DNA of 64,000 bases from Flavobacterium lacustre (GTDB lineage Bacteria; Bacteroidota; Bacteroidia; Flavobacteriales; Flavobacteriaceae). Shown piece by piece: positions 1 to 64,000 of this stretch. Within the stretch, counting starts at the first letter, position 1. Each line of letters starts with the position of its first letter. The translations under genes were made by a program, and so were the position numbers. Below the pieces are notes generated by a model. That model did not search any database. It had not been told where the DNA came from and worked only from the letters and a program-made list of their open reading frames with translations. The stretch covers positions 1,302,001 through 1,366,000 of the forward strand of contig NZ_CP114882.2 of NCBI RefSeq assembly GCF_027474525.2, written 5' to 3'.

Positions 1-366
1 GCGAGTGCGGGTTCAGCGGTTGATATTTCTTCCTATCCGTTCCCTTTGAAAGTTTTTACCTTTTTGTTTAGGCCTTTATTTTTTGATATCAATGGGATTC
101 CTTCAGTTTTAGCCTCTTTTGAAAATTTACTTTTATTAGTATTATCTTATACAGTTCTTAGAAACAAACCAGTACAAACTTTTAAGAATGCACCATTTGT
201 CATTCAAGGTATGATTTACTTTTTGATAATCGGAACTTTAGCATTTTCTCAATCTTTAGGGAATGTAGGGATAATGATTCGTATGCGAAATATGTTTTTA
301 CCAGGCCTGCTTATATTTATTTTTTGGCATTTCTCTTATTGGCATTCGCAAGAATCCGAGCACTGA
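1..366 (+). CDS. C-terminal end of a polysaccharide polymerase/ligase-like membrane protein (5' truncated by window)
   Basis: The frame is open from base 1 and stops with TGA at 364-366, so the gene starts outside the window. A TTG at 46 is in frame but is not a credible start, because coding continues upstream of it. The visible 121 residues are very hydrophobic, with stretches such as LLLLVLSYTVL and MIYFLIIGTLAF that look like membrane helices, followed by an Arg/Met-rich loop (IMIRMRNMFLPG). This layout resembles the end of Wzy/O-antigen ligase family proteins, and the next three genes are polysaccharide genes. The family call rests on context and hydrophobicity, not on a recognised motif. 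Confidence 0.6.
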   Translation, partial: ASAGSAVDISSYPFPLKVFTFLFRPLFFDINGIPSVLASFENLLLLVLSYTVLRNKPVQTFKNAPFVIQGMIYFLIIGTLAFSQSLGNVGIMIRMRNMFLPGLLIFIFWHFSYWHSQESEH

Positions 367-550
367 TTCCTATTTATTTCTTAACAATTTATACTGTTTT
401 TATAGCTTAAGTTTCCTTTAATTTAAATTATTGTAAAGGTTTTTACGAGATCTGATTTACTTCAAATTTTGATGTTATTTTTATCAAAATTGATAGAAAT
501 CATGATTTTATAAAATCAAAATAAAGGAACAAAAGAGGATTTAAATTGGT

Positions 551-1738
551 ATGAAAACTGACAAAAAATTAATCCGTATTGCCACAGTACCACTTTCGTT
601 GGATAAATTGTTGTCGGGCCAATTATATTATATGAATACTTTTTATGAAGTAACGGCTGTTGCTTCAGAAAAAGAGTATTTAAAAAAAATTGGAGTAAAA
701 GAAAGTGTAAAGACCTTTTCTATTGAAATGTCTCGGAAAATTACCCCAATTCGTGATTTGATTGCAGTGGTACAATTGTTTTTATTTCTCAAAAAAGAAA
801 GACCATTAATCGTTCATTCTCATACACCAAAAGCGGGAATACTGGCAATGGTAGCATCAAAATGTGCTCGAGTTCCTATACGATTGCATACAGTTGCTGG
901 ATTGCCTTTAATGGAACAAATAGGATTTAAGCGTAATATTTTAGAAAAAGTAGAGAAACTGACATATTCATGCGCCACTATGGTGTATCCAAATTCAAAA
1001 GGGTTATATGATTTTATAGTAGCAAATAAATTTACAGAACAAAGAAAATTAAAAATGATTGGCAATGGTAGTTCAAACGGAATCGATACAATTCATTTTT
1101 CACCTGGACAGGTTACTCAATTACAAAAGGAAGCTTTAAAGATTAAGTTAGGAATCAAGGCAAATGATTTTGTTTTTGTTTTTGTTGGAAGATTAGTCGG
1201 TGATAAAGGAATTAATGAAGTTGTCGTTGCTTTTAAAAAAATAACACAACTTAATCTGAATGTAAAATTACTTTTGGTTGGGATGCAAGAAAAGGATTTG
1301 GATCCATTGCATAATACTACTGAACAAGAAATTTACACTAATAAAAATATAATCTTTGTAGGCTATCGAGATGATATCAGACCTTATTTAGCTATTAGTA
1401 ATGCCTTAGTTTTTGCTAGTTATCGGGAAGGATTTCCCAATGTTGTTCTACAAGCAGGAGCTATGGGGTTACCCTCAATTGTAACCGATATTAATGGCTG
1501 TAACGAAATTATAATCGATGGAAAAAATGGAATTATTATTCCTGTAAAAAATAGTTTAGCACTAGAAAAAGCTCTTTTTAAAATGGTTATTGATACCGAT
1601 TTTTTTATTTTCCTACAGTCTAATGCCAGACAAATGATAACGTCCCGATATGAACAAAAAAACGTTTGGGAAGCTATTTTGGAGGAATACAACAGAGTAG
1701 AGCATGTAGTTGTAAAATCTAAAATGGAGTATGTATAA
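551..1738 (+). CDS. GT4-family glycosyltransferase
   Basis: 395 residues, the usual length for a GT-B fold glycosyltransferase that adds a sugar to a lipid-linked glycan at the cytoplasmic face of the inner membrane. An N-terminal domain with VHSHTPKAGILA (about residue 89-100) is followed by a C-terminal Glycos_transf_1 domain with FVFVGRLVGDKGI (about 209-221) and EGFPNVVLQAGAMGLPS (about 292-308). The second Glu of the usual EX7E motif is Gln here. The start codon follows a 185-bp gap after the previous gene. The last 8 bases overlap the next gene, so the two are translationally coupled. Donor and acceptor sugars cannot be told from the sequence. Confidence 0.9.
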   Translation: MKTDKKLIRIATVPLSLDKLLSGQLYYMNTFYEVTAVASEKEYLKKIGVKESVKTFSIEMSRKITPIRDLIAVVQLFLFLKKERPLIVHSHTPKAGILAMVASKCARVPIRLHTVAGLPLMEQIGFKRNILEKVEKLTYSCATMVYPNSKGLYDFIVANKFTEQRKLKMIGNGSSNGIDTIHFSPGQVTQLQKEALKIKLGIKANDFVFVFVGRLVGDKGINEVVVAFKKITQLNLNVKLLLVGMQEKDLDPLHNTTEQEIYTNKNIIFVGYRDDIRPYLAISNALVFASYREGFPNVVLQAGAMGLPSIVTDINGCNEIIIDGKNGIIIPVKNSLALEKALFKMVIDTDFFIFLQSNARQMITSRYEQKNVWEAILEEYNRVEHVVVKSKMEYV

Positions 1739-2333
1739 AAATAGTATAAAACCCTTTCTAGATTTTAGCTTAGCTACTTTAACTTTTTTAGTGTTAAGTC
1801 CAGTATTTTGTATCGTTGTCTTGATTTTGTTTTTTGTTAATAACGGAACTGTTTTTTTCTTGCAGAAACGTCCTGGAATTGGTGGTGAATTATTTACCAT
1901 AATCAAGTTCAAAACAATGAGTGATAAAAGAAGCGACTCTGGAGATATACTACCAGATGCCGAAAGGCTTACAATAATTGGCAAATGGATTCGTAAGACC
2001 TCTTTAGATGAACTTCCGCAATTGATAAATGTAATAAAAGGAGACATGAGCATAGTTGGTCCAAGGCCTTTATTACCTGAATATTTGAATTTATATTCGG
2101 ATTACCAAAAAAGAAGACATGAGGTGAAACCAGGTATAACAGGTTGGGCTCAAATTAATGGCAGAAACACAATAGATTGGGTAACTAAATTCAAATATGA
2201 TGTTTGGTATGTCGAACATCAATCTTTAACTTTAGATCTTAAAATTATTTATAGTACACTGTTAAAAGTATTGAAATCTGAAGGAGTTAATGCTTTAAAC
2301 TGCGCAACAATAGAACCGTTCAATGGAAAATAG
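1731..2333 (+). CDS. pglC: Undecaprenyl-phosphate sugar phosphotransferase (PglC/WcaJ-like, short form)
   Basis: 200 residues, the length of the minimal monotopic phosphoglycosyl transferases such as PglC. These transfer a phospho-sugar from a UDP-sugar to undecaprenyl phosphate and start glycan assembly. One N-terminal hydrophobic re-entrant segment (about residues 10-37) is followed by the catalytic region with KFKTMSDKRSDSGD, a SLDELPQLINV segment carrying the Asp-Glu pair, SIVGPRPLLPEY and GITGWAQINGRN. The gene starts inside the preceding glycosyltransferase gene and overlaps the next gene by 11 bp, forming a tight operon. The family is clear; the sugar is inferred to be a di-N-acetyl-bacillosamine-type sugar only because a PglD-like gene follows. 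Confidence 0.9.
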   Translation: MYKNSIKPFLDFSLATLTFLVLSPVFCIVVLILFFVNNGTVFFLQKRPGIGGELFTIIKFKTMSDKRSDSGDILPDAERLTIIGKWIRKTSLDELPQLINVIKGDMSIVGPRPLLPEYLNLYSDYQKRRHEVKPGITGWAQINGRNTIDWVTKFKYDVWYVEHQSLTLDLKIIYSTLLKVLKSEGVNALNCATIEPFNGK

Positions 2334-3006
2334 AAAACTATATATTTTTGGTGCAAGTGGGCATGGTAAAGTAGTTGCTGAATTGGTAGCAAGTACGAAT
2401 TGTAAAATTGAAGCGATGATTGATGACGCACCAAAAAGTGTTGCTTTCGGGTTGATACCAATTGTTAATTCTTTACCTATTTTTCAACCTATCTCAAATA
2501 CAGCTCTGATTATTGCCATTGGAGATAATTTAATAAGAAAGAAGATTAGTTTGAGACTTAGTAATTATAATTTTTTTAGTAGTATACATCAAAAGGCATT
2601 TGTTTCTCCGTCGGCATCTGTGGGATCAGGAACAGTTGTAATGGTTCATGCCGTTATAAATTCGGATGCAATAATTGGAAAACATGTTATAATTAATACG
2701 GCAGCAATAATAGAGCATGATTGTATTATTGCCGATTTTGTTCATATTTCGCCAAAAGTAACCTTGTCAGGAAATGTAAGTGTAGGTTTAGGAACTCACA
2801 TAGGTTCTGGTGTAATCGTAATTCCAGGTGTTAAAATTGGAAAATGGTGTACAATTGGGGCAGGGGCAGTTATTATAAACGATATCCCTGATGGATCGAC
2901 CGTTATTGGTAATCCTGGTAAAATTATTAAATATACTGATGTTAGTGAAAAAGTAGAACCTATAGAATCGATTTCAAAAAAGCAGCGAATAAAAATCAAA
3001 ATATAA
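2323..3006 (+). CDS. pglD: PglD/NeuD-like sugar O/N-acetyltransferase (left-handed beta-helix)
   Basis: 227 residues. An N-terminal Rossmann-like nucleotide-sugar binding segment, IFGASGHGKVVAEL (about residues 8-21), is followed by a chain of hexapeptide repeats (about 95-205, for example VGSGTVVMVHAVIN, VGLGTHIGSGVIVI and IGAGAVIINDIPDG) that form a left-handed beta-helix. These enzymes acetylate amino-sugars on UDP-sugars before transfer by the PglC-type enzyme. The gene overlaps the PglC-like gene by 11 bp. The DegT-type aminotransferase that often comes next is absent; the locus instead ends at a two-way terminator facing the export genes. Confidence 0.88.
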   Translation: MENRKLYIFGASGHGKVVAELVASTNCKIEAMIDDAPKSVAFGLIPIVNSLPIFQPISNTALIIAIGDNLIRKKISLRLSNYNFFSSIHQKAFVSPSASVGSGTVVMVHAVINSDAIIGKHVIINTAAIIEHDCIIADFVHISPKVTLSGNVSVGLGTHIGSGVIVIPGVKIGKWCTIGAGAVIINDIPDGSTVIGNPGKIIKYTDVSEKVEPIESISKKQRIKIKI

Positions 3007-3055
3007 AGGCTAATATTACTATCTAATTGAATTAAAATAGTTATGTCCTTAAAAT

Positions 3056-3091
3056 AAAAAAGCAAATATTATTATAATATTTGCTTTTTTA
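3056..3091. terminator. Bidirectional intrinsic terminator
   Basis: A long AT-rich hairpin, with arms reading AAAAAGCAAATATTAT and its inverted copy, sits between two convergent genes. It ends in a T run on both strands, so it can terminate both the polysaccharide operon and the wzc-like gene. Confidence 0.8.
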
Positions 3092-3099
3092 TGTATTTA

Positions 3100-5475
3100 T
3101 CAATGTGTTTTTTTTACCCAATTATTAAATCCTCTTTTTATTTTATAATGAAATGGTTTATTTTTTATAGATTCATTATCGTATCCGTATCCGTATCCGT
3201 AATTGTAGGAGTAGCTATATCCATAACCTTTGCTTTGCCCTACATTGTTTAAAATGAGCCCGATATTTTTAATAGAATTTAAAGTTTTCAAATTAGAAAT
3301 AAATTTGAGCAGTTTTTTTTCTGTAAAATTTGCTCTGGTAACATAAAGTACAGTATCAGCTAGATGTGTAATTAGAGTTGTATCTGCAACTAATAGGGTG
3401 GGTGCGGTATCAACAATTATATAGTCGTAATCGTTTTTTATTTCATTCAATAACATTTCAAATCGACCATTTGATAATAATTCGGCGGGATTTGGAGGAA
3501 TTGTACCTGAGAAAATGATGTCAAAGTTCAGATTGGTCTCCGTTAAATGTTCTACTTTTATATCCTTAATTTTTACACTTGTATCATATAAATAATTAGT
3601 TACTCCTTTTATATTAGGTCTTTCTAGTTCTAATTTTCGGTGTAATTGTGGGTTTCTCAAATCAGCACCTATCAAAATTACTTTTTTGCCAAGTGTAGAA
3701 AGAGTTATAGCTAAATTCAAAGAAACAAATGTCTTTCCTTCTCCTTTTATGGTTGAAGTAACAAATAAAATAGAGCCTCTACTTTTTACAGGATTAATAT
3801 AATTGATGTTATTGCGAAGAATTCTAAAAGATTCTGATAATATTGAGCGGTCTAAAAATTGAATAGTCTTGTTTTCTGTCTCAATAAAAGGTATTTCTGC
3901 AATTACTGGAATCTCTGGTAATAATGATTCTAAATCTTCTTTACTATTTATTTTATTGTCAAACAAATAATAAAAATAAAGGGTCCCAATAGGAAGTAAA
4001 ATGCCAAAAAGTAGCGCAGTAATAAAAACTGTATTTCGTTCCGGTGCTATTGGAGTAGCCGAAAAAATAGCGTAATCTACAACTTTTATTGAAGGATTTG
4101 TTATCGCTAAATTAATAGCAGCTTCTTCTCTTTTTTGTAACAATAAAACATATAGTGATTCTTTTATTGATTGTTGTCTCTCTATCGATCGTACTCCCTT
4201 CTCATTGAATGGAACTTTGCTATATTTTGACTTGTCTGAACTGCTAATTCTGCTAAATTCATTTCGGTTAAACTCTAATACTTTCATATATCCAATGATA
4301 GATGCTTTTATATTATTTTTTATTTGTAAAGCTAGTGTTCCAGTTTCTCTAATCATCGGATTTGATTCTCCACCTCCGGATAGTATTAACTTATTGCGTT
4401 TTAGAATTTGTTCATTATAAGAAGCAACTAATCCGTTTACTTCGACATTTTCAATACCAATATTCGAAGGCAATAATTCAAGTCCTTTACTTGAGTTTAT
4501 GGTGTTTTTCATGAGCTCAGCTAATGCGATTTGAGTATTAGCAGTTTCTAATTTTGATTTAGATTCATAATTGTTTTGCATTAAAACGGAAGCATCGGCT
4601 TCGACATAACTCAGTTCTTTTTCTTTTTTAAAATTTGCTTTTGAAATTTCAATAGAATCTAATTCATTAAAAATAAATTTAAACCGATCGTCAACAAACT
4701 CAATAGTTTTCTTGGAAACAAGTTGCCTGTCTTGAATACCATCTTGGTTAAAAACTTCAATCAATGTATTAATAATATCATTAATTTTCTCTTGATTAAA
4801 ACCATTTAATGTAAGACTTAAAATATCACTTTGCTTGACAACATAATCAATAGTAATACTATTTGCTATAGATTGTACGACATTTTTTCTTGTTTTTAAA
4901 ATGATTTTATAGGCATTGCCATTTGCTTTAATAAGAAAGTCTTTGTTTCTAAGAATTAATTTGCATGGAATCGATGTGTTGAAATTTGTTTCGCCAAATT
5001 TATATTCTTTAGAATCTCCTTTAATTTTATATCCTTTTTTGGTTAATATAATCTGAATTGCAGTCTGCTGGGAGGCTAAAGAATCTTTTTCTTTTGCCCA
5101 AAGAACTATAAAAGGTGAATTTTTCCATAACTCAACTGATTTTATTCTTCCTACCCCATATATCTCAGTTGTCAGATTCAAACTATCGACAACTTTTTCA
5201 ATAATTCGCGAAGATTTCATAATTACTATTTCATTTCCCTTGCTAATTTCATTGTTTCCAAAAATAGAAACATTATCAGTTGGCAATTTGAAGGCCGTAT
5301 TTGTGTTATCTAGAATTTTAATTTTGGCACTAGTTTGATAAATGTCACTGGCATATCGCAAATAAAAAAACGAAACGGACATGGTTAAAACCACTGACAA
5401 AACAATCCATTTCCAGTAGGATAGGTATTTTGAAATTTCCTGTTTAATATTGAAATTGTTTTTTTTGCTTTCCAA
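3100..5475 (-). CDS. wzc: Wzc-like polysaccharide co-polymerase / BY tyrosine kinase
   Basis: 791 residues. An N-terminal Wzz-type chain-length domain has a membrane helix near residues 21-42 and a second near 485-510 (ITALLFGILLPIGTLYF), with coiled-coil periplasmic sequence between. The cytoplasmic BY-kinase domain has Walker A (TSTIKGEGKTFVSLNLA, about 575-591), a Walker A' segment VILIGADLRNPQ, and Walker B DYIIVDTAP. The C-terminus carries a cluster of at least eight tyrosines (alternating GY/SY, about 752-770), the usual autophosphorylation tail. In the Walker A' motif the first Asp is Gly. It controls polymer length and export with the Wza-like lipoprotein encoded 13 bp upstream, in the same operon. 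Confidence 0.92.
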   Translation of the reverse strand: MESKKNNFNIKQEISKYLSYWKWIVLSVVLTMSVSFFYLRYASDIYQTSAKIKILDNTNTAFKLPTDNVSIFGNNEISKGNEIVIMKSSRIIEKVVDSLNLTTEIYGVGRIKSVELWKNSPFIVLWAKEKDSLASQQTAIQIILTKKGYKIKGDSKEYKFGETNFNTSIPCKLILRNKDFLIKANGNAYKIILKTRKNVVQSIANSITIDYVVKQSDILSLTLNGFNQEKINDIINTLIEVFNQDGIQDRQLVSKKTIEFVDDRFKFIFNELDSIEISKANFKKEKELSYVEADASVLMQNNYESKSKLETANTQIALAELMKNTINSSKGLELLPSNIGIENVEVNGLVASYNEQILKRNKLILSGGGESNPMIRETGTLALQIKNNIKASIIGYMKVLEFNRNEFSRISSSDKSKYSKVPFNEKGVRSIERQQSIKESLYVLLLQKREEAAINLAITNPSIKVVDYAIFSATPIAPERNTVFITALLFGILLPIGTLYFYYLFDNKINSKEDLESLLPEIPVIAEIPFIETENKTIQFLDRSILSESFRILRNNINYINPVKSRGSILFVTSTIKGEGKTFVSLNLAITLSTLGKKVILIGADLRNPQLHRKLELERPNIKGVTNYLYDTSVKIKDIKVEHLTETNLNFDIIFSGTIPPNPAELLSNGRFEMLLNEIKNDYDYIIVDTAPTLLVADTTLITHLADTVLYVTRANFTEKKLLKFISNLKTLNSIKNIGLILNNVGQSKGYGYSYSYNYGYGYGYDNESIKNKPFHYKIKRGFNNWVKKTH

Positions 5476-5488
5476 TGGTATGTATAGG

Positions 5489-6238
5489 TTATTTTGTTAA
5501 TATTAAAATGGTAGATAATGCAATTGAAATCACTGCCAATAAGTTACCAAAACTACTGACATAACCGGATGACGTTACTTTTGCACCATTCGGATTTACA
5601 TAAATTACATCGTTTGGTTTTATATAGTAGTAAGGAGAATCAAACCATTTCTTTGAAGTTAAATCAATAGTCATGTATGTTTTTTTATTATTTTCTTCTC
5701 TGATTATTAATACATTCTGTCTTTTACCATGAATGGTTAAATCACCAGCATATCCTAGTGCTTGAAGAATACTGATGTTTTGTTCATTAAAAGTATAAGT
5801 ACCAGGCATTTTTACTTCCCCAAGAACAGTAAATTTTGCATTTCTTAACCGTACAGTTACTGTGGGGTTTGATAGATGATTTCCATCTATTAATTTCTTA
5901 ATTAAGAGATTTTCTAATTCTTGAATAGTTAATTCTTGAACTTTTATTTTTCCTAAAATAGGTAGTGTAATTGTGCCGTCTATTGTAACTAAATAGCCTG
6001 TTAAGGATGAATCAGCTTGATTTGTATTGTACATTGAAGCTAAATCGGGAGAGCTTGAAGAAATAACAATGCTTAAAATATCATTTCTTTGAATTTTCCC
6101 TTCAGAAAAAACAGTGTTGTCTTGTTCTTTTATATTTATATCATTGAAATAAATCAAATCTTTTTTAGTAGAGCAAGAACTTAAAAATATAAGAACTCCG
6201 ATAATAAGTAAAAAGAAATTAGTTGTTTTTTTAATCAT
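5489..6238 (-). CDS. wza: Wza-like polysaccharide export lipoprotein
   Basis: 249 residues. A lipoprotein signal peptide ends at Cys22 (LIFLSSC), consistent with an outer-membrane lipoprotein. A Poly_export domain (about residues 50-135, with NDILSIVISSSSPD and GTITLPILGKIKV) precedes an SLBB-type domain (about 140-225, FTVLGEVKMPGTY). A hydrophobic segment at the extreme C-terminus (LLAVISIALSTILIL) may span the outer membrane as in short Bacteroidota Wza homologs. The protein is shorter than E. coli Wza (about 380), which is normal for this phylum. The gene lies immediately upstream of the co-polymerase gene. Confidence 0.9.
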   Translation of the reverse strand: MIKKTTNFFLLIIGVLIFLSSCSTKKDLIYFNDINIKEQDNTVFSEGKIQRNDILSIVISSSSPDLASMYNTNQADSSLTGYLVTIDGTITLPILGKIKVQELTIQELENLLIKKLIDGNHLSNPTVTVRLRNAKFTVLGEVKMPGTYTFNEQNISILQALGYAGDLTIHGKRQNVLIIREENNKKTYMTIDLTSKKWFDSPYYYIKPNDVIYVNPNGAKVTSSGYVSSFGNLLAVISIALSTILILTK

Positions 6239-6448
6239 TTTGACATTTTTTTAATAGTATTAAACCAACTCTAAAGAATTATTTTTTAGATTATAGAATC
6301 TTACCAGTAATGTAAAGAATTGTTTTCTACTATCTTTGTATTTGAAAAGTATTATTTGATAATTGAATAGATTGTTAATCTGAAATAATTTGTTTTTAAA
6401 TTTTTATTGGATTAACTGTCGTGAAAATATTTTTAATGAAGTCTTTAC

Positions 6449-6895
6449 TTATGAATAATCTTTTTCAAATTTTGTTTTCTTATTCAATGGCATTTTATTT
6501 AAAGATTGATTCAAATGTTTGTCTGTTTTTTCGACAGCCAATCTTTTGATGAAATTCGGATAAAAAGGATTATTGATGTAATATATGCCGATTTTATATT
6601 TATGTGCTTTCAAAATACCATATTTAATATCCTCTAACGACAAAAGGTAGTGTGAGAATTTAATTCTTTTACGTTTTAGGAAATTTTTTGAATCTTTAGA
6701 TTCGGAAATCATAATTAGTGTATAAGCTTCATAAATATTCAGCCAAAATGTCTTTTTTAAATTGTCAGTATTCAATTTTGAAACTAAATTGCTAGCTCTG
6801 GTAAAATACAATTCCTTTCTCAAAGAACTCGAATCTTCACCAAGTCTTGCTTTTTCAAGTATACGCTCAGATAAATTGATATAATATTTTGGCAT
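6449..6895 (-). pseudogene. Truncated DUF547-like protein
   Basis: 148 residues with no signal peptide. The central part has the hallmarks of DUF547: FWLNIYEAYTLIMIS (compare the family's FW(I/V)NIYNAY), SLEDIKYGIL (family SL.DIEHGIL) and INNPFYPNFIKRLAV (family GNPF..K). The family then normally continues to an invariant region beginning HFALNCGAKSCP; here it is replaced by a short Lys-rich tail (HLNQSLNKMPLNKKTKF) and a stop. I infer a gene that has lost its C-terminal half by frameshift or deletion. Whether the stub is still expressed cannot be judged. It is isolated in an AT-rich area between the export genes and the LRR gene. Confidence 0.6.
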
Positions 6896-7251
6896 TGTAA
6901 ATATTCTAATCTTTAGCTTTTATAATCAATTAAAAAAAATAACACAACTTCTATATGATTGTAAATTTTAAGTATAATTATTTCCAGCAAATATTCAATC
7001 TTTATTTGTTTTAAATTAGAGTGCATTGTTAATTTTTAATTCTTAAAATTAAATTTACGTTAACTTAATAAGGTTCGTTTTTTGCTAAAAAATTAAAAGC
7101 TAAAAAATGCAAAAAACTTTTAAAACATTTGATTTGATAAGGTTGGATGGAATAAATTGAATCTGAAATAGTTTACTTGATTTTATTTCTAATTTGTATA
7201 TACTATTAGATTTAGACTCAAAATGATAATTTATTTGCTTTTCTTTTAAAA
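6896..7251. other. Intergenic, AT-rich, no gene seen
   Basis: About 356 bases of very AT-rich sequence between two minus-strand genes. I see no open frame with coding character, no convincing TAnnTTTG element for the minus-strand gene to its left, and no clear terminator hairpin for the LRR gene to its right. Confidence 0.5.
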
Positions 7252-9825
7252 TTATTCCTTTATAAATTTTGAAGTTGTAATCCTTTTGCCGGCATTTATT
7301 TTGATAGAATAAATACCCGCTTTAAGTTGCGAAACATCTATAGCTATCGCATTGTTATCTGTTTTTATAAAAGTTTGAACTAATTGACCAAGTGTGTTGT
7401 AAATAGTTATTGCGTTAATTTCATCTTGTTTTTTATCCACGATATTCAAAATATTTTTTACAGGGTTAGGATGAATTGTAAAAAAATCTGAAAAAACATA
7501 GTTTGGTATTTCTAATGTTTGTATACTTATTGATGCTATGTTTGTTGAAAGGGGATGGGAATAATCGAAATAAATACTTGCTGAGTTTGTTATTTCATCT
7601 CCATTTACAAGAATAGGTATTGTTTTGATTTTGAATGCAACATAGCCTCTATTGTTGTCTGTTTCAAAAGGCAAATTGATATTTTCGAAAATGAATTCCA
7701 CGGATGTATTAGCTGTAATTTTTGTTGTGAATGGATGGCTTCCGTTTATAGGAACAAGTGTTGTAATATCAAATTTTGAGGTGTTAATAATATCTTTCAA
7801 AATTATATTTTTGGCTATTGTTGAACCGGAATTTTCAAAACGAATCATATAATGCAAATAGTCTCCCACTTTTATTGGTGAAATGGTTCTGCCTTCTAAA
7901 CATATTTTATCATTTGAATTTGAATCGGTCACTACAGTTTGAATCAAATCTGCACTATTATCATTAGGTGTTTCGTCTAAGGTATTTGTTATGAGTGATT
8001 TATAGCTTAATAGATGTCCGTCATTTACAGAAGGCTTGACTGTAAAAGTTACTATAATAGTTCGAGTTTCTTGTGGTTGTAAATTTGTAAAATTCCAATT
8101 CAAATTACTGTTGCTTTGAGAGGAAAAGCTTGGATTGGTAGTTACTAAATTTAAAGCATTAGCATCAAAAGTTAGATTTATTATTCCGGATTGTGTTACA
8201 GTTCCTTTGTTTTTGTAGATAGCTTTATACGTGCAGTCATGATTGCTTGTAGCATTGTTTAAGGGCAAAAGTGTAATCTCTAAATCAGTATGGCTGCCAT
8301 TTGGTAGGATACAAAAAGAAGCAGAAAAAGGACTTACAACATCAGGAAAAGTAGCTGACTGGCTGGCTGGAGAGATAGTGTAATAAGTTGGATTTTCTAG
8401 TACAGGTGATATGGTGTAAGTACCTTCTTTTACTCCATGAGAATAAGTGCCTGTCAAATCCGGAACAATTCCTATTGTTGTCACGTCATCAGTAATGGCT
8501 AATTTAAGATTTGGAAAGTTACCATCCAAAGCATCACAACCATTAGTGTTGTAGTCTAGTTTGTTTTTACCTTCAATAGTATAATAATTTCCTCCTGGAA
8601 CAAAGGAACAATAATTATTTACAAAACAATTGGTGTAGCCATTATTCGAAATTTCATCCTGAACATACTCTATCTCTGATTCATCGGCACAGATATAACT
8701 TAGATTTGTATTTCCTGAAATAAGCAGGGAACCTTCAGTGCTACCATTTTTTATAAAAAGACTTTCCAGTTGATTGTTAGCAACAAATAAAAATTGCAAT
8801 CCGGTTTGGTTAGTTGCATCTAAGGAAACAAGTTCATTATTGTTACAATACAAATAAGTAAGATTGGTCAATCCGTTGATGTTTAAAGTTGTAATTTTAT
8901 TATTTGTAAAATCCAAAACTTTTAGGTTCATCAGGCTTTGAACGAGTAATGATTCTAAATTATTGGTAGTACAGTACAAATAAGAAATAGCTGTTAAACT
9001 GGTTGTGTTTAATGCTGTTAGTTGATTATTATTGCAATTTAAATTAGAAAGGTTTACTAATCCATCAATTGTTAGGAATGTTAATTGATTATTAGCACAG
9101 TTTAAGTTGGTAAGATCTTTTAGTGTACTTACATCTAAAGAAGAGAGTTGATTAAAATTACAATTTAAACTTGTGATATTTGTTAACTTTTTTAATTCTA
9201 GTGATTTAAGAGTATTTCTGCTGCATTCAAGTGTAAGCAGACTAATCAAATCATCTAGATATAATGATGATATGGTATTGCTATTGCAAGTTAAAGATTG
9301 AAGATTATTCAGATTGTTCAAATTTAATGACACCAATTTATTGTCGCTGCAATCTACAGTTAGTAGGTTGCTTAAATCATTAGCATTTAGTGTAGTCAGT
9401 TCATTTGATTGACAGTATATATTTTGTAGATTGTTTGCGCCTTGAATTAGAAGTGTGTTTAATATATTATTGTCGCAATTCAAATCAGTTAGTATTGTTA
9501 ATTTACTAATGTCTAAATTGCTAATTTGATTGTTACTGCATTTTAAAGAAACAAGATTTGTGAAGTTTTCAATACCTATTAATGAGCTAATAGAAGAGTT
9601 TTCTAAGTCTAAATAGCCTACTTGTAAGGCCTCAGTAATTTCAATTTCCCCATTTTTATTACTATCAATTGCAATGTAATCTCCGGATAAATTTTGCGCA
9701 ATTGTAGAACTAGCATTTGATTCCAATAATTTTACTTTAAAAATAGCATCAGGAAAAGTTATTGTTTGTGCTGTTAAAGTATTGCTGGCAAAGGCAATAA
9801 TTAATATAAAAAATTGTTTTTTCAT
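7252..9825 (-). CDS. Secreted leucine-rich repeat protein with type IX secretion sorting tail
   Basis: 857 residues. A signal peptide (residues 1-20, ending LTAQ) is followed by a segment with an Asp-rich DSNKNGEIEITEA calcium-loop-like stretch. Then come about 14 leucine-rich repeats of 21 residues (about 70-370), each built around L.CNNNQL..L, the InlJ/BspA-like pattern. A cell-surface DUF7619/DUF11-like region (about 490-765) with repeated YKNKG and FENSGST motifs follows, then a type A Por-secretion sorting domain (about 780-857, FTIHPNPVKNILNI to the end SKFIKE). It is probably exported by T9SS and anchored or released at the surface, where the LRRs could mediate adhesion. The ligand is unknown. 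No operon partner is adjacent. Confidence 0.9.
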   Translation of the reverse strand: MKKQFFILIIAFASNTLTAQTITFPDAIFKVKLLESNASSTIAQNLSGDYIAIDSNKNGEIEITEALQVGYLDLENSSISSLIGIENFTNLVSLKCSNNQISNLDISKLTILTDLNCDNNILNTLLIQGANNLQNIYCQSNELTTLNANDLSNLLTVDCSDNKLVSLNLNNLNNLQSLTCNSNTISSLYLDDLISLLTLECSRNTLKSLELKKLTNITSLNCNFNQLSSLDVSTLKDLTNLNCANNQLTFLTIDGLVNLSNLNCNNNQLTALNTTSLTAISYLYCTTNNLESLLVQSLMNLKVLDFTNNKITTLNINGLTNLTYLYCNNNELVSLDATNQTGLQFLFVANNQLESLFIKNGSTEGSLLISGNTNLSYICADESEIEYVQDEISNNGYTNCFVNNYCSFVPGGNYYTIEGKNKLDYNTNGCDALDGNFPNLKLAITDDVTTIGIVPDLTGTYSHGVKEGTYTISPVLENPTYYTISPASQSATFPDVVSPFSASFCILPNGSHTDLEITLLPLNNATSNHDCTYKAIYKNKGTVTQSGIINLTFDANALNLVTTNPSFSSQSNSNLNWNFTNLQPQETRTIIVTFTVKPSVNDGHLLSYKSLITNTLDETPNDNSADLIQTVVTDSNSNDKICLEGRTISPIKVGDYLHYMIRFENSGSTIAKNIILKDIINTSKFDITTLVPINGSHPFTTKITANTSVEFIFENINLPFETDNNRGYVAFKIKTIPILVNGDEITNSASIYFDYSHPLSTNIASISIQTLEIPNYVFSDFFTIHPNPVKNILNIVDKKQDEINAITIYNTLGQLVQTFIKTDNNAIAIDVSQLKAGIYSIKINAGKRITTSKFIKE

Positions 9826-10354
9826 TTCCTAAAATTTCTAATTTACAAAATTAAAAATTCATTTATGGATTCCATTTTTTGGATGTTATATAAAAGTTAT
9901 GTTTTTTATGTAAAAGAGAGGATATACAAATAAAAACTACACATTAAGTTAAGTTTTTTTGTAATTAATTTGATTGTTGAATTCTACAAAAGCACATAAT
10001 TTAAAGCTGAATGTCAAGATATACAAGGAATTAACTTTTGTAGTTTGAATATTTTTACCATAGTATTTGTTCTTTTTTATTAATACTGAAAAGACAAAAA
10101 TGTAACCCTTGAAGATAAATAGTTTCAAAATTCTTTTCGGTACAACTATTCTATTCAGTAATCTTACTTTTTTTGGTTTTATAGTAGAGAGAAGCCTAAT
10201 TACCTTTCTCAGCAAGATAAACCTCAATTTTTAGGGTCTATCTTTAAACTTTTAGTAATTATTTGACGTATTGTATTTGTTGATATTTTGAGATTGTGTT
10301 TTTATTGCTTTTTTTAAATAGTTTTTTTAATATTTGCCACTAAACCCATATAAC
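9826..10354. other. Intergenic region, no supported gene
   Basis: About 530 bases of AT-rich sequence between divergent genes. A minus-strand open frame at 9949-10227 is Lys/Phe/Ile-rich without recognisable domains, and I do not accept it. A TAATTTTG on the minus strand (9846-9853) upstream of the LRR gene may be its -7 element, but no TTG is spaced correctly. Confidence 0.45.
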
Positions 10355-10413
10355 TGTCTAAAATTAGTTATCAAACATTAGACACTAAACTAAATATTTT
10401 GTCTAGTATTAGT
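10355..10413 (+). promoter_or_regulatory. Candidate AbiE autoregulatory operator: three TGTCTA boxes
   Basis: TGTCTAAAATTAGT (10355-10368) recurs as TGTCTAGTATTAGT at 10400-10413. Between them is an inverted box, ATTAGACACTAA (10377-10388). The outer copies are direct repeats 45 bp apart, about four helical turns. The third copy overlaps the -33 region of the promoter. AbiEi antitoxins are known to repress their own operon by binding inverted repeats in the promoter, so this is the expected operator. The match to a real binding site is inferred. Confidence 0.6.
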
Positions 10414-10428
10414 TTTTAATTACATTTG
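10399..10428 (+). promoter_or_regulatory. Bacteroidota-type promoter of the abiE operon
   Basis: TTG at 10399-10401, a 19-bp spacer, then TACATTTG at 10421-10428, an exact TAnnTTTG -7 element. It sits so close to the coding frame that the in-frame TTG at 10426 lies inside the -7 box. This argues for a start codon further downstream. Confidence 0.65.
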
Positions 10429-10449
10429 CATATCTCTAAAATAAAAGTA

Positions 10450-11202
10450 TTGGACAAATCATTTAAAATAAAAGAACTAAACTTATTTTTCAAGGACTAT
10501 GAAACGTTCTCGAGAGGGGAATTGTACACCTTTTATTTGCAATTCGATAAAGAGTTAAAAGAAACTACTTTCCGTTGGAGAATATACAATTTAAAACAGT
10601 TAAAAGTAATCAATACTGTAGCAAGAAGTGTATATACGCTTTCGAGTAAATCGGAATTTTATCCTGCTATTTCTGCAAAAGAAGAAAAAATATTTAATGC
10701 TATTTCCAGACAGTTTCCAATGCTAAAAGGCTGTATTTGGAACACGAATATAGTAAATGAATTGATGCTGCACATTCCAAATAAAGCATTAATAATCATT
10801 GAAGTGGAGAATGAAGCAATAGAATTAGTTTTTAATTTCTTAAAAAATGAGGGACATAAGAATCTTTTCTTTCTACCAAGTGAAAAAGAAATACAGCATT
10901 ATATAGCGCCTTTAGAAAATGCAATAATTGTGCAATCATTAGTTACAAAATCGCCTACACAGTTGATTTCAAAAACAACAACGACAACTTTAGAAAAACT
11001 TTTGGTCGATATTTATTCCAATAAAAATCTATTCAGCACCTATCAAGGAACCGAATTAGTTCACATTTTTAATAAAGCACACATAAAATACATTTTAGAT
11101 TTTTCTAAAATGTTAAGTTATGCCTCCAGAAGAAATAAAAAAAAGGAACTAATGGAGTTTTTAGAAACCAAAACAGATATTAAAAACACGTTTACTAAAT
11201 GA
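10450..11202 (+). CDS. abiEi: AbiEi-type antitoxin (type IV toxin-antitoxin system)
   Basis: About 250 residues. The sequence resembles the DUF6577/AbiEi group: an N-terminal winged-helix-like segment (FFKDYETFSRGELYTF through TFRWRIYNLKQLKVI) that should bind the operator upstream, and a C-terminal domain with the conserved pattern EKLLVDIYSNKNLFSTYQG. The frame is also open from a TTG at 10426, but that codon is part of the promoter -7 box. I therefore place the start at the next in-frame TTG (10450), with no ATG available. The stop overlaps the toxin start by 4 bp (ATGA), so the pair is translationally coupled. The antitoxin would counter the nucleotidyltransferase toxin and repress the operon. 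Confidence 0.8.
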   Translation: MDKSFKIKELNLFFKDYETFSRGELYTFYLQFDKELKETTFRWRIYNLKQLKVINTVARSVYTLSSKSEFYPAISAKEEKIFNAISRQFPMLKGCIWNTNIVNELMLHIPNKALIIIEVENEAIELVFNFLKNEGHKNLFFLPSEKEIQHYIAPLENAIIVQSLVTKSPTQLISKTTTTTLEKLLVDIYSNKNLFSTYQGTELVHIFNKAHIKYILDFSKMLSYASRRNKKKELMEFLETKTDIKNTFTK

Positions 11203-12311
11203 TAGATAAAAAATCACTCTCAAAGGATTGGATCGAACAAAAAAGAATGTTGGTTTCAAAAAAAGACCCAAGCATAATGGAAAGTATGATTTATGCTTTG
11301 TATTTGCTCGAACAGCTTAAATTATCGAAACTTGATTTTATTTTCAAAGGGGGAACGAGTTTAATATTGCTTTTAGAAAATCCAAGTCGTTTTTCAGTTG
11401 ATATAGATATCATTGTAAATCCAGGAATAACAAAAGAGGAAATCGAAAAGTATCTTTCAATAATTCTAAAAGAGGAAACCTTTTTGAGTTGTACTTTAGA
11501 TGAAAAACGAAGTTACAATGAAGGTATTCCAAAAGCACATTATAGCTTCAAATACAAATCGGCTGTACCTACATTATCAAAAGAAAATGAAAAAGTAAAC
11601 AATCCGGAAAGAGAGATACTTTTGGATATTTTGTTTTCAGAAAATCATTATCCGAAATTAATTGAAGTTCCAATAAAAACAGATTGGCTCCTACACATAA
11701 ACGAAGAAATAACCGTTTTAGTTCCTGATATTAATGCCATAGCTGGAGATAAATTAACGGCTTATGCACCCAACACAACAGGTATTTTGTACGGTAAAGA
11801 CAAAGAAAAAGAGATTATCAAACAACTCTTTGATATAGGATGTTTATTTGATTACATAGATGATTTTGAAGTGTTTGAAACTTCCTTTATGGCAATAGCG
11901 CTGAAAGAAATAGAATATAGAAAAAAACAAAAAATTAATTCAATCGAAACTATTTTGAACGACATTATTGAAACCAGTTTATTAATAGCAAAGAGAGAAA
12001 ATCAGCTTAATGAAAAGGATAAAAATAATTATGCAGAATTAATAAGAGGTATCAATCAATTCAATCATTTTGTTTACAGTGGAGCGTTTAGGATAGAGGA
12101 TGCACAATTAGCAAGTGCAAAAGCCGCTTTTCTTGCAGCAAATGTTTTATCTAAATCAAAAAGTAAGATCATCCGCTTTAACGATAAAAATTCAGAACAT
12201 CTAACATTAATTCAACATCCTGATTATAACTTTCTAAACAAAAAATTAAAGTTTGTTGCAAAAGGAGAAGCGCTTTTCTATTGGAAAAAAACCATTGAAT
12301 TAATTTCTTAA
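11199..12311 (+). CDS. abiEii: AbiEii-type nucleotidyltransferase toxin
   Basis: 370 residues of the nucleotidyl transferase AbiEii/AbiGii toxin family. The polymerase-beta-like core is visible as FKGGTSLILLL (about residues 49-59), with SVDIDIIV (about 65-72) supplying the two catalytic Asp residues in DxD. A later conserved segment, DINAIAGDKLTAYAPNTTGI (about 176-195), matches the family's D...ILGDKLTAFAP motif, and an all-alpha C-terminal region follows. Family toxins transfer nucleotides, typically to tRNA acceptor ends, and cause growth arrest or abortive phage infection. It overlaps the antitoxin gene by 4 bp. All key residues look intact, so the pair is probably functional. Confidence 0.88.
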   Translation: MIDKKSLSKDWIEQKRMLVSKKDPSIMESMIYALYLLEQLKLSKLDFIFKGGTSLILLLENPSRFSVDIDIIVNPGITKEEIEKYLSIILKEETFLSCTLDEKRSYNEGIPKAHYSFKYKSAVPTLSKENEKVNNPEREILLDILFSENHYPKLIEVPIKTDWLLHINEEITVLVPDINAIAGDKLTAYAPNTTGILYGKDKEKEIIKQLFDIGCLFDYIDDFEVFETSFMAIALKEIEYRKKQKINSIETILNDIIETSLLIAKRENQLNEKDKNNYAELIRGINQFNHFVYSGAFRIEDAQLASAKAAFLAANVLSKSKSKIIRFNDKNSEHLTLIQHPDYNFLNKKLKFVAKGEALFYWKKTIELIS

Positions 12312-12481
12312 TTTTAACTGGCGTCTCGCATGAAAATTACATAAATTCAAAATCATTTAATATCAAGCTAGACATAAAAAGGTACAAGCCGAAAATGACA
12401 TATGAAATCTAGTCCTATTTCATTTACTTATAAATGTACCTCTTCATTTCGTTAATAACAATCTTTAAATATAAAATACAA

Positions 12482-12784
12482 ATGAAACAAATTTTAGGAC
12501 TTGATTTAGGAACAGATTCTATTGGTTGGGCTGTCTATGACAAAACTAATAGTAATATTACAAAATGTGGTGTTGGAGTTTTTCGAAAAAAGAATAGGAT
12601 GGAGCGAATCAATAAAATCAAAAATAATAAAAAATATCTAACGGCCTTTATAGCGTTAATCACATTTACAATTATTGCATTAATAATCACTTTTTTCGAT
12701 AAAACCAATTGGCAATTTTGGCTAAATATTTCATTAACAAGCTTTATTACTTCCATTACATTTTTACAGCAAAATAAAAAATAA
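12482..12784 (+). CDS. Small chimeric protein: Cas9-like RuvC-I start joined to two membrane helices
   Basis: 100 residues from the ATG at 12482; a longer frame from 12434 adds 16 hydrophobic residues with no support. Residues 1-18 read MKQILGLDLGTDSIGWAV, an excellent match to the RuvC-I segment that begins type II Cas9 proteins, including the catalytic Asp of GLDLG. The match continues weakly to about residue 35 (KCGVGVFRKK). Then the sequence changes: a basic linker, two hydrophobic helices (about 53-70, AFIALITFTIIALIITFF, and 77-92), and a stop. No HNH, other RuvC segments, Cas1/Cas2 or CRISPR repeats are present. It is either a decayed cas9 fused to unrelated sequence or a genuine small membrane protein that has taken a RuvC-I start. 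Confidence 0.6.
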   Translation: MKQILGLDLGTDSIGWAVYDKTNSNITKCGVGVFRKKNRMERINKIKNNKKYLTAFIALITFTIIALIITFFDKTNWQFWLNISLTSFITSITFLQQNKK

Positions 12785-13782
12785 CACTATATTCTAAACA
12801 ATATTCTCGTTACTAGCAACACGGGCAATCAAGCGGTCTCACTTCGGTCGTTCTCTTTGTTCCGTTCGGCAGCTCCAGTCAGTCGTCGGCAAAAAAGCCT
12901 CCTCCCTCCGTTCCGCAGACACGATGCAGCCACAAAAAAAACAGCAGCTTGAAAATAAGCAACTGTTTTTTTGCGCTACCTCGTTCCTCATCTTCACACG
13001 TTCTCTACCCTGCGTTCGTCGGGGCTAGTGCATCCATAATACCGCTTCATTTCGGTACAGTCATTCGTTTGCTTAACGCTCCATTGCATTCCGCTGAAAG
13101 CGCTCTCTTTCCTTTCTCTACATTCCAGCAGTATTAGGTCTGCCGCCCCTTGTTTTTTCAGCGGTTGCTAACTCGCACAGCCATCGGGTTTGGCTCCGTT
13201 AGCACTTTGCCCTAAATCAAGGAACGCCAAAGGCTAAGTTTCATTTTTTAACCCGCCGTTTCACGCTCGCAGTACTACACTCCTCTTCGTAAACTTCGCT
13301 CCGTTCCCGTCCTGCGGTGGCTGTTCGATTGCCGCAACCCCGCCACGGCGCTCCTCATTCATTCCGCTATAATTCCGCTAACGCTACATTTTAGCTCCAT
13401 TCCTTGTGGTGCTTGGGGGTGTTTATTGCCTCCAGTAATCCAGAAAATCCCCTGAAAAAGATTACCAAACAGCTCCCTGCTCCGAAAAAAAATAAATAAA
13501 AAGAAAGTAAAGTTAAGTTCCGGTTTTTAAAAAATGCAAGTTCAAGCCCTCCGGGTTTTTGAAAAAATCTCCACCCTTTAACCTGTATTCATTTCAAGTT
13601 CTTTTTTTTAACCAATCTCCGATTATCAACACCTTTTCGATGATAAGCCGGGTAGTATTTTTTCAAAAAAACTTGATTTTTTAAAACCTCCACTGTAGAG
13701 GCGACTTTCTTTTTTTTCTTTTTTTCTTTTAAAAATTATGCGGTGCCGAGCAAAGCGAGGCACCTAATTTAAAGCCGAAGCC
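12785..13782. other. About 1 kb gene-less, relatively GC-rich block, possible mobile-element remnant
   Basis: Base composition jumps compared with both flanks, with many short TCGTTCCG/CTTCGGT-like words on the + strand. The only frames are short and lack coding character (for example 12949-13137). At its right end a hairpin, GGTGCC-N11-GGCACC (13743-13765), lies just before the next start codon, and a small CCTC/GAGG hairpin lies near 13688-13702. The texture resembles the non-coding parts of Bacteroidota conjugative transposons, and the following gene belongs to a family I associate with such elements. That link is inference. Confidence 0.45.
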
Positions 13783-14205
13783 ATGCCCGATTTTATCATT
13801 AAAACCCACCGAAAAGACGCTGTTTATAAAGGGAATAGCATCTACATCCTAAACAAAGGATTAAACAGCGGAAAGCCTCAAAAAGAGCCTTTTACTAACA
13901 GTTTTGTAATCCTGTTTCAAAACGAAGAAGATACCGAAACGGTGTACTGGCTGGCGTATAGCCTTTGGAAAGCCAACTTCTGGCACCAATCGCTAATTGG
14001 GTCCGTGATTCCATTTTTACGGATTCACGAATTCAAAAAAGAGTTTAATTCAAAAGTAAAATGGATGCTGCAGGAACATGAAGAGCATCTTAAACAAGTC
14101 CAGGCGTTGAGGTTACTGGAACGGCAAGAAAATCAATTCCAAAAAAATATATTTTTGATCAATGAAATGAGAAAAGTGATTTTGAGTCGGTATTGCAAAA
14201 AATGA
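13783..14205 (+). CDS. DUF6943-like protein of mobile elements
   Basis: 140 residues, soluble, no signal peptide. The stretch YILNKGLNSGKPQKEPFTNS (about residues 27-46) followed by YWLAYSLWKANFWHQSLIGS (about 65-84) and IPFLRIHEFKKEF is typical of a Bacteroidota family I know as DUF6943. It is often encoded beside conjugative transposon genes. The C-terminal third is a helical, possibly coiled-coil region rich in Glu and Gln. Function is unknown. A hairpin (GGTGCC/GGCACC) precedes the start codon by about 18 bases, and a strong terminator follows. Confidence 0.65.
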   Translation: MPDFIIKTHRKDAVYKGNSIYILNKGLNSGKPQKEPFTNSFVILFQNEEDTETVYWLAYSLWKANFWHQSLIGSVIPFLRIHEFKKEFNSKVKWMLQEHEEHLKQVQALRLLERQENQFQKNIFLINEMRKVILSRYCKK

Positions 14206-14246
14206 AATGTTAGGGAAGATTATTATTCAAATGTATTGAACAAAAA

Positions 14247-14276
14247 AAGCCTGATTCAAACGAACCAGGCTTCTTT
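14247..14276 (+). terminator. Intrinsic terminator after the DUF6943-like gene
   Basis: AAGCCTG (14247-14253) pairs with CAGGCTT (14266-14272) around a 12-base loop. Seven A residues precede and a short T run follows, so it could act on either strand, between convergent genes. Confidence 0.75.
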
Positions 14277-14311
14277 AATTAATCCGGAAAAGGTTACCAA
14301 TCATAACCGGA

Positions 14312-14488
14312 CTATTTATGTTTCGATTTTGTCAACCATTTTAAAAGGAGTGAAACACTAAAACTGATGATCGCTCCAACGACTGCTAAGATAATGGTTT
14401 TTACAATATCTTCAGAAACAATATTGGGTACAATACTCAATAAAGTTCCGGAGGCGGTTCCAAATTGGATCGTGTTATTTGATTCCAT
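14312..14488 (-). CDS. 58-residue holin-like small membrane protein
   Basis: An ATG at 14488 opens a 58-codon frame ending in TAG at 14312. The product starts MESNNTIQFGTASGTLLSIV, has one strong membrane helix (about residues 28-50, VKTIILAVVGAIISFSVSLL) and ends in a basic tail KWLTKSKHK. The gene overlaps the end of the preceding 92-residue gene by 14 bp in another frame, which argues that it is real and coupled. The size, single helix and Lys-rich tail recall phage holins or small toxins, but I recognise no family. It is the last gene of a four-gene minus-strand operon. Confidence 0.6.
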   Translation of the reverse strand: MESNNTIQFGTASGTLLSIVPNIVSEDIVKTIILAVVGAIISFSVSLLLKWLTKSKHK

Positions 14489-14753
14489 CACGCGGTAAAT
14501 TTTGATTGTCTTTTTCCATCCGATTCACAATTGCCTGTTCTCGGTTGGCCTCATCATCTACCGTTATTTGGCTAATGGCCGAAATGACTCCTCCGGCTAC
14601 TGCAGCATAACCCGCAACACTAACCACGGCCACCGGTAAAGCCACTGGAGCAGCAATCAAACTACCACTGATGGCCAACAAAGCCAATCCGATACTTCTC
14701 AAAACCCGAAAAAACTTTGGGGTGGGTGCTTGTATTCTTTGAACGATATTCAT
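14475..14753 (-). CDS. Small membrane protein, unknown function
   Basis: 92 residues. A basic N-terminus (MNIVQRIQAPTPKFFRVLRS) is followed by Ala/Val/Gly-rich hydrophobic segments (about residues 21-62, LALLAISGSLIAAPVALPVA and VAGYAAVAGGVISAIS) that could form two helices. The tail is charged (DDEANREQAIVNRMEKD). No known domain is recognised. It begins 15 bp after the DUF5675-like gene and overlaps the 58-residue gene by 14 bp, so it is the third gene of one transcription unit. Confidence 0.65.
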   Translation of the reverse strand: MNIVQRIQAPTPKFFRVLRSIGLALLAISGSLIAAPVALPVAVVSVAGYAAVAGGVISAISQITVDDEANREQAIVNRMEKDNQNLPRDGIK

Positions 14754-14768
14754 AATGTAACTAGTTGT

Positions 14769-15197
14769 TTAAACCTTGTCTTCCTGATGGGAGTCGGAGG
14801 ATTTAGATTGGATTCTTATTTTTACTTCTTCATGGCGTTCTATTGCAGCATAAACTAGTGTTTTCAATTTGGTTAATGCTTTTCGGGAACAACTGCCTTT
14901 TCCTATACAGGTGTGTTGGGTTACTGGAGCAATACAGCCCAAAAGTTCTTTTTTGGCATCATTGGCAGGATGGATTAATATTAAATCGCGTCCTGGAATA
15001 TCTTGTAGATGCAAGTGCCATTGAAACTTTGGACTAAACCGCTTTTGCAAAATATATTCGCCTTCGGGAACACAGGAAATACGCCTTTGGTTATCCAACC
15101 AGGGCAATTCGATGGTATAACAAACTAGGTTGCCGTTCCATTCTAATATCCCTTGCGTTCCCTCGGGAAAATACATTCTGTTCAAGACCAGGACCAT
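14769..15197 (-). CDS. DUF5675-family protein
   Basis: 142 residues. The sequence MVLVLNRMYFPEGTQGILEW, then CYTIELPW, RRISCVPEGEY, GRDLILIHPANDAKKELLGC and a Cys-rich continuation, fits the DUF5675 pattern. The family is found in phages and mobile islands and has no established function. The IHPAN...GCI arrangement superficially resembles the H...GC active site of L,D-transpeptidases, but this is speculation. The start codon lies one base after the stop of the preceding gene (TAATATG on the coding strand), indicating translational coupling. Confidence 0.75.
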   Translation of the reverse strand: MVLVLNRMYFPEGTQGILEWNGNLVCYTIELPWLDNQRRISCVPEGEYILQKRFSPKFQWHLHLQDIPGRDLILIHPANDAKKELLGCIAPVTQHTCIGKGSCSRKALTKLKTLVYAAIERHEEVKIRIQSKSSDSHQEDKV

Positions 15198-15198
15198 A

Positions 15199-15954
15199 TT
15201 ACAATCCGCTCACCTGAACCAATGACAATGGATTGTAAGAGCCGTTTTTCAACGGATACATTCTGCCATTTACTTCTTGGTAAAATTCAACTCCAAGAGC
15301 CAAAAACAAGGGACTAACACTGTTTGGTGTTACGGGATTACTATGACTTATTGCCACAGTTGGATTGGAATCCCATGGAAGAATATCCGTTTCGGAACTT
15401 GAAACTACAAAAGTTTCAGCTTCAAAATCAATTTCCGTTCCTGCTGAAATGATTTTGAAATGCGTGGTTCCTGATGGTGCTGCAATCATATTCGCTGGAA
15501 TGAACTCAACAAGGTCAACAGTAATAGTTCCTAAAACACGATCGATTGCCACCTCAAAAGGGGCAAACAATGTGGTTCCAAGCTTACCGCCAATGTTGAA
15601 CTCAAAACCGGCAAGCAATTCTGCTTCCCCATCAATTACATTACGCAATCCTCTTTCGTTGGTCATATCAGCTTGGATCACTTTAACCATAGCCTGGGTT
15701 AAACGGCTCACCATTCTGCTGTCTGCAGAATTCAAAAGCAAAGTTCGGAGCGCGGTTCGCAACGTTTTCCCAGCCTTACCGGCTCGGCCAAATTCAGAAC
15801 CGTTTTCACGGGTTCTTTGAAACGCGGGATCGCTAGCAATTCGGCTCGCATCAATGCCGCCCTTTTCTCTGGCCAAATGGCCGTCTTTCGTTTTGTAAAA
15901 AGTAATATCTCCGATAGTACCTTTCAATTTAATTATGCCTTTCTGTCTTGCCAT
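15199..15954 (-). CDS. Conserved 251-aa protein of unknown function, first gene of the small operon
   Basis: 251 residues with no signal peptide. The N-terminus, MARQKGIIKLKGTIGDITFY followed by KTKDGHLAREKGG, is strikingly regular and recurs, as I recall, in Flavobacteria. A basic Arg-rich helical part follows (about residues 45-95). The C-terminal half (about 115-251) looks all-beta, ending in FYQEVNGRMYPLKNGSYNPL. No enzymatic motif is visible. The beta-rich end and the neighbours (DUF5675, holin-like proteins) would suit a phage-derived or secreted structural protein, but this is inferred. The stop is one base from the next start. Confidence 0.7.
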   Translation of the reverse strand: MARQKGIIKLKGTIGDITFYKTKDGHLAREKGGIDASRIASDPAFQRTRENGSEFGRAGKAGKTLRTALRTLLLNSADSRMVSRLTQAMVKVIQADMTNERGLRNVIDGEAELLAGFEFNIGGKLGTTLFAPFEVAIDRVLGTITVDLVEFIPANMIAAPSGTTHFKIISAGTEIDFEAETFVVSSSETDILPWDSNPTVAISHSNPVTPNSVSPLFLALGVEFYQEVNGRMYPLKNGSYNPLSLVQVSGL

Positions 15955-16224
15955 AATTCCTAAAAATTTAGATTAATAAATACTCTAAATCACCTTCGTG
16001 TTGCAACAGCTTTAGATTGATTCTGAGGCAAATTTTCAAGTTTAGGTCCTGATATCAAAACGTCTAGGTACAAAGAGGTACTAAAAGGGCTATTTTAGTC
16101 AATAATAGTACAACCCGCTTTGAATAACTTTGTTATTATTGTAATTTAGAGCAGCATAGATTCCAATAGCAACTATATAGCAACAGTATACCAAAGCTAT
16201 GGATAGTGTATTAAAAAGCATAAA

Positions 16225-16428
16225 ATGAAACAAAAACAAGTCAGAGCATGTGTGTATCCAAAAGATGTACAAAACATCACAGGAAAGACATATCGACAAG
16301 GAAGATTGTATTTAAATAAAATCAAAAAGGATCTTAACAAAGAACCCCATCAATTGATTTCAATTGAGGAGTTCTGCAAGTATTCAGGTCTTCAAATGGA
16401 GCATATTTTGAGATGCATTGTAGGATAG
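16225..16428 (+). CDS. Small basic protein, possible DNA-binding regulator
   Basis: 67 residues, rich in Lys/Arg. The sequence MKQKQVRACVYPKDVQNITG through KTYRQGRLYLNKIKKDL and a closing ISIEEFCKYSGL segment recurs, as I recall, as a small stand-alone protein in Bacteroidota, predicted to be helical with an HTH-like look. It is divergent from the 251-aa operon, 270 bp away, so it could regulate it. A TAACTTTG at 16125-16132 is a plausible -7 element for it. No family name is certain. Confidence 0.6.
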   Translation: MKQKQVRACVYPKDVQNITGKTYRQGRLYLNKIKKDLNKEPHQLISIEEFCKYSGLQMEHILRCIVG

Positions 16429-17090
16429 CAAAATCAATCAACGATTAGCCTAATCCGGTATAACTACAAGTAACCAGTTCAATAAATAGTACGATTATCT
16501 TTAATTAAGTCTTTCAAATCAAAGTAGAATTTTGTATCTTAGCTATATCAAAAGGGTATAAAACGAATTAAACTGATAGGGGTACAATTCGGGGCACTTT
16601 GATTGAGAGCAATATAAGAAGTCAATAAAAATAAGAGGGTGCGGAGCAGTTACAAATCCCTTCCTCTCTGCTGATGTACACTTTAAAACCTCGAAAACAC
16701 AATGATTTTCGAGGTTTTTTGTTTTTAAATCCTTCAAAATACAAGAGGCTAAACCGAGACCCCAAACAATCTCACTACATCTCTACATAATTATTTATGG
16801 CATACGCTGCATTCCATTCGTTAAAAAACAGCCATTTTGATTATTACTACGGTTAAAACGAAACGAAATCGTAGTAGTTGCCCCTACATTACCACAACAA
16901 ATGCATTTAATAAGGATAAAAAACCAATTTACCTTCCTGTTTTTTACTCCACAAAAGCAATTTTATAAGGAACTGTTGAACGAATAATGAAGGCGTATAG
17001 TTTTTGTATGATTTTCAATTAAAAGCGTACCAAGCTAAAATATTAAATTTGATTCCAACCAAATCTAATATTTATATGATCAATAGTTAC
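16429..17090. other. Intergenic region before the GH81 gene
   Basis: About 660 bases. It holds one strong terminator (listed separately), a hairpin with TACTACG/CGTAGTA arms at 16845-16876, and AT-rich sequence. A minus-strand frame (16543-16737) runs across the terminator and is not accepted. The segment near 16580-16670, with the words GGGGTAC, TTCGGGGCA and TCCCTTCCTCTCTGC, has a tRNA-like or attachment-site look, but I cannot fold a tRNA from it. Confidence 0.45.
16685..16724. terminator. Intrinsic terminator
   Basis: AAAACCTCGAAAA (16685-16697) and TTTTCGAGGTTTT (16706-16718) form a perfect 13-bp stem followed by a T run. It lies 260 bp after the 67-residue gene and may mark the right edge of the accessory region. 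Confidence 0.75.
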
Positions 17091-20000
17091 ATGAAAAAAC
17101 CAAGAAGCAGAAACAGCAAGCTTACAGTCATATTATTTTTAATAACCGTTTTATTTGCCGTTAGCACTAATGCACAGTTTGTTTCGGTGGGGAGTGGCGG
17201 ATATACCAAAACATTTCCGGGGACAGACAGCGCAGGACGAAATGGATTCCCTTCCGGTTCTCCTAATTTGAGTGGAGCAGCAGTCGGAAAACCTATTCCT
17301 ACCAATGATTGGTGGTCAAAATTAGTCAAAGAAACCCAAGCCAGTAACCTTTTTACCTATCCTTATACTTTAAAAACGGCCACAAACGGATTGGTGGTGA
17401 GTTACATTCCAAGTGGTGTTATTGATGACATGCTGCCCGTGACCATGAGCGTGAAAGGAATGAATGCCTCCAAAACTACGGTTTCAGATTATTCGGATTG
17501 GACCGTAACGATGGATTGGAATGACGGAACACATAATTTTCAGGCAACCGCAGGAATCGCAATGCCCTTTTTATATTTTACCAAAAAAACGACCGACGAA
17601 GCACAAGTAACGGTAACTTCGGGTACAGTCACAATAGACAACGAACTGTTGATAATTACAAATGCTAAAAACGGAGCAGACTTTGCAGTTTACGCCCCAG
17701 TGGGAAGTACTTGGACACAAAACGGAGGAGTTTATACATCAACATTAAACGGAAAAAATTATTGGTCGATGGCATTTCTTCCGCTTACGGCGCCAAACGT
17801 AACTACGGTTGCCAATGAATACAAGAAATATGCTTACGTTTTTCCAACGACTACAACGTCAAGCTTTACGTATAATGAAAACACAGCGGTGGTGATAACC
17901 GATTTCAATGTAACAACCGATGTAAAAGAAGGAACCGAAACCAATATGTTACTAGGATTATTACCGCACCAATGGGCTAATCTGGCAACAAATTCTCCAG
18001 CACCGGACAAATACAATTATGCGACTGTTCGGGGTGAAATGAAGACATTGGCGGGAAACAGTTTCAGTGTCGAAAATAAATTTCACGGAATTCTGCCTAC
18101 ATTGCCTTATGTCGATAATTACAGCACCGGATTTACACCTACAGCTTTAAAAGAAAAAATTACGGCTATCGAAAATGATGCTTTAGAAACTTGGACGGAT
18201 TCGTATAACGAAGGTCAAGTGATGAACCGTCTGATTCAAACTGCCCGAATTGCCGATGAAATGGGGAATACAGTTGCCCGTGATAAAATGCTGGCGACCA
18301 TCAAGGAACGACTCGAAGACTGGTTGAAAGCCGATAGCGGAGAAGTGGCATTCTTGTTTTACTACAACACCACTTGGTCTGCTTTATTGGGATATCCTGC
18401 CGGACACGGACAAGACAGCAATATAAACGACCACCATTTTCATTGGGGATATTTCATACATGCCGCTTCTTTTTTAGAACAATACCAACCGGGATGGGCT
18501 GCCCAATGGGGTGATATGATTAATTTACTGGTGCGCGATGCCGCTACAACCGATAGAAACGATACCTTGTTTCCGTACCTGCGAAACTTCAGTCCGTATG
18601 CAGGACATTGTTGGGCAAATGGTTTCGCTACTTTTCCACAGGGGAACGATCAGGAATCAACTTCAGAGAGCATGCAGTTCAACTCTTCATTGATTCATTG
18701 GGGGGAAGTGACCGGTAATAAAGCCATTCGGGATTTAGGAATTTACCTCTACACCACAGAGCAAACCGCGATTGATGAATATTGGTTAGACACCAAAGAC
18801 CGTAATTTTCCGGTGAATCAACAATACAGTTTAGTTTCTCGTGTTTGGGGAAACAGCATCGATAACGGTACTTTCTGGACCAGTGATATTGCAGCTTCTT
18901 ACGGAATTGAAATGTATCCTATTCACGGGGGATCTTTTTATTTAGGACAGGATACGGCTTATGTTACTAAACTTTGGAACGAAATAAAAGCCAATACCGG
19001 AATTACCAGCAATCAGGTAAATCCAAATTTATGGCACGATATCATGTGGGAATACCTCGCGTTTATCGATCCTGCAAAAGCGATTGAAATGTACAATTCA
19101 AATCCAAACCGAGAATTAAAATTCGGTGTTTCGGATGCCCAAACCTATCATTGGTTACACGCCATGAATGCGTTAGGACGAGTAGATGCTACTATTACGG
19201 CAGACAATCCAATAGCCGCGGCGTTTACACAAAATGGAATAACGACCTATGTGGCCCACAATTATTCGGATACGCCGCTGACCGTAACTTTTTCTACAGG
19301 CTATCAATTAGAAGTTCCTGCACACAAAATGGTTACCAGCAAAGACATCAAAATAAAAGGAGTTTTAACCGCTTCTTTCCAGCAGGCGTATGTCAATGGC
19401 AGTGTGAATCTTGATGTTGTGGCTTCAGATGGGACACCAACCAAAGTAGAATTCATGGACGGAACCGTTGTTCTGGGAAGCGATACAACAGCACCTTTTA
19501 CATGGAATGCTGCAAATCTAACCTTAGGAATGCATTCTTTTTATGCCAAAGTATACGAAGGCGAAGCATTCAATACCACCAATAGTGTCGAAGTACAAGT
19601 TGGAAACCAAATGCCATACGGCGGAACTCCTTCGGCTATTCCGGGAACCATCGAAGCAGGAAAATATGATATTTTTGAAGGCGGAAAAGGACAAAATATT
19701 GCCTATCTCGATGTAACTGCGAGCAATTCCGGTGATTTCAGAATGGACGAATCCGTTGATGCAACCAGTAATGCAACCGAAGGCGCTATAGTGGGCTTTA
19801 TCGCTAAGAGCGAATGGTTAGAATATACCGTGAATGTAACACAGGCGGGAACCTATTCCTTTGCTTTTAGATATGCCTCCGGAAACGCAGCAGGTGGCGG
19901 ACCGTTTCAGTTAGAACTAGACGGAAAAAGTATTTCGTCAGCCATAACAGTGCCATCTACTTCTACCACTTCTTGGGATGTTTGGGCGACCAAAACAGTA

Positions 20001-21857
20001 CCTAATATCCAGCTTACACCAGGAGAACACATCCTGCGAATCGCCTTTTCAAGTGGTGAATTTAATTTTGGCAAAATGACATTTTCCCGCACAGGAGACA
20101 TAAGCAATAGTTACCCAACCGCCGTTTCAGGCAGCAAATTAAAAGTGCTTCTGCCTACAACAACAGCAACATTAGACGGTTCAGCAAGTACCGAATCAGC
20201 AGGGAAAACATTGACCTATCAGTGGACACAAAATTACGGACCTACTAAGGTGCTGTTTTCTGATGCAGCGAGCGCGCAACCTGTGATTAGCGGATTAGTG
20301 GAAGGAACCTACAGCTTAAAATTGACCGTTACCAATACTGATTTGCGCACAGATGAAGCCGAATTATTAGTACTAGTAACCAGTACAGCCAATGCATCTC
20401 CAACAGTTTCCCTGATTACACCGGCGGATGGAGCAACATTTACAGAGGGAAAACCAATTACCATTACGGCAAACGCTAGTGATTTTGACGGAACGATTCA
20501 AAAAGTGGATTTCTATGAAAACACAACCTTAATCAGTTCAGATACGACCGAACCCTATACGGCAACATGGAATCCTTCGGCAGCAACCTATGCCTTGACG
20601 GCAAAAGCCACAGATGATGGTGGCGCTCAAAGCACATCCCAAACGGTAAATGTGACTATTGCGCCCTTAATGTCGTGTACCGAAACGTCAACTACAGCAA
20701 CACAAGGTTCGTTTTCTGTGGGTTATAAAGCGACTTTCGAAACCGTAGGCACCGAGGTCAATATCACTTTTGAAATGCTCGATGAGAAATCTGGCGTGAT
20801 TGCTTATCTATGGAAAGAAACCCCTTTTGGTGAAACCGCCATGACAAACGTATCAGGACGCATATTCACCGCAAAACTCAACGGACAAACTCCCGGAACC
20901 ACACTAAGTTACGCCTGTAAGTTTGCCTATGCCGGCGGATTATCAGTAACAAAATACATGAAATATGTAGTGGGAACCAATTGCAGCGGAACGACCAATG
21001 ATACCCAGGCGCCTGTTAATTTCACGGCCACTATTGGTGCTGTGACCGCCTCTTCGGTAGAGTTACTGTTGAATGCAACCGATAATTCCGGAACAGTAGT
21101 CTACAATGTGGGCTATGGTGCAAATACAACGTCAACATCAACCGCTTCCGGAGTGCAAAAATCGCTTATCATTACCGCTTTGGCGCCAAGTACAAGCTAC
21201 ACATTTACCATTTCAGCAACTGATTTGGCCAATAACGCTTACGCCAATAATCCAATTACACGCACCGCCACTACATCGGCAAACACCAATACCGAATGCG
21301 CCGGAACGGCCAGCGATGCGTCACAAGGTTCCTTTGCTGTAGGGTACAAATACGCGTTTGTAACCACGGGAACCGATGTTAAAATTAATTTTGAATTGCT
21401 TGATGCCAAAGACGGAGTGGTCGCTTACCTCTGGAAACAATCGCCATTTACTGAAACCCAAATGACAAATGTTTCCGGCAAAGAATTTACCAAAACCATC
21501 AACAGTCAAATCTCAGGGACTACCATTAGCTACGCCTGTAAATTTGCGTATGCCGGCGGATTATCCGTGACAAAATATTTTTCATATGTAGTAGGAAATA
21601 GTTGTTCATTGGGGATTGACACCCAAACAAAACCCAAACAATTCTTCTTCCCAAACCCGGTGCAGAATGTATTACACATAGAATTATTAGACGCCCAAAA
21701 CAAGATTAGTGTTACCGATATTCTAGGACGTACCCTTGTTCAGGATACCGTTCCGGCCTCTCATAATATAGACATGAGTGCGTTCAAAACTGGGATGTAT
21801 TTCCTGAGAGTAGAAAACACTTTCGGTACCCAAAACCTAAAAATCATAAAGAATTAG
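17091..21857 (+). CDS. Secreted multimodular GH81 endo-beta-1,3-glucanase
   Basis: 1588 residues from the ATG at 17091, chosen because it begins a classic signal peptide (MKKPRSRNSKLTVILFLITV, cleavage after STNA); the frame extends 29 codons further upstream without a signal sequence. A GH81 catalytic domain fills about residues 60-720, with NDWWSKLVKE near 68, HHFHWGYFIH near 448, FSPYAGHCWANGFATF near 500 and QESTSES near 521 containing the catalytic Glu. Then come an Ig-like segment, a CBM6-like module (about 850-1000), PKD-like and Ig-like domains, two near-identical ~100-residue modules (about 1195-1300 and 1400-1505, QGSFSVGYK/AYLWK) around an Fn3 domain, and a type A T9SS tail (1517-1588). 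It should hydrolyse laminarin-type beta-1,3-glucans at the surface. It is transcribed alone. Confidence 0.93.
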   Translation: MKKPRSRNSKLTVILFLITVLFAVSTNAQFVSVGSGGYTKTFPGTDSAGRNGFPSGSPNLSGAAVGKPIPTNDWWSKLVKETQASNLFTYPYTLKTATNGLVVSYIPSGVIDDMLPVTMSVKGMNASKTTVSDYSDWTVTMDWNDGTHNFQATAGIAMPFLYFTKKTTDEAQVTVTSGTVTIDNELLIITNAKNGADFAVYAPVGSTWTQNGGVYTSTLNGKNYWSMAFLPLTAPNVTTVANEYKKYAYVFPTTTTSSFTYNENTAVVITDFNVTTDVKEGTETNMLLGLLPHQWANLATNSPAPDKYNYATVRGEMKTLAGNSFSVENKFHGILPTLPYVDNYSTGFTPTALKEKITAIENDALETWTDSYNEGQVMNRLIQTARIADEMGNTVARDKMLATIKERLEDWLKADSGEVAFLFYYNTTWSALLGYPAGHGQDSNINDHHFHWGYFIHAASFLEQYQPGWAAQWGDMINLLVRDAATTDRNDTLFPYLRNFSPYAGHCWANGFATFPQGNDQESTSESMQFNSSLIHWGEVTGNKAIRDLGIYLYTTEQTAIDEYWLDTKDRNFPVNQQYSLVSRVWGNSIDNGTFWTSDIAASYGIEMYPIHGGSFYLGQDTAYVTKLWNEIKANTGITSNQVNPNLWHDIMWEYLAFIDPAKAIEMYNSNPNRELKFGVSDAQTYHWLHAMNALGRVDATITADNPIAAAFTQNGITTYVAHNYSDTPLTVTFSTGYQLEVPAHKMVTSKDIKIKGVLTASFQQAYVNGSVNLDVVASDGTPTKVEFMDGTVVLGSDTTAPFTWNAANLTLGMHSFYAKVYEGEAFNTTNSVEVQVGNQMPYGGTPSAIPGTIEAGKYDIFEGGKGQNIAYLDVTASNSGDFRMDESVDATSNATEGAIVGFIAKSEWLEYTVNVTQAGTYSFAFRYASGNAAGGGPFQLELDGKSISSAITVPSTSTTSWDVWATKTVPNIQLTPGEHILRIAFSSGEFNFGKMTFSRTGDISNSYPTAVSGSKLKVLLPTTTATLDGSASTESAGKTLTYQWTQNYGPTKVLFSDAASAQPVISGLVEGTYSLKLTVTNTDLRTDEAELLVLVTSTANASPTVSLITPADGATFTEGKPITITANASDFDGTIQKVDFYENTTLISSDTTEPYTATWNPSAATYALTAKATDDGGAQSTSQTVNVTIAPLMSCTETSTTATQGSFSVGYKATFETVGTEVNITFEMLDEKSGVIAYLWKETPFGETAMTNVSGRIFTAKLNGQTPGTTLSYACKFAYAGGLSVTKYMKYVVGTNCSGTTNDTQAPVNFTATIGAVTASSVELLLNATDNSGTVVYNVGYGANTTSTSTASGVQKSLIITALAPSTSYTFTISATDLANNAYANNPITRTATTSANTNTECAGTASDASQGSFAVGYKYAFVTTGTDVKINFELLDAKDGVVAYLWKQSPFTETQMTNVSGKEFTKTINSQISGTTISYACKFAYAGGLSVTKYFSYVVGNSCSLGIDTQTKPKQFFFPNPVQNVLHIELLDAQNKISVTDILGRTLVQDTVPASHNIDMSAFKTGMYFLRVENTFGTQNLKIIKN

Positions 21858-21878
21858 AACCATTAACATAAAATACAA

Positions 21879-21915
21879 ACAGCGCAGTACTGCAAAGTAC
21901 TGCGCTGTTTTTTTT
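21879..21915 (+). terminator. Intrinsic terminator of the GH81 gene
   Basis: ACAGCGCAGTAC (21879-21890) and GTACTGCGCTGT (21897-21908) form a perfect 12-bp stem with a 6-base loop, followed by a T run. Strong terminator 20 bases after the stop. Confidence 0.9.
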
Positions 21916-21940
21916 AGTTTGGGTTGGGGATATATTAAAA

Positions 21941-21999
21941 TGTCAACTTTCCATTAAGCCAATTACCCAAATCCGTTGTAGTAGCGGTTAGCCGTTCGG
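21941..21999 (-). repeat. attC-like half-site A (end of cassette array)
   Basis: It contains CCCAAATCCGTTGTAGTAGC followed by GGTTAGCCG, nearly identical over about 50 bases to the right half of site F (28030-28075). The left arm is missing: beyond 21941 there is no AACGTT and no complementary stem. It is the truncated outer edge of the array, abutting the GH81 terminator. Confidence 0.65.
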
Positions 22000-22048
22000 T
22001 TTTTTATTTATTATCAATTGCTTCAATTTCAAAGTTTTATTATTTTTT

Positions 22049-22333
22049 CTAAACGATGTTTTTTCTTCCGCTGATAAAATAATATGTTCCAACAAAAAAA
22101 CTAAAGCTTATAAATCCGATTGTCCACATTACTTTTTCATTACTTTTTATTCTTGTTGAATTATTCACTTCGTAAATCCCAATAATAATGTAGATTAAAG
22201 TTGAAATTATTGCAATAATTAGAAAAACAGATGAGTTTTCTGTGTGATTAATTTTTAAAAACGCTCCAATTATTGAGAAAAAAAAAGCAAAAGTAAATGC
22301 TTTTTTAAATAAATGCTTTTTTTCGATTTCCAT
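22049..22333 (-). CDS. Small membrane protein, cassette gene 1
   Basis: 94 residues with three predicted hydrophobic segments (about 11-25, FTFAFFFSIIGAFL; 35-53, VFLIIAIISTLIYIIIGIYE; 68-87, MWTIGFISFSFFVGTYYF). It ends in GRKNIV. The K.MW.iGF...G..Y...GRK ending recalls small Bacteroidota membrane proteins related to the phospholipase-D N-terminal/GldL-like helices, without a firm family. It is the sole gene between half-site A and site B. The start codon lies about 50 bases after the site B core. Function unknown. Confidence 0.7.
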   Translation of the reverse strand: MEIEKKHLFKKAFTFAFFFSIIGAFLKINHTENSSVFLIIAIISTLIYIIIGIYEVNNSTRIKSNEKVMWTIGFISFSFFVGTYYFISGRKNIV

Positions 22334-22373
22334 ATTTTTTTTGATTTAAGTATCTTTTACGCGTTACGCCAAT

Positions 22374-22512
22374 GGCACATAACGTTCCGGCGCTTGGCGA
22401 GGTTGCGAACTTCGGAACCGATTATTTTCTATCAAAGATAAAATTTCTTGCGAAATTTAAACGTGAATTTACTACAAAATTCGCAATCTTGCCAAACGCC
22501 TGTTGGCAGTAG
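22374..22512 (-). repeat. attC-like site B
   Basis: AACGTT at 22381-22386 begins the site. A 21-base left arm (22389-22409) pairs with 22480-22500 with three wobble or mismatch positions, and GTTGGCAGTA closes the site. The stop codon of the next cassette gene (TTA at 22513-22515) directly touches the boundary. Confidence 0.75.
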
Positions 22513-23187
22513 TTATTTTAATAATTTACCAATTTCAAATATTTCAGCATATCTAGATGACAATCCAAAAACCAAGACACTTTTCTCGTCAATTATTGCT
22601 TCAATGTTAAAAAGCATTTCTTTGTATTTAGAATTAATCAGGTTTTTTTCTCCTCGATAAGCCTCAAATTTTTTAATATCACTCAAGTAAAATGCAGGAA
22701 CAACATCTACTACAATTGTTGTATCAACTTTTTTCCCATTATAATAAACATCGCCATGTAAGTTTGGTGATAAAGTTATATTTGATATGGTATCATTTCT
22801 ATGTCCAATATATATTTCAAATTCCATTGGTATTACACTTTCCCAACCTCCAGTTATTTGTCCTGTAATTTGAAATTTTCGTGTTTTTTTATCTAAAAAT
22901 ATTTCTTTGGTTATTATTTCTAATCCGTTTCTTTCGGGTTTAGTTGATTTATAAATTATTGAATCACTTTTCGAATCAATGAGTTGCATTTCTGCATCGT
23001 TTTTTGTGTAATCTCTAAAACAAGGAATACCACTAAAAACATTTTTCAGCCAACCAAATTCAAATCTATTTTCATCGACTTTGTATTTTAATAGATTATT
23101 GTAATCAACAATTTGCATATTATCTTGGGCAAGAGTAAATCCTGTCCAGAATAAAAAAAATATTATATTTAAGTAGGGTTTTCTCAT
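22513..23187 (-). CDS. Exported protein of unknown function, cassette gene 2
   Basis: 224 residues from the ATG at 23187. This start is chosen because it gives a signal peptide (MRKPYLNIIFFLFWTGFTLA, cleavage before Q21), while the longer frame reads through attC-like site C. The mature part is beta-rich with no motif I recognise; a segment GWLKNVFSGIPCFRDYTKND is distinctive. The start lies 13 bases after the GTT core of site C, and the stop touches the core of site B. The gene therefore fills its cassette almost completely. Confidence 0.7.
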   Translation of the reverse strand: MRKPYLNIIFFLFWTGFTLAQDNMQIVDYNNLLKYKVDENRFEFGWLKNVFSGIPCFRDYTKNDAEMQLIDSKSDSIIYKSTKPERNGLEIITKEIFLDKKTRKFQITGQITGGWESVIPMEFEIYIGHRNDTISNITLSPNLHGDVYYNGKKVDTTIVVDVVPAFYLSDIKKFEAYRGEKNLINSKYKEMLFNIEAIIDEKSVLVFGLSSRYAEIFEIGKLLK

Positions 23188-23335
23188 AATTACTGCCAAC
23201 GTTCTGGCGCTTGGCGAGGTTGGGGAATAAAGATGCGGGATTTTTCGGTTAAACACAAATTTTGCTGACACAAAACCATCTTTAAATTCAGCCTAAAACC
23301 CCAATCTAGCCAAACGGCTGTTAGTAGTGGTGCCG
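23188..23335 (-). repeat. attC-like site C
   Basis: TACTGCCAACGTT opens at 23191. Arms at 23211-23225 and 23299-23313 pair over 15 bases with two non-canonical positions. GTTAGTAG closes the site. The opening TACTGCCAAC is the perfect 10-base inverted copy of GTTGGCAGTA closing site B, across gene 2. Confidence 0.75.
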
Positions 23336-23929
23336 TTACAATTTTCTAGATTTCAATTCTTTTTGTTCTTCTGTTGAGTTTATACAAAGATTATCGATTA
23401 ACTGTAAATAACTAATTTTTCCTAGTTTATAATATTCCATAAACTCTTCCTTTAATTCTGATAGTTCGCAGCCTTCATTTTTTTGAAATCTAACTTTTAT
23501 GACTGAACTTTCAGTGTTAATTATAATCCAGTTTTTAGTTCCGTTCGATAATTTGTTTTCAAACGAGAATGTCTGATAACCTTCGTATAAACCTAACCAA
23601 TCGACGCCTTCAAATTCTATTTTTTTGATTTTAGTAATTTCAATTACTTTTTGTCCAATAGTTATTTCTTCTTTTGTGAAATTTATGTAACCTATGATTT
23701 TGCCATATAGAGGTTTAGTTTTTCCCATTCCAAAAAATGAAATCAGTAATCCAAATATAAATACTCCACCAGCTAAATAGATTAAAGTTTGAAAAATAAT
23801 ATTTTCATGTGTGCCGTATATTTTCTGAGTAATTATTGCAGAAGCGAATAGAACTATAATAATAGAGTACAATATCAAAGTACGACTTGGATAAAGCGGA
23901 TTTGGTTCGTAAATTGAAAATTTCTTCAT
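23336..23929 (-). CDS. Membrane protein with PH-like domain, cassette gene 3
   Basis: 197 residues. Two membrane helices (about residues 18-36, TLILYSIIIVLFASAII, and 46-67, FQTLIYLAGGVFIFGLLISF) precede a soluble, beta-rich region (about 78-165, ITIGQKVIEITKIKKIEFEG and SVIKVRFQKNEG). That region has the rhythm of bacterial PH-like domains fused to two helices. The C-terminal helix is charged. No catalytic residues are visible and the function is unknown. The stop codon begins inside the closing end of site C, and the start lies about 25 bases after the core of site D. Confidence 0.7.
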   Translation of the reverse strand: MKKFSIYEPNPLYPSRTLILYSIIIVLFASAIITQKIYGTHENIIFQTLIYLAGGVFIFGLLISFFGMGKTKPLYGKIIGYINFTKEEITIGQKVIEITKIKKIEFEGVDWLGLYEGYQTFSFENKLSNGTKNWIIINTESSVIKVRFQKNEGCELSELKEEFMEYYKLGKISYLQLIDNLCINSTEEQKELKSRKL

Positions 23930-23944
23930 ATTCGTTTTTTGGCA

Positions 23945-24086
23945 TCCCTACTAACGTTTTTGGGCTTGGCGAAGGTGGGGTGTAGAAAGCACTAAAGTTC
24001 AAATTTAGTACAAATGCTAATAGAAAGTACAAAAGTTCAGCCTAGCACTAAAGCCCCACTTTTGCCAAACCCATGTTGGGTGCAGT
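23945..24086 (-). repeat. attC-like site D
   Basis: CTACTAACGTT opens at 23950. The 19-base arms (23962-23980 and 24054-24072) are inverted copies except for three transitions. GTTGGGTGCA closes at 24075. The methyltransferase gene to the right ends within this site (stop at 24037), so part of the site is coding. Confidence 0.75.
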
Positions 24087-25614
24087 ATTTCTTTATTATC
24101 CGATTTGTGTTGTCTAAATTTTGGTTGTCGTATGCCGTTATTAATTCGGCTTTGTCACTTGGACTTAACTGTCTGATGTTAGGTATTTTTAGTTGTTTTA
24201 ATACCTGCGATTGAAATCTTGGAAGTCCACCATTCATTCTAATTCCGATTTGTGACATTTGGTATTTGATAAAGTCGGACATTAAAATACTTCCCAATAT
24301 TTTTAGGGATGAAATGTTTTCTGCTGTTATGTAATAGATGTTGTGGTGAGGATAATAATTTCCTTCATCTATAAATAGGAATTTGTTTCCTGTCAAATCA
24401 GGCAACAAGAGTTTTGGTTTTGCAAGTAATTCAGGTTTTATTCTGTCAATAGTTTTATACCATTTATTAGGTGTTTTTTTTGCGGTGTGTCTTTTTAGTA
24501 AAGTGTCTTTGTTGTCATTAAAATAAGTTTGTAAATGAGGGTATAATTCCAAATCACAAAGCCCATCTTTGTCATATGGATTTATTAAATAATTTTCATT
24601 CCAACTGAATGTGTTATTTTTTAAATCTGATGATTTAACTAATGGCAATATTCTACTCTTTTCTATTCCGTTAAGCTCTTTCCCTTTCTTTATAAATATT
24701 TTGTCGGCACCAGTTGCAACACCAATACCTATTTCAAAACCTTGTTCTTCAACTCCAACTAATGCAATATCATTTATATTATAATGCAAGAATAAGTTTT
24801 GCCAAGAATAAGTTTTTGGATTTTCTACTTGTGTAAATTGAATATTACTAAAATCAATTGTTTTTGAATTGTCTTCACAGAAAAGAACCTTTTCGGATTT
24901 TGTATTGTTTTGAATGGTTGTAATACAAGGATATGCCGTAACTGTTTCATCAAATGGGGATGATTTTTCAATATTTAAAATCTTTTTGAGATTGTAATTA
25001 GTTGAAATCTGTTCTCTTAAAATTTTACCATATTGATTGTATAACCATCTGTTTGAGCAAATAAAAGACAGTAACCCATTTGGCTTTAATAACCGAAGTG
25101 AATTTTCATAGAATGGTATGTATAAATCTGCCCTGTATTTAAATGTGTTGAATTTTTGTCTGTAAATTTCTTTCTCAAATTCGGGTATTATTTCGTGACG
25201 TATGTATGGAGGATTTCCAACTACACAATCGTATTTTAAATTAAAATCGTGAGTTAAAAAATTTGTGTTTACACAAATTTTAGAACTCACATTATTTTTT
25301 TGATTAGTTAATTGAAAAATCAATTCATCAATATCATTGCATAAATTTGAAAAGGCTTTTTTGTCTAACTCTACAAATGTCAAATTACGGACAAGACAAT
25401 CTATAAATGAAAAATTATATGTAGAAGATGATTTGAATAAACGGTTGATTATTTCGGTAGCAAATGCTCCTTTACCTGAAGCAGGTTCTAAAATTGTTAT
25501 ATTCCTTAAATCAATCTGCGATAAATAACCTACTTCGTCCAAAATAAATTGAACGACATTTTTATTTGTAAAAATTTCTCCGTGATTTCTCCCGTTTCTT
25601 CTTTCCATAGTCAT
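24037..25614 (-). CDS. Type II N6-adenine DNA methyltransferase (PaeR7I/XhoI-type partner)
   Basis: 525 residues, close to M.PaeR7I (532). A class I SAM-binding region starts with HGEIFTNKNVV (about 10-20), followed by ILEPASGKGAFATEI (motif I, about 40-54). The catalytic motif IV is VVGNPPYIRHEI (about 132-143), marking N6-adenine methylation. A target-recognition region fills the C-terminal half. The start overlaps the nuclease stop by one base (TAATGA). The last 17 or so codons (TQHGFGKSGALVLG) run into attC-like site D. The adjacent XhoI-like nuclease suggests the target is CTCGAG. Confidence 0.88.
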   Translation of the reverse strand: MTMERRNGRNHGEIFTNKNVVQFILDEVGYLSQIDLRNITILEPASGKGAFATEIINRLFKSSSTYNFSFIDCLVRNLTFVELDKKAFSNLCNDIDELIFQLTNQKNNVSSKICVNTNFLTHDFNLKYDCVVGNPPYIRHEIIPEFEKEIYRQKFNTFKYRADLYIPFYENSLRLLKPNGLLSFICSNRWLYNQYGKILREQISTNYNLKKILNIEKSSPFDETVTAYPCITTIQNNTKSEKVLFCEDNSKTIDFSNIQFTQVENPKTYSWQNLFLHYNINDIALVGVEEQGFEIGIGVATGADKIFIKKGKELNGIEKSRILPLVKSSDLKNNTFSWNENYLINPYDKDGLCDLELYPHLQTYFNDNKDTLLKRHTAKKTPNKWYKTIDRIKPELLAKPKLLLPDLTGNKFLFIDEGNYYPHHNIYYITAENISSLKILGSILMSDFIKYQMSQIGIRMNGGLPRFQSQVLKQLKIPNIRQLSPSDKAELITAYDNQNLDNTNRIIKKYCTQHGFGKSGALVLG

Positions 25615-26333
25615 TATTGGTTAAACTCGTGAAGTTGTCCAGCTAATTGCCCTATGAAAGAGTGTAGAAATGCTTCTATTGAAATACTTTCTTCAACATT
25701 ACCATATTCAAAGTTATCCTTTGACCATAATAAACAGCATTGAGAATAGTGTCTTTCAAGCATCAATTTTTGACAAAATAATCGATACCTGTCAATGTAA
25801 GATGTATTATGAAATTCTTCAAATACCTTAAAATAAGGTTCAGAAATTCGAACTGGTGAAGTTGATTTTTGAGATTTCTCAACAATCATCAAATAGCCTA
25901 ACCAAGGTGCAGATTGATTTGGATATGCTTTTTCACGAAAAGCAGTCCATAAGTCAATTGCACTTCCTAATGCTTCTTCTGTTCGGTTATTAAAGTTGTT
26001 ACCAAACGAACCAACTTGAGATTTAAGTTCAATAACTGCAATAAGTTTTTTTGTTGGAGTTATGATAAGCATATCCCAATCTTTTGTCGGTCTAAAATAA
26101 CCTGGTAATTGGTTTCCTTTGGTATATATGCAAGTTTCAGGTATTCCAATGTCAAATGCAACCTTGTATAGTAATTCGATAAAACCATTCAATTGTTTGC
26201 CACCAGTTACAGCACTTCTATTGCCTGTATCGTTTACTTCTCTGTCACCTTGTTCTGTTTTCTGTTTGTTTCTTGTTTCCCAGAAATACTGTATGGCTGA
26301 TTGAATTAGTCCGTTATATTTTTCTATGTCCAT
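25614..26333 (-). CDS. XhoI/PaeR7I-family type II restriction endonuclease
   Basis: 239 residues, matching the length of XhoI/PaeR7I (about 246). Diagnostic segments are GNQLPGYFRPTKDWDMLII (about residues 87-105) with the catalytic Asp, IAVIELKSQVGSFGNNFNNR (about 114-133) with the E-x-K of a PD-(D/E)xK fold, and EALGSAIDLWTAFRE. The family cuts CTCGAG, so that specificity is predicted. The nuclease gene precedes its methyltransferase with a one-base overlap. The cassette start (site E core) lies about 80 bases upstream, and the leader contains a TAACTTTG box (minus strand, 26355-26362) that could be the promoter, making this cassette self-expressed. Confidence 0.9.
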   Translation of the reverse strand: MDIEKYNGLIQSAIQYFWETRNKQKTEQGDREVNDTGNRSAVTGGKQLNGFIELLYKVAFDIGIPETCIYTKGNQLPGYFRPTKDWDMLIITPTKKLIAVIELKSQVGSFGNNFNNRTEEALGSAIDLWTAFREKAYPNQSAPWLGYLMIVEKSQKSTSPVRISEPYFKVFEEFHNTSYIDRYRLFCQKLMLERHYSQCCLLWSKDNFEYGNVEESISIEAFLHSFIGQLAGQLHEFNQ

Positions 26334-26404
26334 TTATTCGTTTTATTGTCTATGCAAAGTTACAAATTTTAGTCGCAAATTTGTCGGTTATGCGGTCTCT
26401 TAAT

Positions 26405-26547
26405 ATTGCACCCAACGTTCCCTTGCTACAAGAGGTTTGGGGTTAAATTAAGCCTTATCTTCGGATTTGCCTAAACTTCCCAAATACAAGATCCTTTTTA
26501 AATTAAGCCAAATGCCCAAATCTCTTGTAGCAAGTGTTATCAGCTGG
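26405..26547 (-). repeat. attC-like site E
   Basis: It opens ATTGCACCCAACGTT. Arms CTTGCTACAAGAGGTTTGGG (26422-26441) and its inverted copy (26515-26534) pair over 20 bases with a single G-T wobble. GTTATCAGC closes the site. The opening 15 bases are the inverted copy of the end of site D with one transition. The interior (TTAAATTAAGCC, TTCGGATTTGC) is shared with site F. Confidence 0.8.
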
Positions 26548-27919
26548 GCTTTTCGCCGTTATCTTTTTCAAAATTTATATTTTTAATAGTATTCTGATAT
26601 TTCATTAACATAGTTGAAGGTAATATATTATCAAAAAGTATTTTTGAAAAGAAGCCTTGTCCTAAAAATGCTTCTCTACCATCAATTTCGATTTTAATTC
26701 CTTTGTTTTTAAAGGAAAATATTTCCTTTGGATTGTATTTTGAATTGTCTAAATATTTATGTAATTCTTTGGAACTTGACCACGATGCTTTTACTCCAAG
26801 TTCGTTAGAGAATTCAATAAGTTTATCATAATCAATTCCAATATAAATTTTTATCCTCCCTAAAACTAAATCAATTATATTTTCGTCAATTATCGGTTTT
26901 AAGAAAATAGGCTCACAAATTGTAACTCCTCTACCAGTCATTAAATCATAGAAAGGAAAAGCTTTGCATAATGATTTCATAGTAAATTGTCCGTGCATTC
27001 TCCAGTCATTTTTATAGACTCCAAGATGAACAATTCCCTCAATGCAATCATAAGCCCAATCTTTTTCATCTAATTTTTTAATTAAATTTGTGATTATAGA
27101 AAGATAAGTTTCTATTTCAAAATCATTTTCAACAATATGAACTGTTGTGTCATTATATTTTGGGTCTTTACCTTTATTATCTTTAATTATTTTTGATGCT
27201 CTTTCCGTTTTTGCATTTTGATTAAGCATCCGTTTTAATTGCTTAATAAATTTTTCATCAAACTCTTCTACTAATTCTTCTTCCTTAAAGTTTTCCTCTT
27301 TTAATTCTTTTTCTTTGATGACATCAAGTGCCTTAAAATTAGTTTCACCAGATTTTATTTCTGATATTTTTATTCCATCTTTATCCGTGATTAAGCAGTC
27401 ACCTAATTGGATATTATTCGTAATGTCACAAATTAAACAAAAGGCATCTGGATTAGAATTTATTTCGTCAGCAAATTGAATTACAAATTCAAAAGATTTA
27501 TCAAGTAAGTCTTTATTGCCTGTTTCATATGTGTAAAGTCTTCTGTATAAATAATGTTGACCATTTAACATCTGCCAAGCGATTGTATCAGCTAAATTTC
27601 TATAAATATCAGATTGATAATCTAAAATAGTTGTCTGTTTTGTTAGATTATTTTCAGCTTCTTTATTACGTTCTCTTTTTGCTTGTTTTATTTCTTCAAA
27701 GTAATTTTTGGATTTTACTTGCAATAATTTGAGTTCTTCAATTATTTTGATTTGGGCAATTTTAAAACCTTCAAAACAAAGTCTATTAAGTTCTTTTGGA
27801 TCAAATTCTACAGATGGAGTTTTTCCTTTGAACATTGTATAAACACCATATCTTGATGAATAAAAAAAGATTTCTTTTATCTTATCTTCAAATACTTTTT
27901 GGTCTTCTTCAATGTCCAT
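26540..27919 (-). CDS. Unknown 459-aa protein with a possible PD-(D/E)xK nuclease core, cassette gene
   Basis: 459 residues, soluble. I recognise no full-length family. A Lys/Glu-rich coiled-coil part (about residues 50-95) is followed by IQLGDCLITDKDGIKISEIK (about 171-190), whose spacing GD...D..I.I.EIKSG fits the catalytic core of PD-(D/E)xK nucleases. A second acidic coiled stretch follows (KEKELKEENFKEEELVEEF). The C-terminal half contains GVYKNDWRMHGQF and DGREAFLGQGFF. A standalone defence nuclease is a reasonable guess, unproven. The stop codon (26540-26542) lies inside the closing core of site E, and the start is about 25 bases from the core of site F. Confidence 0.6.
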   Translation of the reverse strand: MDIEEDQKVFEDKIKEIFFYSSRYGVYTMFKGKTPSVEFDPKELNRLCFEGFKIAQIKIIEELKLLQVKSKNYFEEIKQAKRERNKEAENNLTKQTTILDYQSDIYRNLADTIAWQMLNGQHYLYRRLYTYETGNKDLLDKSFEFVIQFADEINSNPDAFCLICDITNNIQLGDCLITDKDGIKISEIKSGETNFKALDVIKEKELKEENFKEEELVEEFDEKFIKQLKRMLNQNAKTERASKIIKDNKGKDPKYNDTTVHIVENDFEIETYLSIITNLIKKLDEKDWAYDCIEGIVHLGVYKNDWRMHGQFTMKSLCKAFPFYDLMTGRGVTICEPIFLKPIIDENIIDLVLGRIKIYIGIDYDKLIEFSNELGVKASWSSSKELHKYLDNSKYNPKEIFSFKNKGIKIEIDGREAFLGQGFFSKILFDNILPSTMLMKYQNTIKNINFEKDNGEKPS

Positions 27920-27933
27920 ATTTTTGGTTTTAG

Positions 27934-28078
27934 CCTTGCTGATAACGTTCTGCTACTACAGCGGGTTTGGGACTAAATTAAGCCCTATTTTCGGATTTGC
28001 AAAATCATGCCAAATACAAAACCATCTTTCCATTAAACCAATTGCCCAAATCCGTTGTAGTAGCTGTTAGCTGTAGCC
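27934..28078 (-). repeat. attC-like site F
   Basis: It opens GCTGATAACGTT. Arms GCTACTACAGCGGGTTTGGG (27952-27971) and its inverted copy (28045-28064) pair over 20 bases with two G-T wobbles. GTTAGCTGTAGCC closes the site. The opening GCTGATAAC is the perfect inverted copy of GTTATCAGC ending site E, across the 459-aa gene. Confidence 0.8.
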
Positions 28079-28080
28079 TT

Positions 28081-28602
28081 TTAATTTAGTTTCAGTTTCA
28101 TCATTATGTCTGTTTGTTCATCGTCTCCCAATTTAAAAATGTGTTTGTCAAATGCAACAAAACCATTTTTTTCATAAAACCGGATTGCTCTTGGATTTTC
28201 TTCCCAAACACCCAACCAAGCATATTCAGAACCTTTATGTTTAGCAACTTCGATTGCTTTACTATAAAGTAATTGACCAATGCTTTTTCCATGAAATTCT
28301 TTTGAAACATAGATTCTCTCAATTTCAAGTGCTTTATTGTCTTTCAATTCGGTTTGCGATTCTCCAAAATTGACTTTTAAATAGCCTATTACTTCATTAT
28401 CAATCTTCGCAAAGTAAAACTCGGAATTTTCATTGTTTAGTTCTGTGGTTAATTTTTCAACTGAGAAACCTTCTTTGAGATAGGATTTCATGTTTTCCTC
28501 GGAATTTGAATCTGCAAATGTTTCCTTAAAAGTTTGCAACCCAATTTTTTGTAATTCGTTAATATCACTTATTGTTACTTTTATAATTGTTATGGGTTTC
28601 AT
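28081..28602 (-). CDS. GNAT N-acetyltransferase, PaiA/spermidine acetyltransferase-like
   Basis: 173 residues of the GNAT fold. The acetyl-CoA binding segment is IYVSKEFHGKSIGQLLYSKA (about 100-119, the R/Q-x-x-G-x-G/A variant HGKSIG). It is followed by AWLGVWEENPRAIRFYEKNG (about 132-151) and FKLGDDEQTDIMMK, a pattern typical of PaiA-type polyamine acetyltransferases. The natural substrate is not certain. It is the last gene of a three-gene unit (12 bp after the second GNAT gene) and ends three bases before the boundary of site F. Confidence 0.85.
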   Translation of the reverse strand: MKPITIIKVTISDINELQKIGLQTFKETFADSNSEENMKSYLKEGFSVEKLTTELNNENSEFYFAKIDNEVIGYLKVNFGESQTELKDNKALEIERIYVSKEFHGKSIGQLLYSKAIEVAKHKGSEYAWLGVWEENPRAIRFYEKNGFVAFDKHIFKLGDDEQTDIMMKLKLN

Positions 28603-28613
28603 TTTAAATTTTT

Positions 28614-29081
28614 TTAGGCGTTATGTTTTAAATTCCATTCATAATTAAGCCAATCGTTGTTTTCTTTGGCTCCCAATTTTTCATAAAATTTTTTGCCTCC
28701 TTCGTTCCAGGGTGCAACAGTCCATTTTATTTGTTCGCAATTATTTTTTATTGCTTCTTCTTTTAGCGCTAACATTAATTTTTCGCCAATTTTATGACCT
28801 CTATAATTTTCATCAACATATAGTTCTTTCATATAAATTGCTGGTCGGTTTTGTGCTGTATAAGGTAGAAAATAATAAACGAGAATTCCCGTAATTTGCT
28901 CGTTGTATTCAGCAACAATACAATAGAAGTCTGGTGAATCCTTTCGAAAGCCACTCTCTTTTACTATTTCAGGAGTTATAGCAAAACTGTCAATGTATTT
29001 TTCAAAAACAGCCAATTCTTTCATTATGTTCCAAATTTTTTCACTGTCTTTTTCTACAGATTTTCTTATTGTTATATTCAT
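28614..29081 (-). CDS. GNAT N-acetyltransferase, diamine acetyltransferase (SSAT)-like
   Basis: 155 residues from the ATG at 29081 (MNITIRKSVEKDSEKIWNIM). The frame is open 18 codons further but those residues are not conserved-looking. The GNAT core is YMKELYVDENYRGHKIGEKL (about 82-101), and the C-terminal WNEGGKKFYEKLGA segment with a preceding PAIY resembles SSAT-type diamine acetyltransferases, which modify polyamines or thialysine. It sits between the Crp-like regulator and the PaiA-like gene, all co-directional, suggesting joint control. Confidence 0.83.
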   Translation of the reverse strand: MNITIRKSVEKDSEKIWNIMKELAVFEKYIDSFAITPEIVKESGFRKDSPDFYCIVAEYNEQITGILVYYFLPYTAQNRPAIYMKELYVDENYRGHKIGEKLMLALKEEAIKNNCEQIKWTVAPWNEGGKKFYEKLGAKENNDWLNYEWNLKHNA

Positions 29082-29152
29082 TTTTTCTAAATTTTGGACA
29101 AAGTTCTGAATATGGTCTGAGGAAAAATTATACAAATGATAAAAAATGAATC

Positions 29153-29716
29153 TTATTTTATATTTGTTCTAATACGGCTTAAACTTACTTGTGTTATGCC
29201 TAAATATGAAGCGATGTACCCTAGTTGAACTCTTTGAATCAAGTCTGGATAGTTTTTTAAAAGTTCAATATATCGTTCAGTAGCAGTTCCGAGTTGTCGG
29301 GAAATAAGTCTTTCTTCTGCTTTTATGAGTTCATTTTCTGCGAACTTTCTACCCCAATTTGCAATTTCAATATTCTCATTAAATAGATTTTTAAGGTTTT
29401 CCGTGTTAAGTTTATAAAGAACACAATCTTCTAATAGCTCGATGCTTTCATATCCTTTTTGATTGGCTATATAGCTTTTCAAAGAAGCTATTGTATCACC
29501 TTCTTTTCCAAAAGAAAAGGTAATTTCGTCATCGTCTATAATAGAAAATGTCCGAGCTATTCCTATTTTGATAAAATAGATATTTTTTTCAATCTTGTCA
29601 GCTCGTATGATAATGCTATGTTTGGGAAAATTTACTTCTTCAACATTTTTTTTGAGCATAAGTTTAGCTGACGAAGAAAGTGGATGTATTTTGTCTATTA
29701 TTTGGTCAATATCCAT
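29153..29716 (-). CDS. Crp/Fnr-family transcriptional regulator
   Basis: 187 residues, typical for Bacteroidota Crp-like proteins. An N-terminal cyclic-nucleotide-binding-like beta-roll (about 10-115, NIYFIKIGIARTFS and FSFGKEGDTIAS) joins, through a long helix, a C-terminal winged helix (about 145-187, LGYIASYLGITQVSLSRIRT, the recognition helix). No Cys set for an Fe-S cluster is visible, so it is not a canonical Fnr. Its start lies about 35 bases after GTTAGCTGTAACC, the boundary of the first cassette, and two acetyltransferase genes follow. It may regulate them, or only share the cassette. Confidence 0.88.
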   Translation of the reverse strand: MDIDQIIDKIHPLSSSAKLMLKKNVEEVNFPKHSIIIRADKIEKNIYFIKIGIARTFSIIDDDEITFSFGKEGDTIASLKSYIANQKGYESIELLEDCVLYKLNTENLKNLFNENIEIANWGRKFAENELIKAEERLISRQLGTATERYIELLKNYPDLIQRVQLGYIASYLGITQVSLSRIRTNIK

Positions 29717-29737
29717 TTTTATCAGATTCTGTTATAA

Positions 29738-29750
29738 GGTTACAGCTAAC
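29738..29750 (-). repeat. Cassette boundary G (no attC-like arm beyond it)
   Basis: GGTTACAGCTAAC is the inverted copy, with one transition, of GTTAGCTGTAGCC that ends site F. It is not followed by AACGTT or by a palindromic arm, so it looks like the outer junction of the array, comparable in position to an attI/first-cassette junction. Confidence 0.55.
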
Positions 29751-29760
29751 TAGTTTATAG

Positions 29761-29821
29761 GTCTGACAAAGTCAGACATATCACCCCTTATTTGGGTAGA
29801 TAGGTCTGATAGACATCAGAC
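29761..29821. repeat. Pair of GTCTGA palindromes
   Basis: GTCTGACAAAGTCAGAC (29761-29777) and GTCTGATAGACATCAGAC (29804-29821) are two hairpin-forming palindromes with related arms, 43 bases apart start to start. They lie just outside the cassette array and upstream of the Crp-like gene. They may be operators for that regulator or remnants of a small repeat element. Confidence 0.6.
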
Positions 29822-29938
29822 TTTATTGATTTTCAAATATATTCATTTTTTCCTACAAATCATCTAATAGGCTTTAATTCTTCGAGAACTTTTCGTACAT
29901 ACGAGCGTTAGTTCATTGGGTACACTAACCCACAACCA

Positions 29939-30626
29939 CGATTCTTGTGCCTGCAGTTGCGATTCTCCTACCTGTCATCACGATTCTTGTGCCTGCAGTT
30001 GCGATACTCCTGCCTGCAGTCACGATTCTCCTGCCTGTCATCACGATTCTCGAGCCTGCAGTTGCGATTCTCCTACCTGTCATCACGATTCTTGTGCCTG
30101 CAGTTGCGATACTCCTGCCTGTACTTACGATTCTCGAGCCTTTAGTTAAGATTCTCGTATGCATTTCACGATTCTCGCATGCATTTCACGATACTCGTAT
30201 GCATTTCACGATTCTCGCATGCAATTCACGATTCTCGTATGCATTTCACGATATTCGTATGCAATTCACGATTCTCGTATGCATTTCGCGATACTCGTAT
30301 GCATTTCACGATTCTCGCATGCATTTCGCGATTCTCGTATGCAATTCACGATATTCGCATGCATTTCACGATTCTCGTATGCACATTTAGGATATTGCCA
30401 TGCGCATTTAGGATATTGCCATGCACATTTACGATTCTCCTATGCACATTCACGATATTGCCATGCGCATTTGCGATTCTCCTATGCACATTTAGGATAT
30501 TGCCATGCACATTTACGATTCTCCTATGCGCATTCACGATATTGCCATGCGCATTTGCGATTCTCCTATGCACATTTAGGATATTGCCATGCGCATTCAC
30601 GATATTGCCATGCACATTATGATACG
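29939..30626. repeat. Minisatellite, about 33 units of 20-21 bp in three blocks
   Basis: Ten 21-bp units (29939-30148, CGATTCTTGTGCCTGCAGTTG-type, shown by its first 20 bases CGATTCTTGTGCCTGCAGTT) are followed by eleven 20-bp units (30169-30388 and the preceding transition unit, CGATTCTCGTATGCATTTCA). Twelve 21-bp units (30390-30626) alternate GGATATTGCCATGC and CGATTCTCCTATGC starts. Every unit keeps CGAT at its start and mostly a TGCA or TGCGCA palindrome near its middle. Because 21 is a multiple of three, spurious repetitive frames are open on both strands. No start signal supports translation. The tract lies between the minus-strand gluconokinase end and the Crp-like regulator region. Confidence 0.9.
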
Positions 30627-30664
30627 CACAAAGACAGAACCGTTGGCACCGCTTTTACGATACA

Positions 30665-32089
30665 TTATAAGGATAAGGTTTTCAACAAAGGATAAACCCG
30701 TTTGAATTTTTCAAATTGGTGCTCATACACCAATCGATGATTTTCATTGGGGAAGAAGAATTTTTCGGGCGTATCTGCTGTCGCATGTTCAATACCGAGG
30801 GCTTTAAATCCAATCAATACTGCTCCCCAAGCCGAGGCTTCAACTGTTTCGGCTACCGCAACTTTCATCTGGAAAATATCAGCCACCATTTGCAACCAAA
30901 GGTCACTTTTTCCAAATCCGCCACTCGCCATAATCGTAATTGGGCTTCTGCTCTCAACATCAGGAAGAAGAATTTCCGTGACACTAAACAACCCCAATAC
31001 AATACCTTCTAAAGTAGCCCGAATCAAATGCGCTTGAGTATGATTAATCTGAATCCCCAACAAACTACCTTGCGCCGAAGCATCCCAAATGGGAGCTCTT
31101 TCGCCCAATAAATAAGGAACAAATAATAAACCATCCGAACCGGCAGGAACAGTTTGGGCTTGTTCAAAAAGAGTTTCAAACGATGCGTCTGTTTTCAAAA
31201 TAGATTCTTTCAACCATTGCAACACAATAGCGCCATTGTTAACCGCGCCCAATTTTAGATAGTGTTGGTCTAATACATGATAACATTGCGTCCGCATTTC
31301 CAAATCGATATAAGGTGCAGAAACCGGCAAACGCACTGCGCCACTGGTCCCAATCGATAATGCCATTCGCCCTTCTGCCATAGCGCCCGTGCCTAGATTG
31401 GCCAAAGCACCGTCACCGCCCCCAATGATATAACGAAAACCATCTGCAAGTCCTTGGCTTTGGTGCGTTGGTGAAACAATAACTGAAAGGTGTTGCTGTT
31501 CCAGTTCCAAATAATTTAAAATCGTACGGTCCCAGGCTAAGGTATGAATGTTCATCAATCCAGTCCCCGATGCCATCGAAGAATCAATCACATATTCTCC
31601 CGTCAGATGATGCCAAATATATTCTTTGATACTAATGAATTTAAAAGTCTTTGCCCACAGCACCGCATCGTTCTTTTTGAACCAATCCATTTTAGTCATC
31701 GGTGAAAAAGGATGAATAGGAATCCCGGTCTTTTGATAAAACGAACGACCTGCTGCTGAATTCTTCAGGGTTTCAGCTAAAGCACAAGCGCGATTATCAG
31801 CCCATAAAACAGCATCAGTGAGCGGGTTTCCGGTAGCGTCAATCGCCATAATGCTTTGCATCGCCGAACTAAAACTGATGAATTCCGGTTGAATACCGCT
31901 CGTAATTTCCGCAATACAATCTAAAACTGCCGATAAAATTTCTCCCGGTTTCTGCACACTCCAGTTGGGTTCCGGATGATACATAGGATAATTTTTCGTC
32001 AATTGGCGCAGGACTTTTCCGCCGCTGTCAAAACAAACCGCCTTTGTTGCCGTAGTGCCAATGTCAATCCCGATGTAGCTCTTTTTCAT
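30665..32089 (-). CDS. gntK: Gluconokinase (FGGY family)
   Basis: 474 residues of the FGGY carbohydrate kinase family. The N-terminal phosphate-binding loop is YIGIDIGTTATKAVCFD (about 4-20). The substrate region contains VLWADNRACALAE and PIHPFSPMTKMDWF, the latter typical of gluconate kinases. The second domain has IGGGDGALANLGTGA and GTSGAVRLP. GERAPIWDASAQGSLLGI (about 334-351) matches FGGY signature 2. It would phosphorylate gluconate to 6-phosphogluconate. The start lies 3 bp after the gluconate permease stop, and 6-phosphogluconate dehydrogenase is upstream in the same orientation, which supports gluconate over xylulose or glycerol. Confidence 0.9.
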   Translation of the reverse strand: MKKSYIGIDIGTTATKAVCFDSGGKVLRQLTKNYPMYHPEPNWSVQKPGEILSAVLDCIAEITSGIQPEFISFSSAMQSIMAIDATGNPLTDAVLWADNRACALAETLKNSAAGRSFYQKTGIPIHPFSPMTKMDWFKKNDAVLWAKTFKFISIKEYIWHHLTGEYVIDSSMASGTGLMNIHTLAWDRTILNYLELEQQHLSVIVSPTHQSQGLADGFRYIIGGGDGALANLGTGAMAEGRMALSIGTSGAVRLPVSAPYIDLEMRTQCYHVLDQHYLKLGAVNNGAIVLQWLKESILKTDASFETLFEQAQTVPAGSDGLLFVPYLLGERAPIWDASAQGSLLGIQINHTQAHLIRATLEGIVLGLFSVTEILLPDVESRSPITIMASGGFGKSDLWLQMVADIFQMKVAVAETVEASAWGAVLIGFKALGIEHATADTPEKFFFPNENHRLVYEHQFEKFKRVYPLLKTLSL

Positions 32090-32092
32090 CTT

Positions 32093-33412
32093 TTATCCAA
32101 TAAATACATTCAATACCAAAACGCCAATTAATCCCATAACACCAATAATAGTTTCCATCACAGTCCACGTTTTAAAAGTGTCTTTCAGGCTGATGCCAAA
32201 GTATTCTTTAAACATCCAAAAACCGGTATCATTCACATGAGAACACATTAAACTTCCTGCCCCAATAGAAAGCACCATCAATTCAGGACTGATTCCGGAG
32301 CTGACCACCAGCGGTTGTACGATTCCAGCAGCCGTTAATCCCGCAACAGTCGCAGACCCCAAAGCAATCCGAATAATAGTGGCAATAAGCCAACCCAATA
32401 CGAGTGGAGAAAGGGTAGAGGCTTCAAAAAAAACAGCCAAATCACTCCCGATTCCGCTGTCAATAAGGACTTGTTTGAAGGCACCGCCAGCGGCAATAAT
32501 CAGCACAATCATAGTAACCGAACCCAGAGCAGTTCCCGATTGATCCATAAGGGTCTGCATTTTTTGACCCCGCTTAATTCCTAAAAAAACAAGGGCAAAC
32601 AAAACGGCGATAAGCATAGAAGTGGTCGGGTTTCCTATAAACCCAAGCATCTGCCGCAAGGAGGAAGTTTCCGCTAATGTCAATTCACTGAGTGTGGCTA
32701 ATGCCATCAGCAAAACAGGAATCAAAGCGGTTAGAAAACTGATACCAAAGGAAGGCATTTCGTCTTCGGCAAATGTTTTACTTTCAAATAACCCTTTGGG
32801 TGGATTGGCATTTATTTTCTTGATGAATTCCGGAAAAACAATCCCCGAAACCACTAAAGCCGGAATGGCAATCAAAAATCCGTAGAGTAAGGTTTTGCCA
32901 ATATCAGCTTTAAAAATCACAGCAATAGCAGTAGGTCCGGGATGGGGTGGCAAAAAACCATGCGTAATCGATAGGGCAGAAGCCATCGCAATTCCCAGAT
33001 AAATAATGGGTTGTTTCGTGCTTTTGGCAACCGCAAAAACCATTGGAATCAAGATAATAAATCCCGCATTATAAAACATCGATATCCCTACGGCAAAGCC
33101 TGTAATGACCATCGCCCATTTAATATTTTTAATACCAAAAGACCGAATCATTACTGAACTGATGCGTTGTGCCGCCCCACTATCTGAAAGAAGATTGCCG
33201 AGTATAACTCCAAAAGCAACAATCAATAGCAAGGAACCCAGCGTGCTCCCAATTCCCTGTTGTAGTGAATTGATGAGGTAAGGAAAAAGCATTCCTTTGG
33301 CAAGGCCAACAAAAAAAGAAGCAATGATTAACGAAATAAAAGCATTGAGTTTTGCTCCGGCTATTAAAACAAGTAACAAAAGAATGCTCGCAATTAAAAT
33401 CAATAGAGACAT
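32093..33412 (-). CDS. gntP: GntP-family gluconate:H+ symporter
   Basis: 439 residues with about 12 hydrophobic segments, the normal length for GntP permeases in the inner membrane. Recognisable segments are LLSDSGAAQRISSVMIRSFG (about 53-72), THGFLPPHPGPTAIAVIF (about 150-167, a GntP hallmark) and SLMCSHVNDTGFWMFKEYFG (about 386-405). It imports gluconate for the kinase encoded 3 bp downstream and sits 91 bp after the dehydrogenase gene, completing a gluconate-use operon. Confidence 0.93.
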   Translation of the reverse strand: MSLLILIASILLLLVLIAGAKLNAFISLIIASFFVGLAKGMLFPYLINSLQQGIGSTLGSLLLIVAFGVILGNLLSDSGAAQRISSVMIRSFGIKNIKWAMVITGFAVGISMFYNAGFIILIPMVFAVAKSTKQPIIYLGIAMASALSITHGFLPPHPGPTAIAVIFKADIGKTLLYGFLIAIPALVVSGIVFPEFIKKINANPPKGLFESKTFAEDEMPSFGISFLTALIPVLLMALATLSELTLAETSSLRQMLGFIGNPTTSMLIAVLFALVFLGIKRGQKMQTLMDQSGTALGSVTMIVLIIAAGGAFKQVLIDSGIGSDLAVFFEASTLSPLVLGWLIATIIRIALGSATVAGLTAAGIVQPLVVSSGISPELMVLSIGAGSLMCSHVNDTGFWMFKEYFGISLKDTFKTWTVMETIIGVMGLIGVLVLNVFIG

Positions 33413-33503
33413 CAGCAGGAATGGGATAAATTAAAAATCAGATAATGGTGTCAAATCGAGCGCAGTCGAGATTATTTAAACGCTTCACAGCAGTGAAAAA
33501 CTA

Positions 33504-34403
33504 CTATTCATTTTTCTCTACGGCATGTCCGCCAAACTCATTCCGAAGCGCCGCTACTACTTTTCCGGAAAAAGTATCCTGCATTTGAGAGCGGTAACGC
33601 ATCATAATCGAAAGGGCAATTACAGGAGTGGGTACGCCTAAATCCAAAGCGGTTTCAAGAGTCCATTTCCCTTCCCCGGACGAGTGCATAATGCCTTTGA
33701 TGCTGTCTAAATGAGGATCTTTGGAAAAAGCATTTTCGGTTAATTCCATCAGCCAACTGCGAACCACAGAACCGTGATTGAACAATTTAGCTGTTTTTTC
33801 AAAATCAATATCAAACTCAGAATGTTCAAACACTTCAAATCCTTCAGCGATAGATTGCATCATGCCATATTCAATTCCGTTGTGAACCATTTTAGTAAAA
33901 TGTCCGCTTCCGGCTGCTCCGGTATAAAGATGTCCGTTTTCAACAGAAATCGCTTTAAAAACTGCTGCCACATATTCAAAAACATCGGGATCTCCGCCAA
34001 TCATCGTACAAGCGCCATGCAAAGCCCCCGAAGTGCCACCCGAAGTGCCGCAATCTAAAAAGTCAATATCAAGTTCTTTGAGTTGGGCATATCGGCGTTT
34101 GGATTCTTTGTAATTAGAGTTTCCGCCATCAATAATAATATCTTTTTTGGTTAAAAAAGGAAGTAAAGATGTGATTACGGCATCTACAATTTCTCCGGCA
34201 GGAACCATCAACCAAATCACTTTTCGACCATTTAGTTTTTGACATAATTCGGCTGCAGTATTCGCGGTAGTAATACCTTCCTCACTCATTTTTTTGACGA
34301 AGTCGGTATTCACATCTTGTGCGACTACTTCATAATGGTTTCGTTTTAAATTCAGGGCAAGGTTAAAGCCCATTTTTCCTAATCCTATAATTCCAATTTG
34401 CAT
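33504..34403 (-). CDS. gnd: 6-phosphogluconate dehydrogenase, short (GntZ/YqeC-type, decarboxylating)
   Basis: 299 residues from the ATG at 34403, giving the Rossmann start MQIGIIGLGKMGFNLALNL with GxGxxG at the very beginning; a longer frame adds 17 unlikely residues. Other signatures are IDGGNSNYKESKRRYAQL (about 97-114) and DCGTSGGTSGALHGACTMIG (about 124-143), with the substrate-binding GHFTKMVHNGIEYGMMQ (about 171-187, catalytic Lys). The length matches the short, usually NAD-preferring enzymes linked to gluconate operons rather than the 470-residue pentose pathway form. It converts 6-phosphogluconate to ribulose 5-phosphate and CO2, after the kinase and permease encoded downstream. Confidence 0.92.
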   Translation of the reverse strand: MQIGIIGLGKMGFNLALNLKRNHYEVVAQDVNTDFVKKMSEEGITTANTAAELCQKLNGRKVIWLMVPAGEIVDAVITSLLPFLTKKDIIIDGGNSNYKESKRRYAQLKELDIDFLDCGTSGGTSGALHGACTMIGGDPDVFEYVAAVFKAISVENGHLYTGAAGSGHFTKMVHNGIEYGMMQSIAEGFEVFEHSEFDIDFEKTAKLFNHGSVVRSWLMELTENAFSKDPHLDSIKGIMHSSGEGKWTLETALDLGVPTPVIALSIMMRYRSQMQDTFSGKVVAALRNEFGGHAVEKNE

Positions 34404-34626
34404 TTTATGTCGGTTTTTAAAAGAGTGTTTGTATGTATTTTGATGCTTTATCAAAGTAAAAATATTATTTTTAATTTCTTAAACCCCAATTTTCAACAAA
34501 ATAATTAAAGACATAAGAATCAATAGATTGATTTTAGACAAAAGGAAACGCAATTAAAGTCTTTTTATAAGCGTTATCGTATTAGTATTATTTGTTTTCA
34601 ATGTGCATCCAAAACGTTCAAAATGG

Positions 34627-34634
34627 TATATTTG
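34627..34634 (+). promoter_or_regulatory. -7 promoter element of the beta-barrel gene
   Basis: TATATTTG fits TAnnTTTG and lies 73 bp before the start codon, in the 304-bp divergent region between the gluconate operon and the next gene. A well-spaced TTG is not evident. Confidence 0.45.
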
Positions 34635-34707
34635 TAGACCATAAAGCATAATAGTAGTACCAATTACAGTTAAAATCAAATCGGTTTACGCGCTAAAAAA
34701 ACAAAAA

Positions 34708-35415
34708 ATGAAAATACGAATAGTTCTGACATGCTTTCTTCTTGTATCCGCTTGGAATGTTTTTTCACAACAAAATACAACCACCGAAACGCCTGCAATA
34801 GTAAAAGTAGATTCCTTATATCGAGAAGATCAGTTTTATTTTGCCTTTACTTATAATATGTTGCGCGACACGCCGGTGGGTTTCTCGAAGAGTAAATTCT
34901 CTACGGGCTTTTCAGCAGGTTTTTTAAGAGATATGCCCATCAACAAAAAAAGAACCTTCGCCATCGCCCCCGGAATCGGACTGACCTACAACAATTACAA
35001 CCAGAATATTGCGGTTACCCTGCAAGACAACACGCCGGTATATACTATTTTAAACAGTACGGCAGTGTACAGCAAAAACAAGTTTTCCCAACTGCAAATA
35101 GAGGTCCCAATCGAATTCAGATGGCGAACATCAACATTCGAAAGTCATAAATTTTTACGCATTTACGGAGGATTTAAATTCAGTTATTCCGTGTATGACA
35201 AATCCGTTTTCACCGATAACGAAGGCAAAGTGGTCCTTACAGGCAACAAAGATTTCAATAAATTAACTTACGGAGCATACATTTCCTCAGGATACAATAC
35301 GCTCAATGTTTATGCGTATTATGGTTTGAATTCTCTTTTTAAATCAGGAAAAGTGGGAGACGAAGCGCTTCAAATGAAAGCCCTCAATGTAGGAGTGATT
35401 TTTTATATTTTATAA
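34708..35415 (+). CDS. PorT-family outer-membrane beta-barrel protein
   Basis: 235 residues. A signal peptide (MKIRIVLTCFLLVSAWNVFS, cleavage before QQN) precedes a sequence of alternating amphipathic strands, for example AIAPGIGLTYNNYNQNI, LQIEVPIEFRWRTS and FLRIYGGFKFSYSVYDK, ending in VGVIFYIL with a hydrophobic final residue typical of barrels. The layout is that of the PorT/OmpW-like small barrels common in Bacteroidota. Whether it is the T9SS component SprT/PorT itself is not settled; no gliding gene is adjacent. The 3' end overlaps the convergent gene by 6 bp. Confidence 0.8.
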   Translation: MKIRIVLTCFLLVSAWNVFSQQNTTTETPAIVKVDSLYREDQFYFAFTYNMLRDTPVGFSKSKFSTGFSAGFLRDMPINKKRTFAIAPGIGLTYNNYNQNIAVTLQDNTPVYTILNSTAVYSKNKFSQLQIEVPIEFRWRTSTFESHKFLRIYGGFKFSYSVYDKSVFTDNEGKVVLTGNKDFNKLTYGAYISSGYNTLNVYAYYGLNSLFKSGKVGDEALQMKALNVGVIFYIL

Positions 35416-36015
35416 CCACAAAATCAACAAAAGCAACTGCGGAATACTGCCCAACAAAAAACCAATCACAAGTTCTTTTGGCGTATGCGCATTCAGTTCT
35501 AAACGCGAAGAAGCGACAAAGCCATTCATCAGCACCAAAAAAGCAATAGTAACAAGACTCCCCGTTTGATGGTAAATGCTCAACCCAATAGCAAATACAG
35601 TCAGCGAACTCATGGCGAGCAGGTGCAAGCTGGCTTTTACTTTGACAAACACCAATATAAGCGCCAATAAAGTACTCATAAGTGCTCCCAAAAAGAAAAA
35701 ATGCAGCTCAAAATACCGGTCAATTGTAATGTTTTTTCGAACTAAAATAATAATCAAAAAACATTGCAGTATCAGCGGAATCTTGCGTTGCGAAACCTCA
35801 AAAGCCATCAAAGAATCTAATTTTTTTAAAGAGCGCAATAGAAATAAAAACAAAACCGGAAGGCAGACAGTCACAATAGTTATTTGCAACAGCACAAATA
35901 ATTGCTCCTTAGTCGAAAAGAATTCCCCGTTAAAAAAAAAGTAAAGCAAAGCCGCATACACCGAAATGAATATCGGATGAAAGAGATACGAAAAGAGTGG
36001 CAGAATTTTTTTCAA
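35410..36015 (-). CDS. PAP2-related integral membrane protein
   Basis: 201 residues with six or so hydrophobic helices. The N-terminus has HPIFISVYAALLYFFF, and the C-terminal part has the SSRLELNAHTPKELVIGFLLG segment, reminiscent of the conserved R.....H...E...G pattern of PAP2-type phosphatases, although the full signature (KX6RP, PSGH) is not visible. It may be a membrane phosphatase relative without a complete active site. It is convergent with the beta-barrel gene (6-bp overlap) and divergent from murF-alr. Confidence 0.65.
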   Translation of the reverse strand: MKKILPLFSYLFHPIFISVYAALLYFFFNGEFFSTKEQLFVLLQITIVTVCLPVLFLFLLRSLKKLDSLMAFEVSQRKIPLILQCFLIIILVRKNITIDRYFELHFFFLGALMSTLLALILVFVKVKASLHLLAMSSLTVFAIGLSIYHQTGSLVTIAFLVLMNGFVASSRLELNAHTPKELVIGFLLGSIPQLLLLILWL

Positions 36016-36234
36016 GTGTTTTTAATGTCAATTACCTTCAACAAATATATAGAATTAAGCCAAAAGGGTAGGCTAAATTCGAGGGAGTTTTTACTAAAGT
36101 TTTCTTTTTTTAAATGCGTTTCTAACAATAAATTGTGTGTTCATAAAGACCTCCTTTTGAAAAGAAGTGTTATTTTTGATGAGGTTTTTCTCCAACGGGA
36201 TAATCCTTACCTTACGCCAAACGGAAGCTATAAA

Positions 36235-38676
36235 ATGAAATTAAACATATACACCATTTCGAATCAGATTCAAGCGGAACTTTCAGGAACTGCTGCTCAG
36301 GATATCGAAACTATTTCTATCGACAGTCGTTCGTTACAAAATGGTCCACAAACCTTGTTTTTTGCTTTGGTCGGACCCAATAACGACGCCCATTTGTACC
36401 TTGAAGATTTAATAGCAAAAGGCGTACAGCATTTTGTAGTCACCCACATTCCGGAAAACTGCGCCGGTAAAGCTACTTTTCTGGTAGTCAAAAACACCAC
36501 GACAGCCTTACAACAATTGGCGGCGTATTACCGCAGTCTTTTTGATTTTCCAATTATAGGATTAACGGGAAGTAACGGCAAAACGATAGTAAAAGAATGG
36601 CTTAACTTTTTGTTGAGTCCGGATTATAACATCATCCGAAGTCCCAAAAGTTATAACTCACAAGTGGGTGTTCCCTTGTCGGTGCTGGCCATCAATGAGC
36701 AACATAATCTGGGTATTTTTGAAGCGGGAATTTCAACTTTTTCAGAGATGGAAAATTTAGAGCGAATCATTAAACCAACGATTGGAATTCTGACAAATAT
36801 TGGGACGGCTCATGATGAAGGATTTCCAAATATTGGAGAAAAAATAAAAGAAAAATTACTGCTTTTTCAAGAAGCTGAAATCCTCATTTACCACAAAAAC
36901 AAAACGATTGACGCTTTCCTGAATCCAAAATTAAAAACGTTTTCCTGGAGTTGTAAAGACGAAGCGGCAGATGTGTTGATTACCAAAAAAGCAGTTCTGG
37001 ACAAAACAGTTTTAGGCATTCGATATAAAGCTGATAATTTTGAAATTAAAATCCCTTTTCAAGACGATGCTTCCATAGAAAATGCGATTCATTGTATGAT
37101 GTTGTTGCTGTATTTTGGCTACGACCAACAAACCATTGAACACCGAATGGAATTGTTATACCCGGTTGAAATGCGCTTGAAAGTCAAAAACGGAATCAAC
37201 AATTGCAGTTTAATTGACGACAGTTACAGTTCCGATTTCCAATCGCTGAAAATTGCATTGGATTTTTTAGAAAGTCAAAAGCAATACCCAAAGAAAACAG
37301 TGATTCTTTCGGATATTTTTCAGAGTGGATTGTCTAATGAAGAGTTGTATTCAAAAGTGTCGCAGCTTATCACGTCTAATAAAATCAACCGTGTTATTGG
37401 GATTGGAGCGACTATTTCTGAATTCAAAAATAAATTTATCAATTGCGTAACCTTTCCGGATACCGATGCTTTTTTGGCAGCGATTGACAGTTTGAATTTT
37501 GGAAACGAAACGATTTTAATCAAAGGGGCCAGAACGTTTCAATTTGAACAAATCGTCGCCGCTTTAGCCGAAAAAACACATGAAACCGTTTTAGAAATTA
37601 ATCTGAATGCGATTAGTCATAATTTTAATTTCTTTAAATCGAAATTGAAACCCACAACCAAAATGATGGTGATGGTAAAGGCTTTTGGCTATGGAAACGG
37701 TGGGTTTGAAATCGCCAAATTATTAGAACATCACAAAGTCGATTATTTAGGAGTGGCTTTCGCCGATGAAGGAATTTCGTTGAAAAATGCCGGAATCAAG
37801 TTGCCAATTATGGTTTTGAATCCGGAAACGACAAGTTTCGCAGCGATTATTCAAAATCAGTTAGAACCCGAAATTTATAGTTTAAAAGGACTGCACGCTT
37901 TTTTAAAAATAGCGGAACAAAAGAATTTAAAACACTTTCCCATTCATATAAAACTAGATACAGGCATGCACCGTTTGGGTTTTGAAGCCAATACGCTCGA
38001 TGATTTAATAGCCGTTTTAAAAGGCAATCAAACCGTTGCCGTGAAAAGTGTTTTGTCGCACATGGCTACCAGTGATGATCCTGCGCACCTGGAATTTGCT
38101 TTGTCACAGCTTGATTTGTTCGAAAAATTATCTTCAAAATTAATTCAGGAATTGCAAATACAACCCATTCGTCATATTTTGAATACATCGGGAATCAGTA
38201 ATTTTACAGAGGCGCAATACGATATGGTTCGTTTAGGAATAGGACTTTACGGTGTTTCTAATGACGCCGAAGAACAAAAACAATTAGAGAATGTTGGGAC
38301 ACTCAAATCGGTGATTTCGCAAATCAGAACCATTTCTGCAGGAGAAAGTGTGGGCTACGGCCGACGATTTGTAGCCGAAAGAACAACCAAAATTGCAACA
38401 ATTCCAATAGGATATGCCGATGGAATTTCGAGACATTGGGGAAATGGAGTAGGTTTTGTCATGGTCAACAATCAAAAAGCAACCATTGTAGGCAGTGTCT
38501 GCATGGATATGTTAATGGTTGATGTTACCGAAATTCCATGTAAAGAAGGCGATCAGGTAATCATTTTTGGCAAAAATCCAACCGTAAATGATTTGGCGAA
38601 AGCCTTACATACCATTCCGTATGAAATCCTGACCAGTATATCGCAACGCGTAAAAAGAGTGTTTTACAGAGAATGA
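36235..38676 (+). CDS. murF-alr: Fused UDP-MurNAc-tripeptide D-Ala-D-Ala ligase / alanine racemase
   Basis: 813 residues from the ATG at 36235; the open frame upstream to 35902 has no coding character and would add 111 unrelated residues. Residues 1-440 form MurF: IIGLTGSNGKTIVKEWLNFL carries the ATP-binding GxxGKT/S loop (about 103-122) and GIFEAGISTFSEMENL the Glu motif. Residues about 450-813 form alanine racemase: VLEINLNAISHNFNFF, then MVMVKAFGYGNG with the PLP Lys, HMATSDDP and SVCMDMLMVDVT late in the domain. The two halves supply D-Ala and add D-Ala-D-Ala to the peptidoglycan precursor. This fusion is characteristic of Bacteroidota. Confidence 0.95.
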   Translation: MKLNIYTISNQIQAELSGTAAQDIETISIDSRSLQNGPQTLFFALVGPNNDAHLYLEDLIAKGVQHFVVTHIPENCAGKATFLVVKNTTTALQQLAAYYRSLFDFPIIGLTGSNGKTIVKEWLNFLLSPDYNIIRSPKSYNSQVGVPLSVLAINEQHNLGIFEAGISTFSEMENLERIIKPTIGILTNIGTAHDEGFPNIGEKIKEKLLLFQEAEILIYHKNKTIDAFLNPKLKTFSWSCKDEAADVLITKKAVLDKTVLGIRYKADNFEIKIPFQDDASIENAIHCMMLLLYFGYDQQTIEHRMELLYPVEMRLKVKNGINNCSLIDDSYSSDFQSLKIALDFLESQKQYPKKTVILSDIFQSGLSNEELYSKVSQLITSNKINRVIGIGATISEFKNKFINCVTFPDTDAFLAAIDSLNFGNETILIKGARTFQFEQIVAALAEKTHETVLEINLNAISHNFNFFKSKLKPTTKMMVMVKAFGYGNGGFEIAKLLEHHKVDYLGVAFADEGISLKNAGIKLPIMVLNPETTSFAAIIQNQLEPEIYSLKGLHAFLKIAEQKNLKHFPIHIKLDTGMHRLGFEANTLDDLIAVLKGNQTVAVKSVLSHMATSDDPAHLEFALSQLDLFEKLSSKLIQELQIQPIRHILNTSGISNFTEAQYDMVRLGIGLYGVSNDAEEQKQLENVGTLKSVISQIRTISAGESVGYGRRFVAERTTKIATIPIGYADGISRHWGNGVGFVMVNNQKATIVGSVCMDMLMVDVTEIPCKEGDQVIIFGKNPTVNDLAKALHTIPYEILTSISQRVKRVFYRE

Positions 38677-38752
38677 TTTTTACTGATAAATTAAAAAATT
38701 TGACTGTTTTTTTATAAATTCGTTTTAGTATTAATTAAAAACATAAAAAATT

Positions 38753-39175
38753 ATGGGGTTTTTCAGTGATTTTAAAGCATCTTTAATGAAAGGTGACGTA
38801 TTAAGTTTAGCGACTGCCGTAGTTATTGGCGGTGCATTTGGTAAAATTGTCGGTTCTGCCGTTGATGATGTTATTATGCCAATAGTTGGGTTAATAACCG
38901 GAGGAATCGATTTTACACAGAAATTCATCACACTTGACGGAAACAGTTACGACAATTTAGCTGCTGCCAAAACGGCTGGTGCTGCCGTAATCACGTATGG
39001 AAATTTGGTGCAAGCCATCATTAATTTTGTTATTATTTCATTCTTCATTTTTATTGTTTTAAGAGCTGCCGAAAAAGCAAGAAAAAAACAAGAAGTTGTT
39101 GCGGCACCTGCGCCACCGGCTGGACCTACGCAAGAAGAATTGCTTACTCAAATTAGAGATTTGTTGAAAAAATAA
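38753..39175 (+). CDS. mscL: Large-conductance mechanosensitive channel MscL
   Basis: 140 residues, the normal MscL length. The N-terminal [20 protein letters not shown] leads into helix TM1 ([20 protein letters not shown], about 20-39, with the Gly/Ala-rich pore lining) and [14 protein letters not shown]2 is [18 protein letters not shown] (about 88-105), and a Lys-rich cytoplasmic bundle ends in [13 protein letters not shown]. It forms a pentameric inner-membrane safety valve that opens on osmotic downshock. It lies 76 bp after murF-alr. Confidence 0.96.
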
Positions 39176-39224
39176 TACCGCTACATTTATATATTCTAAT
39201 TTAACCTGAATTAATTTCAGGACT

Positions 39225-39256
39225 TAACCGCTTCTTAAATGAGGCGGTTTTTCTTT
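39225..39256 (+). terminator. Intrinsic terminator after mscL
   Basis: AACCGC..TC pairs with GAGGCGGTT around TTAAAT, followed by TTTTC, about 50 bases after the mscL stop. Confidence 0.7.
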
Positions 39257-39322
39257 GCTGTTTTTCTAATTTTATAATCAAATGTTATAAATATAACATT
39301 TTGTTATTTTTTGTGAACACAC

Positions 39323-39352
39323 TTGTTTTAATTTGAATATTACTTACTTTTG
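39323..39352 (+). promoter_or_regulatory. asd promoter
   Basis: TTG at 39323-39325 (ACTTGT context), a 19-bp spacer, then TACTTTTG at 39345-39352, a full TTG-N19-TAnnTTTG promoter 37 bp before the asd start codon. Confidence 0.7.
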
Positions 39353-39389
39353 TACTTCAAAATTGAAAGTCAATAATAAAAAATATACG

Positions 39390-40379
39390 ATGAGAATAGC
39401 AGTAGTAGGCGCTACCGGAATGGTTGGCGAAATAATGTTGAAAGTATTAGCAGAAAGAAATTTTCCGGTAACCGAATTGATTCCGGTTGCTTCTGAAAAA
39501 TCAGTTGGAAAAGAAATAGAATTCAATGGAAAAAAATATAAAGTAGTCGGTATGCAAACTGCTGTAGATATGAAAGCGGATATTGCTTTGTTTTCTGCAG
39601 GTGGTGGAACTTCATTAGAATGGGCGCCAAAATTTGCAGCTGCAGGCACAACCGTTATTGATAATTCCTCAGCTTGGAGAATGGATCCTACTAAAAAATT
39701 AGTAGTTCCTGAAATCAATGCAGGCGAATTGACAGCAGCAGATAAAATCATTGCAAATCCAAACTGTTCTACGATTCAAATGGTATTGGCTTTGGCACCT
39801 TTGCATAAAAAATACAACATCAAACGTGTGATCGTTTCGACTTACCAATCCATCACTGGAACTGGAGTAAAAGCAGTACAACAATTCGAAAATGAATGTG
39901 CCGGTATTGAAGGTGAAATGGTTTATAAATATAAAATCAACAGAAACTGTATTCCACAATGTGACAGTTTTGAAGAGAATGGGTACACCAAAGAAGAAAT
40001 GAAATTGGTGAACGAAACCAAAAAAATATTAAGCGATGACAGTATTGCCGTAACAGCAACTGCGGTTCGTGTACCTGTTGTAGGTGGACATAGTGAAGCG
40101 GTTAATATTGAATTCACTAATGATTTTGACGTAAATGAAGTAAGAAACATTTTGCATCATACTGACGGAATCGTGGTTCAAGACAATTTAGACACATTTA
40201 CTTACCCAATGCCAAGATATGCTGAAGGTAAAAATGATGTTTTTGTAGGTAGAATTCGTCGTGACGAAAGCCAGGCAAATACATTGAATATGTGGATTGT
40301 AGCTGATAACTTGAGAAAAGGAGCAGCAACAAATACCATCCAAATTGCGGAATATCTTATCGCTGCAAAATTGGTGTAA
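39390..40379 (+). CDS. asd: Aspartate-semialdehyde dehydrogenase
   Basis: 329 residues from the ATG at 39390, giving the conserved start MRIAVVGATGMVGE (NADP-binding GxxGxxG); the longer frame includes the promoter. Key segments are ALFSAGGGTSLEWAPKFAAA (about 67-86), IANPNCSTIQMVLALAPL (about 124-141) with the catalytic Cys in NPNCST, and VPVVGGHSEAVNIEF (about 229-243) with the catalytic His. It reduces aspartyl phosphate to the semialdehyde, the branch point to lysine/diaminopimelate, threonine and methionine. It is transcribed alone, with its own promoter and terminator. Confidence 0.96.
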   Translation: MRIAVVGATGMVGEIMLKVLAERNFPVTELIPVASEKSVGKEIEFNGKKYKVVGMQTAVDMKADIALFSAGGGTSLEWAPKFAAAGTTVIDNSSAWRMDPTKKLVVPEINAGELTAADKIIANPNCSTIQMVLALAPLHKKYNIKRVIVSTYQSITGTGVKAVQQFENECAGIEGEMVYKYKINRNCIPQCDSFEENGYTKEEMKLVNETKKILSDDSIAVTATAVRVPVVGGHSEAVNIEFTNDFDVNEVRNILHHTDGIVVQDNLDTFTYPMPRYAEGKNDVFVGRIRRDESQANTLNMWIVADNLRKGAATNTIQIAEYLIAAKLV

Positions 40380-40403
40380 GACTTAATTTTTAGTTCAAAT
40401 CTA

Positions 40404-40452
40404 AAAACACCTGTTTTGACAAATTATAATTTGTCAGAACAGGTGTTTTTTC
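40404..40452 (+). terminator. Intrinsic terminator after asd
   Basis: A long hairpin: AAAACACCTGTTTTGACAAA and its inverted copy (ending GGTGTTTT) enclose a short TTATAA loop, with one bulge, followed by a T run. Confidence 0.85.
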
Positions 40453-40572
40453 TTTTTGAATCCCATAGAGAATATATGTTTTTTTGAAAGTAATACGTTT
40501 GAATAAGATTTTACAACAACTATAATTTCTTATAGGTTTAAAAATTTTTTCAATCGAAACACAATGTTTTGC

Positions 40573-40580
40573 TACCTTTG
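40573..40580 (+). promoter_or_regulatory. -7 promoter element of the His/Cys protein-TonB receptor unit
   Basis: TACCTTTG fits TAnnTTTG. It lies only 6 bp before the ATG at 40587, so the transcript would have almost no leader. Confidence 0.5.
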
Positions 40581-40586
40581 CAACTC

Positions 40587-40940
40587 ATGAAAAAGAAACA
40601 GCTCATTCTAAATCTTTTCTTTGCGACTGCACTTTTGTTCTCCATAGTGTTTCAGTCCTTTCATGGCTATGAGCATCTGGAAAAGAAAATTTCCGAAAAG
40701 GTTTGTTACCACAAACATAATTCCAACAGAGCTGAATTAACGCACCAACACAAAGGTTTCGATCACTGTTTACTATGCGAATTTACAGCCGGCGTTTACG
40801 TTTCTCCCAAAGATTTCTCCTATCAATTATATGCGGTACACCAAGAAATTCCTTATTTCTTCAAGGCCACGGAAGCGGTTCTTTCGTTTTCCGGAAGCTT
40901 ATATTCCCATCGCGGACCACCTGTAAATAGTGTAAGCTGA
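40587..40940 (+). CDS. Small exported His/Cys-rich protein upstream of a TonB receptor
   Basis: 117 residues from the ATG at 40587. An N-terminal hydrophobic signal-like segment (LILNLFFATALLFSIVF) is followed by a His- and Cys-rich stretch, FHGYEHLEKKISEKVCYHKH and then HQHKGFDHCLLCEF, with HxH, DHCxxC and further His residues. These look like metal ligands. The DHCLLC motif recalls DUF2946-type proteins found near copper or other metal uptake genes. With the TonB receptor gene 106 bp downstream, I infer a metal-related periplasmic helper. Family assignment is tentative. Confidence 0.65.
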   Translation: MKKKQLILNLFFATALLFSIVFQSFHGYEHLEKKISEKVCYHKHNSNRAELTHQHKGFDHCLLCEFTAGVYVSPKDFSYQLYAVHQEIPYFFKATEAVLSFSGSLYSHRGPPVNSVS

Positions 40941-41046
40941 ATTTATTTCAGCATTTTTCATTTCTACTTTATTTACTAAATAATTCTGGTCTCGGCTCGC
41001 TTTCTTTTGGAGAGTGTTGAGCTCAGAAACCATACTATCATTTTCA

Positions 41047-43254
41047 ATGAAAAAATTTATTATAGCCTTATTTTTAGGTTTTTCGGCCATGCTTCAAGCG
41101 CAAAATACCATTTCTGGAACCGTAACCGATCTGAAAAATCAGCCCATCAAAGGCGTTTCGGTTTACGCATCTGAACTTCATAAAGGGACGACAACAGACG
41201 AAAAAGGAAAGTTCACCTTGTCTAATTTGCCCAATGGCAGTTTAAAAATATCCTTTGTTTTTCCCGGATTTACAACGCAGTACAAAACCATAAATCCGTT
41301 TCAAAAAGAGAATAATATAACTGTAATCCTCGAAGAAACGATTTTCGAAATGGATGAAGTTATTGTTTCTACCGCTTTCAACAAACTGCAATCGCAAAAC
41401 GTGATGAAAGTCGAACACGAAAGCATCAAAAACTTACAGCGAAAAGGAACGGCCACTTTAATCGAAGGATTGGCAACCATTCCGGGAGTTTCCCAGGTTT
41501 CTACGGGAACTTCTATTGGGAAACCGGTAATTCGCGGATTGAGCGGTAATCGTGTTTTAGTTTATTCGCAAGGAATCCGAATGGAAAATCAGCAGTTTGG
41601 CGACGAACACGGATTGGGGTTGAACGATGCCGGAATAGAAAGCGTTGAGGTCATCAAGGGACCGGCTTCGTTATTGTACGGCTCAGATGCGTTGGGTGGC
41701 GTTTTGTATTTTAACCCCGAAAAATTTGCCGATGCCAATACGTTTAAAGCCAATTTTAGTCAAAAATACTTCGCTAATACGCAAGGCAGTAACACGTCTT
41801 TGGGATTAAAAACAGCTACAGATAACTGGAAATTCTTAGCCCGAGGAAGCTACAACACTCATTCTGATTATAGAATTGCTTCTGGCGACCGAGTGACCAA
41901 TACCCGTTACAATGAAACCGATTTCAAATCAGGGATTGGGTACAGCAATGCTGCATTTTCGAGTGTGTTGCGCTACAATTACAACAAATTAGACTTGGGA
42001 ATTCCGGAGGAAGGTATTGCAGCACAAACGGCAAGCAAAGAAACGATGTATCCAAAACAAGGCGTTTTCAATCATTTGTTAAGTCTTAACACCGTTTTCT
42101 TTTTTGAAAAATCAAAACTGGATGTCGATTTGGGCTACATTGCCAATGACCGAAGCGAGTTTGAAGACAGTCCAACAGCTATTTTGCACATGAAACTGAA
42201 AACGTTCAATTACGACGCAAAATACTATTTGCCAAAAATGGGAAAACTCGAATCTATTTTTGGGATTCAAGGCATGCGCCAAACCAATACTAATTCTGGA
42301 GAAGAATATTTAATTCCGGATGCGGTTACCAATGATTTTGGCGTTTTTGGAACGGCAAATTACGAGTGGAAGTCAAATGTGTTGCAAGCTGGTTTGCGTT
42401 TTGACAATCGAAAAATAACTACCGAAGCCCAAGGAATTGCAGGCGAAGAAGGCTCTTTTGAAGCCATCGATACATCTTTTGACAGTTTCAACGCGTCTTT
42501 GGGTTACAAAACCAATCTGGCTAACGATTTGACATTGCGACTCAATCTCGCGTCCGGTTTTAGAGCGCCCAATCTTGCCGAATTGACTTCAAACGGTGTT
42601 CATGAAGGAACCAACCGATATGAAGTGGGAAACAGCAACCTCAAAACCGAGCAAAACGTACAAACCGACTTAAATCTGGAATACAAAACCAGTCATTTAG
42701 AGTTTTTTGCCAATGGTTTTTACAACCACATCAACCATTATATTTACACCTCGCCAACGGGGGAAATAATAGATGCCAACGCAGTTTTCAATTACATTCA
42801 GGACAATGCCAAGTTGTACGGCGGTGAAATAGGACTGCATTTTCACCCGCATCCTTTAGATTGGTTGCATTACGAAACCAGTTTTGAAACCGTAACCGGC
42901 AAGAAACAAAATGGCGATTACCTGCCTTTGATTCCCGCAAATAACTGGAACAACACCATTCGAACTGAATTTAATATCAAAAACTGGCTTCAAGATGGCT
43001 TTGCCACGCTGAGTGTTTCCTCGACTTTCAACCAAAATAACGTAAGTGGTTTCGAAACCCAATCGAATGGTTATACCTTGGTGAATCTTGGTTTTGGAGG
43101 CAAATTGACCGTAGGCAAAACCGCTTTCGATATCAATTTGAACGGGAATAATCTATTCGACAAGAACTACACCGCACACCTTTCCCGCCTCAAAACCGAT
43201 GGCATTCCAAACATGGGAAGAAACATTGTTTTAGGAGTAAATTTAAATTTATAG
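41047..43254 (+). CDS. TonB-dependent outer-membrane receptor
   Basis: 735 residues from the ATG at 41047, which starts a signal peptide (MKKFIIALFLGFSAMLQAQ); an upstream TTG start is less likely. A CarboxypepD_reg-like domain (about 20-105, ISGTVTDLKNQPIKGVSVYA) precedes the plug (about 115-225, with SKPVIRGL-like GKPVIRGLSGNRVLVYSQGI and VEVIKGPASLLYGSDALGGV) and a 22-strand barrel ending in IVLGVNLNL. It imports a ligand across the outer membrane using TonB/ExbBD energy. The small His/Cys-rich protein upstream suggests a metal complex such as copper or zinc, but the substrate is not proven. A structured element touches the stop codon. Confidence 0.92.
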   Translation: MKKFIIALFLGFSAMLQAQNTISGTVTDLKNQPIKGVSVYASELHKGTTTDEKGKFTLSNLPNGSLKISFVFPGFTTQYKTINPFQKENNITVILEETIFEMDEVIVSTAFNKLQSQNVMKVEHESIKNLQRKGTATLIEGLATIPGVSQVSTGTSIGKPVIRGLSGNRVLVYSQGIRMENQQFGDEHGLGLNDAGIESVEVIKGPASLLYGSDALGGVLYFNPEKFADANTFKANFSQKYFANTQGSNTSLGLKTATDNWKFLARGSYNTHSDYRIASGDRVTNTRYNETDFKSGIGYSNAAFSSVLRYNYNKLDLGIPEEGIAAQTASKETMYPKQGVFNHLLSLNTVFFFEKSKLDVDLGYIANDRSEFEDSPTAILHMKLKTFNYDAKYYLPKMGKLESIFGIQGMRQTNTNSGEEYLIPDAVTNDFGVFGTANYEWKSNVLQAGLRFDNRKITTEAQGIAGEEGSFEAIDTSFDSFNASLGYKTNLANDLTLRLNLASGFRAPNLAELTSNGVHEGTNRYEVGNSNLKTEQNVQTDLNLEYKTSHLEFFANGFYNHINHYIYTSPTGEIIDANAVFNYIQDNAKLYGGEIGLHFHPHPLDWLHYETSFETVTGKKQNGDYLPLIPANNWNNTIRTEFNIKNWLQDGFATLSVSSTFNQNNVSGFETQSNGYTLVNLGFGGKLTVGKTAFDINLNGNNLFDKNYTAHLSRLKTDGIPNMGRNIVLGVNLNL

Positions 43255-43332
43255 GAGCTGTTTCCTGCTGTACACTGTATCTTTTGTGCTGAACTCCAGC
43301 ACAAAAGGATGCCGTTTCCATCAGGGCTAGGG
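43254..43332. ncRNA. Candidate structured RNA element after the TonB receptor gene
   Basis: Starting at the TonB stop, the sequence holds GGAGCTGTTTCCTGC, then a near-perfect hairpin ATCTTTTGTGCTG/CAGCACAAAAGGAT around 43279-43311, then GCCGTTTCCATCAGGGCTAG and GG. I recall the flanking words (on the minus strand CCCTAGCCC, GGCATCCTTTT and GGAAACAGCTCC) as recurring in many flavobacterial intergenic regions with varying hairpin tips. They may be the Flavo-1 motif in Rfam, which I cannot verify. The direction of transcription is unknown. Confidence 0.5.
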
Positions 43333-43348
43333 CGTTTCAATACTAAAG

Positions 43349-43378
43349 ACGCTAATCGAAAGATTGGCGTTTTTTTTA
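43349..43378 (+). terminator. Intrinsic terminator
   Basis: ACGCTAATC (43349-43357) and GATTGGCGT (43362-43370) pair around GAAA, with one G-T wobble, followed by eight T. It ends the TonB receptor transcript. Confidence 0.85.
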
Positions 43379-43570
43379 TTCCAACAAAAACAGGACTTGA
43401 AGCGTTTTCGGGAATAGAAAATACGAGTTTAAAAGTGTAAAAGGAAAGGGATCAAAAAGCCTCAAAAATTACATCGATTGAGTTAGTAACATTCCAAAAC
43501 TACCCTTTTTATAATTCAAAAATGTAGGTAGAAATGGTTAAATTTGAGCGATAAATTTTACACCTTTTAT

Positions 43571-44341
43571 ATGGAAGTAAGTAATAAACCCAATAAGTAC
43601 GAACTGGGAGAAATGCTCCTTGAAATTGGCTCGCTCCTCATGGTTTCAGGCGCCAATACCGAACGGATTAAAGTAACCATAAGCAGGATTGCAGGCGCTT
43701 TCGGATGCGATTCGGATTTGCTGATTACCAATCACGCGCTGATGATTACGCTAACCTATCAGCATAAAAACAAAGTCTTTACCAGTGTAAAGTGGGTGCC
43801 CAATATGCACCTGAATTTCAATTTGATTTCGGATATCAGTATTATGAGTTGGCAAATTGTCCTCGAAAAATGGACCGTGGAGCGCATCAATCAGGAATTA
43901 GCGGTATTGAATAAAAAACCGTTGTATCCAAGGTATTTAGTATTATTACTCGTGGCTTTAGCAGGCGCTTCTTTTTGCAGGCTTTTTGGCGGAGGCGCCA
44001 TAGAAGTGGCAGTAGCTTTTGTAGCCTCCTTCTGCGGGTTATTCGTGAGACAGGAAGCCATGAAATTAAAATTTAATTTCTACTTGTCTATCTTTTTTGC
44101 CTCGGCTACCGCATCATTGGTGGCAGGATTCTATTTTTATTTAAACCCAACAGAAACTTATATTCATGCTTTTTCTACTTCGGTTTTGTTTTTAATTCCC
44201 GGCGTTCCTATGATTAATGCCTTTTCGGATTTAATCGACGGAAATACGTTAAACGGAATCACGCGTGGAGTCAATGTCTTAATTATGGCTTTTGCCATTG
44301 CCTTAGGACTTATTGTATCCTTATTAATTTATAAATTCTAA
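43571..44341 (+). CDS. Threonine/serine exporter, ThrE N-terminal subunit (DUF1212)
   Basis: 256 residues from the ATG at 43571; a TTG 27 bases upstream is also in frame. A cytoplasmic N-terminal part (about 1-115) contains GEMLLEIGSLLMVSGANTER (about 12-31) with the conserved S-G-A-x-T-x-R motif. About five membrane helices follow, including FLIPGVPMINAFSDLIDGNT (about 215-234), a ThrE hallmark. In this two-gene form the protein works with the product of the next gene (3 bp away) to export threonine and serine. Confidence 0.88.
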   Translation: MEVSNKPNKYELGEMLLEIGSLLMVSGANTERIKVTISRIAGAFGCDSDLLITNHALMITLTYQHKNKVFTSVKWVPNMHLNFNLISDISIMSWQIVLEKWTVERINQELAVLNKKPLYPRYLVLLLVALAGASFCRLFGGGAIEVAVAFVASFCGLFVRQEAMKLKFNFYLSIFFASATASLVAGFYFYLNPTETYIHAFSTSVLFLIPGVPMINAFSDLIDGNTLNGITRGVNVLIMAFAIALGLIVSLLIYKF

Positions 44342-44344
44342 CTC

Positions 44345-44851
44345 ATGGAAACGCTGTTATTTTTAGAAAAAGGAATTTGGTTGGGATTTGCCGCCATCGG
44401 ATTTGCGGTGCTTTTTAATGTGCCCAAAAGAGCTTTGGGAACTATTTTTGTCATTGGCGCCTTGGGCGGATTAGTAAAATTCTTCATGATTGCGCAGGAA
44501 ATAGGAATTGTTTTAGCTGCTTTTTGTGGCGCTTCACTCATTGGTGTTATCAGTGTTTTGGCGGCCCATAATAGGAAAGCACCTCCAATGATTTTTGCCA
44601 TTCCCGCTGTAATTCCTATGATTCCCGGTTTTTTTGCATACAAAGCCATGGTAGGAATTATAGAACTGACTGCCGAAAAAGACTCAGAGGTCTATACTAA
44701 ACTTTTTTTCGAAACGGTAAACAATGGCTTATCGGCTTTGTTTGTCTTGTTGGCATTATCTGCCGGTGTGGCCATCCCATTATTAATCACCCGAAAACAA
44801 ACCATCAAACGCATTCAACCCGATGACAATCTCGAAGTTGAAATAGAATAA
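44345..44851 (+). CDS. Threonine/serine exporter, ThrE C-terminal subunit (DUF3815)
   Basis: 168 residues with about five hydrophobic helices. Conserved features are AFCGASLIGVISVLAAHNRK (about 59-78) and PPMIFAIPAVIPMIPGFFAY (about 80-99), the latter the DUF3815/ThrE_2 signature. It begins 3 bp after the N-terminal subunit gene and completes the split ThrE transporter. Transcription ends at a terminator 40 bp downstream. Confidence 0.88.
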   Translation: METLLFLEKGIWLGFAAIGFAVLFNVPKRALGTIFVIGALGGLVKFFMIAQEIGIVLAAFCGASLIGVISVLAAHNRKAPPMIFAIPAVIPMIPGFFAYKAMVGIIELTAEKDSEVYTKLFFETVNNGLSALFVLLALSAGVAIPLLITRKQTIKRIQPDDNLEVEIE

Positions 44852-44890
44852 ACAGGACGCCTGCAGTGTTCTTAAACAATAAAAAAACAG

Positions 44891-44922
44891 AAACGCTATT
44901 CGTGAGAATGGCGTTTTTTTTT
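44891..44922 (+). terminator. Intrinsic terminator after the ThrE genes
   Basis: AACGCTATTC and GAATGGCGTT pair with one T-G wobble around a GTGA loop, followed by a T run. Confidence 0.85.
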
Positions 44923-44967
44923 GTTTCAAAATTCGAGAAAATTAAGTTGAAAACTAAATGAGAATGC

Positions 44968-44997
44968 GGTCAATTGTAGGCGGGTCAATTGTAGGCG
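44968..44997 (+). promoter_or_regulatory. Tandem 15-bp direct repeats upstream of the control gene
   Basis: GGTCAATTGTAGGCG occurs twice in perfect tandem (44968-44982 and 44983-44997), each with a CAATTG palindrome inside. The repeat ends 20 bp before the start of the XRE-type control protein gene. Control proteins of restriction systems bind tandem C-boxes in just this position, so this is a candidate operator, although it lacks the classic GACT/AGTC words. Confidence 0.6.
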
Positions 44998-45017
44998 TAA
45001 AACTATTTTTATAAGCT

Positions 45018-45239
45018 ATGGAGATTAAAGAAAAATTCGGTCAAAAGGTAAAAGAATTAAGAGAGCAAAAAAGTTTCTCAATTGAACAGTTAGCAAATAT
45101 TTCGAATGTTGACAGAAATTATATTTCTGACATCGAAAAAGGGAAAAGAAATGTCTCCATTGAAATTATGGAAAAAATAATTTGTGCTTTAGAAACCGAT
45201 TTTACAACATTTTTCAACGATAATAATTTTAAGAAATAA
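45018..45239 (+). CDS. XRE-family HTH control protein of the HpaII-type RM system
   Basis: 73 residues, the size of restriction-modification C proteins. The helix-turn-helix runs over about residues 9-60: FGQKVKELREQKSFSIEQLA, SNVDRNYISDIEKGKRNVSI, then IMEKIICALE. It should bind the tandem repeats upstream and time expression of the methyltransferase and nuclease. The stop is separated from the methyltransferase start by two bases. Confidence 0.85.
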   Translation: MEIKEKFGQKVKELREQKSFSIEQLANISNVDRNYISDIEKGKRNVSIEIMEKIICALETDFTTFFNDNNFKK

Positions 45240-45241
45240 TA

Positions 45242-46510
45242 ATGAAAGAGAATATATCAATTAGTGAATTTGACGGGAAAAAATTTAAAATTCGCTTTGT
45301 TGAAGAAGACGATAATAGAAAAGCAGTATTGACTCATTATTTACACAATTATAAAAATGATGCAAAATCTCATTTTGAAAAAGAAGCGAAAGAATATTTA
45401 AAAGAAATAATTCAATATAAAAATGAAGAAGAAAAATTAAACATTGTTTCTGAGGAAGCTTTGCAACAATTATTATTTGAAGTTGAAACAGTTCCATTTC
45501 CAACACCCAAAAATCATACGTTTAAATTTATTGATTTGTTCGCAGGGATTGGAGGATTCAGAATGGCAATGCAAAATCTTGGAGGTAAATGTGTGTTTAC
45601 ATCTGAATGGGATGAAAATGCAAAGAAAACTTATAGAGCTAATTATGGAGAAACACCATTTGGTGATATTACAAAAGAAAGAACTAAGAATTATATACCA
45701 GACGATTTTGATGTTTTATGTGCAGGATTTCCTTGTCAGGCTTTTTCAATTGCAGGTAAAAGAGGAGGTTTTGAAGATACAAGAGGAACACTTTTTTTTG
45801 ATGTTGCAGAAATAATAAAAACCAGAAAGCCAAAAGCAATTTTCTTAGAAAATGTAAAAGGTTTAAGAAATCATAATGGTGGAAAAACATTGGCGACAAT
45901 CCTGAATGTTTTGCGGAATGACTTGAATTACTTCGTGCCAGAACCTCAAATAATTAATGCTAAAAATCATGGAGTTCCTCAGAATCGCGAACGAATATAT
46001 ATTGTTGGTTTTAGAAATGATTTAAATATTGATTCATTTTCATATCCTGAACCTTTAGAAGAAAAAGTCTTTTTCGGAAAAGTAAAAGAAGAAAACGTAG
46101 TTCCTACGAAATATTATTTATCAACTCAATATTTGCAAACCCTAGTTAGTCATAAAGAAAGGCACGCAAGTAAAGGAAATGGATTTGGCTTTGAAATTAT
46201 TAAAGATGATGAAGTTTCAAATGCAATTGTTGTTGGTGGGATGGGAAGAGAGAGAAATTTAGTTATTGATAATCGAATAACAGATTATACTCCAACAACT
46301 CATATCAAAGGAGAAGTCAATCGTGAAGGAATTAGAAAAATGACTCCACGAGAATGGGCGAGATTACAAGGCTTCCCCGATAATTTTATAATTCCTGTTG
46401 CAGATGCATCTGCTTACAAACAGTTTGGAAATTCTGTTGCAGTTCCTGCAATTCAGGCAACTGCTGAAAAAATTATTGAACTAATTATGGATAGACATGC
46501 TAAAAGGTAA
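45242..46510 (+). CDS. DNA (cytosine-5)-methyltransferase, predicted CCGG
   Basis: 422 residues. About 95 N-terminal charged residues precede the m5C core: motif I FIDLFAGIGGFRMAM (about 97-111), motif IV GFPCQAFSIAGKRGGF (about 161-176) with the catalytic PC, motif VI ENVKGL, motif VIII QNRERIYIVGF and motif X QFGNSVAVPA (about 397-406). The target domain lies between VIII and X. The CCGG target is inferred from the HpaII-like nuclease encoded downstream with a 14-bp overlap. The sequence is more AT-rich than the flanking thrE and transpeptidase genes, consistent with acquisition. Confidence 0.92.
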   Translation: MKENISISEFDGKKFKIRFVEEDDNRKAVLTHYLHNYKNDAKSHFEKEAKEYLKEIIQYKNEEEKLNIVSEEALQQLLFEVETVPFPTPKNHTFKFIDLFAGIGGFRMAMQNLGGKCVFTSEWDENAKKTYRANYGETPFGDITKERTKNYIPDDFDVLCAGFPCQAFSIAGKRGGFEDTRGTLFFDVAEIIKTRKPKAIFLENVKGLRNHNGGKTLATILNVLRNDLNYFVPEPQIINAKNHGVPQNRERIYIVGFRNDLNIDSFSYPEPLEEKVFFGKVKEENVVPTKYYLSTQYLQTLVSHKERHASKGNGFGFEIIKDDEVSNAIVVGGMGRERNLVIDNRITDYTPTTHIKGEVNREGIRKMTPREWARLQGFPDNFIIPVADASAYKQFGNSVAVPAIQATAEKIIELIMDRHAKR

Positions 46511-47651
46511 TAAAGGTGATTGGAGTGAACTATATGTTTTTACAAAACTATTGGCCGAGGGTAAATTATATCAGTCAGATATTAATTTGAATAGAGATGA
46601 AGATAATTATTATGAAATAACAAAAGCTTATAGAGAGGAGTCAAATTCTATATTAGAATTTGAAAGAAACTCTGAAATTTCTATTTATCGCATTGAAAAA
46701 AGTAATAGAGTATTTTTAGGACACTTAAGTGTCGATTATTTTTTAGGGAAATCAAACGATATTCTAAATGGTATAATTAATGGTAAAGGAAAAAGTTTTG
46801 AAATAGAAAGTGTTAATGATTTTATAGATGAAACTAAAATTCAAAAACTTACTGCTTTAGTAACAAGTAAGTCAGATATAAAATTAAGAATTTATGACCA
46901 TCGTTTATCTAAAGAAACGGATTTAGGATTCAGCATAAAATCACTACTAGGACAAGACTCAACTTTATTTAATACCGGCCCAGGGAATAACTTTATTTTC
47001 GAAATTGAAAATGATTTAAAAACGTCTATAGATGAATTCAATAGAGAGACTTATAAGCCTTTAGGTGGAATGTCAAAAATTACTGCACGTCTACACAAAA
47101 TTAATAGTGAATTAGGTCTGAAAATTAAATTCAAAGAAGTTCAATCAAAGCAGCTTTGGAGAAACTTAAAAATGATTGATGGGGATTTACCTGAAGTGCT
47201 TGCATATGCTTTGTTATACAGATGGCTATATAGGGAAGCATCTTTATTGAAAATTTCGAAAATATTAGAAGAAAAAGATCCACTCAATTTTTACAATGGC
47301 GATAAATCCGATCAGAAGCTTTATGAATATAAATTGAAAAGATTTTTAGCGGAATGTGCTATGGGAATGACGTCAGAAACACCTTGGCACGGGATTTATG
47401 ATGCCACTGGAGGTGTAATAATTGCAAAAAAGGATGGGGATATTGTGTGTTTTCATATTTATGACTTTAATCTTTTTAGAGAATATTTGATAAATAATAC
47501 AATGTTCGAGCAGCCATCAACTGGAGAAGACGAGGATAATCCAGGATATCTTAGAACAACAAAAGGAACAAAAAAATATTATTATGGTTGGTTATATGAA
47601 GAAAACGATAAATTGTATTTCAAGATAAATTTGCAAATTAGATTTAAATGA
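46497..47651 (+). CDS. HpaII-family type II restriction endonuclease
   Basis: 384 residues, close to HpaII (358). The N-terminal GNKGDWSELYVFTKLLAEGK (about 4-23), then IYRIEKSNRVFLGHL, LRIYDHRLSKETDLGFSIKS (about 132-151, with the E...D.GFSIKS nuclease core) and FNTGPGNNFIFEI follow the HpaII pattern. Later, GMTSETPWHGIYDATGGVII (about 285-304) is also family-like. The enzyme should cut CCGG. The start overlaps the methyltransferase end by 14 bp and the Vsr gene follows by 8 bp, so the three genes form one unit with the control gene. Confidence 0.9.
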   Translation: MLKGNKGDWSELYVFTKLLAEGKLYQSDINLNRDEDNYYEITKAYREESNSILEFERNSEISIYRIEKSNRVFLGHLSVDYFLGKSNDILNGIINGKGKSFEIESVNDFIDETKIQKLTALVTSKSDIKLRIYDHRLSKETDLGFSIKSLLGQDSTLFNTGPGNNFIFEIENDLKTSIDEFNRETYKPLGGMSKITARLHKINSELGLKIKFKEVQSKQLWRNLKMIDGDLPEVLAYALLYRWLYREASLLKISKILEEKDPLNFYNGDKSDQKLYEYKLKRFLAECAMGMTSETPWHGIYDATGGVIIAKKDGDIVCFHIYDFNLFREYLINNTMFEQPSTGEDEDNPGYLRTTKGTKKYYYGWLYEENDKLYFKINLQIRFK

Positions 47652-47659
47652 TCTGATAA

Positions 47660-48088
47660 ATGGATCGTATCACTCCATCCCAACGCTCTAGAAACATGCG
47701 AGCCATTCGCAGTACAAACACTAAAGCCGAAATCCGCTTGGCAAAATCCTTATGGAATCTTGGTTATCGCTACCGCAAGAACAACAGAACTGTTTTCGGT
47801 ACGCCGGATTTAACGTTCAAAAAGCTCAAAATTGCCATTTTTGTGGACAGCGAATTCTTCCATGGCAAAGATTGGGAAACTCAAAAAGACCGCGTAAAAA
47901 CCAATGCCGAGTTTTGGCAAAAGAAAATAGAGCGCAACATCCAGAGAGACATTGAAGTCAACAATTATCTCGAATCACAAAACTGGAAAGTACTCCGTTT
48001 CTGGAGTACGGAAATAGAAAAAAATCTGGAGGATTGCGTGGCTATAATCCAATCCGAAATTATTTCGAGACAAAACCAAGTCTGCTAA
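47660..48088 (+). CDS. vsr: Very short patch repair (Vsr) mismatch endonuclease
   Basis: 142 residues, a normal Vsr length. The conserved N-terminus is RITPSQRSRNMRAIRSTNTK (about 3-22) followed by AEIRLAKSLWNLGYRYRKNN. The nuclease part has FGTPDLTFKKLKIAIFVDSE (about 46-65) with the catalytic Asp of PD, FFHG and a C-terminal NWKVLRFWSTEI. Vsr nicks T:G mismatches made by deamination of 5-methylcytosine, so it protects the host from the mutagenic effect of the adjacent methyltransferase. The stop codon abuts the convergent transpeptidase stop with no spacer. Confidence 0.9.
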   Translation: MDRITPSQRSRNMRAIRSTNTKAEIRLAKSLWNLGYRYRKNNRTVFGTPDLTFKKLKIAIFVDSEFFHGKDWETQKDRVKTNAEFWQKKIERNIQRDIEVNNYLESQNWKVLRFWSTEIEKNLEDCVAIIQSEIISRQNQVC

Positions 48089-49690
48089 CTACTCCTCCAG
48101 CAACATCGCCGCCAATCGGTCATCGCGTTGGTACACATCGTCATAAAAATGAACGGTTCCTTCGGTGTCTACCCAAGCCGTGAAATACCCAATGTACACG
48201 GGAATTTTGTTTTTGAGCGTGTACCAGGATTCTTCGCCTTTGTTCATAGCTGCTTCAATTTTTGCGGGTGTCCAGTTTTTGTCGTCTTTCAGGATAAGAT
48301 TGGCCAGTTCTTTGGGTTTCGCAATTCGAATGCAACCGTGGCTGAACGCTCTTTTTTCTTCATTAAATAAACTTTTGGATGGCGTATCGTGCAAGTAAAT
48401 CGAATTCGAATTGGGGAATAGGAATTTCACCAATCCAAGGGAGTTTTTCGGTCCCGGTTTTTGTCGGATGTTGCCGTTGTTCCATTCCATATTGTGTTTG
48501 GCGAGGTAGTTTGGGTTTTTGGCCATAGCCGGTTCAATTTCTTTTTTGATGATACTTCGCGGTACATTCCAATACGGACTGAACACAATATATTTCATGT
48601 CGGCACTAAAAACAACGGTTTTATTCAGGGTTTTTCCCACGACAACTTTCGAAATTAATTCGGGTTTTCCCTCTTTAAAATACGTCAGTTGAAAGGAAGG
48701 AATGTTGATGACGATGAGTTCTTTGGCTTTAGACATATCTGCCGAAATCCATCGGCAACGCTCCATGTTCACAATGATGGTTTTGATGCGTGCTGCAACG
48801 GGTATGTTGAGGGTTGCGATGTGTTTGGGCGTAATAACGGCATCGGGCGTAAAACCATTTCTTTTTTTGTATTTCAGGATGCCTTCCTTTAATTCATCAT
48901 CATAAATGGCACTTTTAGAATCGGATGCAATATCGCCTGTGGCAAACAAACGTTGTCTGATTTGGGCAATCGTTTTGGAGCTGTCTTTGGGTTTCAGTGA
49001 TGGGAACTCCGGGTCTAAGTCAATGGTGTTCCAACCGCCTTTTTGCTCTATTTCACGGTATTGTTGCAACACTTCTCTCAGGCGGTAATATTGGCCCAAG
49101 ACTTCTTTTTCGTCTTTATTAATCAGTGATGGATTAAGGATAATGGTGTCTAAATAAGAAACGTAGGATTGTTTTTTTCGGGGCAGGTACCAACCCATTT
49201 CTACTGATTTTTTGGGGTCTAATCCTTTGAATACTTTATCAGCATAAAAAAAGTACAATGCCGAAATCAACAATTCAGTTTCTACATTGGGTTTTTGTTC
49301 TTCATTCGAAAGCAGAAAAAGATCGTCCAGTTTTTCTTTATACGGGATTTTGGCTTGAACACCTTCGGATTCCAAATTTGAGATTTTATTATACAATAAA
49401 TTCCCAGGCTCATTGATTCCCGAGTCGTCATACCAGATATAATGGTATTGGTATTTGCGATACAAAACTGTTATTTCGGATTTGAAACGGCTCAGTTCCG
49501 GGTATTTTTCAAAAAAAGGAGCGACCAAGGTGCTGTCAAACGGTACTTTAATCAGGTTTTGAAAATCGGAGGAATCAACGGCAGTCCCTAAGGCAAAAAC
49601 AGGTTTATTGGCTTCTTTGTTTTTGCAGGATACAGAGAGCGACAAGAGACCAAAAACTATTATGACGGTCAATAAGATGGTTTTTCTCAT
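48089..49690 (-). CDS. L,D-transpeptidase, YcbB-like lipoprotein (copy 1)
   Basis: 533 residues. A signal peptide with a lipobox-like SLSVSC (Cys22) suggests a lipoprotein. A scaffold/peptidoglycan-binding region (about 60-300, with IAQIRQRLFATGDIASDSKS and GILKYKKRNGFTPDAVI) precedes the catalytic YkuD domain (about 310-475). The active site is FSHGCIRIAKPKELANLIL (about 451-469), with HGC supplying His and Cys, and IYLHDTPSKSLF the second His. It cross-links peptidoglycan 3-3 in the periplasm. A close paralog lies 2 kb away with the same orientation. Confidence 0.92.
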   Translation of the reverse strand: MRKTILLTVIIVFGLLSLSVSCKNKEANKPVFALGTAVDSSDFQNLIKVPFDSTLVAPFFEKYPELSRFKSEITVLYRKYQYHYIWYDDSGINEPGNLLYNKISNLESEGVQAKIPYKEKLDDLFLLSNEEQKPNVETELLISALYFFYADKVFKGLDPKKSVEMGWYLPRKKQSYVSYLDTIILNPSLINKDEKEVLGQYYRLREVLQQYREIEQKGGWNTIDLDPEFPSLKPKDSSKTIAQIRQRLFATGDIASDSKSAIYDDELKEGILKYKKRNGFTPDAVITPKHIATLNIPVAARIKTIIVNMERCRWISADMSKAKELIVINIPSFQLTYFKEGKPELISKVVVGKTLNKTVVFSADMKYIVFSPYWNVPRSIIKKEIEPAMAKNPNYLAKHNMEWNNGNIRQKPGPKNSLGLVKFLFPNSNSIYLHDTPSKSLFNEEKRAFSHGCIRIAKPKELANLILKDDKNWTPAKIEAAMNKGEESWYTLKNKIPVYIGYFTAWVDTEGTVHFYDDVYQRDDRLAAMLLEE

Positions 49691-49885
49691 GTTGGGCGCG
49701 AAGTTTAGGATACTATAAATTTACAAAAATAAACGCATAGAAATGAGGTAAAAATCAATTGCAGGTTTTGGATTCCCTTTTTTGAAGGATGAACAATTAT
49801 TGCTTTATATTTGACAAAAGAATATCTTATATCCGCAATTATTTGCTTGGTGGTTTATGAATCCGAAAAAATAAAAATAGAAGTT

Positions 49886-50389
49886 ATGAAAAAACAAATG
49901 TTACTCTTGTTGAGTCTTGTAGTCTTGGGTTGCAAAAGCACCATGTCCGATCAAACGACCGCTAAAGCGGAGCTGAATACCACACTCGATGCCTGGCATA
50001 AAGCCGCTGCCGAAGCTGATGCTAGCACTTATTTTGGAATGATGACCGATGATGCAATTTATATAGGAACTGACGCGACCGAAAATTGGGATAAAAAAGC
50101 CTTTGAAGCTTTTGCAAAACCCTATTTTGACACAGGAAAAGCGTGGAGTTTTACGGCTTTGGAACGTCATATTTATTTTGATGCCAGCGGAAAATTAGCT
50201 TGGTTTGATGAGTTGCTGAATACCCAGATGAAGCTTTGCAGAGGCTCTGGAGTAGCAGTAAAAATAGGGAAAGAATGGAAAATAAAACACTACGTATTAT
50301 CTATGACGATTCCCAATGATAACAACAATGAAGTAGTGAAAATCAAAGCGCCGATTGAGGATGTTTTGATAAAAAAACACCAACAATAG
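49886..50389 (+). CDS. SnoaL/NTF2-like small lipoprotein
   Basis: 167 residues from the ATG at 49886, chosen because it starts a lipoprotein signal (MKKQMLLLLSLVVLGC, Cys16). The mature part has an NTF2-like fold pattern as in DUF4440/SnoaL-like proteins: ATLDAWHKAAAEADASTYFG-type helix (here TTLDAWHKAAAEADASTYF), MMTDDAIYIGTDATENWDKK, WFDELLNTQ and EWKIKHYVLSMTIPND. No catalytic residues can be assigned. It lies antisense between two paralogous transpeptidase genes, and whether it acts with them is unknown. Confidence 0.8.
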   Translation: MKKQMLLLLSLVVLGCKSTMSDQTTAKAELNTTLDAWHKAAAEADASTYFGMMTDDAIYIGTDATENWDKKAFEAFAKPYFDTGKAWSFTALERHIYFDASGKLAWFDELLNTQMKLCRGSGVAVKIGKEWKIKHYVLSMTIPNDNNNEVVKIKAPIEDVLIKKHQQ

Positions 50390-50394
50390 TCTGG

Positions 50395-52011
50395 TTATTT
50401 CTTTTTGGAATCTTCGGCAAATACCAATTCGGCTAATCGGTCGTCTCTGTCGTAAACATCCGTATAAAAATTGATTTCGCCGGCATCATTTACCCAAGCC
50501 GTAAAATAGCCAATGTGAACGGGAATTTTTCTTTTGAGTTCACAAGTCGTTTCCTTAACACCTTTCATCGCTTCGTTGATGCGGGAAAAAGGCCAGTCCG
50601 GATCGTCTTTTAAGAGTAAAAAAGCCAATTCTTTGGCCTTGCTGACATTGATGCAACCGTGACTGAAAGCTCGGGTTTCGTATTCAAACAGACTTTTGAC
50701 AGGCGTGTCGTGTAAATAAATATCATTAGAATTGGGGAAAACAAACTTAACGAGTCCCAGCGAATTTTTAGGTCCGGGTTTTTGTCTGACATTCCCATTA
50801 TTCCATTCCATGTTATGGGATTCCAGATAGTTTTTGTCTTCTTTTATGTTGAGTTTTAGCTCGTAGTCTATGATGCTTCGGGGCAAATTCCAATACGGAC
50901 TAAATACAATTTGAGTCATATTAGCACTAAAAATGACGGTTTCGGTCATAATTTTACCCACGAAGACTTTTGATTCTAATTCGGTTTTTCCATTTTTTTT
51001 ATACAACAAGGTAAAGGACGGAATGTTGATAATGATGTATTCATCGGTTTTTGTCAATTCGGGCGGAATCCATCGGCAACGCTCCATGTTAACGATAATG
51101 GTTTTGATGCGGGTTGCAATGGGCACATTCATTTGTCGCAACAGCGGATGTGTGATGTTATAATTTAGTTTTAGACCGTTCCTTTTTTTATAATTTAATA
51201 CGGCATTCATTAATTCCTGGTCGAACACATTGCTTTTGGAATCGTTTTTTAAATCTCCCGTAACGGCTAAACGCTGTCTGATTTGCACAATGGTTTTGGA
51301 TTTGTTCAATGGTTTCAGCACTTTTACGGAAGTGTCCATTTCGATAAAATTCCAAGCACCTTTTTTTTCGATTTGGCGGTATTTTTTTAAAGCTTCCCGC
51401 AGTTTGTAATATTGTTTAAATAACTGTTTTTCGTTTTTATTTAATAACTTGGGATTATCGATTAAAGAATCTAAAAGAGTAGAATAAGAGAGCGTTTTTC
51501 GAGGCAAAAACCATCCAATTTCTCTAATTTTTTGGGTGTCAATGCCGTTAAATACTTTTTGAACATAAAACAGATACATTGAGGAAAGCAATAGCTCAGC
51601 ATCTGTTTGCGATACCTTTACTTCGGTATTTGAATCGAAAATTTCGTCGATTTTATCTTGATAAGCAATGTTGGCATTCAGTCCTTCTTCTTCGATTGTA
51701 TTGACTTTGGTATACAATAAACGGGCAAAAGCAAGGAGTCCTTTTTCGTCATACCAAACGGGGGCGTAATTTCTTTTTTTGTATAAAACAGATACGCTGG
51801 TTTGCTGTGTTTTTAAGTCAGGATATTTCTTAAAAAAATTGGCAATAACAGCTTCGTTAAGGACAATTTCTGCTCGGTTGATACTGGGTTTTTGACGGGC
51901 TTGGACAATAGAAAAGAAATCGGCGGTTTGATTTTCTGTTCCGATGCTGTGAACGGAGGACATTGAAAAGCCGAAAAGTATAATTACTACAGATAAAACA
52001 ATGTTTTTCAT
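50395..52011 (-). CDS. L,D-transpeptidase, YcbB-like (copy 2)
   Basis: 538 residues, colinear with copy 1. The signal peptide (about 1-23, IVLSVVIILFGFSMSSVHS) lacks a lipobox Cys, so this form is probably periplasmic or membrane-tethered. Shared blocks include RIKTIIVNMERCRWIPPEL, VFSPYWNLPRSIIDYEL, WNNGNVRQKPGPKNSLGLVK and the active site FSHGCINVSKAKELAFLLL, where HGC is kept. Like copy 1 it should form 3-3 peptidoglycan cross-links. The two copies probably arose by duplication with the NTF2-like gene in between. Confidence 0.92.
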   Translation of the reverse strand: MKNIVLSVVIILFGFSMSSVHSIGTENQTADFFSIVQARQKPSINRAEIVLNEAVIANFFKKYPDLKTQQTSVSVLYKKRNYAPVWYDEKGLLAFARLLYTKVNTIEEEGLNANIAYQDKIDEIFDSNTEVKVSQTDAELLLSSMYLFYVQKVFNGIDTQKIREIGWFLPRKTLSYSTLLDSLIDNPKLLNKNEKQLFKQYYKLREALKKYRQIEKKGAWNFIEMDTSVKVLKPLNKSKTIVQIRQRLAVTGDLKNDSKSNVFDQELMNAVLNYKKRNGLKLNYNITHPLLRQMNVPIATRIKTIIVNMERCRWIPPELTKTDEYIIINIPSFTLLYKKNGKTELESKVFVGKIMTETVIFSANMTQIVFSPYWNLPRSIIDYELKLNIKEDKNYLESHNMEWNNGNVRQKPGPKNSLGLVKFVFPNSNDIYLHDTPVKSLFEYETRAFSHGCINVSKAKELAFLLLKDDPDWPFSRINEAMKGVKETTCELKRKIPVHIGYFTAWVNDAGEINFYTDVYDRDDRLAELVFAEDSKKK

Positions 52012-52116
52012 GACATAATTATTTACATAAAGGTAAAAAAAAAACAGATGCTTGTCGCAAAAGTGAATTACAATCTGGTTTGCCGGAAGCGATTTTTCTC
52101 ATTTTTTTAACAGTAG

Positions 52117-52148
52117 TTGATTCGGTCTTATATATTTCCTTAATTTTG
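52117..52148 (+). promoter_or_regulatory. trmB promoter
   Basis: TTG at 52117-52119, a 21-bp spacer, and TAATTTTG at 52141-52148. It lies just upstream of the GTG start at 52167 and overlaps an upstream open frame, which argues against the longer start. Confidence 0.6.
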
Positions 52149-52166
52149 CCGAAATATTCTGAAAAA

Positions 52167-52844
52167 GTGGGAAGCAAAAATAAATTAAAAAGGTTCAAGG
52201 AAAACGAAACATTCAATAACGTTTTTCAACCGACAAGAGAAGAAGTGGTAGGCGATTTATTCCCTTTGAAAGGAAAATGGAATTCGGAATTCTTCAAAAA
52301 TGACCATCCGTTGGTATTGGAATTAGGCTGTGGAAAAGGAGAATATTCGGTTGGATTAGCAGAACGATATCCCAATAAAAACTTTGTAGGAATCGACATC
52401 AAAGGCGCTCGTTTCTGGCGTGGTGCAAAAACGGCTGTGGAAACCGGATTGCACAATGTGGCTTTTATCAGAACTCAAATCGAATTGATTAATCATATTT
52501 TTGCGGAAAACGAAGTAGATGAAATCTGGATTACGTTTCCGGATCCGCAAATCAAGTACAAACGCACCAAACACAGAATGACCAATTCGGAATTTCTGCA
52601 ATTGTATAAAAAAATCCTCAAAAAAGACGGTGTCGTAAACTTAAAAACTGACAGCGAATTCATGCACGGATACACCCTGGGATTGTTGCATGGTGAAGGG
52701 CACGAGGTTTTATATGCCAACCATAATGTGTATGTAAACGAAGGAAGTCCGGAGGAAGTGACTGCTTTTCAGACCTTTTACGAAAAACAATATTTGGAAA
52801 TTAACAAAGCAATTACGTATATTCGATTCCGAATTAAGGAATAG
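52167..52844 (+). CDS. trmB: tRNA (guanine-N7)-methyltransferase TrmB
   Basis: 225 residues from a GTG at 52167, giving (V/M)GSKNKLKRFKENETF, the usual flavobacterial TrmB start; a frame from ATG 52080 spans the promoter. The SAM-binding motif is PLVLELGCGKGEYSVGLAER (about 47-66). FVGIDIKGARFWRGAKTA and IWITFPDPQIKYKRTKHRMT (about 121-140) are TrmB signatures, with the catalytic Asp of FPDP. It methylates G46 of tRNA variable loops in the cytoplasm. Confidence 0.94.
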   Translation: MGSKNKLKRFKENETFNNVFQPTREEVVGDLFPLKGKWNSEFFKNDHPLVLELGCGKGEYSVGLAERYPNKNFVGIDIKGARFWRGAKTAVETGLHNVAFIRTQIELINHIFAENEVDEIWITFPDPQIKYKRTKHRMTNSEFLQLYKKILKKDGVVNLKTDSEFMHGYTLGLLHGEGHEVLYANHNVYVNEGSPEEVTAFQTFYEKQYLEINKAITYIRFRIKE

Positions 52845-52901
52845 TTTTACGAATGTGCAAAATAGTTACGCTTTATTTTTGAATAGTTGTCTTTATAAAA
52901 T

Positions 52902-53537
52902 ATGAATTTAGCCATCTCTTTACTTTTAGGTTTTTTTACTGCAGTCATTGGGATTCTTCCGCCGGGATTAATCAATATGACCGCTGTAAAAGTCAATCTG
53001 AAAGAAGGGAAAAAGAGTGCGCTGTGGTTTGTTTTGGGCGCAGTAACCGTGATTTTTTGTCAAGCATATTTAGCTATTTTATTCGCTCAGTTTATAGATA
53101 ATCGTCCAGAAGTTGTTGTTTTATTACGGGAAGTTGGATTTGGTATATTTGCAATCTTAACGATTTACTTTTTGTGGATTGCCAAAGCACCCAAAATTAA
53201 AAAAGGAAAGATTAAAAAAAAGAGTACAACCACCCGTTTTTTTCTGGGAATGTTACTTTCGGTACTTAACTTTTTTCCAATTCCGTATTATGTTTTTGTG
53301 AGTATTACTTTGGCTTCGTATCGCTTGTTTTCTTTCGATACGACTTCTATTTTGGTTTTTGTGAGCGGTGTGGTCTTGGGTTCTTTTTTGGTTTTTTATT
53401 GTTACATCACGTTCTTTAAAAAAATAGAAGACAAAACCGCCTACCTCATGGCAAACATGAATACCATCATTGGCTGCATTACAGGATTGATTTCTGTTAT
53501 CACTCTTTTTAATATTATAAAATATTATTTGGGTTAG
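52902..53537 (+). CDS. LysE/RhtB-family amino-acid exporter
   Basis: 211 residues with five or six membrane helices. The N-terminal LAISLLLGFFTAVIGILPPG (about 2-21) carries the LysE-type GxxPPG motif, followed by INMTAVKVNLKEGKKSAL. Later helices include FFLGMLLSVLNFFPIPYYVF. The family exports amino acids or derivatives across the inner membrane. The substrate is not predictable. It starts 57 bp after trmB and 32 bp before the alkyltransferase-like gene. Confidence 0.85.
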   Translation: MNLAISLLLGFFTAVIGILPPGLINMTAVKVNLKEGKKSALWFVLGAVTVIFCQAYLAILFAQFIDNRPEVVVLLREVGFGIFAILTIYFLWIAKAPKIKKGKIKKKSTTTRFFLGMLLSVLNFFPIPYYVFVSITLASYRLFSFDTTSILVFVSGVVLGSFLVFYCYITFFKKIEDKTAYLMANMNTIIGCITGLISVITLFNIIKYYLG

Positions 53538-53569
53538 GGTTTTTCTGTTTTTTCATTAAACGCATCAGC

Positions 53570-53899
53570 ATGTCAAACGATAATTTTTTCGAAAGGGTTT
53601 ACGCCATTGCCAGACAAATTCCTTACGGAAGAGTAACGTCATACGGCGCTATTGCAAAAGCTTTGGGAGCGGCTCGTTCTGCACGAATGGTGGGTTGGGC
53701 AATGAATGCTTCTCATAATTTAGAAGATGTTCCGGCGCATCGTGTAGTGAACCGAAAAGGATTACTTACCGGGAAACTTCATTTTGACGGAACAAATCTC
53801 ATGCAGCAGTTACTCGAAAACGAAGGAATTGAAGTGATAGATAATCAGATTGTGAATTTCGAGAACCATTTTTGGGAACCGGAAGTCAGAAGGGATTGA
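53570..53899 (+). CDS. Alkyltransferase-like DNA-binding protein (MGMT-like, no catalytic Cys)
   Basis: 109 residues, the length of ATL proteins. The MGMT DNA-binding HTH is seen in IPYGRVTSYGAIAKALGAAR (about 16-35), then MVGWAMNAS. The active-site motif PCHRV of O6-methylguanine methyltransferases reads VPAHRVVNRKG (about 55-65): the Cys is Ala. It therefore cannot accept an alkyl group and probably binds O6-alkylguanine to recruit nucleotide excision repair, as known ATLs do. Confidence 0.92.
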   Translation: MSNDNFFERVYAIARQIPYGRVTSYGAIAKALGAARSARMVGWAMNASHNLEDVPAHRVVNRKGLLTGKLHFDGTNLMQQLLENEGIEVIDNQIVNFENHFWEPEVRRD

Positions 53900-54083
53900 T
53901 TTTAACATAAACCGACTTTTTTCTCGGTGATTTCAATAATCAAGACCAATTTTTCCATCAATAAATCCGATGCAAATCCTTTAAAATAAGAACTTAATCG
54001 TTTATCTTTGTAATCTAAAATCAGTTTAAATAAACATAGTCTTTTTTGCTGAACACTGAGACGGAACACTGCAAACTTAAAAA

Positions 54084-55211
54084 ATGAAATTAGATAGAAA
54101 AGAAGTTCTTAAAGCTTTAGAAACGATAACTATAGCTGGAGAGGGAAAAAATATGGTAGAAAGTGGTGCTATTTCAAACGTAATCACTTTTGGGGATGAG
54201 GTAGTAGTAGATTTAGTATTGCACACGCCAGCCATGCACATCAAAAAACGCGCAGAAGATGATATCAAGAAAACCATTCTTGAATTAGTATCTCCGGAAG
54301 CCAAAATCAAAATTAATACGAAAGTTGAAGTTCCGGACAAACCAGAGGTGAAAGGAAAAGCAATTCCCGGAATAAAAAATATTATAGCAGTAGCTTCCGG
54401 AAAAGGAGGCGTAGGAAAATCTACCGTAACAGCAAACTTAGCCGTAACATTAGCTAAAATGGGATTTTCAGTAGGGATTTTGGATGCCGATATTTACGGA
54501 CCATCCATGCCAATCATGTTTGATGTAGAAACCGAAAAACCAATTTCAATTTTGGTAGACGGAAAATCAAAAATGAAACCTATCGAAAGCTACGAAGTAA
54601 AAATCTTATCAATAGGATTTTTTACCTCACCAAGCCAAGCCGTAATCTGGAGAGGACCCATGGCTTCTAAAGCATTAAACCAAATGATTTTTGATGCTGA
54701 TTGGGGAGAATTAGACTTCATGCTAATTGATTTACCTCCAGGAACAGGCGATATTCACCTTTCGATCATGCAATCATTGCCAATCACCGGAGCAGTTGTT
54801 GTGAGCACGCCACAAGCCGTAGCGCTTGCCGATGCTAAAAAAGGAGTTTCAATGTTCTTGTCTGAAGCAATTAACGTTCCTGTTCTCGGAATCATCGAAA
54901 ACATGGCTTATTTTACACCCGAAGAATTACCCGAAAATAAATATTACATCTTTGGGAAAGAAGGCGCCCGTAATCTTGCAGAAGATTTAGGAGTTCCTTT
55001 CCTTGGTGAAGTGCCAATCGTACAGTCCATTCGTGAAGCAGGCGATTACGGTCGTCCGGCAGCATTACAAACCGGTTCGGTAATCGAAACAGTTTTTGAA
55101 GAAATTACCAGAAATGTGGTTCAGGAAACCGTAAACAGAAACGAAAGTTTACCGGCAACCGAAGCCATCAAAATAACAACAATGGCAGGCTGTTCTGCAG
55201 TAAAAAAATAA
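54084..55211 (+). CDS. mrp: Mrp/ApbC/NBP35-family Fe-S cluster carrier ATPase
   Basis: 375 residues. An N-terminal MIP18/DUF59 domain (about 1-90) is followed by a P-loop NTPase: VASGKGGVGKSTVTANLAVT (about 108-127, deviant Walker A with the signature Lys), VGILDADIYGPSMP (about 136-149), LIDLPPGTGDIHL (about 219-231) and GIIENMAYF (about 272-280). The CxxC expected late in many Mrp proteins is not obvious between 280 and 300. Family members bind and deliver Fe-S clusters. The NifU-like and ferredoxin genes downstream fit the same role. A TATCTTTG at 54003-54010 is a likely -7 element. Confidence 0.92.
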   Translation: MKLDRKEVLKALETITIAGEGKNMVESGAISNVITFGDEVVVDLVLHTPAMHIKKRAEDDIKKTILELVSPEAKIKINTKVEVPDKPEVKGKAIPGIKNIIAVASGKGGVGKSTVTANLAVTLAKMGFSVGILDADIYGPSMPIMFDVETEKPISILVDGKSKMKPIESYEVKILSIGFFTSPSQAVIWRGPMASKALNQMIFDADWGELDFMLIDLPPGTGDIHLSIMQSLPITGAVVVSTPQAVALADAKKGVSMFLSEAINVPVLGIIENMAYFTPEELPENKYYIFGKEGARNLAEDLGVPFLGEVPIVQSIREAGDYGRPAALQTGSVIETVFEEITRNVVQETVNRNESLPATEAIKITTMAGCSAVKK

Positions 55212-55278
55212 AAATTAGAAGCTGTTGAAATAATTTTATCATTTCAATTTCTAATCTTTCAATCTTTAAATAAAGAAA

Positions 55279-55518
55279 ATGACCACAGAAGAATTAACAA
55301 GCAACGTTCTAAGAGCACTCGACGAAATCAGACCTTTTCTGAATTCAGATGGCGGTGACATCACACTCATCTCCATCGAGGAAGGCAAACACGTCAAAGT
55401 ACGTCTCGAAGGCGCTTGCACCAGTTGTAGCGTAAACCAAATGACGCTAAGAGCCGGAGTCGAAACAACGATCAAAAAATTTGCACCCCAAATCGAAACT
55501 GTTGTTAATATTCTATAA
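55279..55518 (+). CDS. NifU C-terminal domain (Nfu-type) Fe-S carrier
   Basis: 79 residues, a stand-alone Nfu domain. The conserved NSDGGDITLISIEEGKHVKV (about 21-40) and LEGACTSCSVNQMTLRAGVE (about 43-62) carry the CxxC that binds a bridging 4Fe-4S cluster in a dimer. It passes clusters to target proteins in the cytoplasm. It lies 67 bp after mrp in the same direction, and a structured intergenic element follows. Confidence 0.93.
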   Translation: MTTEELTSNVLRALDEIRPFLNSDGGDITLISIEEGKHVKVRLEGACTSCSVNQMTLRAGVETTIKKFAPQIETVVNIL

Positions 55519-55525
55519 TCAGCAT

Positions 55526-55637
55526 GGCGTGACCACTTGAGAAAAAAAGGCTGTTCAACAAACCGGAGAGTCGCCTTTTTTCCTCAAGAGGTCGGGCTAT
55601 TCGCGCTACTTCGGTAGCTGGCGGCTATCCCTCACGC
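55526..55637 (+). ncRNA. Candidate three-way-junction RNA downstream of the nfu gene
   Basis: An outer stem GCGTGA (55527-55532) / TCACGC (55632-55637) encloses two hairpins. One has arms GACCACTTGAG (55531-55541) and CTCAAGAGGTC (55583-55593), extended by AAAAAAAGGC/GCCTTTTTT. The other is GCTAC-TTCG-GTAGC (55605-55618), with a stable UUCG tetraloop. The words GGTCGGGCTAT and GGCTATCCCTCACGC recur, as I recall, in flavobacterial intergenic regions. It may act as a structured terminator or regulatory RNA. It partly resembles the element at 43254. Confidence 0.55.
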
Positions 55638-55720
55638 AAACACACTCATACAATCAATAGCCAATAAATAACAAAAAGTCAAAGCCAATAGCCAAACGCT
55701 AAACGCTCAAAACCAAAATT

Positions 55721-56038
55721 ATGGATGTATTAATAAAAATTAAAGACAGAGAAGGAATCGTTCATGAATTACAAGCGCCAACAGATATGGCCATGAACAT
55801 CATGGAATTATGTAAAGCCTATGAACTTCCCGTAGAAGGAACTTGCGGCGGAATGGCCATGTGTGCTTCTTGTCAATGTTACGTGCTAAACGATGTGCCG
55901 TTACCAGAAATGGGCGAAGACGAAGAAGCCATGTTATCCGAAGCATTCTATGTAAAATCCAACAGTCGTTTGGGCTGTCAAATCCCAATCACCGAAAGCC
56001 TGGAAGGATTAGAACTGGAGTTAGCTCCAGAAAATTAA
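55721..56038 (+). CDS. 2Fe-2S ferredoxin, plant/adrenodoxin type (copy 1)
   Basis: 105 residues. The cluster ligands are four Cys: VEGTCGGMAMCASCQCYVLN (about 38-57) gives C-x5-C-x2-C, and LGCQIPITESLEGLELELAP (about 84-103) the fourth. It is the adrenodoxin-like class used in Fe-S assembly and oxygenase electron transfer. It follows mrp and nfu, so a role in cluster assembly is likely. A second ferredoxin gene lies 270 bp downstream. Confidence 0.92.
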   Translation: MDVLIKIKDREGIVHELQAPTDMAMNIMELCKAYELPVEGTCGGMAMCASCQCYVLNDVPLPEMGEDEEAMLSEAFYVKSNSRLGCQIPITESLEGLELELAPEN

Positions 56039-56040
56039 TA

Positions 56041-56075
56041 AAAAAAAGCGTTTGCCAAGGCAAACGCTTTTTTGT
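56041..56075 (+). terminator. Intrinsic terminator after ferredoxin 1
   Basis: AAAAAAGCGTTTGCC and GGCAAACGCTTTTTT form a near-perfect 14-bp stem with a 2-base AA loop, directly after the stop codon. Confidence 0.9.
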
Positions 56076-56308
56076 TTTTAGCCATACCAAAAAACAATAC
56101 AAATAGTTTGTTAAATACGGTATTAACTGATAAATATCATGCAAAAAGTCTTTCGCTTGAAAGACCTTTACGGCCGCAAAAAGCAGCATCTTTGGAGCCG
56201 TTTTAAAATAGTAATTGTACAGTTTTAATCCCTGACGGTTTAATTTTTCAAAGTCTTTTTTATGCTTTTTTATGCTGTTCAAAAAAATGAAAACAAGTCA
56301 GAAGTATT

Positions 56309-56641
56309 ATGCAACAAGATATTTTAATTAAAATCACCAATAGAGAAGGAATTACGCATCAAGTTCAAGCACCTACAGATATGAACTTAAGTATTATGGA
56401 GTTAATTCGGTCTTTCGAGTTAGCACCTTTTGGAACTGTTGGACATTGTGGTGGCAGAGCCATGTGTACATCCTGTCAATGTCGTATTCTTAATGATGTG
56501 CCGCTTAAAAAAAGAAATGAAAAAGAAGAAGCTTTATTGTTGGAAACAATTTCTTTAGAATCCAATATTCGTTTAGGATGTCAAATCCCAATCACCGAAA
56601 ATTTAGAAGGACTAGAAATAGAGTTAGTTCCTTTGTCATAG
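56309..56641 (+). CDS. 2Fe-2S ferredoxin (copy 2)
   Basis: 110 residues, paralogous to the ferredoxin encoded upstream. The ligand segment is TVGHCGGRAMCTSCQCRILN (about 47-66; C-x5-C-x2-C), with the fourth Cys in LGCQIPITENLEGLEIELVP. An insertion of a few residues before the first Cys (APFGTVGH) distinguishes it from copy 1, and its charge is less acidic (KKRNEKEEALL instead of GEDEEAML). It may serve a different partner. It has its own terminator. Confidence 0.9.
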   Translation: MQQDILIKITNREGITHQVQAPTDMNLSIMELIRSFELAPFGTVGHCGGRAMCTSCQCRILNDVPLKKRNEKEEALLLETISLESNIRLGCQIPITENLEGLEIELVPLS

Positions 56642-56646
56642 TAAAT

Positions 56647-56678
56647 AAAAAAACGCGAGATTAGTTCTCGCGTTTTTA
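56647..56678. terminator. Bidirectional terminator
   Basis: AAAAAACGCGAGA and TCTCGCGTTTTT pair around a TTAGT loop between two convergent genes, with T runs on both strands. Confidence 0.9.
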
Positions 56679-56702
56679 GTATATACTCTTGTTGTTTAGG
56701 TT

Positions 56703-57485
56703 TTATGCCATTTCAACTTTCATCAGAATGCTTTCTTCAATCGCATCCCAAAGTCCAACGCGTTTTTCTAAGGCCAAAATCGAAACTTCTTCAACTTCTG
56801 CCCATTTTTGTTCGCTATCGCCACAAAGTTCGGTAATCATTTTCATTGCCATCGGGCCGTGTTCATCAGCGTCTAATTCGATATGTCTTTCAAAATAGTA
56901 AATGAGTTTACTCAAATCAGTTTTTGGGAAATTTTCCTGAAAGTTTTTAAGGATTTCGGTAAACATACTTGGAATCAAATCTTCTCTGCCAAAAGTAAAT
57001 GCTGCGGCAATTTTATGCGCTTTCCCTTCTTCGATTACTTTAAAAGTAAAGTCTAAAAAGTTTTTTATATTGGGATGAAGCGTACTTTTTTTGATAGCAA
57101 CAAATATGTTTTGCAAGGAATCCACTTCGGATAAAAAATGTTCGATTCCTGTTGTATTTGCGCCACAAGATTGCATGGCTTCAATGTACATTTCATAATG
57201 ACTTAAACGGCGACCGTCAATAGATAAGTCACTTTCTTCGGCCAATACAATTTCGTTGATTAAATATCTGGTTTCCGGATTTTTAGTGGCAAACCATGGC
57301 GTGGTGGTGCAGGTTAATTTAGCTTGTAAAGCTTTTAGCAGCGACATGAAATCCCAAACCGCATATACATGATTTTCTAAAAAAGACTGTAAATCTTCAA
57401 TTGTTTGTACTTTTTTATATAAAGGATGGTGTAACAACAGCTCTTTTTGAGGTTCAATTTTAGCGTTGATTGTTTCAATAGTCAT
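56703..57485 (-). CDS. DUF3050 family, heme-oxygenase-like fold protein
   Basis: 260 residues. The sequence IEPQKELLLHHPLYKKVQTI (about 11-30) then DLQSFLENHVYAVWDFMSLL (about 32-51) and RYLINEIVLAEESDLSID (about 73-90) follow the DUF3050 pattern, as does YYFERHIELDADEHGPMAMK (about 205-224). The conserved His, Glu and Asp residues lie on helices, as in heme-oxygenase-like diiron or PQQC-type folds. No activity is established. The gene follows the terminator of the acyl-CoA dehydrogenase gene. Confidence 0.85.
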   Translation of the reverse strand: MTIETINAKIEPQKELLLHHPLYKKVQTIEDLQSFLENHVYAVWDFMSLLKALQAKLTCTTTPWFATKNPETRYLINEIVLAEESDLSIDGRRLSHYEMYIEAMQSCGANTTGIEHFLSEVDSLQNIFVAIKKSTLHPNIKNFLDFTFKVIEEGKAHKIAAAFTFGREDLIPSMFTEILKNFQENFPKTDLSKLIYYFERHIELDADEHGPMAMKMITELCGDSEQKWAEVEEVSILALEKRVGLWDAIEESILMKVEMA

Positions 57486-57510
57486 GATAAATTTTTTTAT
57501 GTAAATATAA

Positions 57511-57538
57511 AAAAGCTTCCCGTTTCCAAGAAGCTTTT
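57511..57538 (-). terminator. Intrinsic terminator of the acyl-CoA dehydrogenase gene
   Basis: AAAAGCTTC (57511-57519) and GAAGCTTTT (57530-57538) form a 9-bp stem. On the minus strand a T run follows. Confidence 0.8.
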
Positions 57539-57575
57539 ACTATCGATTTTATAAATACTTTAATAGTTGTTTATT

Positions 57576-58754
57576 TTACTTAAAAGCAGGAATTCCAGTG
57601 ATATCCATACCGGTAATCAGCAGGTGAATGTCGTGTGTTCCTTCATAAGTAATCACAGATTCTAAATTCATCATATGACGCATGATGGAGTATTCTCCCG
57701 TAATTCCCATTCCGCCTAACATTTGTCTGGCTTCGCGGGCTATATGAATCGCCATATCAACATTGTTTCTTTTTGCCATTGAGATTTGAGCAGTTGTAGC
57801 TCTTCCTTCGTTTCTTAAAACGCCTAATCTCCAAGTTAGCAATTGCGCTTTGGTGATTTCGGTAATCATTTCAGCTAATTTTTTCTGTTGTAATTGAGTT
57901 CCGGCAATGGGTTTGTCAAATTGAATTCTTTCTTTGGCATAACGTAAAGCCGTGTCATAACAATCCATTGCTGCGCCAATGGCACCCCAGGCAATTCCGT
58001 AACGAGCGGAGTCAAGACAGCCAAGTGGCGCTCCTAATCCGGATTTGTTGGGTAATAAATTCTCTTTAGGAACTTTCACGTTATCAAAAATCAATTCTCC
58101 TGTTGATGAAGCGCGAAGCGACCATTTGTTATGGGTTTCTGGTGTAGAAAAGCCTTCCATGCCGCGTTCTACTATTAATCCGTGAATTCTTCCTTCTTCA
58201 TTTTTTGCCCAAACAATAGCAATATCTGCAAATGGAGCATTTGAAATCCACATTTTGGCGCCATTCAATAGGTAATGATCGCCCATATCTTTAAAGTTGG
58301 TAATCATACTTCCTGGATCAGAACCGTAATTGGGTTCGGTCAAGCCAAAGCAACCCATAAATTCACCAGTGGCTAATTTTGGTAAGTATTTCATGCGTTG
58401 TTCTTCGGTTCCGTATTTCCAGATGGGATACATTACCAATGAAGATTGAACGGATGAGGTAGAACGAACGCCGGAATCTCCGCGCTCAATTTCTTGCATG
58501 ATTAAACCATATGAAATCTGATCTAAACCGGCACCACCGTATTCTTCGGGGATATATGGGCCGAAACCGCCAATTTCACCTAAACCTTTTATGATTTGTT
58601 TTGGAAATTCTGCTTTTTGAGCATATTCTTCAATAATAGGTGACACTTCGCGTTTTACCCAAGCGCGAGCAGAATCACGTACTAATTTGTGTTCTTCGGT
58701 CAATAGATCGTCAAGATTGTAGTAATCTGGAGCCTGAAATAAATCTGGTTTCAT
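57576..58754 (-). CDS. gcdH: Acyl-CoA dehydrogenase, glutaryl-CoA dehydrogenase-like
   Basis: 392 residues, typical of GCDH. Signature segments are GEIGGFGPYIPEEYGGAGLD (about 58-77), YLPKLATGEFMGCFGLTEPN (about 123-142), SDPGSMITNFKD, AKMWISNAPFADIAIVWAKN (about 166-185) and QMLGGMGITGEYSIMRHMMN (about 340-359). The catalytic Glu lies in VITYEGTHDIHLLITG (about 363-378), the YEGTHDI form seen in glutaryl-CoA dehydrogenases. It oxidises acyl-CoA with FAD, and for GCDH also decarboxylates to crotonyl-CoA in lysine/tryptophan breakdown. No pathway neighbours are present, so substrate is inferred from motif only. Confidence 0.88.
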   Translation of the reverse strand: MKPDLFQAPDYYNLDDLLTEEHKLVRDSARAWVKREVSPIIEEYAQKAEFPKQIIKGLGEIGGFGPYIPEEYGGAGLDQISYGLIMQEIERGDSGVRSTSSVQSSLVMYPIWKYGTEEQRMKYLPKLATGEFMGCFGLTEPNYGSDPGSMITNFKDMGDHYLLNGAKMWISNAPFADIAIVWAKNEEGRIHGLIVERGMEGFSTPETHNKWSLRASSTGELIFDNVKVPKENLLPNKSGLGAPLGCLDSARYGIAWGAIGAAMDCYDTALRYAKERIQFDKPIAGTQLQQKKLAEMITEITKAQLLTWRLGVLRNEGRATTAQISMAKRNNVDMAIHIAREARQMLGGMGITGEYSIMRHMMNLESVITYEGTHDIHLLITGMDITGIPAFK

Positions 58755-58993
58755 ATTTTATGAATTTTAATGCGACAAATTTAAATAAAGAAATATAACA
58801 AAACTATTAACAAATGTTATATTTTTTCAAATATACTTAAAAAGTACCTAACTTTTCTAATAAAGTCTTGCTAAATCTAAGGCTATTTTTGACACACTTA
58901 GATTTATTCTGAAGAAATTGTGTTATTTAGAAGGAATTCTGCTTTTAGCAATGGATTAAAAAGAAGGGATTGTAAATGAAAATACGTTTTAAT

Positions 58994-59707
58994 TTACATC
59001 TTCAAATAAAAATCCTTGGTCAATTCGATGTATTCTGAGGTGTAAATATGGCGTGCAGTTTCGATAATTAATTCGTCGATTTCTGTTTTTGCATTTTCAT
59101 TTCGGCTAAAAGCCAATAAACTGCGTTTGATTTCGGTGGTCGGTGTTCCTTTTACGCGAGTGATTTTTACAGGATACAATTCACATTGGTTGGCCAAAGC
59201 AATAAAGTTTTCTTCTTCTTTGAATGGAATAATTACGGAGAAAATACCGTTTTCAGAAAGTAATAAAGCGGCTGCTTCAATCAAATCTTCAAAAGGCATG
59301 GCGTCAGTAAAACGGGCTAAATCGCGCTGTTCGTTTTCGGATTTATAGTCTTCGGTATAAAAAGGAGGATTGGAAACAATGAGATCATATTCGTCTTCGG
59401 GCTCTTCTACAAACTCCTCTAATCCGGCATGAAAACAAAATAAACGGTTGTTCCAAGGAGAATTTTCAAAATTATCGGTTGCTTGTTCGTAAGCTTCGTC
59501 GTCAATTTCTAAAGCGTCAATTTGTTCTGCAGCACTTCTTTGCGAAAGCATCAAGGCGATGATTCCGGTTCCGGTTCCAATGTCTAAAATACTGAAAGGG
59601 TTATTTTGTATGGGTGTCCAAGCGCCAAGTAAAACACCATCGGTTCCAATTTTCATGGCACAACGATCTTGCTCAAGAGCGAATTGTTTGAATTGGAATT
59701 TAGACAT
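58994..59707 (-). CDS. trmN6: tRNA1(Val) adenine(37)-N6-methyltransferase-like protein
   Basis: 237 residues. The N-terminal FQFKQFALEQDRCAMKIGTD (about 4-23) and GVLLGAWTP are typical of the YfiC/TrmN6 family. SAM motif I is ILDIGTGTGIIALMLSQRSA (about 40-59), and the catalytic NPPFYTED (about 113-120) marks N6-adenine methylation. It modifies A37 of tRNA1(Val). It lies 55 bp after rimM in the same direction, so it may be the end of the rpsP-rimM unit, all with translation roles. Confidence 0.9.
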   Translation of the reverse strand: MSKFQFKQFALEQDRCAMKIGTDGVLLGAWTPIQNNPFSILDIGTGTGIIALMLSQRSAAEQIDALEIDDEAYEQATDNFENSPWNNRLFCFHAGLEEFVEEPEDEYDLIVSNPPFYTEDYKSENEQRDLARFTDAMPFEDLIEAAALLLSENGIFSVIIPFKEEENFIALANQCELYPVKITRVKGTPTTEIKRSLLAFSRNENAKTEIDELIIETARHIYTSEYIELTKDFYLKM

Positions 59708-59761
59708 AAGAATTCAGATTTTTTCGATTAATCGAATAAACAAATAACCGATTAAGTCTTT

Positions 59762-60286
59762 TTACAAATACATTTCGATTAAGCCTTCAGGTAAATCCAT
59801 GATGACTTTTTTATTTTCTCGGTCAATCTTTACTAAGAAATGATCAATCATCGGAATGAGGATTTCAATGCCATCTTTTAAGACTTCAAAAAGAGGTTGT
59901 GCGGTAGAATCGTTGATAGATTGAATTTCTCCAACAATACCAAGTCGTTTGTCCTCTACTTCAAAACCAATAACTTCATGAAAATAGAATTTGTTGCCGG
60001 TAAGTTTTGGCAACATTTTAAGCGGAAGATATAAGTCGTTGCCTAATAAGGCATCCGCTTCTTCTTCGGTATTTATATCTTCAAAACGAATTCGGAGGAA
60101 ATCGTTTTTGTGCAGGGAACTGCTTTCAATAAAAAAAGGAACCAAGTGTTTGTTGCATTCAACAAACACTGATTCCAAGTTTTCGTATAACTCAGGTTCA
60201 TCCGTGTCTAAATAGGCAAGAACTTCCCCTTTGAAACTAAATTTTTTAGCGATTTTACCTAAATAGAAACAATCTTCTTTACGCAT
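59762..60286 (-). CDS. rimM: Ribosome maturation factor RimM
   Basis: 174 residues, the normal length. The N-terminal beta-barrel starts DCFYLGKIAKKFSFKGEVLA (about 5-24; family YLGKI.K..G..GE). The C-terminal PRC-barrel domain (about 95-174) contains FYFHEVIGFEV and ends KVIMDLPEGLIEMYL, the usual RimM ending. It binds S19 and helps mature the 3' domain of 16S rRNA. It follows rpsP by 15 bp, the classical pairing. Confidence 0.94.
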   Translation of the reverse strand: MRKEDCFYLGKIAKKFSFKGEVLAYLDTDEPELYENLESVFVECNKHLVPFFIESSSLHKNDFLRIRFEDINTEEEADALLGNDLYLPLKMLPKLTGNKFYFHEVIGFEVEDKRLGIVGEIQSINDSTAQPLFEVLKDGIEILIPMIDHFLVKIDRENKKVIMDLPEGLIEMYL

Positions 60287-60300
60287 CTTCGCTTTTAAAA

Positions 60301-60864
60301 TTATGCTTCAGTTGTTTCGTTATTTTCTTCTGCAGCAGGAGCTTCTTCAGCTTCAACTTCAGCAACAACTTCTTCTTCTACAGCAGGAGTTGCAGCAGCA
60401 ATAGCATCAGCTTCAGCTTGTGCAGCAGCAGCTAAACGTTTTGCGTTAACATCTTGTTCTGCTTTGAAAGCTTTAGCTTTAGCATCAGCTTGCGCTTTTG
60501 TTAAACCGTCTTTTTTAGCATCAACTTTTCCAGCTTTAGCTTCTAACCAAGCAGCTAATTTAGCATCAGCTTGTTCTTGAGTCAAAGCTCCTTTACGAAT
60601 ACCTCCATCAAGGTGGTGTTTCAATAAAGCTCCTTTGTAAGAAAGAATTGCTTTTGCAGTATCAGTAGGTTGTGCACCATTGTGCAACCATTTTACAGCG
60701 CTATCAAGGTTCAAGTCGATAGTTGCAGGATTTGTGTTTGGATTGTAAGTACCGATTTTCTCTAAGTATTTACCATCTCTTTTTGAGCGAGCATCTGCCG
60801 CTACAACCCAGTAAAAAGGTTTTCCTTTTTTACCGTGTCTTTGTAATCTAATTTTTACTGACAT
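60301..60864 (-). CDS. rpsP: 30S ribosomal protein S16 with extended C-terminus
   Basis: 187 residues. The S16 core occupies about 1-85 (SVKIRLQRHGKKGKPFYWVV, ADARSKRDGKYLEKIGTYNP, VKWLHNGAQPTDTAKAILSY). It is followed by about 100 residues of an Ala/Lys/Glu-rich low-complexity extension (AKAKAFKAEQDVNAKRLAAA, then VEEEVVAEVEAEEAPAAEEN), common in Bacteroidota S16 and absent from E. coli (82 residues). It assembles into the 30S body. A TATCTTTG box upstream is the likely promoter element. Confidence 0.95.
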   Translation of the reverse strand: MSVKIRLQRHGKKGKPFYWVVAADARSKRDGKYLEKIGTYNPNTNPATIDLNLDSAVKWLHNGAQPTDTAKAILSYKGALLKHHLDGGIRKGALTQEQADAKLAAWLEAKAGKVDAKKDGLTKAQADAKAKAFKAEQDVNAKRLAAAAQAEADAIAAATPAVEEEVVAEVEAEEAPAAEENNETTEA

Positions 60865-60913
60865 AATCGTATGATTAAATTTTGAGGTACTCGACCTCGA
60901 TTAATTAAGGGTG

Positions 60914-60921
60914 CAAAGATA
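60914..60921 (-). promoter_or_regulatory. -7 promoter element of rpsP
   Basis: CAAAGATA on the + strand is TATCTTTG on the minus strand, an exact TAnnTTTG, 50 bp before the rpsP start. The -33 TTG is not obvious. Confidence 0.5.
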
Positions 60922-61035
60922 CATTTTTTATTTATAAATACGAACGGTATAAGTATTTTAATGAATAGTAAATAGTTACGATTGTTTTGAATGGTATTTT
61001 TAGGGTTTTATCTCGTTTTTTTAGACAGAAAAATA

Positions 61036-61043
61036 TACTTTTG
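61036..61043 (+). promoter_or_regulatory. -7 promoter element of the lipoprotein gene
   Basis: TACTTTTG fits TAnnTTTG and ends 21 bp before the ATG at 61065. It lies inside the longer open frame, supporting the downstream start. Confidence 0.5.
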
Positions 61044-61064
61044 TGTGACAAAATACTACATTTC

Positions 61065-61538
61065 ATGAAAAAATTATCATTATTCCTTATTGTACTACTG
61101 GCATTTATTTCTTGTGAAGATAACGTAAAGTTCAATAATCCTTCTGTTCAAGGATTGAAAGACAACGTTTTTTGGAGAGCAGTTGATTCTAAAGCGACTC
61201 TAGTTAATGGCGCTCTTACAATTGTGGCGGTAACCGGTAATGAAACACTTACGTTTAAAACAACCTCTACAACAAAACAAACGTATCCATTAGGAACCAG
61301 TGTTTCTAAAACAGCTACTTATGTACTAAAGAATACTGATGGTACTAAGACTACGTTTACAACAGGCATTGGTATTGGAGAGGGACAAATTGTGATTACA
61401 GATTATGATGCTGAAAATAATACCGTTTCAGGTACGTTTAAATTTAACGCAGAAAAAACTGATGATAATTCTGATCCGGCCATTATTCTGAATTTCCAAC
61501 AAGGAGTTTTTTATAAAGTGCCTGTAAGTTCACTCTAG
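61065..61538 (+). CDS. DUF6252-like lipoprotein
   Basis: 157 residues from the ATG at 61065, which opens a lipoprotein signal (MKKLSLFLIVLLAFISC, Cys17). The mature part is a small beta-rich domain: NPSVQGLKDNVFWRAVDSKA (about 25-44), GALTIVAVTGNETLTFKTTS and VSGTFKFNAEKTDDNSDPAI (about 125-144) follow a pattern of Bacteroidota lipoproteins I associate with DUF6252. Function is unknown. It stands alone between rpsP (divergent) and the RNA-binding protein gene. A weak hairpin (AACACT/AGTGTT) follows the stop. Confidence 0.78.
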   Translation: MKKLSLFLIVLLAFISCEDNVKFNNPSVQGLKDNVFWRAVDSKATLVNGALTIVAVTGNETLTFKTTSTTKQTYPLGTSVSKTATYVLKNTDGTKTTFTTGIGIGEGQIVITDYDAENNTVSGTFKFNAEKTDDNSDPAIILNFQQGVFYKVPVSSL

Positions 61539-61648
61539 CAATAAACGAACACTTTTTTGATAGTGTTTATTTATAACGATTTACATCTTATTTGTTTGAT
61601 TCTAAATTTTAAAACAAAAATAAAATTTACAAATAAGCTTATTTGTAG

Positions 61649-61677
61649 TTGATTAGAATAAAATAAGACTACATTTG
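61649..61677 (+). promoter_or_regulatory. Promoter of the RNA-binding protein gene
   Basis: TTG at 61649-61651, an 18-bp spacer, and TACATTTG at 61670-61677, a full TTG/TAnnTTTG promoter 23 bp before the start codon. Confidence 0.65.
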
Positions 61678-61700
61678 TTCTATTATTTAAATAAGTACAT

Positions 61701-62063
61701 ATGAATATTTTTGTTGGAAGCCTTCCATTCAGTATTGAGGAAGCAGATTTAAGAGAGTCTTTCGAGGCTTACGGAGCAGTTGATTCAGTTAAAATTATTA
61801 CTGATAAATTTACTGGAAGAAGTAAAGGATTTGGTTTTGTTGAGATGCCAAATGATGACGAAGCTCAAAAAGCAATTGATGAGTTGAACGGTGCAACTGT
61901 TCAAGGTCGTGCAATTGTAGTAAACAAATCTGAGCCAAAACCAGAAGGCGAAAGAAGAAGTTTTAACAATAACAGTCGTGGTGGAGATTCTCGCGGTGGT
62001 TATGGTGGTGGAAACAGCCGTGGTGGAGATAACCGTGGTGGTGGAAACAGAGGAGGATATTAA
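61701..62063 (+). CDS. Glycine-rich RRM RNA-binding protein
   Basis: 120 residues. One RRM domain (about 1-78): RNP2 is MNIFVGSLPF and RNP1 is RSKGFGFVEMPNDDEA (about 43-58), with the aromatic residues that stack on RNA. The C-terminal tail (about 88-120) is Arg/Gly-rich with SRGGDSRGG-type repeats, as in cyanobacterial and Bacteroidota Rbp proteins. It likely binds single-stranded RNA as a post-transcriptional regulator, in a phylum that lacks Hfq in many members. Its own promoter and terminator frame the gene. Confidence 0.93.
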   Translation: MNIFVGSLPFSIEEADLRESFEAYGAVDSVKIITDKFTGRSKGFGFVEMPNDDEAQKAIDELNGATVQGRAIVVNKSEPKPEGERRSFNNNSRGGDSRGGYGGGNSRGGDNRGGGNRGGY

Positions 62064-62080
62064 TATTTTTTTCTAGCTAT

Positions 62081-62117
62081 AAAAAAAGGTGTCAATGTAA
62101 ATTGACACCTTTTTTGT
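62081..62117 (+). terminator. Intrinsic terminator after the RRM gene
   Basis: AAAAAAGGTGTCAAT and ATTGACACCTTTTTT form a perfect long stem around GTAA, with a T run. It may also serve leuB on the other strand. Confidence 0.92.
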
Positions 62118-62170
62118 TGATACACTTTCCGTCCTCTCGAAAGAGAGGAACTCGAAAGTGGATTTTATTT

Positions 62171-63232
62171 TTATAGATTAGCAACTAACCAATCTCCAAC
62201 TTCACTTGTTGAATACGCTTTTGCTCCTTTTGAAGCTAAATCTTCAGTTACAATTCCTTGTTCTAATGATTTGTTTACTACAGCTCTGATTGCTTCAGCT
62301 TCTTCTTTTAATCCGAAAGCATCTTCAAACATCATTGCTGCTGATAAAACAGTTGCTAATGGATTTGCGATATTTAATCCTGTAGCTTGTGGGTAAGAAC
62401 CGTGAATTGGTTCGTATAATGAAGTGTGCTCTCCTACAGATGCGGATGGCATTAATCCCATAGAACCTGATATTACAGAAGCTTCGTCGGTCAAAATATC
62501 TCCAAATAAATTTTCCGTAATTAATACGTCATAAGAGTTTGGCCATTGTACCAAACGCATCGCAACTGCATCAACAAATTCATAACTTACGGTTACTTCA
62601 GGATACTCTTTCTCCATAGCTTGTACCGTTTCTCTCCACAAACGAGAAGTTTCTAATACATTGGCTTTATCTACACAACATAATCTTTTGCTACGGGTCA
62701 TGGCTAATTCAAAACCTTTTTTAGCTAAACGTTGCACTTCGGCTCTGGTGTAAACACAGTTGTCAAAGGCAGTTTCTCCACCATCTTTTCTTCCTTTTTC
62801 ACCAAAATAAATTCCACCGGTTAATTCTCTTAAGAAAATTAAATCAGTTCCTTCAATACGTTCTCTTTTTAAAGGAGAATTGTCAATCAAAGATGGGAAA
62901 GTAAATGTTGGACGTACATTGGCAAACAACCCTAATTTTTTACGCATCAATAATAATCCTTGTTCTGGTCTTACAGGAGCACTTGGATCATTATCGTATT
63001 TTGGATGTCCGATAGCACCAAATAGCACTGCATCGGCAGCCATACAAATTTCGTGTGTTTCATCTGGGTAAGGAACTCCAACAGCATCAATGGCGCAAGC
63101 ACCAGTAAGTGCTGGTGTCCAATTGATTTCGTGATTAAACTTTTTTGCGATAGCATCAGAAACTTTAACGGCTTCGTTTACTACTTCTGGTCCAATTCCG
63201 TCTCCGGCTAAAAGGGCGATATTAAATTTCAT
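62171..63232 (-). CDS. leuB: 3-isopropylmalate dehydrogenase
   Basis: 353 residues. The N-terminal NIALLAGDGIGPEVVNEAVK (about 3-22) is the conserved start. LFANVRPTFTFP, FLRELTGGIYFGEKGRKDGG (about 132-151) with substrate-binding residues, and the signature NLFGDILTDEASVISGSMGL (about 241-260) identify LeuB, with GSYPQATGLNIANPLATVLS for NAD binding. It oxidatively decarboxylates 3-isopropylmalate in leucine synthesis. The upstream gene 34 bp away encodes an isopropylmalate synthase-type protein, so the leu operon reads into it. Confidence 0.95.
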   Translation of the reverse strand: MKFNIALLAGDGIGPEVVNEAVKVSDAIAKKFNHEINWTPALTGACAIDAVGVPYPDETHEICMAADAVLFGAIGHPKYDNDPSAPVRPEQGLLLMRKKLGLFANVRPTFTFPSLIDNSPLKRERIEGTDLIFLRELTGGIYFGEKGRKDGGETAFDNCVYTRAEVQRLAKKGFELAMTRSKRLCCVDKANVLETSRLWRETVQAMEKEYPEVTVSYEFVDAVAMRLVQWPNSYDVLITENLFGDILTDEASVISGSMGLMPSASVGEHTSLYEPIHGSYPQATGLNIANPLATVLSAAMMFEDAFGLKEEAEAIRAVVNKSLEQGIVTEDLASKGAKAYSTSEVGDWLVANL

Positions 63233-63266
63233 TACGTATGGTTTATATTAGTTTATTTTTCTTTTT

Positions 63267-64000
63267 TTAGTTCGTTATGACATTTAGCATTTTTTGAGTA
63301 GCTACAATGGCTGCAACGGTTTGATCAGAATCCAATCCTCTTGTTTTAAATTCTTTTCCGTCTAAAGTCCAAGTGATGATAGTTTCACACAATGCATCGG
63401 AACTACTTCCCGGAGGAATTCGTACCGCATAGTCTATTAATTTGGGTAAAGACATTTTTTTGCTTTTGTATATTTTTCCTAAAGCATTCATAAAAGCATC
63501 AAATTGTCCGTCACCTTGTGCGTTTTCTTCAATGATTTCGCCATCTATTTTCAAGCAAAGAGTGGTAGAAGGACGCATTCCTTTGGCGTGAACCAATACA
63601 TAAGATTCGACTACAATTTTTTCTTCGTACGTTTGGCTGTCCAAAACATCCGAAATAATGTATGGCAAATCTTCTTTGGTAACGGTTTCTTTTTTGTCTC
63701 CTAATTCGATAATTCTTTGGGTAACTAATTTTAAATCTTCCTGATTGAGTTTCAAACCCAACTCCTGAAGGTTTTTTTCAATATTAGCTTTTCCTGAAGT
63801 TTTTCCTAAAGCATATTTTCGTTTTCTTCCAAAACGTTCCGGAAGTAAATCATTAAAATATAAATTATTCTTGTTGTCACCATCTGCGTGAATTCCTGCA
63901 GTTTGTGTAAAAACGTTGTCACCAACGATAGGTTTGTTAGCAGGGATTCTATAACCGGTAAAAGTTTCTACCAATTTACTCACCGAGTATAAAGAAGATT
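63267..64000 (-). CDS. leuA: 2-isopropylmalate synthase-type protein, C-terminal part (open at window edge)
   Basis: At least 244 residues are visible. The frame is still open at base 64000, so the start is outside; a GTG at 63983 is internal. The segment KPIVGDNVFTQTAGIHADGD (about 20 residues into the visible part) carries the HxH-type metal-binding GIHxDG of DRE-TIM metallolyases. GRKRKYALGKTSGKANIEKN and the C-terminal LeuA-like dimer/regulatory domain (SYVLVHAKGMRPSTTLCLKI, GDGQFDAFMNAL) follow. It condenses acetyl-CoA with 2-ketoisovalerate, or pyruvate if it is a citramalate synthase; the leuB neighbour favours leucine synthesis. Confidence 0.88.
   Translation of the reverse strand, partial: SSLYSVSKLVETFTGYRIPANKPIVGDNVFTQTAGIHADGDNKNNLYFNDLLPERFGRKRKYALGKTSGKANIEKNLQELGLKLNQEDLKLVTQRIIELGDKKETVTKEDLPYIISDVLDSQTYEEKIVVESYVLVHAKGMRPSTTLCLKIDGEIIEENAQGDGQFDAFMNALGKIYKSKKMSLPKLIDYAVRIPPGSSSDALCETIITWTLDGKEFKTRGLDSDQTVAAIVATQKMLNVITN

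What the first reader, a model, noticed from the sequence alone, without database searches (positions are those of the whole stretch)
21941..29757. Integron-like gene cassette array without an integrase in a Flavobacterium-type genome
Eight minus-strand genes in about 8 kb are separated by five full (B-F) and one half (A) imperfect palindromes of about 140 bp. Each full site has AACGTT at one edge and a closing GTT at the other, joined by 15-21 bp arms. Most important, the short sequence closing one site is the inverted copy of the one opening the next site across the gene: GTTGGCAGTA/TACTGCCAAC (B/C), GTTAGTAG/CTACTAAC (C/D), a 15-base pair with one change (D/E), GTTATCAGC/GCTGATAAC (E/F) and a 13-base pair (F/G). 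In integrons the GTTRRRY at a cassette's start is complementary to the RYYYAAC that opens that same cassette's attC, which predicts exactly this. Read on the minus strand, starts lie 13-80 bases after the GTT core and stops abut the following site, the canonical cassette layout. Integrons are rarely reported in Bacteroidota.
Basis: partly seen in the sequence, partly recalled or inferred. Interest (0 to 1): 0.92.

Follow-up and report, generated by a model that had tools for sequence, protein, structure and literature searches.

The report
Flavobacterium integron-like gene cassette system
Flavobacteria seem to carry their own version of the integron, a device that collects and shuffles genes, with a different enzyme and different recombination sites from the textbook one; this stretch of DNA is one such gene collection, in a genome where that enzyme was not found.

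Summary
In detail: five ~128-nt covarying hairpin sites and a half site separate nine minus-strand genes, and each complete cassette is bounded by ~15-bp inverted arms (GTT...AAC). The integron-like reading is supported and extended. A conserved ~120-bp attI-like element lies directly upstream of the first cassette. In relatives this element overlaps the 3' end of a ~347-aa tyrosine recombinase gene (28 of 30 and 65 of 80 loci); all 193 sites found in the latter 80 loci lie downstream of it in one orientation. In one Flavobacterium array, repeated cassettes are identical (0-2 mismatches) from GTT to GTT with unlike flanks. This genome lacks that recombinase. The enzyme lacks the ~40-residue insert of canonical IntI and has an N-terminal extension; arms fit GTTRRRY about as often as chance. 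So it works like an integron, but fails two defining tests of the IntI family. Sites occur in 131 of 150 Flavobacterium-genus genomes. Diverged homologous genes carry unrelated hairpins, hinting that hairpins are exchanged separately. My nine literature searches showed no description; a 2026 Riemerella paper reports attC-like, homology-independent uptake without naming an enzyme. No recombination was tested here.

The parts
29745..29867 (-). attI-like element (model R2); junction with first cassette at 29750/29751 (...TATAAACTA|GTT)
   Evidence: 14 of 15 hairpin pairs covary over 41 copies
29853..29864 (-). GATGATTTGTAG, same as the last codons (D-D-L-stop) of the recombinase gene in relatives; likely remnant
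29834..29841 (-). TATATTTG, like the Bacteroidota -7 promoter box TAnnTTTG (consensus recalled); possible cassette promoter
   Evidence: not tested
29153..29716 (-). cassette F gene 1: cNMP-binding (Crp-like) protein
28614..29081 (-). cassette F gene 2: GNAT acetyltransferase
28081..28602 (-). cassette F gene 3: GNAT acetyltransferase
27943..28070 (-). site F (attC-like hairpin); folding-favoured strand is +
26540..27919 (-). cassette E gene, 459 aa, unknown
26413..26540 (-). site E
25614..26333 (-). cassette D gene 1: XhoI-family restriction endonuclease
24037..25614 (-). cassette D gene 2: Eco57I-family methylase; ORF runs into site D
23952..24079 (-). site D
23336..23929 (-). cassette C gene, 197 aa, unknown
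23197..23325 (-). site C
22513..23187 (-). cassette B gene, 224 aa, unknown; homologs in arrays of two other species
22380..22508 (-). site B
22049..22333 (-). terminal unit A gene, 94 aa, weak DUF2231 match below cut-off
21944..21995 (-). half site A (truncated)

Best explanation
The window holds an attI-like insertion site followed by a cassette array of an integron-like system found in Flavobacterium and some other Bacteroidota, whose dedicated tyrosine recombinase is absent from this genome. Shown by sequence: in relatives the recombinase gene, the attI-like element overlapping its 3' end, and cassettes ending in ~128-nt hairpin sites stand in that order and direction; cassettes are duplicated as GTT-to-GTT units; homologs of one cassette are joined to attI here and to another cassette's site in another species. 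Inferred: the recombinase binds a hairpin folded from one strand of a circular cassette (probably the bottom strand, with the arms paired over ~15 bp), exchanges strands at AAC|GTT of attI, and so inserts cassettes next to attI, where a promoter in the attI leader may transcribe them. The attI copies in this genome are solo platforms; movement here would need the enzyme in trans.
For: attI-like element before the first cassette in 4 of the 5 own arrays whose start I could place. Recombinase gene joined to it in 28 of 30 loci and 65 of 80 loci. All 193 sites in the 80 loci downstream and on one strand; 40 of 43 loci with 3 kb or more downstream have a site. Co-occurrence in the order: 19 of 20 recombinase-positive genomes have sites against 62 of 226 others, Fisher 2e-9; outside the genus 7 of 8 against 54 of 215, p 5.5e-4. 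Eleven cassette copies in 4 groups identical to 0-2 bases within GTT-GTT, flanks 27-64 of 100 matching. Junction of cassette F exactly at GTT in two contexts. Covariation of sites and attI. Arm position 11 A at the start in 72 of 72, A at the end in 1 of 72. Bottom strand folds better in 168 of 245 sites, 45 of 63 loci.
Against: No recombination was observed. Fifth own array (L050) shares only TATAAACTA|GTT, and the starts of two single-site loci (L047, L049) were not found. Many genus genomes, the own one included, have sites but no such recombinase, so another enzyme cannot be excluded there. A homolog of the three genes of cassette F stands in G741 (L279) with no site found in that 4.7-kb locus. 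Grouping of the recombinase family is weakly supported (78/67).
Confidence: 0.9

Rival explanations
1. An ordinary CALIN: a decayed canonical integron array once moved by a normal IntI that is now lost.
For: Layout, hairpins, single orientation and GTT edges are as in CALINs; canonical IntI is present in 84 of 296 genomes of the phylum sample.
Against: Arms fit GTTRRRY in 15 of 184, about the 1 in 16 expected by chance. None of the sampled genus genomes is among the 84 IntI-positive ones. The recombinase joined to the same attI lacks the IntI insert.
Confidence: 0.05
2. The cassettes are moved by the host XerC/XerD recombinases, the attI-linked recombinase being incidental.
For: The own genome has sites but only Xer-like and other recombinases; many genus genomes lack the linked recombinase.
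Against: The linkage of recombinase, attI and one-way arrays over many species and the co-occurrence are unexplained by it.
Confidence: 0.04
3. The palindromes are mobile repeats (MITE- or REP-like) that inserted between genes.
For: Near-identical hairpins occur beside unrelated genes (40 of 42 pairs at 95% or more between genomes).
Against: One orientation throughout the 80 recombinase loci, arms pairing across each gene rather than target duplications, and duplications that include gene and hairpin.
Confidence: 0.03
4. The hairpins act as RNA (terminators or regulators) and the arrangement is otherwise incidental.
For: They follow genes and covary; they might also end transcripts (not tested).
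Against: No Rfam family reaches its gathering score in 21800-29900. RNA action does not explain arms paired across each gene or exact GTT-to-GTT duplication.
Confidence: 0.02

Closest known systems
Integrons with IntI, and CALINs (clusters of attC sites without integrase)
   Same: attI next to the recombinase gene, hairpin sites after each gene, single orientation, cassette edges at GTT, bottom strand folding better.
   Different: Recombinase lacks the ~40-residue IntI insert and has an N-terminal extension; arms are ~15 bp, variable, with a fixed mismatch, and not GTTRRRY; sites are ~128 nt with a G.T wobble in 50 of 50; attI has covarying hairpins; recombinase is read towards the cassettes (the reverse layout known from some integrons, recalled).
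Xer recombinases (XerA, XerC, XerD)
   Different: Xer enzymes resolve chromosome dimers at dif (recalled); this family is tied to attI and cassette arrays and is 25-33% identical to the own Xer-like proteins.
Homology-independent gene uptake in Riemerella anatipestifer (PMC13148043, section 11 read)
   Same: Gene with 27 bp before and 140 bp after it integrates; the 140 bp fold like attC; same order Flavobacteriales.

Membership tests
Integron (IntI type) | IntI recombinase with its specific insert (TIGR02249 over cut-off) | tested here: not met
   Own genome best 73 of 265 bits. Linked recombinase of relatives 198-211 of 265 bits, insert absent.
Integron (IntI type) | attI site next to the recombinase gene and the first cassette | tested here: met
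   Relatives: 28 of 30 and 65 of 80 loci. Window: attI-like element before the first cassette but no recombinase gene.
Integron (IntI type) | attC sites: imperfect palindromes conserved in structure | tested here: met
   18 of 24 pairs with double changes in 50 sites, 92.5% of cells paired.
Integron (IntI type) | R boxes RYYYAAC / GTTRRRY | tested here: not met
   15 of 184 arms fit GTTRRRY.
Integron (IntI type) | Cassettes move as precise units cut at GTT | tested here: met
   By comparison only: 11 copies in 4 groups in G044, cassette F junction. No assay.
Integron (IntI type) | Promoter at attI driving cassettes | tested here: inconclusive
   TATATTTG-like box in the attI copies inspected; consensus recalled, no transcript data.
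CALIN (IntegronFinder definition) | At least two sites found by the IntegronFinder attC model | not testable with these tools
   That covariance model is not on hand.
Xer recombinase | XerC or XerD equivalog model over cut-off | tested here: not met
   TIGR02224 178-188 of 335.15 bits and TIGR02225 188-198 of 329.6 bits for the four linked recombinases.

The most novel reading that the evidence does not exclude
A second, IntI-independent lineage of integrons in which the gene with its inverted arms and the hairpin are separable modules: the enzyme can cut at both edges of the hairpin, so hairpins are shuffled among genes. Homologous cassettes with 75-87% identical genes (6 of 6 pairs, three gene families) keep their end arm but carry hairpins no more alike than random ones (0.53-0.65, random median 0.575), while all 19 pairs with 94% or more identical genes share the hairpin (0.92-1.00) (pairs were kept only if the match came within 20 bases of the AAC). 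BLAST matches to window cassettes end within about 10 bases of the AAC. Near-identical hairpins sit beside unrelated genes in 40 of 42 between-genome pairs. This would give a route by which genes acquire recombination sites, an open question for integrons (recalled).
Probability: 0.35. Interest if true: 0.92.

Novelty: new variant of a known kind. Interest (0 to 1): 0.88.

Why it matters
A common environmental genus appears to run its own integron-like gene-capture system that searches built on IntI and canonical attC sites would probably not recognise. It names a candidate enzyme family for the unexplained homology-independent gene uptake reported in a related genus, widens what counts as an integron, and supplies natural sites (arms with a fixed mismatch, an invariant wobble, attI hairpins) with which strand choice and the origin of cassettes can be tested directly.

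Tried and rejected
Canonical IntI in the own genome: none over cut-off. Rfam in 21800-29900: six matches, none at gathering score. Plasmids with sites C and F and phages with site F: no match in three distant searches. Literature searches (listings seen unless said otherwise): integron+attC+Bacteroidetes+Flavobacterium, attC+integron+Bacteroidota (13), CALIN+attC sites+IntegronFinder+phyla (14), Riemerella+natural transformation+integration+stem-loop (21), Riemerella+lnu+homology (26), Flavobacterium+gene cassettes+integron+genome (42, 20 of 60 listed), attC+Flavobacteri (63, 25 of 95 listed), integron integrase+Flavobacteri+attI (94), Riemerella+blaRA (95): no description of this system seen in these listings. 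Passages only were seen of PMC9024848 (complete integron in Salinibacter ruber; only In0 in Bacteroidetes in their earlier study), PMC9668308, PMC8618304, PMC9892861, PMC8459023 and PMC8946536; of PMC13148043 passages and section 11.

The 20-21-bp tandem repeats beside attI were considered part of the platform and dropped: by my count, 12 clusters in the genome, 5 of them beside arrays. The first structure model was weak (mean pLDDT 68); the second is better (82). The N-terminal ~67 aa matched no Pfam family and lies outside the stretch covered by the fold matches; a likeness to the HARP domain is recalled only and untested.

At E <= 1e-60 the weaker rows may be other recombinases. The homologous pairs are not independent, and 3 of the 6 diverged ones involve the window's own cassettes; repeated independent capture of a gene is not excluded. 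In one search most loci were treated as separate genomes. The long-branched 288-aa recombinase of G138 falls beside IntI in the tree, a place flagged there as unsure.
Full report
What is there. Read on the minus strand from 29751 down to 21944, the window holds an insertion site, five complete cassettes and a truncated end. Nine ORFs are separated by five sites of ~128 nt. The sites align in one register although two sequence kinds (B-D, E-F) exist. The 24-pair stem has 15 pairs with changes on both sides in five sequences; in 50 sites from the genus it has 18 of 24, with 92.5% of cells paired against 35-49% when the partner is slid. One pair is a G.T wobble in 50 of 50, which makes the two strands unequal. 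The bottom strand (relative to the genes) has the lower folding energy in 5 of 5 window sites, in 168 of 245 sites, and in 45 of 63 loci taken once each.

Arms. Each cassette starts GTT... and ends ...AAC with ~15-bp inverted arms. In 72 cassettes, positions 4-9 match in 64-69 of 72. Position 11 is A at the start in 72 of 72 and A at the reverse-complemented end in 1 of 72, so the arms carry a fixed unpaired position. Wrong partners match far less and 0 of 5000 permutations reach the observed value. Only 15 of 184 arms fit GTTRRRY.

attI-like element. Immediately upstream of the first cassette in four of the five own arrays whose start I could place lies the same ~120-bp element; the fifth (L050) shares only TATAAACTA|GTT. 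The own genome has five copies; one (3305425) lies before a ~405-aa recombinase gene of another kind, with no site found in the 16-kb locus. The element has three small hairpins; 14 of 15 pairs change on both sides over 41 copies. It was found in 88 of 150 genus genomes; sites in 131 of 150.

The recombinase. In relatives a ~347-aa tyrosine recombinase gene ends inside the first ~12 bases of the element. All 193 sites found in the 80 loci lie on the 3' side of the gene and on one strand; 50 of 80 loci have a site, and 40 of 43 with at least 3 kb downstream. At E <= 1e-60 the profile matches 84 of 150 genus genomes, the own one not among them. In the order, 19 of 20 recombinase-positive genomes have sites against 62 of 226 others (Fisher 2e-9). 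Own attI copies of the window, L045 and L048 still carry (G)ATGATTTGTAG, matching the recombinase's last codons in relatives, which suggests loss of the gene or spread of attI without it.

Movement. In the G044 array (contig length equal to that of the F. galactosidilyticum record), 11 cassette copies in 4 groups are identical to within 0-2 bases from GTT to GTT, while 100-bp flanks match at 27-64 of 100 positions. A homolog of cassette F (82% identical) is joined to a cassette site in G835, the change falling exactly at GTT. Cassette B's gene stands between sites in two other species. Against: the genes of cassette F also occur in G741 (81% identical) without a site found in that locus.

An unexpected twist. 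Homologous cassettes with 75-87% identical genes carry unlike hairpins (6 of 6 pairs), whereas those with 94% or more share the hairpin (19 of 19). Hairpins of 95% or more identity between genomes sit beside unrelated genes in 40 of 42 pairs. Repeated independent capture of a gene could explain this; exchange of the hairpin at both edges fits the sharp stop at the AAC.

How it most likely works. Shown: anatomy, linkage, precise units. Inferred: folding of one strand, cutting at AAC|GTT, insertion next to attI, expression from the attI leader. Not shown: any recombination.

Known or new. The searches in Tried and rejected showed no description. PMC13148043 (section 11 read) reports for Riemerella anatipestifer that a gene with 27 bp before and 140 bp after it integrates without homology and that the 140 bp fold like attC; it names no recombinase. 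That species belongs to Weeksellaceae, Flavobacteriales. Related sites and recombinases occur in other families of the order, so the link is plausible but untested here.

Noticed in passing
window 29900-30640: Array of 20-21-bp tandem repeats (CACGATTCTCGTATGCATTTC type) beside attI; by my count 12 such clusters in the genome, 5 beside cassette arrays.
   Followed up: partly
L112 (G138) 407-2421, 3433-5444, 6497-8508, 10362-11225: A ~288-aa tyrosine recombinase gene, followed three times by a 387-aa ORF, repeated four times among sites, about 150 bp after a site in three cases; possibly a mobile element that uses the sites.
   Followed up: no
G000:C1:3305425-3305546 (L111 7426-7547): Fifth own attI-like copy, followed not by cassettes but by a ~405-aa recombinase gene of another kind; its long inverted repeats differ from those of the other copies.
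   Followed up: partly
L050 4186: Own array whose first cassette is joined to a sequence sharing only TATAAACTA|GTT with attI; maybe a secondary insertion site.
   Followed up: no
window 24037-26333: A XhoI-like restriction-modification pair carried as one cassette.
   Followed up: partly
genus genomes G138 and G016: 18 and 16 attI-like copies in one genome; how attI spreads is unexplained.
   Followed up: no
phylum sample: Canonical IntI over cut-off in 84 of 296 genomes, 83 of them outside the window's class; more than the passages read had led me to expect.
   Followed up: no
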